Under the pieces are notes generated by a model, which was not told the origin of the DNA, ran no database searches, and worked only from the letters and a program-made list of their open reading frames with translations. From a virus, in the IMG/VR virus record IMGVR_UViG_3300036901_000046, positions 1 through 30,840 of that record: 30,840 bases of DNA; one strand, given 5' to 3'. The translations under genes were made by a program, and so were the position numbers. Position 1 is the stretch's first letter. Each line of letters begins with the position of its first letter. Shown here one piece after another: positions 1-30,840 of this stretch.

Positions 1-29
1 CCCGTCATTCCAACGTTGCCTTCAGCCAT
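1..29 (-). CDS. 5' end of a leftward gene, cut by the window edge
   Basis: On the minus strand an ATG at 29 is preceded by a strong SD (GGGAGGGG, 34-41) and stays open to the window edge. Only nine codons are visible (MAEGNVGMT), so the product cannot be named. It is the next leftward gene after the small ORF at 90-263. Confidence 0.55.
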
Positions 30-43
30 CAGACCCCTCCCGA

Positions 44-70
44 GGTTCTAAGTGTGGTTCGCTTAGAACC
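44..70. repeat. 9-bp perfect inverted repeat between two genes
   Basis: GGTTCTAAG (44-52) and CTTAGAACC (62-70) form a perfect 9-bp stem with a 9-base loop. It lies between the stop of the small gene at 90-263 and the SD of the gene starting at 29. No T-tract follows in the leftward direction, so it is a weak candidate for an intrinsic terminator. A processing site, an operator or a translational control hairpin next to the SD is equally possible. Confidence 0.6.
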
Positions 71-89
71 ACCAAACACACCAAACTTT

Positions 90-263
90 TTACGGCAAAC
101 GATCTTTCAACGTGTCAAGATCGCCCCACGGACCCCTAATCACGTTCGGCTCAGCCACAAGCGCGTCAGCGGTAGGCATCGAGGGAGGATCGGTCGGAGT
201 GAAATCCGCTGTGATCCGTTCGATCAAAAGTCCGTCCTGAAACTTCTCTGTCACGATCCGCAC
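90..263 (-). CDS. Small hypothetical protein, 57 aa
   Basis: The start is taken as the GTG at 263, which overlaps the TAG stop of the ClpP-like gene by one base (TAGTG), as expected for translational coupling. A longer reading from 299 would run 37 bases into the upstream gene. The product begins VRIVTEKFQDGLLIERITAD and contains no recognisable domain. It is the last complete gene of the leftward series and is followed by the inverted repeat at 44-70. Function unknown. Confidence 0.6.
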   Translation of the reverse strand: MRIVTEKFQDGLLIERITADFTPTDPPSMPTADALVAEPNVIRGPWGDLDTLKDRLP

Positions 264-970
264 TATCTCACCTCGTCCACAAAGCCATACCGCAAACACT
301 CATCCGACGTGAGGTAAGAATCCTTGCGGGTCATCAACGCGCGCACCTTCGCCTCACTTGTTTTGCCGTTTGACCTTGAACTGAATATCTTTACTATCCG
401 TGTCGTTGCCTTATCCAAGAAGTCAAGGTGATCCTTCTGCTGCGACACCGAACCGATATTCCACGACTTCGCCTCATGGATCATCAGGTACGACTCGGCA
501 CCGATCACACGCACGTCACCGCTCTGCAAAAGAATCCCGGCCATCGAAGCTGCCCACCCGTAAGCGACAGTAGTAACCTTGTGGCCCGTACGCCTTAGCG
601 CGCAAATATGGTCGAAAAGGTGCATCCCGTCGATGATCGAGCCGCCCGGAGAATTGAACACGATCTCCATATCGCAGCCCGGATCGACACGGCTCCAAGT
701 CGTCAACTGCACCATACAGTCCCGCACGCTCTTCTCGTTCACGTCCGACGAAAAGATGTAGGTCTTGTAGTGAAAGTTCTGGGCTAGTTCAAGTTTCTCC
801 GAGAACAAGCGTGCCCTTAGTTCAATCTCGGCTACATCGGCCATCGCGTTTTGCAGCCGCGTTTCAGCCTTAGCCTTCTCGGCCAGCGCCTCATGCTCGG
901 ATGCCTCAGCGTCAATGCACCGGATTTCTTCCGGGGTGAGCGGCGGATATTCGGTTGCTTCATCAGCCAT
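263..970 (-). CDS. ClpP-like serine protease (S14 / head maturation type)
   Basis: A 235-aa protein of the ClpP/crotonase fold. The core shows NSPGGSI near residues 107-112, the nucleophile motif AASMAG with Ser142, and MIHEA with His165. The C-terminal TSDECLRYGFVDEV resembles the ClpP end. The position expected for the third triad residue (around Met213-Asp217) does not align clearly with the ClpP Asp, so the triad is only two-thirds certain. Residues 15-65 are an Ala/Glu-rich helix, probably a coiled coil. ClpP-like phage proteins usually act as capsid maturation proteases, but a separate S78-type prohead protease lies at 23974-25734, so the role here is open. The start is the ATG at 970 behind GGAGAACGC; an in-frame start at 994 would overlap the previous gene. 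Confidence 0.88.
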   Translation of the reverse strand: MADEATEYPPLTPEEIRCIDAEASEHEALAEKAKAETRLQNAMADVAEIELRARLFSEKLELAQNFHYKTYIFSSDVNEKSVRDCMVQLTTWSRVDPGCDMEIVFNSPGGSIIDGMHLFDHICALRRTGHKVTTVAYGWAASMAGILLQSGDVRVIGAESYLMIHEAKSWNIGSVSQQKDHLDFLDKATTRIVKIFSSRSNGKTSEAKVRALMTRKDSYLTSDECLRYGFVDEVR

Positions 971-981
971 GCGTTCTCCAA

Positions 982-1902
982 TCAGTGATTGCAACCGTTG
1001 TAATGTGTCCAGTATTCGCGTGTGTCCACAGGTTCATGGCAGCGAGGGCAAGGGAAGGTGAACCGCACGCCGTCCCGCAGTGTTTCGATGGCGCGGTAGT
1101 CGTCAAGCCACGGATGCCACGTCTTGAACAGCGGCACGTCGATTGAGTTGGCCCGCAGTATCCACTCCATATTGCGACTGTGGTGAAGGTGAAACCCGCG
1201 CGCCTCACGGACGAACGACACACCGATCCCGTGCGCGACCGCCCGGAACCCAAGCTCCCCATCCTCGCACCGACCGTGAAACATCGAGGGGTGAAAGCCG
1301 CCGATACCCGTGAACAGGTCGATAGGCCAAACAAGGTTCCCGCCGTACTGTGCGCCCCCCGCACCCATAAGGAACGACACTGTGCCAGGTGTTTCGGGGT
1401 CGTTTACGTCGAGTGAGGTAAGGTCGCCCCGGATGATGTGGTCGGGGTCGAAGTCCGCGAAACCGTTAGAACCCCTGCGGTCGTCAAGTTGAAAGAACGG
1501 GCCGTCAGGGTGTATCCCCACCACACCCGCTGGTAGCCAGTCGTACGGTCCCACAAGCACTCGTGGCTCAGGATTCGCCGCGTAAGCGTCCGTGTAGGCT
1601 TGGAGTGCGTTCGGTGCGAGTTGCACGTCCGAATCCACGAAGGCGACGTGCGTGCATTCGGGCGCGACTCGTTGGAGTTCACGGACCCCCACGTTGCGCG
1701 GCTGCTCGCTGCCCGGTTGGTGCTTCGGTATCTCCACCGGGAACGTGGGTGTGTGAGGCTCTGGGAGCGCGTATGCGGGGCAGCCGTCGAAAACCAATAC
1801 AACCGCTAAGGGCTGGACCGTCTGGGCCGCTAACGCGCTTAGAACGTGCGAGAGGTTCTGCTCGCGGCCAACCGGTGCTGTGATGACGACGCCGACATTC
1901 AC
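982..1902 (-). CDS. Family-2-like glycosyltransferase
   Basis: A 306-aa GT-A-type glycosyltransferase, which would move a sugar from a nucleotide donor to an unknown acceptor in the cytoplasm. It opens with a Rossmann-like VGVVITAPVGREQNL, has a DSD metal-site motif in HVAFVDSDVQLAP, and a typical late acidic motif GRCEDGELGFRAV. The C-terminus carries CPRCHE and a final GCNH that could bind zinc. It is a clear paralogue of the gene at 8238-9086: both share PGSEQPRN, FHGRCEDGELG and a WHPW segment. The GTG at 1902 overlaps the upstream epimerase stop as GTGA; another GTG at 1911 is possible. Donor and acceptor cannot be read from the sequence. Confidence 0.85.
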   Translation of the reverse strand: MNVGVVITAPVGREQNLSHVLSALAAQTVQPLAVVLVFDGCPAYALPEPHTPTFPVEIPKHQPGSEQPRNVGVRELQRVAPECTHVAFVDSDVQLAPNALQAYTDAYAANPEPRVLVGPYDWLPAGVVGIHPDGPFFQLDDRRGSNGFADFDPDHIIRGDLTSLDVNDPETPGTVSFLMGAGGAQYGGNLVWPIDLFTGIGGFHPSMFHGRCEDGELGFRAVAHGIGVSFVREARGFHLHHSRNMEWILRANSIDVPLFKTWHPWLDDYRAIETLRDGVRFTFPCPRCHEPVDTREYWTHYNGCNH

Positions 1903-2957
1903 GCCGTCCACCGTTCGGCGTTCTGGTCCGCGATATCACGCACCATCCCCTCAAGGGTCCACGACTGCGACCAAGAAGGATAATCCGTTTGGAACGCAGC
2001 GTTGGAGGAAATCCAGTGTTTGTGGTCCCCTATGCGCGGTGTGTCATCGAAGTCATACGTGAGTCGTTTGCCCGTCACCGCTTCCGCGAGGTCGATAGCC
2101 TCAAGAACGCTGATCGAGTTCTCGCGCCCGCCGCCAATGTTGTACACAGCGCCCGCAGACGGCCTATCAACGAACGCAAGGAACGCGCGCACAAGGTCGC
2201 TAGAGTGAATGTTGCACCGCACTTGGAACCCGCGATAGCCGATGATCGTGTAAGGTTCTCCGGTGATACAGCACTTCACGAGAAATGAGAGAAAACCGTG
2301 GAGCTTCGCCCCCGAGTGATTGCCGCCCGTCAAGCAACCGGGGCGAAAACAGACTGTCGGAATATCGAAGTAGCGCCCGTATTCTTGGCACGCAAGATCG
2401 CCCGCAAGTTTTGAGACACCGAACAGAGAGTGCGTCGTAAGGTCAACCGACATACTCGTGTCTATCCCTGAATAGTAGCGGTGCGTCTTGGGAAGGTCGT
2501 AACGCTTCTCGTGGCACCTTAGCGGGAGCGTGTTTGGCCGCGCGCCGTAGACTTTACTGGTCGAGCACAAAACGAACGGACTATCGGGGCAATGCACCCT
2601 AGTCGCCTGCAAAAGCCCCAACGTCGCGCGAGCGTTCACGTCGAAATCCGTTAGCGGCTCCCGAGCAGCCCAATCATGCGACGGCTGTGCGGCAGTGTGA
2701 ATCACCACATCCGGTTTCGTAATGTGGAACAGTCCGTCTATCGCGTCGGTGTCCCGAATGTCCATCGACACGTGCTGAAACGAATCACCGAGCGAACGAG
2801 ACAAGCGGGTGATGTTGTGCTGCGTCGAAGCCTCGGGGCCGAAAAAGTAGCTGCGAAGGTCACAGTCGATGCCGACTACATCGTAGCCCGCCTGGACGAA
2901 CTGCTCGCACGCCTCCGTGCCGATCAAACCTCCGGCGCCAGTGACGAGGGCGATCAT
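1899..2957 (-). CDS. NAD-dependent sugar epimerase/dehydratase (extended SDR)
   Basis: A 352-aa extended short-chain dehydrogenase/reductase. The N-terminus has the NAD-binding TGAGGLIG (residues 6-13), followed by VSMDIRD, TAAQPSHDW and the STSKVYG segment. The usual YxxxK active-site pair reads SLFGVSK, with Phe where Tyr is normally found. The later CFRPGCLTGGNHSG and NIGGGRENS are typical of nucleotide-sugar epimerases. The overall pattern recalls CDP-paratose/CDP-tyvelose 2-epimerase relatives, but the substrate is not proven. It would supply or modify a nucleotide sugar for the neighbouring transferases. It starts with an ATGA overlap with the methyltransferase upstream. The Phe may be family-typical or may mean altered chemistry. 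Confidence 0.88.
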   Translation of the reverse strand: MIALVTGAGGLIGTEACEQFVQAGYDVVGIDCDLRSYFFGPEASTQHNITRLSRSLGDSFQHVSMDIRDTDAIDGLFHITKPDVVIHTAAQPSHDWAAREPLTDFDVNARATLGLLQATRVHCPDSPFVLCSTSKVYGARPNTLPLRCHEKRYDLPKTHRYYSGIDTSMSVDLTTHSLFGVSKLAGDLACQEYGRYFDIPTVCFRPGCLTGGNHSGAKLHGFLSFLVKCCITGEPYTIIGYRGFQVRCNIHSSDLVRAFLAFVDRPSAGAVYNIGGGRENSISVLEAIDLAEAVTGKRLTYDFDDTPRIGDHKHWISSNAAFQTDYPSWSQSWTLEGMVRDIADQNAERWTA

Positions 2958-3688
2958 GCGTCGTACGCTTTACGTCCGAGCCAACAAAACGCGGGCTGGC
3001 CAGCACGACCATTCACCCTACGCCAACCATACACAAAACGGTCATGCTCGTAATCCAACTGCCAGACCGTTTCATACTTCGCATCGAACGCACGGTGAAT
3101 ATCCCCCACCGTCAGGTTTATGGCATGGCTCGGATGCGGATGGTGATGTGCGTTGGATTCGTTGCACGCAATCGCCATGTAGCCACCCTTGCGCAACGTC
3201 CAATCCATCGCGGCAAGCGCAGCCTTAGCGTTCCGAACATGATCCAGCGAGTTCGTGGCGATCACAAGGTCAAACGAATGACAGTCACCGCACACATCCG
3301 GCCATTCCTCTATCGTCGCCTCCCAATGATCGGGGCACGGCGCAATCTCACGATAAGACGGCGTGCAAGGATCAACCACGATGCGCGACCTGAACGGCAA
3401 AAGATCACTAAGAGGCAACGGGCCGCCGCCAACCTCTAGAACGTCGAAACGGTGAGTAGGTAGCCGGTCGAGTAGCAGCGACTTTATCAGCGACGGGTGA
3501 CGGATTCTCTCCCTCAAAAGTTTGTCGTCTAGGCCGGAATCCGGGGCGACCCAACTTTGTGCTTCCGCCGCGAGTTGATCCGTGTAAGCCAAGTGCGGTT
3601 CGGTAGCCCCGCTTGACGCGCTCAGGTCGTCTAGGTGCCCCATCGCTTCGCGCGCACGATCTACGGTCGCGGAATTACTACGCCCCAT
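2954..3688 (-). CDS. SAM-dependent methyltransferase (class I)
   Basis: A 244-aa class I methyltransferase. Motif I is FDVLEVGGGPLPLSDLLPF, motif II contains IVVDPCTPS, and the post-II strand is FDLVIATNSLDHV. LRKGGYMAIACNES follows as the region before the C-terminal strands. This order is typical of small-molecule or sugar methyltransferases. Placed between a glycosyltransferase and a sugar epimerase, it probably methylates a sugar, but no acceptor motif proves it. The ATG at 3688 has a good SD (GGGAGAAC). It overlaps the upstream transferase by 28 bases and is coupled downstream through an ATGA. Confidence 0.85.
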   Translation of the reverse strand: MGRSNSATVDRAREAMGHLDDLSASSGATEPHLAYTDQLAAEAQSWVAPDSGLDDKLLRERIRHPSLIKSLLLDRLPTHRFDVLEVGGGPLPLSDLLPFRSRIVVDPCTPSYREIAPCPDHWEATIEEWPDVCGDCHSFDLVIATNSLDHVRNAKAALAAMDWTLRKGGYMAIACNESNAHHHPHPSHAINLTVGDIHRAFDAKYETVWQLDYEHDRFVYGWRRVNGRAGQPAFCWLGRKAYDA

Positions 3689-4368
3689 CCATGTTCTCCC
3701 AACTCTCGGTTCGCAATCGTGTCGCGCGGATACACCTTCGCCCTACACCGCGCCTCATTCTCCACACACGGCTCGATCCTGCTGGTATGCCACTGATGTA
3801 GCGCTTCACACCCATCAATGCGACGGTAGTCGTGGCCGATCTTCGCAAGGCGCCCGTTCAAATCGAAGTCGTCGTGGCCCCACGGATTCTCAAAACCCTC
3901 ATCGTACCCTTGCACATCGAAAAGCCAACTGCGACGATAAAGAGTGTAATAGGGGAACGTCCCCATCCGTTCGGCGTCCTCGACCCCGCTACCCTCATTG
4001 TTAGCGTGATATGTCCAACCGTAGAGAATATCCTCCGAGTAGGACTCGCGCGCCGCTTTCAACTGTGCCACAATATCCGTTAGGAACAAAACTTCCGGCT
4101 CGACCATAAGTAGGTCCGTGCTCGACGCCATTCGTGCCGCAGCATTACGTGGCTGGCACGGCGTAGCGAAATAGGGCCGGTGGTTGTATATGTATTGAAT
4201 CGGAAGGCCAAAGGATGCGAACGTCGAGCAACAGTCCTCACAGCCATCGTCCGAACCATCATCCACGACGATCAGTTCGTCCGGCCACGTCTTATCGACA
4301 AGGGCGGTGAGCGAGTTCCAAAGCAGCGGCGTCCGGTTGTACGTCGCCACGATCATACTCACACTCAC
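3661..4368 (-). CDS. Family-2-like glycosyltransferase
   Basis: A 235-aa GT-A enzyme. It starts SVSMIVATYNRTPLL, and the donor-site signature is LIVVDDGSDDGCED. The position of the usual DxD reads VEPEVLF, so the metal-binding motif is not canonical. The acceptor side contains NPWGHDDFDLNGRL, as in galactosyltransferase-type C-terminal domains. It is a paralogue of 6180-6902: both have EALHQWH/EVLHQWH and end in WGVVIPRP/WGVLIPRP. The ATG at 4368 overlaps the upstream methyltransferase stop as ATGA. Linkage and sugar are unknown. Confidence 0.86.
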   Translation of the reverse strand: MSVSMIVATYNRTPLLWNSLTALVDKTWPDELIVVDDGSDDGCEDCCSTFASFGLPIQYIYNHRPYFATPCQPRNAAARMASSTDLLMVEPEVLFLTDIVAQLKAARESYSEDILYGWTYHANNEGSGVEDAERMGTFPYYTLYRRSWLFDVQGYDEGFENPWGHDDFDLNGRLAKIGHDYRRIDGCEALHQWHTSRIEPCVENEARCRAKVYPRDTIANRELGEHGWGVVIPRP

Positions 4369-4922
4369 AGCAGTATTACGCCCATTCCCATGCCGCCGTT
4401 GTCGGGGTCCACAAACTCGTCAGTCCGGTGGGACTTCTTGAGTTCGGCCCACGCCTCGCTAGCCTGATTCGCCACGTCGTGCATCCCGACCAGCCCACCC
4501 TTTGCAACGAGCGGTGAGTAGTTAGCAAAGTCCGCCATCGCCGCCTCATACGAATGGTCGGCGTCGATGAACAGCCAGTCCACCGGCGTTGTCGCCCAGT
4601 CGTGTACCGCCCGCACAGTGTCCGCCGCCCGTGAGTCACCCTTGAACAACCGCAACGTCTGATGTTCACGGGCGGGCCACGGCGCGCGAGCCATCAGGTC
4701 GGAGAACATGGAACTATGCCACTCGGCGTCCACACCCATCGCCTGCGCGTCATCCGCCGCCACCTGCAACCAAGCCCACAGGGACCACCCGGACTCCACC
4801 CCGATTTCAAGGATGCGCTTAGGCTTACGTTCCGCCACGAGGTTGCACATAAACCGCAACTCGGATTCGTGCTGGTTCGCGCCAATCGCCGCCTCACGAG
4901 CAATCGCGTCAACGTCGCTCAT
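4365..4922 (-). CDS. SAM-dependent methyltransferase (Methyltransf_24-like)
   Basis: A 185-aa class I methyltransferase. Motif I is RILEIGVESGWSLWAWLQ, followed by VDAEWHSSM, GDSRAAD and DWLFIDADHSYEAAMADF, then VAKGGLVGMHDV. The FIDADHSYE segment is characteristic of O-methyltransferases of the Methyltransf_24 group. The chosen ATG at 4922 overlaps the stop of the upstream transferase as ATGA and has GAGGACG just before it; the ATG-like start at 4943 would enter the upstream gene. A role in O-methylation of a sugar or glycan fits the neighbours but is inferred. Confidence 0.84.
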   Translation of the reverse strand: MSDVDAIAREAAIGANQHESELRFMCNLVAERKPKRILEIGVESGWSLWAWLQVAADDAQAMGVDAEWHSSMFSDLMARAPWPAREHQTLRLFKGDSRAADTVRAVHDWATTPVDWLFIDADHSYEAAMADFANYSPLVAKGGLVGMHDVANQASEAWAELKKSHRTDEFVDPDNGGMGMGVILL

Positions 4923-5716
4923 CCGAACGTCCTCTGACGCCACTCGGCGGCCATCACGCGCCCTTCCTCGGTGCAGCGAAGGGGATCAATCTCCGTCGGC
5001 TTGAGTTCGCCCGAGAGATATTTAGGCAGCGCGAACACCCCTTCGTAATCAAGTGCCGTTTGTTCATTCCAGTCCACGCCGTCAATCGTGCGATGGCGTC
5101 CGCATGGGCTGTTGAAGTTGAAAAACACACTATCGAGCCGAGCAACCACCTTGTACCCCAATTGGCGCGCACGATGGTAGAAAAAATGATCCGTGAAATA
5201 ATGCAGAGGAGGAAAAACCCCGATTTTCTCCCACGCCTCACGGCTACAGGTAGGGAGATTCCCCGACACTATCTCCTCCCAATCCGTTTGGGGCTGCCGT
5301 TCGGGAATGTCGGAGTAAAAGTAAGACATCGGATCGCGCGGCACGGGGTAGTAATCCGGTGGCATCGGAGGATGCGTCTGGAAAATCTGCTGATCCCGAA
5401 TATGGCCGCCCGCAGGTTCGATACGCACACAAGGCACACAACCCGCATCGCACGCCTCAATCAGCGGCTCGACCCAACCCGTCGCAGGCACAATGTCATC
5501 GTTGGAAAAGTGAATGTACTGCGCATCGAAGTGGGCAAGCCCGCGCTCAGCGGCAAGGTTCCATCCGGCCCCCGCGCCGTCGGCGTCGTACACCACTTCG
5601 ATCTTCCACTCGACGCTCTTAGGCGTCCGCTCCGCAAAGCCACGGATGGCGTTCACGAGGTATGGAGCACGTGAAGTGAGTGACGGGATTGCGATGAGAA
5701 TACGCGGGCGACTCAT
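4919..5716 (-). CDS. Glycosyltransferase, GT-A fold
   Basis: A 265-aa protein starting SRPRILIAIPSLTSRAPYLV, with the acidic metal-site segment IHFSNDDIVPATGWVEPLI near residues 88-106. A VSGNLPTCSREAWEKIGVF segment and a TDHFFYHRARQLGYK segment follow, as in family-2 enzymes where the acceptor side recognises a second acidic residue. It has no close paralogue in the window. The ATG overlaps the phosphatase stop as ATGA. Specificity is unknown. Confidence 0.8.
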   Translation of the reverse strand: MSRPRILIAIPSLTSRAPYLVNAIRGFAERTPKSVEWKIEVVYDADGAGAGWNLAAERGLAHFDAQYIHFSNDDIVPATGWVEPLIEACDAGCVPCVRIEPAGGHIRDQQIFQTHPPMPPDYYPVPRDPMSYFYSDIPERQPQTDWEEIVSGNLPTCSREAWEKIGVFPPLHYFTDHFFYHRARQLGYKVVARLDSVFFNFNSPCGRHRTIDGVDWNEQTALDYEGVFALPKYLSGELKPTEIDPLRCTEEGRVMAAEWRQRTFG

Positions 5717-6183
5717 GCGTGCGCCCTAAGCCAGTCGCAGAAATGACCGTTGAACAAAACCTCACGCGAACGCTTCGCACGTAGTAGTTCCACCGCATCA
5801 TCGAACGTGTACCCGTCGCGCATAAGCGCCAACGCTAGGATCAACCCCGAGCGGTTGCGTCCACCCTCACAGTGAACCAGCGTCTTACCCTCCGACCGCC
5901 AACGGTTCACGAGTTCCGCAAGGGCCTCCACGTCGTCCGGTATGTCCACACCGTCCACAAACGGCGCTTCATACCGTGTAGTGTTCGGGCCAAGATCGTA
6001 ACACTGTCGCGTTAGTGAAACAACGTAACGAAAATCATCGGGGAGATGGGCACCCTCAACTACGCCGCCCATCCAAAGGTTCGGTTGTATCTCGCTGATA
6101 AGCGGGACGCGCGGCTGTCCAGGGGTAGGCCCCGGATTGTCAAGGTGCTCTAGCTGGCGGTACTGTTCTCCAAGGTCAGTCAC
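5713..6183 (-). CDS. Dual-specificity/tyrosine phosphatase-like protein
   Basis: A 156-aa protein with the cysteine-phosphatase signature VHCEGGRNRSG (Cys105, Arg111) and an upstream VDIPDD that can supply the general-acid Asp. The fold fits a compact dual-specificity phosphatase. In a sugar island it could dephosphorylate a sugar phosphate or lipid intermediate, or a host phosphoprotein; the sequence does not decide. The GTG at 6183 makes a GTGA overlap with the upstream transferase stop; the longer in-frame start at 6240 would overlap it by 61 bases and is less likely. A phosphatase among phage glycosyltransferases is uncommon. Confidence 0.85.
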   Translation of the reverse strand: MTDLGEQYRQLEHLDNPGPTPGQPRVPLISEIQPNLWMGGVVEGAHLPDDFRYVVSLTRQCYDLGPNTTRYEAPFVDGVDIPDDVEALAELVNRWRSEGKTLVHCEGGRNRSGLILALALMRDGYTFDDAVELLRAKRSREVLFNGHFCDWLRAHA

Positions 6184-6902
6184 GGGCGCGGTATCAGTAC
6201 TCCCCACTCGGCTCCTTGGTTTGCCACAACCGCCATGCAACGGTCGGCGTCCATTTTCGCCAAAAAGTAACGCTCATTCGGGCCAAGATCAACACCCCTA
6301 TGCGGATGCCATTGATGTAAAACCTCAGCGTGCGGAAGATTGTACTGACCGTGACCGGATGCCATCAGTCGCGTGCCCATATCGACATCATCAAAGCCCC
6401 ATTTTGAGGGGAAGTGCTCGTCATACCCACCAATGTCAATCATCCACTGGCGACCATACATACACACCCAGGTTGCCTGCCAGTTCTCCGTGGTAGTGAC
6501 TTGCGGCGGATTCCAGTCCGGGTGCTCATGGTGAACCGTGCCGACGTTGAGCATATCGTCGGGGCGTTCGGCATGAACCTCTAGGAACTGTGTGAGAATG
6601 TCCGTCTGCCAGTACATCTCGGGTTCGCTCGATATCACAAGCTCGCAATCCGTGTTGCGGAGGCCCACGTTGCGCGCCCACGCGCCCATAGAGTCCACAG
6701 GATTGTGATGGTACAGGTAGCGAACGTTGAGGCCCGTGTCGGCCCTCACCGCTTCGCACACACCCTCACACCCGTCCGACCCTCCGTCATCCACCACCAA
6801 CACCTCGTCGGGGCGGCTTAGTTCTGCGATACGTCTCAGGCTACGAGAGAGAAGCGGACTGCGATTGTACGTTGAGATTAGGCAGCACGTCGAAGGGGTC
6901 AC
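6180..6902 (-). CDS. Family-2-like glycosyltransferase
   Basis: A 240-aa GT-A enzyme with STYNRSPLLSRSLRR, the donor-site VLVVDDGGSDGCEG, SSEPEMYW in the place of DxD, and KWGFDDVDMGTRLM on the acceptor side. It is a paralogue of 3661-4368, sharing the non-canonical SEPE/VEPE motif and the C-terminal IPRP. The start is a GTG at 6902 in a GTGA overlap with the upstream gene. The duplicate pair suggests successive additions of related sugars or divergence after duplication; both readings are inference. Confidence 0.86.
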   Translation of the reverse strand: MTPSTCCLISTYNRSPLLSRSLRRIAELSRPDEVLVVDDGGSDGCEGVCEAVRADTGLNVRYLYHHNPVDSMGAWARNVGLRNTDCELVISSEPEMYWQTDILTQFLEVHAERPDDMLNVGTVHHEHPDWNPPQVTTTENWQATWVCMYGRQWMIDIGGYDEHFPSKWGFDDVDMGTRLMASGHGQYNLPHAEVLHQWHPHRGVDLGPNERYFLAKMDADRCMAVVANQGAEWGVLIPRP

Positions 6903-7534
6903 TCAGTCTCCGCTATCTCGTCCTGCATCCGGTCCGCCACATCCGTTGTGTAAACCCACGTCACAGCGGGCACACAACGAAACACGCTCTCGTTCGCTGC
7001 CAGTCGGCGCCACAGTTCCCAGTCCGCAAAGTTCGCGGGCGAACCCACATAATGCCCGCCGTCGCACAACAGGCCGCCCTCCCACTCAACGGGAAAACCG
7101 CCCGTATCCCTCAACGCCGACGTTCGGACAATGGCCGCGCCACCGTCGATGAAGTTCTCGGCATCGAGATAGGACCGTATCTTGTCCGTGTCCCACTCGT
7201 TGCAGTTCGCCCTCGGGATCACACGGTCACGGTCGTACGAGTACACCACATCCGCCCCAGGGCTTGCGTCCATTAGCACCGCGATATGGTCCGGTAGCCA
7301 CCAGTTGTCGTCGTCAAGGACCGCAACCCACTCTGACTCGACCGCCTGTAACGCTTGGTTCAGGCTTGTGGCCTGATGTACCGGCGCTGGCCCTTCCGGG
7401 TTGCGTGTGACGATGATGTGCTGGTCGATAGGGTGAGACTGTATGCCGACACTACGAGCGGCGAGAGGAATAGAGGATTCGCGGCCGGGCACCGAGGCAG
7501 TAAGGACGGAAACGGTAGGCGTATTTGCCGTCAA
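6899..7534 (-). CDS. Family-2-like glycosyltransferase
   Basis: A 211-aa GT-A enzyme with PTVSVLTASVPGRESSIPLA at the N-terminus, a DDD metal motif in WVAVLDDDNWWLPDH, and ANFADWELWRRLA on the acceptor side. A TTG at 7534 is the likely start, with GGAGAAC 8-9 bases before it. It is the first leftward gene after the rightward cassette at 7554-8001, so its leader overlaps that promoter on the other strand. Leftward transcription must either read through from 8241 or start nearby. Confidence 0.82.
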   Translation of the reverse strand: MTANTPTVSVLTASVPGRESSIPLAARSVGIQSHPIDQHIIVTRNPEGPAPVHQATSLNQALQAVESEWVAVLDDDNWWLPDHIAVLMDASPGADVVYSYDRDRVIPRANCNEWDTDKIRSYLDAENFIDGGAAIVRTSALRDTGGFPVEWEGGLLCDGGHYVGSPANFADWELWRRLAANESVFRCVPAVTWVYTTDVADRMQDEIAETE

Positions 7535-7553
7535 ATCTTTATGTTCTCCAGGC

Positions 7554-7582
7554 TTGACACGGACACGCTAACGCGCTATCTT
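7554..7582 (+). promoter_or_regulatory. Sigma-70-type promoter for the rightward cassette
   Basis: TTGACA (7554-7559), a 17-base spacer and TATCTT (7577-7582). The ATG of the next gene lies 6 bases after the -10 box, so the transcript should be leaderless. From CGCTAACGCGC through TATCTTT the 18 bases are identical to the promoter at 21310-21338. Confidence 0.8.
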
Positions 7583-7588
7583 TGTCCT

Positions 7589-7813
7589 ATGACAACAAGC
7601 GCCCCATACACAGCAGGCCAAGCGGTCGAGGTTTCAGCGCACGACTTCAAGACTCCAGGGTTCCCGAAGGCTTGGTTCCCCGCGACGGTAGTGAGCGTCG
7701 ATAGCCGCGAGGATGGCAAGTGGGACGTTCAAGTCCTCGCCATCAAGGGCACCTACCACCCGCAGATCATCGGCAAGCGCGGCGGCAACAATCTCATTCG
7801 GAGCGCGTCGTGA
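7589..7813 (+). CDS. Small hypothetical protein, SH3-like barrel suspected
   Basis: A 74-aa protein read from the leaderless ATG at 7589, immediately after the -10 box. Its pattern of AGQAVEVSAHDF, KAWFPATVVSVDSREDGKWD and a closing NNLIR suggests a small SH3- or Tudor-like beta barrel, but no family is recognised. It is coupled to the next gene by a GTGA overlap. It runs against the surrounding leftward operon and looks like an independently expressed accessory gene. Confidence 0.75.
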   Translation: MTTSAPYTAGQAVEVSAHDFKTPGFPKAWFPATVVSVDSREDGKWDVQVLAIKGTYHPQIIGKRGGNNLIRSAS

Positions 7814-8001
7814 ACGTCGGGGATCGCGTCACGCACCTAGATATGCTCGCGCAGGACGAGCGAACCCTCCCGATGAAGGGTACCATTGTCGGCGTTGAGA
7901 CTACCTACATCGTCCAGTGGGACAACGCGGAGACTCGACTGTGTGGCGACGGGAAGCGAACCCACTCCTACCCGCCCGAAGCCTTGACGCTACTCGGGTA
8001 G
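7810..8001 (+). CDS. Small hypothetical protein with KOW/SH3-like pattern
   Basis: A 63-aa protein starting at GTG 7810, overlapping the previous stop as GTGA. VNVGDRVTHLDM, MKGTIVGVETTYIVQWDN and PPEALTLL follow the alternation typical of small SH3-like barrels. It may be a distant cousin of the gene before it. Its last 12 bases overlap the end of the leftward gene at 7990-8241. Function unknown. Confidence 0.72.
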   Translation: MNVGDRVTHLDMLAQDERTLPMKGTIVGVETTYIVQWDNAETRLCGDGKRTHSYPPEALTLLG

Positions 8002-8241
8002 CCGTGTCTCGCTTCTCATGTCACGCAGCCAATCCCAATACGCGGGAAGGTCAGGCAACACGGCAAGCTTGCGAGCAATACGTCGCTCCACATCACCGCT
8101 CAAGCCGTACTCGTTGCACCACGACTGCCAACCACCAACGAGTGCCCGTAGTTCCTCGTCATCAAAGGACGGAAGGGTGACCGTCTCTATCTGTCGCTGC
8201 CACGACTTGATTTCTGCGTCGTACTCGTCCATAGCGCTCAT
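7990..8241 (-). CDS. Small hypothetical protein, 83 aa
   Basis: The ATG at 8241 overlaps the upstream transferase stop as ATGA and has a good SD (GAGGAGAAC). The product is acidic and helical (MSAMDEYDAEIKSWQRQIE, later DDEELRALVGGWQSW) with no recognised domain. Its end overlaps the rightward gene at 7810-8001 by 12 bases. It belongs to the glycosylation operon by position only. Confidence 0.72.
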   Translation of the reverse strand: MSAMDEYDAEIKSWQRQIETVTLPSFDDEELRALVGGWQSWCNEYGLSGDVERRIARKLAVLPDLPAYWDWLRDMRSETRLPE

Positions 8242-9086
8242 GCGTTCTCCTCGCAGTCGCACCCGTTCCATATCCCGAAAAGATGGCACGCCCGACCATG
8301 CGGACACACCCAATCGAACCGCCTGCCATCCTCGTCGCTCAAACGCAGAGCATCGAGAACCCAAGGATGCCACTCCGCCAGTAGCGGAACATCCCGCCGA
8401 TTCCGTTCAAGAATCATAGGCAGATCCACAGGGTGCGCCTGATGGTACCCGCGAGCACCCGCCACGAACATTACGCCAACCCCGGACTCAACGGCACGCA
8501 TCCCGAGTTCGCCGTCCTCACACCGGCCATGAAACAACCGTGCGTCAAACCCGCCCAACCGTTGAAACAGTGGGACCGGCCACACAACGTTACCCGAAAA
8601 CGAGCCAACCGCCGACCCCAAATCGTTGAACAGGACTTGACCGTCAAAAGCATCGAAAGCAGGCCATCGCGGGTCATTCCTCGTCGCAGGCTGTAAACCC
8701 TCCACACCCTCCGCAAGCCATTCGTATGGACCGAGCATCACACGGTCTGAGGAGGGCTTACACGCGCTCTCATACGCCTCTAAAGCGTCCGGCGCGAACA
8801 CCACGTCCGAGTCTGCGAACAGGACGTGCGTGCAATCCGGTGCGACCGCGCGAAGATGCCTCACCCCCAGGTTACGCGGCTGCTCCGAACCCGGATAATG
8901 CTTCCGTGACAAGACATGACGGACCGGGACAGCGTTCCCAAGCACATCCGTAGCATCGCAGCCGTCGTACACTAGGACGATATATCTCGGTTTGAGAGAT
9001 TGCGAACCAAGCGACTCGATCAGCGGCAGTATGTCGCGGTCGGGACCGACAGGGCACACGACACCGAGAGTGAAGCCGTCAGGCAC
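8238..9086 (-). CDS. Family-2-like glycosyltransferase
   Basis: A 282-aa GT-A enzyme and paralogue of 982-1902. It shows TLGVVCPVGPDRDILPLIES, LVYDGCD, PGSEQPRNLGVRHLR, the DSD motif in VLFADSDVVFAP, and FHGRCEDGELGMRAVES. The C-terminus has VCPHGRACHLFGIWNGCDC, again a possible zinc site. The GTG at 9086 is chosen because it overlaps the upstream stop by 8 bases and follows a G-rich SD; the longer reading from 9149 would cover 63 more bases of that gene. Sugar specificity is unknown. Confidence 0.85.
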   Translation of the reverse strand: MPDGFTLGVVCPVGPDRDILPLIESLGSQSLKPRYIVLVYDGCDATDVLGNAVPVRHVLSRKHYPGSEQPRNLGVRHLRAVAPDCTHVLFADSDVVFAPDALEAYESACKPSSDRVMLGPYEWLAEGVEGLQPATRNDPRWPAFDAFDGQVLFNDLGSAVGSFSGNVVWPVPLFQRLGGFDARLFHGRCEDGELGMRAVESGVGVMFVAGARGYHQAHPVDLPMILERNRRDVPLLAEWHPWVLDALRLSDEDGRRFDWVCPHGRACHLFGIWNGCDCEENA

Positions 9087-9345
9087 TCGGCCCCCCGGCG
9101 AGCAGCGTGCGAACACGATCAATCTCGCGCAGCCAATACCTGCCATCACCGCCAGTCGAAACGGATACCTGCATCACGTCCCAGCCGCGCAGCCCGACTA
9201 GCAACTTGTCAGCTTCGGTCGCCGCAGCCATCAGCGCATCGCGCTCGGCCACGATCTCCCGCACCGTGTCCGCTTCGCCCCACCACTGGCGACCTTCAAA
9301 CCACTCAATGATCGACGCGCCGGTTCGTGACGTAGGCTCGCTCAT
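9079..9345 (-). CDS. Small hypothetical protein, 88 aa
   Basis: The ATG at 9345 overlaps the stop of the upstream transferase as ATGA. Most of the product is predicted helix (TVREIVAERDALMAAATEAD), probably a short coiled coil, and it ends in a positively charged REIDRVRTLLAGG. No domain is recognised. Tight coupling on both sides suggests co-translation with the transferases. Confidence 0.68.
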   Translation of the reverse strand: MSEPTSRTGASIIEWFEGRQWWGEADTVREIVAERDALMAAATEADKLLVGLRGWDVMQVSVSTGGDGRYWLREIDRVRTLLAGGPSA

Positions 9346-10091
9346 GCGGCGTGGAACTGTACAGGGCCGTGGTGGATTTTCGCTACCCGCACCGACCCAT
9401 CATCCTCAAACGCCTCATTCACCGTCGAAGGGCCAACACCCCAACCCACATTCGACACAACATCCTCGTCAGGCAACGCGAGAATATACCCCTTCGCCTG
9501 AACAGCCTCTTTCAACGTCTTATCCTCGCCAAAGCCGTCCGAGTGAGTCGTGATCGGCCCGCACTCCTCATACACGCTCCGCTTGATAGCGAACGCCGAG
9601 CCGACGAAATCCTCGACCTCCTGATAGCCGTCGTGCTGATGCAGGAACATCTTGCGATGGTCAACCGGATCATGGTCGTACCTAAAAAGCCCGACGCAGC
9701 CTACCCTCGCTGTTCCCGTAACGGGTGAGAACACGGCAGGAGCATCAAGGATAGCGACCGCTTTCGCCAACCAGCCCGGACGCGCGATCAAATCCTGATC
9801 GTACTTCACAAGTATCTCACCGGACGCGACACCGAACGCCGCGCGAATCGACTCCCCAACCCCCTGATTGTGACCCGGAGGTTGAAGCACCAGCCGTGAA
9901 ATACGGGCGTTATTCAACAGGTCAAGCAACAAAGGGTAAACGTCGGGGTCTTTCGACCCGTCATCGTGTGCCACGATCTCGCAAGGGTATCCAGCCTGAT
10001 CTCTCGCGTGCTCGATGGCTTGCGCGAGAAACTCCGGACGGTTGAAACTCAACACGCAGACCGACGCGAGGCCGAGGATAGGGAAAGTCAC
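9342..10091 (-). CDS. Family-2-like glycosyltransferase
   Basis: A 249-aa GT-A enzyme: ASVCVLSFNRPEFLAQAIEH, IVAHDDGSKDPDV, GVGESIRAAFGVASGEILVK followed by the YDQDL metal motif, then DFVGSAFAIKRSVYEECG and HSDGFGEDKTLKEA. All landmarks of a family-2 transferase are present. The start is GTG at 10091 (GTGA overlap). It is the second gene of the transcript that begins at the promoter near 10440. Confidence 0.85.
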   Translation of the reverse strand: MTFPILGLASVCVLSFNRPEFLAQAIEHARDQAGYPCEIVAHDDGSKDPDVYPLLLDLLNNARISRLVLQPPGHNQGVGESIRAAFGVASGEILVKYDQDLIARPGWLAKAVAILDAPAVFSPVTGTARVGCVGLFRYDHDPVDHRKMFLHQHDGYQEVEDFVGSAFAIKRSVYEECGPITTHSDGFGEDKTLKEAVQAKGYILALPDEDVVSNVGWGVGPSTVNEAFEDDGSVRVAKIHHGPVQFHAA

Positions 10092-10321
10092 GCAGCACCC
10101 TCACGCTTTTCAGCATGCGCAAGTGCCCAAGCAACATCCCGCAAACGGCTCAGACCAATACGGTGCGACCCGTATCCAAAGTCAATGTCGGTAACACCTG
10201 CGATCCCAACTAGATAGTCACCGTCACCGTCGAAAAACGAAAAACTGTGCTTGCCTTCGCCATCGTCCACCAAGGACACGCGCACATCACCCGCGTCCCT
10301 TATCTGCCACGACTGTTTCAC
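10088..10321 (-). CDS. Small hypothetical protein, 77 aa
   Basis: GTG start at 10321 with GGAGAACAA directly before it. The product is short and acidic in the middle (VDDGEGKHSFSFFDGDGDYL) with a C-terminal helix (LSRLRDVAWALAHAEKREG). No domain is recognised. It is the first gene after the leftward promoter at 10428-10457, with a leader of about 100 bases. Confidence 0.7.
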   Translation of the reverse strand: MKQSWQIRDAGDVRVSLVDDGEGKHSFSFFDGDGDYLVGIAGVTDIDFGYGSHRIGLSRLRDVAWALAHAEKREGAA

Positions 10322-10396
10322 TTGTTCTCCGTTCTCACTGGAAAAGCTTTGTGAAGTGTGCTGCTTACACCACGGCGCGTCGCGTACACGTCGGCC

Positions 10397-10461
10397 GGGC
10401 TTGACACCGGCACCTCTTCCGCGAGCGAGAATAGCAGCCGCTACCCCTCGGTGTCAAGCCC
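10397..10461. repeat. 13-bp perfect inverted repeat around a promoter
   Basis: GGGCTTGACACCG (10397-10409) and CGGTGTCAAGCCC (10449-10461) are perfect inverted copies separated by 39 bases. Each copy contains TTGACA. The right copy forms the -35 box of a leftward promoter; the left copy has no good -10 in the opposite direction. This could be an operator pair for looping or a duplicated binding site. Confidence 0.8.
10428..10457 (-). promoter_or_regulatory. Leftward promoter inside the glycosylation island
   Basis: On the minus strand TTGACA (10457-10452), 18 bases, then TATTCT (10433-10428). The first gene downstream starts at 10321. The TGA stop of the transferase at 10454-11194 lies inside the -35 box. 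This gives the left two-thirds of the island its own transcription start. Confidence 0.7.
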
Positions 10462-11194
10462 CATGCGTAACCAGCCACGGCGGGGGATCCTCCACAACCT
10501 CGCCGCACCCATCATCCCACGGCTTACGCCCCGCAAGGACATTGTGCGTCACCGAATCGCCCCTAAAAACTTTGCTGTCTGTCGGCTCGTCGCCATCCAC
10601 CGGCATCAGGGTATAGCCGGCCGCGTGAAGTCGCCGCCACATCATCCCGTCCGCGTGCAACCAATCCTCCGGACCCGTAGGCCACCCCCCCGCACGCACA
10701 AACGACTCGCGCGTATGAATCACCGAATTCAAGTCCACCTTGAAACACGCGTCATCCAACGGGCCAATCGTCGGGCGAACCGCAAGCTCCGTCCCCCGCT
10801 CGTTCAAAAGACGTTGCGGCCCGTACACGCAATGATGCCCCTCACGGATCTTCCGCATCATCCGCCACAACCGCTCCGGCAACCAGAAATCGTCCGCACT
10901 CAGGTACGCGATCACGTCGCCCGAAGTCTGACTTACACCGAAATTGATGTTCGCCGCGTAACGGACAGTCTGCTCGCGTTCCTCCCACGACGGCCAAAAC
11001 CTGTACACCGAATGACCCGCAAGCTCAGCCTCCGCTAGTACAATCTGTGACTCGGGGTCCGTACTACCATCATCGAGAATAGTCAGATGCCAGTCAGGGT
11101 AATCCTGCTCCTCAACAGAACGAATCGCGCGGCCAAGGAACTCCCCTAACTGATAGCTGACCAGCATCACATCGACAGACGGCCATTCCTTCAC
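10454..11194 (-). CDS. Family-2-like glycosyltransferase
   Basis: A 246-aa GT-A enzyme: SVDVMLVSYQLGEFLGRAIR, LTILDDGSTDPESQ, and AYLSADDFWLPERL with the DD metal motif. A C-terminal ADGMMWRRLHAAGYTLMPVD follows. The GTG at 11194 overlaps the upstream stop as GTGA; the listed longer start at 11239 is unlikely. The gene ends exactly in the -35 of the next promoter. Confidence 0.85.
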   Translation of the reverse strand: MKEWPSVDVMLVSYQLGEFLGRAIRSVEEQDYPDWHLTILDDGSTDPESQIVLAEAELAGHSVYRFWPSWEEREQTVRYAANINFGVSQTSGDVIAYLSADDFWLPERLWRMMRKIREGHHCVYGPQRLLNERGTELAVRPTIGPLDDACFKVDLNSVIHTRESFVRAGGWPTGPEDWLHADGMMWRRLHAAGYTLMPVDGDEPTDSKVFRGDSVTHNVLAGRKPWDDGCGEVVEDPPPWLVTHGA

Positions 11195-11607
11195 AGAACC
11201 ACCAACACGCCGTCTTTGCCGTTGGCCGACAAACGACACCGCAAACCCGTATGCTCGTACACAACAATATATTCGCCATGGCTAAGGGCCTGCTCAATCA
11301 CCCAACGCGACTGACAGATCATCACGCTCGGCTTATTATTGTCGCTGTAAATCGGCACACCCTCGGGGTAAACGTGAAGGTCGAAGTACCCCTCAGCGCG
11401 GCCATTCTCAATCAGCCCATACCACGGATACGAAAACGCGAGCGGCGGTGGCTCAGGGAGCGGGTCTTTCCCCGCCAACAAACGCCCGAGCAACGCACTA
11501 TGCCAAGCGTCTGCCGGAGTTGGTGCTTCGTTGGGATAGCCTATCTCTAGCCATCTAGCAACGAGGGAGGGAACATCCGCGACACTGATCGTCGGCGTTT
11601 CCGTCAT
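11191..11607 (-). CDS. Hypothetical protein, 138 aa
   Basis: The ATG at 11607 overlaps the stop of the small membrane gene upstream (ATGA). The N-terminal half is helical and acidic (SVADVPSLVARWLEIGY). The C-terminal half looks like beta strands (GYFDLHVYPEGVPIY, PSVMICQSRWVIEQ, GEYIVVYEHTGLRC). No family is recognised. Position inside the island suggests a role linked to glycosylation, but nothing in the sequence proves it. Confidence 0.72.
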   Translation of the reverse strand: MTETPTISVADVPSLVARWLEIGYPNEAPTPADAWHSALLGRLLAGKDPLPEPPPLAFSYPWYGLIENGRAEGYFDLHVYPEGVPIYSDNNKPSVMICQSRWVIEQALSHGEYIVVYEHTGLRCRLSANGKDGVLVVL

Positions 11608-11732
11608 TCCTCGTCGTCCGTAAGGTCGCCCAACGGCATCCGTGCAATCGCCTCATCCACCACCCGCAACGAAAGCCACACACACCCCGACATAAGGACA
11701 ATCACACCCACAAGAATCAGCCAGTCGATCAT
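11604..11732 (-). CDS. Small single-pass membrane protein, 42 aa
   Basis: Starts at ATG 11732 with CGGAGAGCG before it. The start overlaps the upstream stop as ATGA, and its own stop overlaps the next ATG in the same way. Residues 2-22 (IDWLILVGVIVLMSGCVWLSL) form one hydrophobic segment, followed by a short charged tail ending DDEE. It would sit in the host membrane and could anchor or recruit an island enzyme; that is inference. Confidence 0.72.
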   Translation of the reverse strand: MIDWLILVGVIVLMSGCVWLSLRVVDEAIARMPLGDLTDDEE

Positions 11733-12250
11733 ACGCTCTCCGTTCTCTCAAAATGCCTGCGACAAGGAGCATGAGCAGGCAGGTGATCCGACAAGTGCTC
11801 GACCTGCCCGTGCGCACCACAATGCGACACACCCAACCCCCCGAGCACCGTGCGCAAGTTCGCGTCAAGGATGCACCAGTGGCGCGGCGAATGCGCGTTG
11901 TCCTCCATCTCGCCCACAAGCGTCAACACGTCCGGATGCTCGCGCAACAATTCCTGCCGGAACCGCGTACACCCCAACCCCGTAGACATACCCCCAACGT
12001 AAGGATAATGCGCCGAACAGTACACGTTGCGGCACTCGTCGAAGCCCGCGACCGTCTCACGCTTCACAAGAATGTCCTGCTCCACGATCAGAAACGATTC
12101 GCCCCGTCGCCACAAATCCGACAAAAGATGCCAGTAGTTACTGTCCGACCCCGACACGTCGTGAAGCTCGACAGCATACCCCGACTGTGACGCCGCGTTA
12201 TACACACCGTCACGCAACCCGCCCGACACATAGGGAACAATCAGGCGCAA
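11729..12250 (-). CDS. Putative glycosyltransferase-like protein
   Basis: A 173-aa protein that resembles a truncated GT-A domain: RLIVPYVSGGLRDGVYNAA, then SFLIVEQDILVKRET, where ExD may replace DxD, and a later MEDNAHSPRHWCILDANL. It shares the motif layout of the gene at 12411-12980 (LIV...; VEQDI against VEHDI; late H-rich segment). The TTG start at 12250 follows AAGGGCC. Family-2 enzymes are usually longer, so a minimal enzyme or an accessory subunit is possible. Confidence 0.6.
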   Translation of the reverse strand: MRLIVPYVSGGLRDGVYNAASQSGYAVELHDVSGSDSNYWHLLSDLWRRGESFLIVEQDILVKRETVAGFDECRNVYCSAHYPYVGGMSTGLGCTRFRQELLREHPDVLTLVGEMEDNAHSPRHWCILDANLRTVLGGLGVSHCGAHGQVEHLSDHLPAHAPCRRHFERTESV

Positions 12251-12253
12251 GCG

Positions 12254-12400
12254 CTAGGCCCTTGTCGCCCTAGCCCAAGCACGATGATAAGGCATCGTCA
12301 CCCGCGTATACCGCTGCAACGGCCACAACGCGCTAATCACAACCGCCCAACGAAACGAAACAGGCTCAGCCCAACTACGATACCGCAGCAGACTTCTCAC
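12254..12400 (-). CDS. Small cationic, possibly membrane protein, 48 aa
   Basis: GTG start at 12400 with AAAGGAGAGC just before it, 10 bases after the stop of the upstream gene. The product starts MRSLLRYRSWAEPV, has one moderately hydrophobic stretch (FRWAVVISALWPL) and ends in an Arg-rich tail. A single-span peptide or a nucleic-acid or glycan binder are both possible. The longer reading starting at 12457 would overlap the previous gene. Confidence 0.55.
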   Translation of the reverse strand: MRSLLRYRSWAEPVSFRWAVVISALWPLQRYTRVTMPYHRAWARATRA

Positions 12401-12410
12401 ACGCTCTCCT

Positions 12411-12980
12411 TTAGTAGTGATCGTGAATCTCCCGGCCATCATCCAACCAATGCACATGCCACCTGCCCGAACACGCAGCCGTCACGCTTATATCAACATG
12501 GCCCCAATGCGACTCAGCAAGCGCACCCACCCTAACCTCCGGGTGAATCTTGCAACACCCAATAGCAGTGAAATCACACCACTCGACGCCCTCCGTAATA
12601 GGCGCCCCAAGATACAGGTTCTCACGTCTACAGTTCGCAGGAGGATTATGACGCTGAGCGTACTGAGGCTCAGGACGATGCGTCGAAGGCCAAAACAAAC
12701 TGTGGGCGACAGTACACATCTTGAACGGACAATCAACGAGAGACTGAATCAGATCGTCGTCGGCAAGGATATCGTGCTCAACATTCACCAAAACGAACGG
12801 ATCATCCCACACGCTCTGTAAGCCCTTGTAATACGACAAATCGTCCACACAAGGAATACGCCACACCGGGAACCGATTACTGCGAAACGGGCGCGTAGAG
12901 CCTGGGACATAGCTGCTAACGATCAGCGGCGGAGCCTGCTCGGATGCCACCTTTGCGCCACCGCCAGTCGTAATCGGCAA
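12411..12980 (-). CDS. Putative glycosyltransferase-like protein
   Basis: A 189-aa protein, paralogue of 11729-12250. It has PPLIVSSYVPGSTRPFRSN, FVLVNVEHDILADDDLIQ with an ExD-like motif, and EWCDFTAIGCCKIHPEVR, HWGHVDISVTAA and WHVHWLDDGREIHDHY. The C-terminal His-rich end is unusual. The start is probably TTG 12980 behind AGGAGAGGG; starts further upstream run into the homing gene. The homing gene at 12989-13933 sits directly before it, yet the N-terminus aligns with the paralogue, so the gene appears intact. Confidence 0.6.
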   Translation of the reverse strand: MPITTGGGAKVASEQAPPLIVSSYVPGSTRPFRSNRFPVWRIPCVDDLSYYKGLQSVWDDPFVLVNVEHDILADDDLIQSLVDCPFKMCTVAHSLFWPSTHRPEPQYAQRHNPPANCRRENLYLGAPITEGVEWCDFTAIGCCKIHPEVRVGALAESHWGHVDISVTAACSGRWHVHWLDDGREIHDHY

Positions 12981-12988
12981 ACCCTCTC

Positions 12989-13933
12989 CTAAACCGGCAA
13001 CTCCGCCGTACCGCAATGAACACAGTTCTCGTGGACGATGCCACGGTTTACATGCCAACGAATATGGCTACCCCAGCCCTGCGTATTACGCTGTGCCTCG
13101 GCCAGCCTTGCGCGAGTCTCGGCCGATCTAGGTGGCTGCTTGTAAGGCTCGCCCTCAGCCGTTCCGCACCAAATGCAATTAGGGTGCACAAGATCGCGGT
13201 TCACATGCCACCGCTTGTGCATGCTCTCTGCCGTGACAAGATCGGGATTCTTCTTCTTCCCCCAAGGATGCGGCGCGGGAGGTTCAACATCCCACGGCGC
13301 AGTCCCGCAATGAATACAGGCAGGGTGAACGATCCCGCGCTTTTCGTGCCAGTTACGGTGAGCACCCAAGGACCGAACTACAAGACCTTCCGTCGCTTTT
13401 GCGTAACGTGCTGCGTGCGCCGCATCTCTACACGCACGGCAATGACGATGCCCGTCCGCCGTGATGATCGTATTCTCGGGCGTGTACTCGTGACCCTTAC
13501 GGCACTCGGTAGTGACCTTTTGGTATAGGCCGCGCCCACGTCGCTCGACGGGAATTGCCTGATCCATCACAGCAGCCCATTGCTCTATGCGACGGGCAGC
13601 CGACAGGTAGGGACAAACCACATTGTAAAAGTGCTCGACGCCATTCCAGTTACGAATGCCCCAAACCCATAGGGGCTTGTACTCTAAACGGCTAGGCGGT
13701 GTATAGGGACCGTTGACCTTTCCGCCGAGAAATTCGCAAACCCGATCAAGCGGCTCACGGTCCGTCATGCTGATCGAAACCTCGACACCGTTCGACCTCT
13801 TGGTATCACCCGACTCAGACCTAGCCCTAGTGGTCCCTTCGCCTTCCCATAGGGCGGCGACCCAAATAGCCTTCTCGCGGTCGGTGAACGTGTCCCATAG
13901 GTCCACAAAGGAATCTGTGCTATCGTCCGTCAT
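12989..13933 (-). CDS. LAGLIDADG-like homing endonuclease with repeated zinc motifs
   Basis: A 314-aa protein. Residues 18-125 resemble a single LAGLIDADG domain (REKAIWVAALWEGEGTT, later VWGIRNWNGVEHF). Residues 144-178 hold CRKGH and CRACRD, a zinc module often linked with HNH proteins. Three near-repeats then follow at 192-212, 239-259 and 290-310, each of the form H-x2-WH-x3-R-x2-VH-x2-C-x2-CGTA. The role is probably a free-standing homing nuclease inserted between the connector and the first island gene. The ATG at 13933 (not 14056) is chosen because AGGAGG lies directly before it and the aligned position is the start in the related leaders at 26703 and 29759. Confidence 0.8.
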   Translation of the reverse strand: MTDDSTDSFVDLWDTFTDREKAIWVAALWEGEGTTRARSESGDTKRSNGVEVSISMTDREPLDRVCEFLGGKVNGPYTPPSRLEYKPLWVWGIRNWNGVEHFYNVVCPYLSAARRIEQWAAVMDQAIPVERRGRGLYQKVTTECRKGHEYTPENTIITADGHRHCRACRDAAHAARYAKATEGLVVRSLGAHRNWHEKRGIVHPACIHCGTAPWDVEPPAPHPWGKKKNPDLVTAESMHKRWHVNRDLVHPNCIWCGTAEGEPYKQPPRSAETRARLAEAQRNTQGWGSHIRWHVNRGIVHENCVHCGTAELPV

Positions 13934-13958
13934 ATCGGGACCTCCTGGGGTTCCGGTC

Positions 13959-13991
13959 ACGCCCTCGGCCGCGACAACGGCGCGAGGGCAC
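13959..13991 (-). promoter_or_regulatory. Conserved leader hairpin before a homing gene
   Basis: On the minus strand GTGCCCTCG pairs with CGAGGGCGT, including two G-U pairs at the base. An inner stem GCCG/CGGC closes a 6-base loop. Equivalent hairpins with different but compensating bases precede the genes starting at 19404, 26703 and 29759. Confidence 0.75.
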
Positions 13992-14031
13992 TTTAGTTTT
14001 GTTTCGCATCCCGTCAGTGTATCAGATTCAC

Positions 14032-14724
14032 CTACGCGATACCTACTTGGACCCATGGTTGCAAAAGCTCGCTAACCCTGTTCGGCACATTTGGCCACAA
14101 GCCCTCGTTGGGCGTTATCGACCCACCGTACTCGCTAGAACCGCGCGGACCAGTACGTGACGCTTGCTGCGTATTCGTCCACCAGTATTTGATAAGCTCG
14201 CGTGTTGCGAAACGAATCGTCGGAGGGATCGGATTATAGCCAGCAACCCAACAAATTTCCACTCCGGCCAACGAAGGAAACCATGGCCGGGCAACCAAAG
14301 CAGAAAATGAACGTGTCAAACGTCCACGCAAAGCGTCCAAAGTATAATTTTGCCCGCCTCCAATCTGGTTCTCCGGGATCATTTGTGTGAGCACTTGGGG
14401 ACCGTTGCTCCCCCACCACTCGACCACTTCGATTATGCTCAAAATAGGGTAATAGGGTAGCTCGATGTAAGCTCCACTATACCCTGAATAACCGTCAAAC
14501 CGACGTGCGAACTCAGTAGGAGCAATCGGACGCGCAAGATACTCCTGCACCCACCAGCAGGCCGTGTCAACCAAGTCCTGTAGAACCAGATCGCGTGTAG
14601 TGTCTTGCGCCGGAATCTGCATGTAGGGCTTTACGTCCAACTGCAAATCGAGGTAATTGTTCCAGACCGGCGTAGTTTCAACTAGAAGCTTCGACCAGTT
14701 CGGCGTGTAGTCCGGCGTTGACAT
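14032..14724 (-). CDS. Head-tail connector (HK97 gp6-like adaptor)
   Basis: A 230-aa protein with the layout of the gp6-like adaptor that binds the portal ring and starts the connector: an N-terminal helical half (LVLQDLVDTACWWVQEYLA), then beta-rich PYYPILSIIEVVEWWGS, the LTRSFSALVARPWFP strand, and a helix (FATRELIKYWWTN) before the C-terminal arm. The ATG directly follows the TAG of the gene at 14725. The homing gene lies just after it. Confidence 0.72.
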   Translation of the reverse strand: MSTPDYTPNWSKLLVETTPVWNNYLDLQLDVKPYMQIPAQDTTRDLVLQDLVDTACWWVQEYLARPIAPTEFARRFDGYSGYSGAYIELPYYPILSIIEVVEWWGSNGPQVLTQMIPENQIGGGQNYTLDALRGRLTRSFSALVARPWFPSLAGVEICWVAGYNPIPPTIRFATRELIKYWWTNTQQASRTGPRGSSEYGGSITPNEGLWPNVPNRVSELLQPWVQVGIA

Positions 14725-15060
14725 CTAGCCCCCCAAGGGGTTCTGCGGCAAAAGCGACCCAAGGTCAACCGTAGCGGTATTCGTCGGGACCGTGATAAAG
14801 AACGTTTCCTCACTCGCGCCCAACACACGAAAGTCCACGCGCCACTGTGACGTTTGAGGGTTAGTGGCAGTATCGTTGTTCGGCGTCAAAGCCTGTGAGA
14901 GTTGCCCGCTGCTGCCAAGGTTCGCGGTGATCGACCCTGGCACAAGCGTTTGTGTCCCGTTGGTGATTCGCTGAGTTAGGGTGAACTCAATATTTCCGCT
15001 GGCGGGACTTGTGTCCGCATTGGTGAACGTGTGTGTGACAATGCAGCTTCCGAAGGCCAC
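14725..15060 (-). CDS. Probable small head or tail structural protein
   Basis: A 111-aa Ser/Thr/Asn-rich protein (CIVTHTFTNADTSPASGNI, WRVDFRVLGASEETFF, closing NTATVDLGSLLPQNP). The composition and alternating hydrophobic pattern fit an all-beta domain such as a decoration or minor tail domain, common next to phage head genes. GTG start at 15060, overlapping the upstream TAG by one base. The exact role is unknown. Confidence 0.7.
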   Translation of the reverse strand: MAFGSCIVTHTFTNADTSPASGNIEFTLTQRITNGTQTLVPGSITANLGSSGQLSQALTPNNDTATNPQTSQWRVDFRVLGASEETFFITVPTNTATVDLGSLLPQNPLGG

Positions 15061-15269
15061 TATCGTGTTTCCATGATGGGTGGCCCGCTAATCTCAGACG
15101 TGTGTGAACCCCGAAGCACGACAAGCCGCCGTACACGATCACGCTTGCGGGGTTTCACAGGATCATCCTCGGCCGTTTTTGCATCGAGGAGTGCCGCCTG
15201 TGTTTCGGGGTCAAGCCAGCCGACCCCCTCACCGTAACCGTCGTAGTCCCACTCAATGGTGTCAGTCAT
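15060..15269 (-). CDS. Small hypothetical head-region protein, 69 aa
   Basis: The ATG at 15269 has a strong SD (GGGAGGAGAAAC). The N-terminal half is acidic (MTDTIEWDYDGYGEG) and the C-terminal half basic (KPRKRDRVRRLVVLRG). The TAG stop overlaps the next GTG by one base. This is a typical small linker gene in phage head modules, without an assigned function. Confidence 0.7.
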   Translation of the reverse strand: MTDTIEWDYDGYGEGVGWLDPETQAALLDAKTAEDDPVKPRKRDRVRRLVVLRGSHTSEISGPPIMETR

Positions 15270-15432
15270 GCTGTTTCTCCTCCCAAGTATTCGGGGCGGC
15301 CTTGTGAACCTCGGCGAGCAGGTAGTCCGGCCACTCTGAGAACGCTTTGCGCCAAGGGTGTAAGCATTCTTTGGATCGTATGGGGTAGCCGCAGAGACAG
15401 CAGTCCGTGGGGTCCGCGAAGGTGGCCTTCAC
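15262..15432 (-). CDS. Small Cys-containing protein, 56 aa
   Basis: A short frame from GTG 15432 to TGA 15262, just after the stop of the gene at 15436 and overlapping the next start by 8 bases. It contains DCCLCGYPIRSKECLHPW, a likely zinc knuckle, and an amphipathic end (AFSEWPDYLLAEVHKAAP). The residue choice looks coding, unlike the competing longer frame at 15266-15466. The SD is weak because AGAGG lies directly against the GTG. Function unknown. Confidence 0.62.
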   Translation of the reverse strand: MKATFADPTDCCLCGYPIRSKECLHPWRKAFSEWPDYLLAEVHKAAPNTWEEKQHD

Positions 15433-15435
15433 CCT

Positions 15436-15774
15436 CTAAAGCCCCGGAGCGTAACTGCCAGCCCAACGAATATCGTTCATCGACACAACGTTGGTGGCGG
15501 CTGCGGCGACGGGACTAACCCAATGGCCTTCGCCTTCGCCCTGGCAGCGACTTGTAGCCCAATACGAGAAAACGCCATCCACAAACACTTGACCGTTTAC
15601 CGCCGTCTGCTCGGTCGGGTCAACCGCCCACACCTTGCAGATAAGGAGCGGCAGCACGTCCCCCTGACTATGCGGATTCGCACTCAGCCCGTGCTCGGAC
15701 TTGTAGCGATTGATCGAGGCAGCGTCACCCTCGGTGAGGGTGTACTGTACGATGCGACCAACAGACGGGATCAA
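15436..15774 (-). CDS. Conserved phage hypothetical protein, 112 aa
   Basis: TTG start at 15774 behind GGAGAACAA. It begins IPSVGRIVQYTLTEGDAAS and contains VNGQVFVDGVFSYWATSRCQ, a pattern I recall from short actinophage proteins encoded near head and tail genes. No enzymatic motif is visible. It is the first protein gene after the tRNA region in the leftward direction, about 140 bases from the inverted repeat at 15911-15947. Confidence 0.72.
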   Translation of the reverse strand: MIPSVGRIVQYTLTEGDAASINRYKSEHGLSANPHSQGDVLPLLICKVWAVDPTEQTAVNGQVFVDGVFSYWATSRCQGEGEGHWVSPVAAAATNVVSMNDIRWAGSYAPGL

Positions 15775-15910
15775 TTGTTCTCCAATTCATCGGAATAGTG
15801 TACTCGCGCAATGTTGCACAAGTGCTGCACTAACGCCGCAGATATGCAACGTTACCCCTCGCCGGTCCGCGAAACGTGTCAAACTGATACGCTTTCGCAT
15901 GGGGCTTGAC

Positions 15911-15947
15911 TTAGACGAATCTTCTCGCAGCAGTTAGATTCGTCTAA
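15911..15947. repeat. 12-bp perfect inverted repeat, possible operator or terminator
   Basis: TTAGACGAATCT (15911-15922) and AGATTCGTCTAA (15936-15947) form a perfect 12-bp stem with a 13-base loop. No T-tract follows on either strand. The sequence CGCATGGGGCTTGAC directly before it (+ strand, 15896-15910) occurs again on the minus strand at the promoter near 10470-10456. An operator beside a promoter-like TTGACT is the simplest reading. No protein gene is seen from 15775 to 16222. Confidence 0.7.
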
Positions 15948-16099
15948 ACTGACACCATTTTCACAGTCGGTGTGAGGAACGGCGAAACAGTGAAAGTGCT
16001 GGGGGCAGGATTCGCGGGTCACGCGCCTACCTGCACTGTTACCCTTGTCGGGCTGTCTCCTGAAACGTTGGACTACCCCCAGCGGGCGCCAAGCCCAAG

Positions 16100-16163
16100 G
16101 CGGGGCGCACGAATCGAACGTGCAGCGAGGGTTATGAGCCGTTCGCCATGTACCTTTACCCGC
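16100..16163 (-). tRNA. Degenerate tRNA-Met-like structure (CAT), no normal D-arm
   Basis: On the minus strand the 5' GCGGGTA and 3' GCCCCGC give an imperfect acceptor. The anticodon loop CTCATAA would read AUG. A good T-arm (GCACG-TTCGATT-CGTGC) follows. Only about 64 bases separate the ends, and a normal D-arm cannot be drawn; the anticodon stem needs a bulge. It may be a decayed tRNA or a deliberately short one. Confidence 0.35.
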
Positions 16164-16223
16164 CGACCTGCTCAACCTCGTACATTGCGCTGCTGACCAT
16201 CCCGCCGTGCTTAGCGGCGGATA

Positions 16224-16292
16224 GCGGGCCGTGGAGTTGAACCACGTATCTCCAGCTTATGAGACTGGCGACTTACCGTTTGTCCTACCCGC
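16224..16292 (-). tRNA. tRNA-Met (CAT)
   Basis: The minus strand folds as a near-canonical tRNA. The acceptor is GCGGGTA/GGCCCGC with one G-U pair and a terminal mismatch, the D-arm is GAC/GTC, and the anticodon stem CCAGT/GCTGG carries loop CTCATAA. The T-arm is CGTGG-TTCAACT-CCACG. The anticodon CAT could be elongator Met, initiator Met or a modified Ile tRNA; the sequence does not decide. The encoded 3' end lacks CCA. Confidence 0.75.
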
Positions 16293-16675
16293 GAGCCCCG
16301 TGCTGGGCATCGAAGCCCAGGCACACACCGCTGGCCGACCGCGGCGACGCATAACCTATCAACGGGTGTATATGTCACCCGGCAACGAGAGGGGAGCGAA
16401 TCTGCCCCCGATGCCCTGCGACAATCGCCGCTCCACGAAGTTGCGTCGTGGGTTCGTGCCACATGGCATGATGCGCTCGCAGCGGCTACGGCTAAAAGCC
16501 AATGGCTCTCACCGTTCAATCGGCTAGGTGAGATCCCTAACCGTGTGGGGAGGCGTCCCCGGCGTCCCTATAGCGTCATAGACGCAAGCGCGACCCACGA
16601 GAATCGAACCGTGGCAAAAGCACCAACATCGCGCCGAGGGCGGTAGCAGCCCCCACCCCCGTAAAGGGGCAAGAC
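16293..16675. other. Gene-free, strongly structured stretch in the tRNA region
   Basis: No coding frame in this 383-base stretch looks convincing. Several perfect stems can be drawn, for example CGGGTG/CACCCG near 16364-16382 and CTGGGC/GCCCAG near 16300-16320. On the minus strand a 47-base unit at 16588-16634 has a full 7-bp acceptor-like stem (GCGCGAT/GTCGCGC) and a GGTTCGATTC element, but no room for D- and anticodon arms. These look like tRNA remnants or short structured RNAs. Confidence 0.4.
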
Positions 16676-17923
16676 CTAAATCAGCGAACTCTGATACGCG
16701 ACGCCCGTGACGCTCGCCGTACCAAACGCATGACGAACAATCACAGCCGTATACTGGCGGAGGGTCAGAATCACCTCAAGGGAACCCGCAAGATTCGTTT
16801 CAGGAAACGCCGTCAACACAGGATCATCCTCAAGAAGAAGCACCGAATCCTGCGGCGACGAAATAATCAACTGTGTTTCGTTCGTCGTACCAAACAGCGG
16901 AATATTGTCATCCGTAAACCACAAAAGCGACCCCGGCAACACGTTACCCGTAAACCGTGACCAATTCGGACCATCACGCTCGTCATCCGTCGAACCCATA
17001 TCCTCCAACGGCACACCCGGCGTAAACCAAGGCTGAAGAATCGGCCGCCCCGACGTGTCAATCTGCCGAGTCACATACGAATAAAAATCGCTTGTCGTGA
17101 ACAAGTGCGACGGGCGCAACCGTGTGCCACCCATATCCGTAAGCTGCTCACGACCCCTCGCCAAATCCTGATACAACCCAGCAAACGAAAACGTGCTGTT
17201 ACCAATCACCGTCGAACCAGCCGCAAGAGCCTGCGTCAACGTGTACACATCCACCTGCTGATCCAACTGCTCCAACAACTGCTCGCCCATCACCCTATCA
17301 AACGACCCGCCACCACTCGCAGCCCTATCCTGCACCTGCTGAGTAAGCGTAATCTGCCCCGCAAGAGTCTGCACAGCCCCCGACGCCTGCAACCCCAACC
17401 CAGGATCAGTCTCCGCGACCGCCTGACCCTCCGTCTGCGCCGTCACACCCGTACCCGACGTGAAATACGGCAAATACACCTGCATCCCGAAACTTGGAAG
17501 AGGCAGCCGATTTGTCTGATCGGCAAACGTACGGTCAATACCGCGATACGGTGCCCACTCCTGCCACATGAAAAACGGCGACACGAACGCAGCCGCGCTA
17601 CCACCCGACGCGGAAACCGTGACACCCCCGCCAGTCGGAAGATTACGAAGCTCCCTCAACGTATCGCGGAAAGTCTGCTCATGCTTCGACGCGTTAGACT
17701 CACGACACGACGCCCGTAAAGCACGCTCCGCACGACGCCCCTCCCTAGACCCCGCATCAATCTCGCAGGCAAGTTCCTGCCCGTAACGAGTCATACGTGC
17801 AGCAGCACCAGAATTAGACCACCCGTCACGAGCAATCCGCGCAACATCCAGCACATAAGAATGCGGCGAGCGCAAAGAATACGTCCGAGGCTCAGACAGC
17901 ACTCGAATATCTGAATCTGTCAT
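16676..17923 (-). CDS. Second HK97-fold capsid protein (paralogue)
   Basis: A 415-aa capsid-type protein. The N-terminal ~95 residues are charged and helical (RRAERALRASCRESNASKHE). From about residue 100 it matches capsid protein 1: ASGGSAAAFVSPFF, WAPYRGIDRTFADQTNRLPL, PSFGMQVYLPYF, AQTEGQAVAETDPGLG, then LAGQITLTQQVQDRA and the closing LAGSLEVILTLRQYTAVIVR. It lies downstream of capsid protein 1 with a homing gene and a rightward cassette between. The ATG has GTGAGGTTCC before it. It could form a different capsomer (for example pentons), a minor head protein, or be a diverging duplicate. Confidence 0.86.
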   Translation of the reverse strand: MTDSDIRVLSEPRTYSLRSPHSYVLDVARIARDGWSNSGAAARMTRYGQELACEIDAGSREGRRAERALRASCRESNASKHEQTFRDTLRELRNLPTGGGVTVSASGGSAAAFVSPFFMWQEWAPYRGIDRTFADQTNRLPLPSFGMQVYLPYFTSGTGVTAQTEGQAVAETDPGLGLQASGAVQTLAGQITLTQQVQDRAASGGGSFDRVMGEQLLEQLDQQVDVYTLTQALAAGSTVIGNSTFSFAGLYQDLARGREQLTDMGGTRLRPSHLFTTSDFYSYVTRQIDTSGRPILQPWFTPGVPLEDMGSTDDERDGPNWSRFTGNVLPGSLLWFTDDNIPLFGTTNETQLIISSPQDSVLLLEDDPVLTAFPETNLAGSLEVILTLRQYTAVIVRHAFGTASVTGVAYQSSLI

Positions 17924-17933
17924 GGAACCTCAC

Positions 17934-17962
17934 TTGACAAGACGTTGTAGCGTCTATAAGAT
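17934..17962 (+). promoter_or_regulatory. Promoter of the single-gene rightward cassette
   Basis: TTGACA (17934-17939), 17 bases, TAAGAT (17957-17962); TATAAG at 15-base spacing is an alternative. A short inverted repeat, AGACG/CGTCT, lies between the boxes and could be an operator. The next ATG is 10 bases after the -10, so the transcript is leaderless or nearly so. Confidence 0.68.
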
Positions 17963-17972
17963 TGCGGCAAAT

Positions 17973-18473
17973 ATGGATCAGCCGTGGCATCTATCACACC
18001 GCGCAGACGACCGCGCGCGACCACTAGCCGACAGGCACTACAACCGACAAAAGATCGGGGCAACAGGGTTCGTCCCGCCGGGGCGTTGCGTCGTGCTACT
18101 CACCGAAAACGCCGACGCCCTATGGGTCACATCATGGCCGTTCGGTGAGTACGTCAAACACGCATGGCCCGGAGCGTGGGTGTGCTCATGCTTCCGCAAC
18201 GAAGGGCCGCTACTAAGCAGCGAGTTGATCCTCACTGCACTCGCCGCCACGCGCGCCGTATGGGAACCACCAGCCGAAGGAATGATTACCTTCGTGGACC
18301 GAGACAAGACACGTCCCAAGCGCGACCCCGGCTACTGCTACCTCAAGGCCGGATTCACCAATGTCGGGTTCACTAAAGGTGGGCTAGTCGCACTACACCT
18401 ACCGCCAGCGGCAATGCCCAACCCGCTACCTGCAAAACAGGCATACACCGACCAGTTACAACTTGCGATCTGA
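17973..18473 (+). CDS. Uncharacterised phage protein with GNAT/Mom-like features
   Basis: A 166-aa protein read from the ATG at 17973, directly after the promoter, without an SD. It contains PLADRHYNRQKIGATGFVPP, ALWVTSWPFGEYVKHAWPGA, SCFRNEGPLLSSELILTALA, ITFVDRDKTRPKRDPGYCYL and KAGFTNVGFTKGGLVALHLP. The W/FRNEG/KAGF arrangement resembles the acyltransferase-like fold of Mom-type DNA modification proteins, but I cannot confirm membership. It lies antiparallel between the homing gene at 18520 and capsid protein 2, behind its own promoter, like an inserted accessory gene. Confidence 0.7.
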   Translation: MDQPWHLSHRADDRARPLADRHYNRQKIGATGFVPPGRCVVLLTENADALWVTSWPFGEYVKHAWPGAWVCSCFRNEGPLLSSELILTALAATRAVWEPPAEGMITFVDRDKTRPKRDPGYCYLKAGFTNVGFTKGGLVALHLPPAAMPNPLPAKQAYTDQLQLAI

Positions 18474-18519
18474 TTCGGCGTCGTCCTGTACTAATTCCAA
18501 CAGGGCCTTCACTGTTTCT

Positions 18520-19404
18520 TCAAGCTTGCGCCGTCGTCGCTGCGACTCCTTCCAAAGCAAGCGATAGCCCCACTTCGGAACCAAAGTTCTCCGAAAAATC
18601 AAGTAGTTCTCCTAAGTCGTGTTGACCAAACCGCTCGACACGCTTGGCGTGAAACTCGGCTAGATAATCACCAAGCGCAAACGCCACGTCCTCACTGTCC
18701 TCAATCAAGCCTAGCGCCGAGTTACATCCCCAACACAAGAGTTTACGGACACACTTACCACAAGATCGCTGCCCAGGACAACAGGCATGATCGTGGTCAA
18801 CGTGAAGTTGGCGAGAGTTCTCGTCCCCGCCGCGAGAAATTGCGCGTTTGCAGGTCCAGCACTTCCCGCCTTGGGCAGCCAGCAGAGCGTTTAGTTCTCG
18901 ACCTGTGATCCCGTATTTATGCTTCAGTTGTGCGTTTTCGTAACTGCACTTTCCAGAACACGCGAAATGATCGCTGCGTTTCGGCGTGAAGATGTTTGGG
19001 CAGTTGATACACTCGCGCGGCGCACGTTCCACCGCTCGGCGCTCCGCGTCGAAGCACGACTGGCACAACTGCCTGACGATGATATACACAGGATCGCCGC
19101 AGATACGGCAGTCCTTGGGGTATGCGTCTTTCAACGTGCGCAATTCCTGGTGCTGTCGAAACTGCTCGTAGTGAGGCTTACAGTAACCACGACAATGATG
19201 CGGTCGTTCACATGGCCCGAATGGGCCGACAAACAAACAACCCGTTGGCGGCGGTGGCATCCTCTCAGGACACGGCCACGAAGCTTTAGGACTATCGCAT
19301 TGCACTCGATCATAGTGCAACTTACACAAACCCGTCGCATACTGCACGCGCGGGCACCCCGTAGGGTGAGTACACAATTCCGTTATCGGATTCTTTCGGG
19401 GCAC
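18520..19404 (-). CDS. HNH / recombination endonuclease VII-type protein
   Basis: A 294-aa nuclease. Zinc modules in order: CTHPTGC...GLCKLHYDR and CERPHHCRGYCKPHYEQF in the first 90 residues, CRICGDP...CQSC around 105-125, then CINCPNIF. The C-terminal endonuclease VII domain shows KYGITGRELNALLAAQGGKC, LHVDHDHACCPG and KLLCWGCNSALGLIED. It is probably a free-standing homing nuclease between the two capsid genes. GTG 19404 is preferred to 19413 because AAAGGTG then sits at normal SD distance. It has its own promoter and leader hairpin. Confidence 0.86.
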   Translation of the reverse strand: MPRKNPITELCTHPTGCPRVQYATGLCKLHYDRVQCDSPKASWPCPERMPPPPTGCLFVGPFGPCERPHHCRGYCKPHYEQFRQHQELRTLKDAYPKDCRICGDPVYIIVRQLCQSCFDAERRAVERAPRECINCPNIFTPKRSDHFACSGKCSYENAQLKHKYGITGRELNALLAAQGGKCWTCKRAISRGGDENSRQLHVDHDHACCPGQRSCGKCVRKLLCWGCNSALGLIEDSEDVAFALGDYLAEFHAKRVERFGQHDLGELLDFSENFGSEVGLSLALEGVAATTAQA

Positions 19405-19432
19405 TTCGCACACCTTTCGTCGTCACCGTCTG

Positions 19433-19466
19433 ACGCGGAGGCCGAGCCGAAACCCGACCTCCGCAC
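19433..19466 (-). promoter_or_regulatory. Conserved leader hairpin before a homing gene
   Basis: On the minus strand GTGCGGAGG pairs fully with CCTCCGCGT (two G-U pairs at the base), leaving a 16-base loop with a possible inner CGGG/CTCG stem. The stem bases differ from those of the three other homing-gene leaders, yet pairing and the flanking GTG...CGT are kept. It begins close to the predicted transcript start. Confidence 0.75.
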
Positions 19467-19474
19467 TACGTCAG

Positions 19475-19504
19475 ATAGTAGCACAAACGGTGCTAGGCTG
19501 TCAA
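19475..19504 (-). promoter_or_regulatory. Leftward promoter of the homing gene at 18520-19404
   Basis: On the minus strand TTGACA (19504-19499), 18 bases, TACTAT (19480-19475). The predicted start lies a few bases before the leader hairpin, so the hairpin would be at the extreme 5' end of the mRNA. The promoter begins only 6 bases after the stop of capsid protein 1. Confidence 0.72.
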
Positions 19505-19509
19505 CCTTC

Positions 19510-21075
19510 TTACAGCGAGTAGACGGGCGTCGTAAGCCCCGTACCACTGATCTGAACCACAGCCTTCGGATACCTCACAAGCGTTGCCACATAGCTGTAC
19601 ATCTGAAGCAAAACTAGCAAGCTGCCAGCTAGGGTCTGCGGAACAACGCGCTGAACAGGTGTTCCTTCGTACACAAACACTTCCTGAAGGTCAGCCACAA
19701 TCGCTGAGTCCTCAGTCGTGGTACCAAACGACGGGATGTTCGCGTCCGCATAAACGGGCAGGCCGTTCAGACGGTAGCGGGTGTTACCCTCGATGCCTTC
19801 GTCACCATCAGGCGAACCTGCACCCACGGCGTTGAACGGGCCAGCGTAATCCGCCACAACAGACGGACGATACGAGTTGTCACCCCAACCTGCGATGTAC
19901 TCCCAACGCTGCGGAGTAACAAACAGGTGTGTCGGGTTCAGGACAGTACCAGCGGTCGTGCGGATCGCTGCCTTAGCCTTCGACAACTGACCGTAAAACC
20001 CGCCCGTGCCGTTCTGGGCGATAAGGTCGAACCCGCCAGCGGGCGACCAAATCTGAACAGTCGGAGCGGCAAGCGCCGCATTCAGGACATACGTGTCCCA
20101 CTGCGGAGCATAGTCACGATTCAACTGGTCGAAAATCAGCCGGTCGAACGCGAAACCCGGACCCGCACGGTCAAGAAGCTGCTGAGACACCGTGACCTCA
20201 CCCGCAAGGGTGACGACAGGTGCGTTCAGGTACCCAAACGACGGGTCAGTTTCGTTGATCGCGGAACCCTCAGTCTGCTGACGGATGCCAGCCGGTGACT
20301 GAACTGCCGGGATGTAGATCTGCATACCGTAATCCGGGAGCGTCTGCTTGTTGCAGGCGTCCGCGAAGGCCCTACCGAACTCACGGTAAGGAGCGTACGG
20401 ATCGAGGAAGATCGCGGGACTCACGAAAGCCGCGCCACCCGATGCGGCGGTAGCGGTCGCGCCGCCACCAGTCGCAATCGACCGAGCCTCAAGCGTACCC
20501 TTATCCTCAAGGGCCGCCCGGCCGCGCGCACGAATCTCCGACACACGCTCACGCGCCGTCTTCTCATCATCGCCACGGAAATAGCCGCGAAGGTTCTTCT
20601 CAGCCTTCTTGCCGATCTCAGTGTCATTGCCGATCTCACGCTCAAGCTGATGCTGCCACTCGGACAATCGCTTGATCGCGGACATGTGACCGTTCAGGCT
20701 CACATGCGAAGACCGTGCAAGGTCCGCGTAAAACGAGTAGTCGCTTTCGGGACCGTAAACCATCGGCTCCGAAACGACCTCAACCTGCTCGTCCGAAACG
20801 ACCGGGGCGACAAGCGCCCGAGCCTCACGGATAAGCTTCGCCTTCTCAGCCGACCGCTTCTCCTCCTTGATGCGCTTGTCGATAGCGTCAATCTCCTTCA
20901 AACGCTCCTCGATAAACCCTGCGTCCTCATCGGACAAGGAAGGCTCGTCACCCCTCGTTTCCTCCGGGGCGGCCTCCCATTCTGCTACGAGAGCCTCATG
21001 GGGCGCGAGGCGTTCATCAGCCTCGGCCTGCTTGGCATCCCTGGACTCTAGGAGTCCGGTTAGTGCTTTACTCAT
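19510..21075 (-). CDS. Major capsid protein, HK97 fold
   Basis: A 521-aa capsid protein. Residues 1-200 are helical and highly charged, with repeats of the kind seen in HK97 scaffolding (delta) domains (EERLKEIDAIDKRIKEEKRS). The capsid domain starts about residue 205: ASGGAAFVSPAIFLDPYAPY, REFGRAFADACNKQTLPDYG, MQIYIPAVQSPAGIRQQTEG, later TLAGEVTVSQQLLDRAGPGF and a C-terminal LAGSLLVLLQMYSYVATLVR. It is the larger of two paralogues and the nearer to the prohead protease, so it is the better candidate for the main shell protein. The ATG follows AAAGGC. Confidence 0.9.
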   Translation of the reverse strand: MSKALTGLLESRDAKQAEADERLAPHEALVAEWEAAPEETRGDEPSLSDEDAGFIEERLKEIDAIDKRIKEEKRSAEKAKLIREARALVAPVVSDEQVEVVSEPMVYGPESDYSFYADLARSSHVSLNGHMSAIKRLSEWQHQLEREIGNDTEIGKKAEKNLRGYFRGDDEKTARERVSEIRARGRAALEDKGTLEARSIATGGGATATAASGGAAFVSPAIFLDPYAPYREFGRAFADACNKQTLPDYGMQIYIPAVQSPAGIRQQTEGSAINETDPSFGYLNAPVVTLAGEVTVSQQLLDRAGPGFAFDRLIFDQLNRDYAPQWDTYVLNAALAAPTVQIWSPAGGFDLIAQNGTGGFYGQLSKAKAAIRTTAGTVLNPTHLFVTPQRWEYIAGWGDNSYRPSVVADYAGPFNAVGAGSPDGDEGIEGNTRYRLNGLPVYADANIPSFGTTTEDSAIVADLQEVFVYEGTPVQRVVPQTLAGSLLVLLQMYSYVATLVRYPKAVVQISGTGLTTPVYSL

Positions 21076-21232
21076 TGGTGTTGCCTTTGATTCGGAATGT
21101 ACCTGTGTCCTCGCGCCCGTGGGTTATCCCGAACCGTCGGTGAGGGTGACACGAACAGCGCATCGAGAGGGCATGGGGACTGGCCGTCGCCGAACGTCCG
21201 CCCGTACCTGTTGCGTTTGTTGTGTCTGTGTT

Positions 21233-21256
21233 GGACCGCGAACGTTCGTGCGGTCC
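21233..21256. repeat. Near-perfect palindrome upstream of the major capsid gene
   Basis: GGACCGC (21233-21239) and GCGGTCC (21250-21256) flank the self-complementary GAACGTTC. It lies in the roughly 230-base gap between the capsid start (21075) and the rightward promoter (21310). No convincing gene is present in that gap. It may be a terminator for transcription coming from the right, or an operator. Confidence 0.55.
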
Positions 21257-21309
21257 TACGATGGAGTGGTTGGTGTTCTCGGCCCAACCTAAAGATTTGC
21301 ATAGCGCAC

Positions 21310-21338
21310 TTGACAGCCGACCGCTAACGCGCTATCTT
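21310..21338 (+). promoter_or_regulatory. Promoter of the nine-gene rightward cassette
   Basis: TTGACA (21310-21315), 17 bases, TATCTT (21333-21338). The GTG at 21345 is 6 bases after the -10, so the mRNA should be leaderless. The 18 bases CGCTAACGCGC through TATCTTT are identical to the promoter at 7554-7582. Confidence 0.8.
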
Positions 21339-21344
21339 TACTTT

Positions 21345-21611
21345 GTGAGCAAGACACAAACAAAGGGGAACGGAATGCAAGTCGCAGTCGTCCTCAGCGG
21401 ACGCGCAGCCAACTACAGCATCGAAGGGCCAACACAAGCACAGGCCCGCAAGATGGCGGCCTACCGTCAGGCGGTCCTCGCAAAATCCGCCGCAGCCCTC
21501 GCCGCTGGCGACGATGAGCGCGCCTTCGACCTCGACTGCGAGGCGATGGACGTAGAGGTCAACCTGAACCGCTACGGCTTCAACCTCAACACTGGACGGA
21601 GGGCACGATGA
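21345..21611 (+). CDS. Small hypothetical protein, first gene of cassette
   Basis: Either the leaderless GTG at 21345 (88 aa) or the ATG at 21375 with AAAGGGGAACGG before it (78 aa) could start this gene; both are in the same frame, and the promoter position favours the first. The protein is Ala-rich and helical (QAQARKMAAYRQAVLAKSAA) and ends in a basic tail. No domain is recognised. It is coupled to the next gene by an ATGA overlap. Confidence 0.72.
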   Translation: MSKTQTKGNGMQVAVVLSGRAANYSIEGPTQAQARKMAAYRQAVLAKSAAALAAGDDERAFDLDCEAMDVEVNLNRYGFNLNTGRRAR

Positions 21612-21901
21612 TTCGCCCCAATCGAAACCTTGACGAAGGCGTCACGCTAGACGATGGTCCTGCCCGCGATGACTGGTACCGCACGCTACGGACACCGCCC
21701 AAGCACAAACAGTCAGCGGTTATCGTCCGTGAAGCCACCACAACCAGCGAACCCTATGCGCAACTAGAGGACGGCCGCGTAATGCCGATGGGATGGAACG
21801 GACGCAACGCGCCATTCGCCAAGGGTACAGTCGGAATCGCGGAGTACGTTATGACGCCTAGTATGTCCCTCTGGCAGTTCACGGCCGGGCAGGTTGCATG
21901 A
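21608..21901 (+). CDS. Small hypothetical protein, 97 aa
   Basis: ATGA overlap with the previous gene. The product begins MIRPNRNLDEGVTLDDGPAR and contains QLEDGRVMPMGWNGRNAPFA, without a recognised domain. It is a beta-rich small protein in the accessory cassette. Confidence 0.72.
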   Translation: MIRPNRNLDEGVTLDDGPARDDWYRTLRTPPKHKQSAVIVREATTTSEPYAQLEDGRVMPMGWNGRNAPFAKGTVGIAEYVMTPSMSLWQFTAGQVA

Positions 21902-22248
21902 TGGCCTACGTGATCCAGTGGAAAGAGCGCGAACCGTACGATACGCCGTGGAAGCATTGGGCAACCATGCCAAACGAAATGGACCTACGTGATATTGAGA
22001 ATGATTGCGACCAGTTGCGCGCCATGCACGCCAACCGCCTGTTCAGGATTGACGTGCGCGAGCAACTGTGGTGTTACGAACGCGAAGCACTCGGCAAGCC
22101 CGAAGGCTGCGAAGCGTTGCAGGCTATCACCGTCGAGCGCGACCGCTACCGTGACGCACTAGCGGGTATGGTCGCTGCGTATTCGACGGGCATTTTTACC
22201 GACAAGGCGATGGCCGATGCGGTCGAAGCACTAAGGGTGCTCGCATGA
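21898..22248 (+). CDS. Small hypothetical protein, 116 aa
   Basis: The start is ATG 21898 (ATGA overlap) or the ATG immediately after it at 21901. The protein contains VIQWKEREPYDTPWKHWATM, then a Cys-containing helix (LWCYEREALGKPEGCEALQA) and an Arg/Asp-rich helix (ITVERDRYRDALAGM). No family is recognised; a small helical accessory protein is likely. Confidence 0.7.
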   Translation: MMAYVIQWKEREPYDTPWKHWATMPNEMDLRDIENDCDQLRAMHANRLFRIDVREQLWCYEREALGKPEGCEALQAITVERDRYRDALAGMVAAYSTGIFTDKAMADAVEALRVLA

Positions 22249-22766
22249 CTTATCGTGAGCGTCGGTTGCGTAAAGCGGAACGCCTAACCGAATGGGCCGA
22301 CAAACGCGACCTCAAAGCCGACACAGCACGCGAACACGCCGACCAGATCGCGGGCATGATCCCAATGGGGCAACCCATCCTCGTCGGCCACCACTCCGAG
22401 AGCCGTCACCGCCGTGACCTTGACCGCATCAACAAAGGCCATGAGCGGTCGCTAGCGGACTCCCGTAAAGCGGACGAGATGCGTTCCCGTGCCGCGAACA
22501 TCCAGGCAGCCGCCGACCGTGCGATCTACACAGACGACCCAGACGCCATCGAAGCGCTACGCGAACGCATCGCAACCCTAGAAGCCCAACGGGCAACCAT
22601 CAAGGCGGAGAACGCCGCATATCGCGCGACACACCGGGAGGAACTCAAAGGCTTGACCGCATACGGACGGGACAAGGCTCTGCCGCACCCGTCGTATGTT
22701 CTCACCAACCTTGGAGGGAACATCACCCGCAACCGTAAACGACTAGCAGAACTGGAGGGACAATGA
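22245..22766 (+). CDS. DUF3560-like protein
   Basis: A 173-aa helical protein. The segment GMIPMGQPILVGHHSESRHR is typical of the DUF3560 family, and YRERRLRKAERLTEWADKR precedes it as a charged helix. The second half (EALRERIATLEAQRATIKAE) is probably a coiled coil. DUF3560 proteins occur widely in phages and plasmids, but their biochemical role is not established as far as I know. ATGA overlap with the previous gene. Confidence 0.78.
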   Translation: MTYRERRLRKAERLTEWADKRDLKADTAREHADQIAGMIPMGQPILVGHHSESRHRRDLDRINKGHERSLADSRKADEMRSRAANIQAAADRAIYTDDPDAIEALRERIATLEAQRATIKAENAAYRATHREELKGLTAYGRDKALPHPSYVLTNLGGNITRNRKRLAELEGQ

Positions 22767-23227
22767 GCAAAACCCCGATAGACATACTCAGGCGCATACG
22801 GGCCGACCCCGACCGCCCCGGCTACATGCTCGTTGGCGACATGTACGGCGGTTACGTCCGCGACCCCGACGATTGGGACAGGCAGCCCGTCGCAGAAATC
22901 GTGCAGGAAATCGTGAACGCCGCGAAGACAACCTCGCACGATGACGACACGCCGCTACTCAACGCACGGTTTGAAGTCCAATCGTCACATTACGACGGAT
23001 GGCACAACACCGACATAACGATTCGGGGCGACCGTCGAGCTACTGCGGAAGAAGTCGAGGACTACAAGCCGTGGAAGGCCGAGCAAGACGCCAAGCGGAA
23101 AGCGACCAACGCAAAGAAGCGCGAGAACGAACAGCGCCAAGCGGCAGAGAAGAAGGCCCGCGACGACGCGAAGGCGCTCGCTCGCGTCCGCGCATCATTC
23201 CCCGACCTACTGCGGGAGCCGTCGTGA
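22763..23227 (+). CDS. Hypothetical protein with charged C-terminal helix
   Basis: A 154-aa protein coupled to its neighbour by ATGA. The N-terminal half has PGYMLVGDMYGGYVRDPDDW and an acidic DDDTPLLNARFEVQ. The C-terminal half (AEQDAKRKATNAKKRENEQR onwards) is a long Lys/Glu/Arg helix that could bind nucleic acid or form a coiled coil. No family is recognised. Confidence 0.72.
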   Translation: MSKTPIDILRRIRADPDRPGYMLVGDMYGGYVRDPDDWDRQPVAEIVQEIVNAAKTTSHDDDTPLLNARFEVQSSHYDGWHNTDITIRGDRRATAEEVEDYKPWKAEQDAKRKATNAKKRENEQRQAAEKKARDDAKALARVRASFPDLLREPS

Positions 23228-23430
23228 CCCTCGCTGACTGCGACTACCGCCAGCAGGTCTACGACCGATCACGGCACGACATGAACAACTGCCGCATCGA
23301 GCGTGATCGTGCTATCCTCGCAGCCCTCACAGAAGGACACACACACACCCAAATCGCGGAAGCCACAGGACTCACACGCGGCAGGATAGGACAAATCGCA
23401 AACCAAGCCAATACGAAAGGAAAGCAATGA
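23224..23430 (+). CDS. Small helix-turn-helix protein
   Basis: GTG 23224 overlaps the previous stop as GTGA; the longer reading from 22999 lies in the wrong frame of the gene before. The 68-aa product has a helix-turn-helix at residues 37-61: TEGHTHTQIAEATGLTRGRI followed by a recognition helix GQIANQA. This pattern is close to sigma region 4 and small phage regulators. It may control its own cassette or a nearby promoter. Confidence 0.76.
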   Translation: MTLADCDYRQQVYDRSRHDMNNCRIERDRAILAALTEGHTHTQIAEATGLTRGRIGQIANQANTKGKQ

Positions 23431-23654
23431 CAGGCACCGAAACCTACCGAGCCATCGCGAAAAACCTACGCGAGTTTGGCTACCCCGACGTGACACCGCT
23501 AATGATCGAAGAAGTGTGGTACGCCATGCAAAACGGCGAGGCGATCCCTCACGGAGTCGTCGGCATGTTCGCCAAGAGTCAACTCACCGAGACTCTAGGA
23601 GAACCAGACTGGCGTGAGCGTCCCGACGTACTCGGACCAGTAAATGCCGCCTAA
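23427..23654 (+). CDS. Small hypothetical protein, 75 aa
   Basis: ATGA overlap with the regulator gene. The product begins TGTETYRAIAKNLREFGYPD and contains IEEVWYAMQNGEAIPHGVVG; it is mostly helical, with no recognised family. A protein partner or a small inhibitor role is possible but unsupported. Confidence 0.7.
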   Translation: MTGTETYRAIAKNLREFGYPDVTPLMIEEVWYAMQNGEAIPHGVVGMFAKSQLTETLGEPDWRERPDVLGPVNAA

Positions 23655-23835
23655 GGTTCCCGCGAAGGCCCTATGGGCTTACTACCGTGCGATGCGTCAC
23701 GAAGGCATGTGGTGGTTCCACGCCGCCAAGGTAGTACGTCGGATCAGGCGCGATGGTGGATGGCAGCCACGCACCAACTGGGAAATGAAAGCCGCGCTAC
23801 ACATGATCGCCAACGAACTGAAGGCGGTCCAATGA
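23644..23835 (+). CDS. Small hypothetical protein, 63 aa
   Basis: Starts at ATG 23644, 11 bases inside the previous gene. The product has several aromatic residues (LWAYYRAMRHEGMWWFHAAK) and a basic helix (VVRRIRRDGGWQPRTNW). A small DNA- or RNA-binding function is possible. No family is recognised. Confidence 0.66.
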   Translation: MPPKVPAKALWAYYRAMRHEGMWWFHAAKVVRRIRRDGGWQPRTNWEMKAALHMIANELKAVQ

Positions 23836-24020
23836 CAACGCGAGTAGTACTCACAGACGACATGCGCCTACAAACGGAACTCGGACTCAACCCACTTCAC
23901 ACGCCCGAGTACATTGTCGAGCACCCCACCGAGTTTATGCCATCGTCGGTCCTAGCGGCGAAGCGTCTGCGTGCTAGCGCCTGCGCTTCCTCGCTTCCAA
24001 TGCCAACCGTAGAGCGTTAG
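23832..24020 (+). CDS. Small hypothetical protein, last gene of cassette
   Basis: ATG 23832 overlaps the previous stop as ATGA. The product is 62 aa (MTTRVVLTDDMRLQTELGLN and a Ser/Ala-rich end). Its last 47 bases overlap the 3' end of the leftward prohead protease gene, so the two genes are convergent. No terminator is visible between them. Confidence 0.6.
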   Translation: MTTRVVLTDDMRLQTELGLNPLHTPEYIVEHPTEFMPSSVLAAKRLRASACASSLPMPTVER

Positions 24021-25734
24021 ACGAACGCACCGAAACACGCTCAGCCACCACAGGCTCGACCGGGACGACCGGGACGAACTCCGTGCGAATCAGTACCCGC
24101 TCAGGCTCGCTAGTGAACGTCACCTCATAGTCCGGCCCAGGGCCACGAGTAAACGACCGACGATAGAACCCCGGATCATCCCCGAACGTTTCATAAACCA
24201 CGGTCCGAGTAGGATCGCCCGGCTCAAAATGCTCCGAATGAATCCAGATATCCTCGCCTGGGGCCGGGAACAGGCTCCATGATTCTTGGCAGTCGGCGCG
24301 TTCCTCGGCCGTAGCGGGCACAGGCATACCGCCCTGGCCGCTTCCCCGAAGCCCCGAACCGTCCGCGAACCCCGGATACCCCTCCGACCCCGACAACGCA
24401 CCCTGCGACCCGTCATCCATATACTGCGGCTCACCCGGACCATCCGACCCGACCGGCTCAACCGTGGACTCCGTACCATCCACAGGGGTCAGGGCGTCAG
24501 CGTTAGTCTCCCCGTTACCAGCGTCGCCATCCTGCCCGACAGAACCGTCAGGGTCCATCGGGGAAACCTCGGGGAGCACAGCAGCGCCAGCTTCACCCAA
24601 GGCGGAGTGCAGATTATGCAGCGCCTCTAGTACAAGATTAGCGTTACTCGCGCTCATCTTTTTCCCTGCGCGGCTGTCAACATACATCTTCCTCGCACGC
24701 GCGCCCGACTCAATCGGGATCTCCATAGCCATCCTACGCGCCACATCAATAGAAGTGGTCGGCGAGGCCGGGTATGTCACTGCCGAAATATCGACCAAAT
24801 CGCTGAAAGACTGAACCTCGCGCTCTTGGAAATCATCCGACCAAACATCCTGGCCGCAGGAGAACCCGATTGACATTGAGGTTAAATCCCGTCTCTCAAT
24901 CGCAATCGCCAAATCGTTAGCCAATTGCTGGCGGGCGTCAAGGGTAGCGCTAAAGCTAAGTGCATCGGGACCGTTAGAAAGCGACAAGGTTCCCGACGTT
25001 GTTCTAGCGAGCGCGAGGCCCGTGTGGTTAAGGAGGAGCCTACAATCGACTCCGCGTTCAAGCACCTTATCCATGACCGTAGGGGCCATGCGCTCCATGA
25101 ACGTGCCGTAAATATCGGTTACCGGATATTCAACGTCATAAATTATGGGTTTCCCGGTCAGGATTAGGGAGTTTGTGTCACTCTGCTCGCGGACCTCGAT
25201 ACCCTCGGCAGTAAAGTGCCGCAGTTCTGGGCAGAGCGGAACCTTACGCTGGCGTTCCTTGCGACGGTAGTTGACACGTTGCTTCTCCGCACGTGAACCG
25301 TCCGGCGCGCTATCCCCGTCAACCGTTCCGCTCCCATCGCAATCAGGACAATCACGGTTGCCTCCGAGAATGGTCCCCTCACCCTTGCATGTAGGGCACT
25401 TCGCCCGGTCCTCAACGTCAGGATCGTCAGCCTTGGCCTCTTTCTTAGTGCCATCCGCCGCCCATGCGTCAGGGATTTTCGACTCCAACCCGAGCGCCTT
25501 CGCCCGCGCGATTATGTGCTTGCGAATAGCCGTGTCAGACGCGCTACCAAGCCCCGACGTAGAAATTGCGTTATCAAGGTCAGTGCTATCCGCGATTGGG
25601 TAACTACCATCAGGCATCGCTTCGCCAGACTTCGCCATTTCGTCGCGCTGCTTCTGCGTATACTTGTCACGAAGCTCATTTTCGTAAGCCTCAAAACGCT
25701 CCTCATACGAAAGCGCCTCATTTTCACTGCTCAT
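23974..25734 (-). CDS. Prohead protease (S78/HK97 type) with zinc and acidic modules
   Basis: A 586-aa multi-domain protein. Residues 36-92 match a small domain often seen before phage proteases (SYPIADSTDLDNAIS... AKALGLESKIPDAW). Residues 113-136 hold a DnaJ-like zinc module (CPTCKGEGT, CPDCDGSGT). The protease domain spans about 165-335: PIIYDVEYPVTDIYGTFMER, LLLNHTGLALARTTSGTL with His237, and LTSMSIGFSCG with Ser286/288. An acidic, Gly/Pro-rich C-terminal part follows. HK97-type proteases are usually 200-300 aa, so this one is long; the tail might act as scaffold. The start is ATG 25734 behind AGGAGGGCG, which is buried in the stem at 25741-25818. Confidence 0.86.
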   Translation of the reverse strand: MSSENEALSYEERFEAYENELRDKYTQKQRDEMAKSGEAMPDGSYPIADSTDLDNAISTSGLGSASDTAIRKHIIARAKALGLESKIPDAWAADGTKKEAKADDPDVEDRAKCPTCKGEGTILGGNRDCPDCDGSGTVDGDSAPDGSRAEKQRVNYRRKERQRKVPLCPELRHFTAEGIEVREQSDTNSLILTGKPIIYDVEYPVTDIYGTFMERMAPTVMDKVLERGVDCRLLLNHTGLALARTTSGTLSLSNGPDALSFSATLDARQQLANDLAIAIERRDLTSMSIGFSCGQDVWSDDFQEREVQSFSDLVDISAVTYPASPTTSIDVARRMAMEIPIESGARARKMYVDSRAGKKMSASNANLVLEALHNLHSALGEAGAAVLPEVSPMDPDGSVGQDGDAGNGETNADALTPVDGTESTVEPVGSDGPGEPQYMDDGSQGALSGSEGYPGFADGSGLRGSGQGGMPVPATAEERADCQESWSLFPAPGEDIWIHSEHFEPGDPTRTVVYETFGDDPGFYRRSFTRGPGPDYEVTFTSEPERVLIRTEFVPVVPVEPVVAERVSVRSSNALRLALEARKRRR

Positions 25735-25740
25735 GAACGC

Positions 25741-25818
25741 CCTCCTGTGAGTGGCGAGTATGTCTTTGTGCGCGTTGTACACCGCGCAATTGGTTCACTC
25801 GCAACCACTCACAAGAGG
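25741..25818 (-). promoter_or_regulatory. Structured 5' leader that buries the protease SD
   Basis: On the minus strand CCTCTTGTGAGTGG pairs with CCACTCACAGGAGG: 14 pairs with one G-U, including the whole AGGAGG SD of the prohead protease. Inside it CGAGT/ACTCG adds five pairs, and TGCGCG/CGCGCA forms an inner hairpin. The leader also holds a five-codon ORF (GTG 25812 to TGA 25795) behind GGAGAA. This fits translational control of the protease by upstream translation. Confidence 0.8.
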
Positions 25819-25842
25819 TTCTCCAGGCTGCTTTACTGCTCA

Positions 25843-26703
25843 CTACCTGTCGATCACAGGCACGCGCTCTAGCACTTCGCGGGCAATATCAGCCGCGACA
25901 CCAGGGCACTCCACGATGATCGTTTCAAGTGCAATCTTGTACTCGTCCCGCGCAGTCCAGCACGACTGTTTGTTGGCCTGCTGATCGACAACCGTTGACC
26001 ATTTACAGTTTTCGGGACAGTAATTGCCGTCATTGTCGATGCGGTCTAGGGTGTATTCGGGATAGCCGCTCGGATACTTACCGCCCGGACGATCCCCCAC
26101 GTCTTCGATAAAGGCGGCGAAATCACGCCAACGGTCACACACCGTGATACCGCGACCACCATAACGATGCCAACTCTGATGGGTTGGGCGAGTACAGCGA
26201 CCCACCATTTGCGTCCACATCGAATAAAGGGGATGCTTATTGTTCGATCCGCCGTGCGTGGTCGCCTTCTCCTTACGCCAGCACCCGCAACTTGTCTGTC
26301 TGCCATCTTTGAGTTCGTTAGGCTTTACGTCGCGTTCGTTAGTGCAAACACACACAACATGCCAGCGAACATCGCCGCGAGTCGCTCGGCTCCCCTCGCC
26401 CACAACGGTCAAACGACCAAACACAGCACCGACAGGAATAACCGGCTCTCGGAACCGCCGCCCCGAGTCACTAACGTCGCCCGACCTTTTCCAGCGCTTA
26501 TAGTGAAGCTGGCACCAGCCCCACCCACCCGTCAGGGCACGCTCGCATCCGTCGGCCTTACACTGACCCGCGACGGGGCCACGTTCCATCGCTTCAGCGT
26601 AATGCTCCGCACATATCGGATGCTTGAAGCGCGGTAATACCGTCGTGCAGGTGGCATCGCAGGTTTCCACGATGCAATGCGAGAGTGTGCTATCCTCGGT
26701 CAA
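25843..26703 (-). CDS. HNH homing endonuclease
   Basis: A 286-aa nuclease. Two N-terminal zinc modules are CIVETCDATC...CAEHY and CKADGCERALTGGWGWCQLH. A middle domain follows (FGRLTVVGEGSRATRG... TSCGCWRKEKATTHGGS), then the phage-type HNH domain: LYSMWTQMVGRCTRPTHQSW, RYGGRGITVCDRWRDF and YTLDRIDNDGNYCPENCKWS. TTG 26703 is preferred, with AAAGGTGG before it and the same relative position as the starts at 13933 and 29759; GTG 26712 is the alternative. It sits between the HAD-like gene and the prohead protease. Confidence 0.88.
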   Translation of the reverse strand: MTEDSTLSHCIVETCDATCTTVLPRFKHPICAEHYAEAMERGPVAGQCKADGCERALTGGWGWCQLHYKRWKRSGDVSDSGRRFREPVIPVGAVFGRLTVVGEGSRATRGDVRWHVVCVCTNERDVKPNELKDGRQTSCGCWRKEKATTHGGSNNKHPLYSMWTQMVGRCTRPTHQSWHRYGGRGITVCDRWRDFAAFIEDVGDRPGGKYPSGYPEYTLDRIDNDGNYCPENCKWSTVVDQQANKQSCWTARDEYKIALETIIVECPGVAADIAREVLERVPVIDR

Positions 26704-26728
26704 TCGGACCACCTTTCATGGTTCGGTC

Positions 26729-26762
26729 ACGCCCCCGGATGCTATCAACATCGCGGGGGCAC
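26729..26762 (-). promoter_or_regulatory. Conserved leader hairpin before a homing gene
   Basis: On the minus strand GTGCCCCCG pairs with CGGGGGCGT (two G-U pairs at the base). After a bulged C, an inner GATG/CATC stem closes the loop. The inner stem is GCCG/CGGC in two of the other leaders, a compensatory change. The leader starts right after the stop of the HAD-like gene. Confidence 0.78.
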
Positions 26763-26777
26763 TTCAAGTTTTCGGGG

Positions 26778-27350
26778 CTACTTTTCGCGGGCGTTCCACA
26801 AAAGCAACGAGACACAAAACGGAGCAGCAGCCTTGCAATTCGCTTTCGAGTTGTCCACAAGCACGTCGATATGGTTGTCCTCGATGAACTTCGCTTTGTT
26901 CACATCGTGCGGTTGCGGTATCACGACTAGCTCATGGTACGTGTCTGCACCGATACCGAGACTTGTAAGGAACTGGCATTTGTTTGCCACGTCCGTATCG
27001 GTCACAGTGTCGCCACCGACGCCCGAGACGACGTAGACGTGGAAGCCTGCGGCCGTCAATGCCGCCATCATCGAACCGCACTGTCCGGGGAACGCTGCGA
27101 TCACGCCGTCGATGTCGAACACGTATGAGCCGGCCGACTCGCTCGCAGGGCCTACGGGCTTCTTCCGTGTCTCGGGGGCTGTTTCCCCCACGTCCGCGCT
27201 CGGATGGTCTGAGGATACCTCCCGTGCGGTCCTAGAGGCACGTCGGAGGGTGCGAGCCAGTGGGGTCGATCCGCGTTCCTCGATAGCGAACCCGTCCGGT
27301 ATCACATCGAGAGAGGGGCGGTCCTTGTAGCGGTGGGCTGGGAGCGTCAC
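26778..27350 (-). CDS. HAD-like hydrolase domain protein
   Basis: A 190-aa protein. The first 75 residues are Arg/Pro-rich and unlike any domain I know (RYKDRPSLDVIPDGFAIEER). The C-terminal part is HAD-like: SYVFDIDGVIAAFPGQ with the DxDGV nucleophile motif, VYVVSGVGGD with motif II Ser, DVNKAKFIEDN with Lys, and IDVLVDNSKAN with the late acidic motif. Such proteins hydrolyse phosphates, for example nucleotides or sugar phosphates. GTG 27350 overlaps the upstream small ORF as GTGA and has GAGGG before it; a start at 27473 has no SD. Confidence 0.74.
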   Translation of the reverse strand: MTLPAHRYKDRPSLDVIPDGFAIEERGSTPLARTLRRASRTAREVSSDHPSADVGETAPETRKKPVGPASESAGSYVFDIDGVIAAFPGQCGSMMAALTAAGFHVYVVSGVGGDTVTDTDVANKCQFLTSLGIGADTYHELVVIPQPHDVNKAKFIEDNHIDVLVDNSKANCKAAAPFCVSLLLWNAREK

Positions 27351-27508
27351 GACGGGGCACCCTCGCAGCACGTCTCCAGCTTCCACAGACAATCCGAACA
27401 CCACAACGCTGAACGCAGCCAGAAAGCACGATGAGGCAACCCGGTCATAGGACACATAGAGGGGACTCCACATCGAGAGGACGGAGCGCTAGGGGAATCA
27501 CCGAACAC
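27347..27508 (-). CDS. Cys-rich mini-protein, 53 aa
   Basis: GTG 27508 follows TAAGG at a 7-base distance, and the TGA overlaps the next GTG. The product contains six cysteines (SRCGVPSMCPM, then CSDCLWKLETCCEGA) and could bind zinc. Its SD and start lie in the loop of the inverted repeat at 27486-27528. Below the usual size for annotation, but coupling and codon pattern support it. Confidence 0.5.
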   Translation of the reverse strand: MFGDSPSAPSSRCGVPSMCPMTGLPHRAFWLRSALWCSDCLWKLETCCEGAPS

Positions 27509-27528
27509 GGGAGAGCCTTACCTAGCGC
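27486..27528. repeat. 8-bp inverted repeat around a start site
   Basis: GCGCTAGG (27486-27493) and CCTAGCGC (27521-27528) are perfect inverted copies. The SD and GTG of the mini-gene at 27347-27508 lie between them. An RNA hairpin here would present the start in a loop; a DNA operator is also possible. Confidence 0.55.
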
Positions 27529-27572
27529 ATTGTAACGTTTGCTACTTGCCCGAAAAGAAAGAAAGTACCTCT

Positions 27573-27635
27573 TTATCCCTTCGGCGTCTTACGTGTCTTA
27601 CCCCGTTTCGGTGTAGCGACCCTCCACCCGTTCAC
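27573..27635 (-). CDS. Possible 20-aa basic peptide after portal
   Basis: GTG 27635 overlaps the portal stop as GTGA. The frame reads MNGWRVATPKRGKTRKTPKG and stops with TAA at 27573. Seven of 20 residues are Lys or Arg. There is no independent SD, so it would depend on portal translation. This could be a real tiny gene or a chance frame. Confidence 0.28.
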   Translation of the reverse strand: MNGWRVATPKRGKTRKTPKG

Positions 27636-28885
27636 TTCTTCACGGGAGGCTTCACAGGAACAGGCAGCTTCACAGGCGAGTCCAACGCAGGCGCTTTCGC
27701 GGCAGACTGAGCATCCGTCTGGGCCGGAGCAGTATTGCTAGCAAGCGGGGCAAGGGCGTCGTCGCCTCCCGGTATCGGCCCGAGTTGGAACTTTCGCCCG
27801 CGAAGCTCATTAATCGTCCAGGTCTGGGACTGGCGATACGCCATAACCTCAGCACCCAACGTCGCCGCGTTCGGACGGGACAACTTGCCCTCATCCCACG
27901 CCGAGTTCACACTAACGGGGAGCAGCGACGACATGGCTTCCTCCAGCGGAACGATGTAGCCCGACAGGGTATCCTGCGCGAAGCTGGACATCATATCTTC
28001 ACGAGCACCCGGGGCCGGAGGCGTTGTGCGCTGCAAAGGATCGGCGGAAAGGAAATCCACGCCGAACCATGAAAACAGCACCGACCGCATAACGGTCAGG
28101 GTCGCAAGATACTGCGCCTCGTCCGGTGAGGCCATGACCTTCTCAGCCTTGAGTCCACGGTCAAGCACCAAAGGAAGGTGAGACTGCCCGAGTCCGCCAT
28201 GCTCGATGAGGAACTTTTGCGCGATCCGTTGAACTTCTTCTCGCCCGAGCTTTGCGTCAGTCGTGAGAATGAAATCGGGTGAAGCGCCTTGCGAAAACCA
28301 CGTCGAACCGAACTCATAAGCGGCCATCGCCAACGCACCCGCAACACCCGCATACTCAATAGGATTCAACGCACGACGCGCCGCCGGAAGCGACTTGAAC
28401 GGAATATGGATAACGTCATCGGGGTCAAGGATGACCTTGCGGTTGCCCGAGCCATACTCGTAAATCGGTTCGCCCGTTATCTCGTTTTGCTTCACGAGCA
28501 TAAACGCCGGATGAAGTACGTCCAACGTGGAGGCGTACTGTAATTCGTCCCGCAGAACGATATACCAGAACACTTCACCGAAAAGAGCCATCGACCAGAT
28601 CGTGCGATCCCAGCCGGTACTCTGCATCATCCGACGCGGACCACCCCACGTCGAAGTGAGTAGCGAGGGCTGCTTAGCGAGATACTTACGGTAAGGGAAG
28701 TTGTCCTCGGTAAGAGACTCCTTGTAAGCCCGCATATTGCCGAGCTTTATGATGTTGTTGGAGATCACCCGCAGCGCAGTGAATACCACGTCCACACCGA
28801 TCAAGGAATGCGCCGTAACCTGCACGCCCGCGCGCTGCATAAGATTGGCCCCGGTTCCTGGGGGCGGAATGGCTGACGGGTCCAT
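27632..28885 (-). CDS. Portal protein (HK97 type)
   Basis: A 417-aa portal subunit that would form the dodecameric ring at the DNA entry vertex. The sequence has the expected order: an N-terminal helix (IGVDVVFTALRVISNNIIKL), MMQSTGWDRTIWSMALFGEV, VLHPAFMLVKQNEITGEPIY, DDVIHIPFKSLP, a stem-like EYAGVAGALAMAAYEFGSTW, and a Pro/Ala-rich C-terminal tail. The first usable ATG is 28885, but it has no SD. A strong start with GGAG lies at 28927 in the same frame, separated by one amber codon (28907-28909). The true N-terminus is therefore uncertain. Confidence 0.9.
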   Translation of the reverse strand: MDPSAIPPPGTGANLMQRAGVQVTAHSLIGVDVVFTALRVISNNIIKLGNMRAYKESLTEDNFPYRKYLAKQPSLLTSTWGGPRRMMQSTGWDRTIWSMALFGEVFWYIVLRDELQYASTLDVLHPAFMLVKQNEITGEPIYEYGSGNRKVILDPDDVIHIPFKSLPAARRALNPIEYAGVAGALAMAAYEFGSTWFSQGASPDFILTTDAKLGREEVQRIAQKFLIEHGGLGQSHLPLVLDRGLKAEKVMASPDEAQYLATLTVMRSVLFSWFGVDFLSADPLQRTTPPAPGAREDMMSSFAQDTLSGYIVPLEEAMSSLLPVSVNSAWDEGKLSRPNAATLGAEVMAYRQSQTWTINELRGRKFQLGPIPGGDDALAPLASNTAPAQTDAQSAAKAPALDSPVKLPVPVKPPVKK

Positions 28886-28927
28886 GAGACTATAGGAGTT
28901 AGGTAACTACGGCCACGACGTTTGCAT
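28886..28927 (-). other. In-frame upstream extension of portal with an amber codon
   Basis: The minus strand has AAGGAGACGCGTGCT before ATG 28927. The frame reads MQTSWP, TAG, LPNSYSL, then the annotated Met of portal without frame change. The codons after the TAG look like portal coding sequence. Readthrough, a point mutation, an assembly error or a six-codon leader peptide are possible. Confidence 0.75.
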
Positions 28928-28940
28928 AGCACGCGTCTCC

Positions 28941-29759
28941 TTAGAAGAACGCGTACGACTTTCCATCAGTCTCGCAATTGTCATGGCTTTGCATCACCTC
29001 CCGTCGCGCAACATACTGCTCTTGATAGTTAGCTGCGCTGCGAAGGCGAGCCGGATCGTCACCAAAAAGACCGATACCCAAATTACAAGAGTTGCACAAC
29101 AAGCCACGAATACACTCGCCGCAAAGCCTCGACCCTTCACAACAGGAATGGTCGTGGTCGATGTGAAACTTCTTGCTCGTTCCTCCGGGTTCCGTGGTTC
29201 CGCAGATTGCGCAACCGCCGCCCTGCGACTCAAGTAGGGCATTGTACTGTTCGTCGGTTAGTCCGTGGGTGTTTTTCGCCCACGACCGCCGCACGGACTC
29301 TCTTACCTTTTCGCGGTTTGCATTATCCCATTCGTTACCCAAGTCGAGAATGCACCGCTTGCAGTAGGACTGACGCTTGCCATTGCCTAAAATGTAGAAC
29401 TCCGAAAGCGGCTTCGTGACCTCACATCGAGGGCACAGTTTGACTCCCGCTTTTGCGTCGGCCTCAATCCCCAGGTTGCGGCCGCCACCGCGAGCCGCTG
29501 CGCGACAATTTCGGCACTCGGGCCGACGTTCTCCCGTCGCACCATTCAAGTGGAAGTCCTCGGCAGGTTTCACTTCGCCACACCGTGAGCACTCTCTCAT
29601 GCCATCTTCTCGCGTCCGACGGAAACGCGGATGCAAGTAGTCGGGATCGCCGTGTACGCGGAACCGCTCATAATGCTTGCGACACAGACCGTGCTTCAGG
29701 ATTTCGACGGGCCGCTCGCAGCCCTTTCCACGACAGGTTTCTATGCTATCCTCGGACAA
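28941..29759 (-). CDS. Recombination endonuclease VII-type homing nuclease
   Basis: A 272-aa protein. The N-terminal zinc module is CRGKGCERPVEILKHGLCRK; two further CxxC modules (CSRCGEVKPAEDFH, CPRCEVTKPLSEFY) are of the type often found before HNH domains. The C-terminal domain has HGLTDEQYNALLESQGGGCA, FHIDHDHSCCEG and RGLLCNSCNLGIGLFGDD, the endonuclease VII signature. TTG 29759 is chosen because AAAGAGG lies before it and the same relative position is used in the related leaders; 29786 is the longer alternative. It lies directly upstream of portal, whose SD begins at the end of this gene. Confidence 0.88.
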   Translation of the reverse strand: MSEDSIETCRGKGCERPVEILKHGLCRKHYERFRVHGDPDYLHPRFRRTREDGMRECSRCGEVKPAEDFHLNGATGERRPECRNCRAAARGGGRNLGIEADAKAGVKLCPRCEVTKPLSEFYILGNGKRQSYCKRCILDLGNEWDNANREKVRESVRRSWAKNTHGLTDEQYNALLESQGGGCAICGTTEPGGTSKKFHIDHDHSCCEGSRLCGECIRGLLCNSCNLGIGLFGDDPARLRSAANYQEQYVARREVMQSHDNCETDGKSYAFF

Positions 29760-29784
29760 TCGGACCTCTTTCGTAGGTTCGGTC

Positions 29785-29817
29785 ACGCCCTCGGCCGTTG
29801 ACGCGGCGCGGGGGCAC
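29785..29817 (-). promoter_or_regulatory. Conserved leader hairpin before a homing gene
   Basis: On the minus strand GTGCCCCCG faces CGAGGGCGT with one C-A mismatch, then a bulged C and an inner GCCG/CGGC stem with a 6-base loop. It begins a few bases after the stop of the gene at 29824. The shared downstream segment GGGCGTGACCGAACC also occurs before the gene at 26703. Confidence 0.75.
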
Positions 29818-29823
29818 TAAAGT

Positions 29824-30039
29824 TTAGTAAGCCACGTCCTCGGCCTGCCATGCCAGCCGTTCACGCCGACGATCCTCCGCACGGTTGCGCAACTTGCGTC
29901 CCCAGCAGCCGCAGTTGATGTGGGCATCAAGGATGCGCCCGTCACGGTCACCGAGGTAGGGCACAGCGTAGGTCTGCTCGATGATGCGAAGCTGTGCCGC
30001 GATCTTGCGGTCCTTGTGGTGGCGGCGTTCTGCTCGCAT
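29824..30039 (-). CDS. Small basic protein with Cys/Trp motif, 71 aa
   Basis: ATG 30039 is preceded by AGGATGAGGGG. The product is Arg/His-rich (MRAERRHHKDRKIAAQLRII) and contains INCGCWGRKLRNRAEDRRRE, a short Cys-Trp motif I recall from small actinophage proteins. A nucleic-acid or metal-binding role is possible. It is divergent from the rightward promoter at 30059. Confidence 0.66.
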   Translation of the reverse strand: MRAERRHHKDRKIAAQLRIIEQTYAVPYLGDRDGRILDAHINCGCWGRKLRNRAEDRRRERLAWQAEDVAY

Positions 30040-30058
30040 CCCCTCATCCTATCAGACC

Positions 30059-30087
30059 TTGACACCACGGGGTAGTCGTGGTAAGGT
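30059..30087 (+). promoter_or_regulatory. Rightward promoter with an operator-like repeat
   Basis: TTGACA (30059-30064), 17 bases, TAAGGT (30082-30087). Between the boxes ACCACG (30064-30069) and CGTGGT (30077-30082) form a perfect inverted repeat that overlaps both, a good position for a repressor. The next start, TTG 30117, has its own SD, so this transcript is not leaderless. Confidence 0.7.
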
Positions 30088-30116
30088 CGCGCGCAAACCA
30101 CCGAAAGGACGGCCCG

Positions 30117-30320
30117 TTGATTACTACTCAGGACACTGATCCGCTCGCACAACTACAGCAACGGTTGGACGCTGTTTTGTTGCGGTTACAACGCATCGAG
30201 GAAGCAGCAGAAACGGTGTGCCCGAGTGCGGGGTTTCTTGCCGACTGCGACGACAGCATCACGTTTCAAAGTCCGTCCGCTGGTTGGCGGAAGTTGCGGG
30301 AAGCGTTGGACGCAGGATGA
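30117..30320 (+). CDS. Small helical protein, 67 aa
   Basis: TTG 30117 follows GAAAGGACGG. The product begins MITTQDTDPLAQLQQRLDAV and is mostly helix (LLRLQRIEEAAETV), with a short C-terminal part. No family is recognised. It is the first gene of the right-end rightward series and is coupled to the next by ATGA. Confidence 0.66.
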   Translation: MITTQDTDPLAQLQQRLDAVLLRLQRIEEAAETVCPSAGFLADCDDSITFQSPSAGWRKLREALDAG

Positions 30321-30583
30321 GTGGACTCGTCGCCGCACTACCGAGAATCAAAGCACGTCGGCGTAAGCGGCGCCCAATGACACCAAACGAACGGCTCGCG
30401 GCCTTCGGTGTAACCATCAACATCTTAGCGGTCTTGATGATGCTCGCGAATATTGTCATCATTCCGCTAGGAATATGGGACGCGCTGTTTGTCCTCGGCG
30501 CTATCGCCAACTACTTGTGTGCTCGCTACATCCAGTGGCCGACAGTCCGAAACTACATCCACAACGGCTGGATAGACGACTAA
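30317..30583 (+). CDS. Small membrane protein with two spans, 88 aa
   Basis: ATG 30317 overlaps the previous stop as ATGA. A basic N-terminus (RIKARRRKRRPMTPNERL) is followed by two hydrophobic segments (FGVTINILAVLMMLANIVII and GIWDALFVLGAIANYLCA). Positive charge before the first span suggests an N-in topology. A holin, superinfection or stress role is possible but not shown. Confidence 0.72.
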   Translation: MSGLVAALPRIKARRRKRRPMTPNERLAAFGVTINILAVLMMLANIVIIPLGIWDALFVLGAIANYLCARYIQWPTVRNYIHNGWIDD

Positions 30584-30840
30584 TGCCAACCCTCTACTGT
30601 CAACTCGGCAACCATACATGGACCCGTGAACCCCGGCGCGGCAAACCACCGCACAACTGTCCCCTACACAAACCCTTACCCGGCCTGTCGAAGTCCCGTA
30701 GGAGCGTTCCCACAGCCCCACAGGGGTATCAGGGCGACGGGGGATGGAGTGACGTTCCGAACAGCGCCGAGGCAATGGTGGTCAACGCGATCACCACGGG
30801 ATCACCCTATGCCCCGCCGAAACCTTCTACGGCCCGCGTC
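30583..30840 (+). CDS. Hypothetical protein, open to the right edge
   Basis: ATG 30583 overlaps the previous TAA by one base and stays open for 86 codons to the window end. The start contains CQLGNHTWTREPRRGKPPHN followed by CPLHK, a possible Cys-His zinc site. The rest is Pro/Ser-rich. Only the N-terminal part is visible and no family is recognised. Confidence 0.62.
   Translation, partial: MPTLYCQLGNHTWTREPRRGKPPHNCPLHKPLPGLSKSRRSVPTAPQGYQGDGGWSDVPNSAEAMVVNAITTGSPYAPPKPSTARV

Follow-up and report, generated by a model that had tools for sequence, protein, structure and literature searches.

The window, a 30,840-bp contig fragment of an uncultured virus, carries a head gene module on the minus strand with a long island of glycosyltransferase (GT), sugar-enzyme, and methyltransferase genes inside it. 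The genes are named below by their lower coordinates, and G007 and G025 are sister contigs.

27632–28885, minus strand: portal protein (phrog_12, E 1e-31)
23974–25782, minus strand: head maturation protease (phrog_80, E 3e-29)
19510–21075, minus strand: major capsid protein MCP1, a possible glycan target (PF05065, E 1e-7; phrog_2263, E 6e-35)
16676–17923, minus strand: second major-capsid-like protein MCP2, a possible glycan target, 33% identical to MCP1 (phrog_2263, E 7e-12)
14032–14724, minus strand: head-tail adaptor (phrog_442, E 7.5e-16)
12989–14056, minus strand: HNH endonuclease, between the adaptor and the island (phrog_5046, E 1e-17)
12411–13058, minus strand: small GT-A-like protein, candidate priming transferase (VEHDI; fold from the G007 ortholog)
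11729–12250, minus strand: small GT-A-like protein, candidate priming transferase (family A10; VEQDI)
10454–11239, minus strand: GT2 glycosyltransferase with orthologs in G007 and G025 (PF00535, E 2e-18; ADD)
9342–10091, minus strand: GT2 glycosyltransferase (PF00535, E 1e-17; DQD)
8238–9149, minus strand: GT2/GT-A glycosyltransferase of the 982 type (PF13641, E 9e-7; DSD)
6899–7534, minus strand: GT2 glycosyltransferase (PF00535, E 9e-7; phrog_14775, E 1e-10; DDD)
6180–6902, minus strand: GT2 glycosyltransferase, paralog of 3661 with 34% identity (PF00535, E 2e-12; EPE)
5713–6240, minus strand: dual-specificity phosphatase (PF00782, E 1e-9; phrog_10650, E 2.5e-22)
4919–5716, minus strand: GT-A glycosyltransferase (PF00535, E 0.003, under the cut-off; NDD)
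4365–4943, minus strand: O-methyltransferase, Methyltransf_24/rhamnosyl O-methyltransferase-like (PF13578, E 2e-16; PF04989, E 1e-7)
3661–4368, minus strand: GT2 glycosyltransferase of the 6180/3661 type (PF00535, E 7e-11; EPE replaces DxD)
2954–3688, minus strand: SAM-dependent methyltransferase, class I-like (VLEVGGGP; PF08241, E 2e-4, just above the cut-off)
1899–2957, minus strand: NDP-sugar epimerase/dehydratase, extended SDR (PF01370, E 7e-36)
982–1911, minus strand: GT2/GT-A glycosyltransferase of the 982 type (DSD motif, CEDGELG)
263–994, minus strand: ClpP-like protease, adjoining the island end (PF00574, E 5e-24)

The island is a single minus-strand gene run (982–13058) bounded by the head-tail adaptor and the ClpP-like gene, besides which a separate prohead protease is encoded. 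It comprises eight GT2-type glycosyltransferases, two small proteins with a predicted GT-A-like fold, one NDP-sugar epimerase, two methyltransferases, and one dual-specificity phosphatase, as well as several small ORFs without assigned function. A sequence-only reading had placed about ten transferase-like genes at 982–12980; the run proves slightly longer, and the count of ten is fair, with eight transferases firm by profile or fold and two (11729 and 12411) probable by fold. Its description of a nearly unbroken series with start/stop overlaps holds for the most part: minus-strand genes cover 94% of 982–13058 and 4-bp overlaps (ATGA/GTGA-type) occur at eight junctions, but gaps of 455 bp (7535–7989), 160 bp, and 132 bp interrupt the run. 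The island does follow the head connector, the adaptor standing before it with the HNH gene between, where the same reading had expected tail genes; in G007, tail genes come after the island.

Profile and structure searches, of the kind that the same reading had proposed, bore out the transferases. Six of them pass the Pfam cut-off (3661, 6180, 6899, 9342, and 10454 with PF00535; 8238 with PF13641). The Pfam score of 982 is under the cut-off, and its family profile (A6) reaches chondroitin polymerase (PDB 2z86) with E 6e-38; the protein is 48% identical to its G007 ortholog and 40% identical to its paralog 8238. The AlphaFold2 model of 4919 (pLDDT 81, pTM 0.83) matches GT-A transferases (GalNAc-transferases) in Foldseek, E 1.9e-8. 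The DxD-type metal/nucleotide motif takes the forms DSD, DDD, DQD, NDD, and ADD, with the variants EPE in 3661 and 6180, EQD in 11729, and EHD in 12411. The two small proteins 11729 and 12411 have no match in Pfam or PHROG. The model of the 12411 type, built on the G007 ortholog, is weaker than that of 4919 (pLDDT 71, pTM 0.73), and its best Foldseek matches, at E 9e-5 in PDB and E 6.5e-5 in the viral library, are GT-A transferases and NDP-sugar transferases. The fold of 11729, which is 51% identical to its G025 homolog, is assigned by homology to this model. The true start of 12411 probably lies inside the ORF, as does that of the phosphatase 5713.

The epimerase, both methyltransferases, and the phosphatase named in the sequence-only reading were confirmed by Pfam matches, and the HCX5R motif of the phosphatase is intact (VHCEGGRNRSG). 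The closest solved relatives of 1899 are CDP-tyvelose 2-epimerases (9rl0, E 3e-30; 1orr, E 1e-24). The catalytic YxxxK of extended SDR enzymes is replaced in 1899, where FGVSK stands against YGCSK in 1orr and 9rl0, with Phe at the Tyr position; we therefore go no further than calling it an SDR sugar enzyme.

Megablast of the window against 50,697 phage records gave no match, nor did tblastn with 982, 6180, and 9342 against the same records. Viral-contig scans with the single proteins MCP1 or 982 returned nothing, their patterns being too strict; the scans that worked used alignments of paralogs and orthologs. Judged by the portal, protease, and MCP, the nearest cultured phages are the Omegavirus mycobacteriophages, which are distant relatives, and these head genes together with the G+C are the two grounds on which the phage may be called an actinophage. 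G007 shares six transferases and both methyltransferases in colinear order (12411-10454-9342-6180-MT4365-3661-MT2954-982), and its island lies between the head-tail adaptor and tail genes. The eight shared genes show pN of 0.25–0.41 against pS of 0.73–0.82, a large synonymous excess in all of them, so the recurrence of the island is more than chance; the 2954 methyltransferases of the two contigs are 66% identical. The island is operon-like, lies inside the head module, and is kept by selection. PADLOC matched none of ten window genes to a defence system, which speaks against a defence island.

A search without head-gene bait recovered the 12411 family at 11 loci (nine contigs), and at every one of them an MCP or adaptor gene lies 21–1372 bp upstream of it. 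The search profile was a three-sequence alignment, a five-sequence alignment being too divergent for searching. An earlier 12411–MCP link in L007 and L008 had been set aside as biased, those loci having been fetched by MCP, and was retested by this unbiased scan. In two contigs there are two 12411-type copies, one after MCP2 and the other flanked by the adaptor gene and a putative tail-tube gene. This constant company of capsid or adaptor genes, seen at all 11 loci although they were found independently, lends a virion target indirect support, and we infer that the island is probably a virion-glycosylation locus with which the phage decorates its own particle. The 12411/11729-type enzymes are candidate priming transferases, a role guessed from their position; their model is of moderate quality. 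Position alone was dropped as proof of a virion target after L063, L064, and L066 were seen. In most of the other contigs that extend to it, the 9342-type gene comes immediately before one of the 982 type; in these three loci the pair lies near DnaB, polymerase, or recombinase genes, so the target cannot be read from gene position alone.

This adjacency to replication genes is also consistent with a DNA target, where a base hydroxylated by an enzyme encoded elsewhere in the genome would receive sugars that the transferases add and extend, blocking restriction. Phage transferases are reported to build multi-sugar DNA glycans (Pyle et al. 2024, as cited in PMC12619734), and these T4-type enzymes likewise act inside the infected cell. 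A thymidylate-synthase-family gene in the contig G010 and a DNA-methylase-like gene within the G025 island point the same way. Distance from head genes is no argument for DNA, because the Che8 transferases also lie near the genome end, far from head genes. Unlike the T4-type systems, the window and G007 yielded no base-hydroxylating gene: no thymidylate-synthase-type gene occurs in the window or in the 72 kb of G007, both of which may be incomplete, and 11 records gave no Tet/JBP match, a weak result as control genomes were silent too. A DNA target would also leave unexplained the 12411-type genes after capsid or adaptor genes at all 11 loci, and we consider it unlikely.

It is similarly improbable that the island, like those of serotype-converting phages, remodels host surface glycans to mask receptors or exclude superinfection. 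Serotype conversion often involves GT2 enzymes, and polysaccharide synthases and wall-teichoic-acid glycosyltransferases are among the nearest solved relatives. However, the island transferases look soluble: they have no clear membrane segments, 982 has a single hydrophobic peak, which falls within the alpha1/beta2 part of its fold, and the only clearly hydrophobic island ORF encodes 42 amino acids (11604–11732). When the island ORFs were scanned by hydropathy and by profiles, no flippase, GtrA/GtrC-like membrane partner, or polyprenyl-phosphate transferase was detected, and the island is surrounded by head genes, with no integrase or lysogeny module beside it. Host-derived passenger cargo with no dedicated particle role, which the strong variation in gene content among close relatives (the window, G025, and G004) might suggest, is very improbable given the colinear core and purifying selection between the window and G007, the even G+C of the window (0.55–0.60), and the phage relatives found in several scans, whereas one scan of 84,980 bacterial and archaeal species for the 2954-type methyltransferase, limited to exact peptide patterns, gave no relative.

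Under virion glycosylation, the island would be transcribed late together with the head genes. The 12411/11729-type enzymes would attach the first sugar to a capsid protein, perhaps also to a tail-tube protein, in the cytoplasm, and the remaining GT2 enzymes would lengthen the glycan one residue at a time. The epimerase may provide a donor sugar that the host lacks, the methyltransferases may cap hydroxyls, and the phosphatase may remove phosphate from a sugar or from an intermediate of the glycan. G025, a closer sister than G007, has its island at the same site and keeps the 12411-, 11729-, 10454-, and 6899-type transferases; the rest of its island consists of different sugar genes, namely transaldolase, HddA-, GmhA-, and HddC-like genes (a heptose-type set), a C-methyltransferase, and an acyltransferase. 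The starter enzymes might thus remain tied to the gene of their structural substrate, with phages trading the sugar genes that act further down and so coming to vary in a serotype-like way. We tentatively suggest, with less confidence than for the virion target itself, a serotype-like capsid glycan locus in which a small capsid- or tail-dedicated priming transferase is conserved, with a copy next to each structural substrate gene in some contigs, and in which close relatives differ in the rest, one having an epimerase and methyl-capping set and another a heptose-type set.

Bacterial O-antigen and capsule loci have conserved flanks and variable glycosyltransferase, NDP-sugar, methyltransferase, and acyltransferase genes. 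The island resembles them in its fixed flanks and varying sugar-gene sets, but it is embedded in phage head genes, and no lipid carrier, flippase, or polymerase was seen in it. If the proposal is right, phage particles can bear long, methyl-capped, exchangeable glycan coats, like exchangeable bacterial O-antigens, with consequences for the antigenicity, stability, and receptor use of phages. The island would also offer soluble transferases not known before, among them a candidate family for protein priming without a Pfam or PHROG name.

What is proposed is an enlarged, modular form of already known phage virion glycosylation, for which the documented cases are a few mycobacteriophages that have two or three transferases; in the uncultured lineage described here, multi-enzyme islands linked to capsid and tail genes hold as many as ten and bring nucleotide-sugar genes of their own. 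Che8 virions are reported to be glycosylated, and mycobacteriophage glycans have been described on the capsid and tail tube (PMC12363180, PMC12619734). Virion glycosylation genes are reported in Che8 (gp108–110), and also in Corndog and Myrna (Freeman et al. 2023, as cited in PMC12363180 and PMC12619734). The island is far larger than those of cultured phages with reported virion glycosylation, in keeping with the sequence-only reading: the annotated transferases number three in Che8, two in Myrna, near each other, and three in the Courthouse head module, and PF00535 matches number seven in the window versus two, one, and one. The chlorovirus PBCV-1 also encodes mostly soluble enzymes that make a methylated oligosaccharide on its capsid protein in the cytoplasm (PMC5408694), but it is an unrelated virus with six glycosyltransferases and glycosylation genes scattered in its genome. 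Che8 and the window both have phage-encoded soluble transferases and an O-methyltransferase domain, which in Che8 gp108 is a TylF-like methyltransferase fused to a glycosyltransferase. However, Che8 has two or three transferases at its genome right end, whereas the window has ten, located in the head module and accompanied by an epimerase and a phosphatase. The window transferases have no orthologs among those of Che8 (gp108–110), Myrna (gp234/gp238), or Omegavirus; only the 6180-type profile reaches Che8 gp109, weakly, at 24 bits in a search of a 35-sequence set, and a weak HMM similarity of 26778 to the same Che8 protein was discounted as noise. In the case of Omegavirus (cluster J, such as Courthouse gp15–gp21), the portal, protease, and MCP are homologous to those of the window, and a glycosyltransferase/methyltransferase cassette lies between the MCP and the head-tail connector. 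In contrast to the island, this cassette has three non-orthologous transferases and one methyltransferase and is located before the adaptor instead of after it. Two of its genes are homologous to Che8 gp108 (the methyltransferase part, E 3e-56) and gp109 (E 1e-99).

The run of sugar genes from 13058 to 982 on the minus strand, in which genes are named by their left coordinates, encodes eight GT2-type glycosyltransferases, two further GT-A-like proteins, an SDR sugar enzyme, two methyltransferases (MTs), and a DSP phosphatase, in agreement with the sequence-only reading of about ten transferase-like genes, a sugar epimerase/dehydratase, two MTs, and a phosphatase. The nearly unbroken series with start/stop overlaps that it described is also present: the coding share of 982-13058 on the minus strand is 94%, 4-bp ATGA or GTGA overlaps occur at eight junctions, and the longest break is 7535-7989. 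The run is interrupted at 7535-8001 by two small ORFs on the plus strand, both plausible and about 75 and 62 aa long; the island also includes small ORFs that had no matches. Promoter- and terminator-like sites in the island did not exceed chance level; therefore, its operon structure rests on gene spacing.

Profile and structure searches bore out most of the transferase calls. Six island transferases passed the Pfam cut-off (PF00535 counts underestimate transferase numbers, alike in all genomes), and the top PDB match of the family profiles of 982 (E 6e-38), 6180 (E 1e-32), and 9342 (E 3e-16) was the two-domain K4 chondroitin polymerase. The predicted fold of 4919 is GT-A, with polypeptide GalNAc-transferases as best structure matches; TM-scores near 0.5 do not establish its function. 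No named family covers the 12411 type, which is supported by fold only, its model best matching GT-A and NDP-sugar transferases at TM-scores of only about 0.4-0.6. The SDR enzyme (1899-2957) reads FGVSK where its relatives have YGCSK, placing Phe at the catalytic Tyr of YxxxK. The epimerase homolog of the 70% G+C contig G010 has the same Phe, which indicates that it is not a sequencing slip; the homologs of low-G+C phages have Tyr.

The head module, also on the minus strand, comprises a portal, a head maturation protease, two major-capsid-like paralogs (33% mutual identity), tRNA-Met, a 111-aa protein, and the head-tail adaptor (14032-14724), with HNH/endonuclease-VII-like genes at four sites between head genes:

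16676-17923, minus strand, major-capsid-like paralog (MCP2)
19510-21075, minus strand, major-capsid-like paralog (MCP1)
12989-14056, HNH/endonuclease-VII-like gene
18520-19413, HNH/endonuclease-VII-like gene
25843-26712, HNH/endonuclease-VII-like gene
28941-29786, HNH/endonuclease-VII-like gene

In relatives, such endonuclease genes occupy other head-gene junctions. Paired capsid-like paralogs also occur in G004, L084, L085, L086, and G025, and single ones in G007 and G005; the MCP homolog at L010:10001-11689 (G006 3-1691) is split into two reading frames ~150 bp apart, perhaps by an intron, an insertion, or a frameshift. A ClpP-like protease (263-994), with no homolog seen in G007, follows the island despite the separate head maturation protease at 23974-25782. 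The window is an entire IMG/VR virus record of 30,840 bp; no end repeats were found in it, so it is probably a fragment. A nucleotide search with the window matched no phage record. The protein matches of the MCP were mycobacteriophages only; those inspected were Omegavirus-like, and identity in the top matches was 27.9-28.6%. Mycobacteriophages were also among the best matches of the portal.

The relatives bearing the island are all metagenomic fragments. In the 72-kb sister contig G007, the order is that of the window (12411, 10454, 9342, 6180, MT4365, 3661, MT2954, 982), and the island directly follows the adaptor, ahead of tail-completion, tape-measure, and minor-tail genes, in keeping with the proposed placement after the head connector where tail genes would be expected. 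The window has 11729, 8238, 6899, the phosphatase, 4919, and the epimerase in addition. The common genes share 43-66% protein identity, with pN of 0.25-0.41 and pS near saturation. A hexapeptide acetyltransferase frame with one internal stop lies between the MT4365 and 3661 homologs of G007 (L045:1284-1769). G016 matches the window order (6180-4919-4365-3661-2954-982), G010 has the MCP followed by 9342, 982, MT, 6180, epimerase, and MT, and diverged forms of this gene set are found in the low-G+C phages G001-G003. The 9342 type lies upstream of the 982 type, usually directly, in nearly all contigs of the 982 search reaching that far, with different spacing in G007 and G022; some phages found by this search have only 2-4 transferases.

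Since the enzymes look soluble, lack lipid-carrier partners, and lie within the head gene run, they probably glycosylate a phage structural protein stepwise in the cytoplasm, a pattern known from chloroviruses (PMC5408694). Gene content, order, conservation, and linkage are observed directly; we infer late expression, the glycan target, the order of action, the identity of the sugars, and the role of the phosphatase. The 9342-982 pair lies among replication genes in three phages, which counts against arguing the target from position alone. The virions of Che8, Corndog, and Myrna are reported to be glycosylated (PMC12363180); the three transferases of Che8 are at the right end of its genome, and thus such genes need not lie in the head module. 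The cassette of Courthouse does lie there and links the two arrangements, being homologous to Che8 gp108 and gp109 in a 35-sequence profile test whose E-values are not comparable with database E-values. The same virion-glycosylation inference was made for Rhodococcus phages from far smaller gene sets (PMC13313380); the island is ordinary in kind but unusual in size and modularity. Its interest is raised by a capsid- and tail-linked candidate starter family and exchangeable sugar sets.

In a separate search, 12411-type genes at all 11 loci (9 contigs, about eight apparently independent because 021388 and 037853 look near-identical) lay 21-1372 bp after an MCP, MCP2, or adaptor gene. Contigs 3300037262_000027 and 3300014501_000003 carry two copies each (L084/L088 and L085/L087), one after MCP2 and the other after the adaptor, just before a putative tail-tube gene that precedes the tape measure and for which the PDB offers a single lead, to a tail-tube protein (E 0.21). 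Because glycans on the capsid and tail tube are reported for mycobacteriophages (PMC12619734), the 12411 family may start the glycan chain, with one copy per structural substrate.

G025 is close to the window in its head genes (MCP2 59%, adaptor 62%, 111-aa protein 69% identity) and has 12411-, 11729-, and 10454-like genes, with HNH genes around. These are followed by two epimerase-like genes, a transaldolase (E 2e-63), an HddA-like kinase (1e-34), a GmhA-like isomerase, and a weak HddC-like gene, all under NCBIfam curated cut-offs; none of these sugar-supply genes is present in the window. A hexapeptide acyltransferase, FkbM-like and C-methyltransferases, and a 6899-like transferase also occur. 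In G004, the site after MCP2 is occupied by genes for an epimerase and a GDSL-like enzyme. Both gene contents argue that the insertion site and the putative starter genes persist while the sugar chemistry changes. Transaldolase, GmhA-, HddA-, and HddC-like genes with a C-methyltransferase adjoin head genes at L082 and L091 (contig 3300036790_000092), an apparent phage heptose/deoxysugar supply set. A HAD-like protein lies between the portal and the protease (26778-27473) and may belong to the sugar genes, since its homolog comes after the last transferase in L062 (3979-4416).
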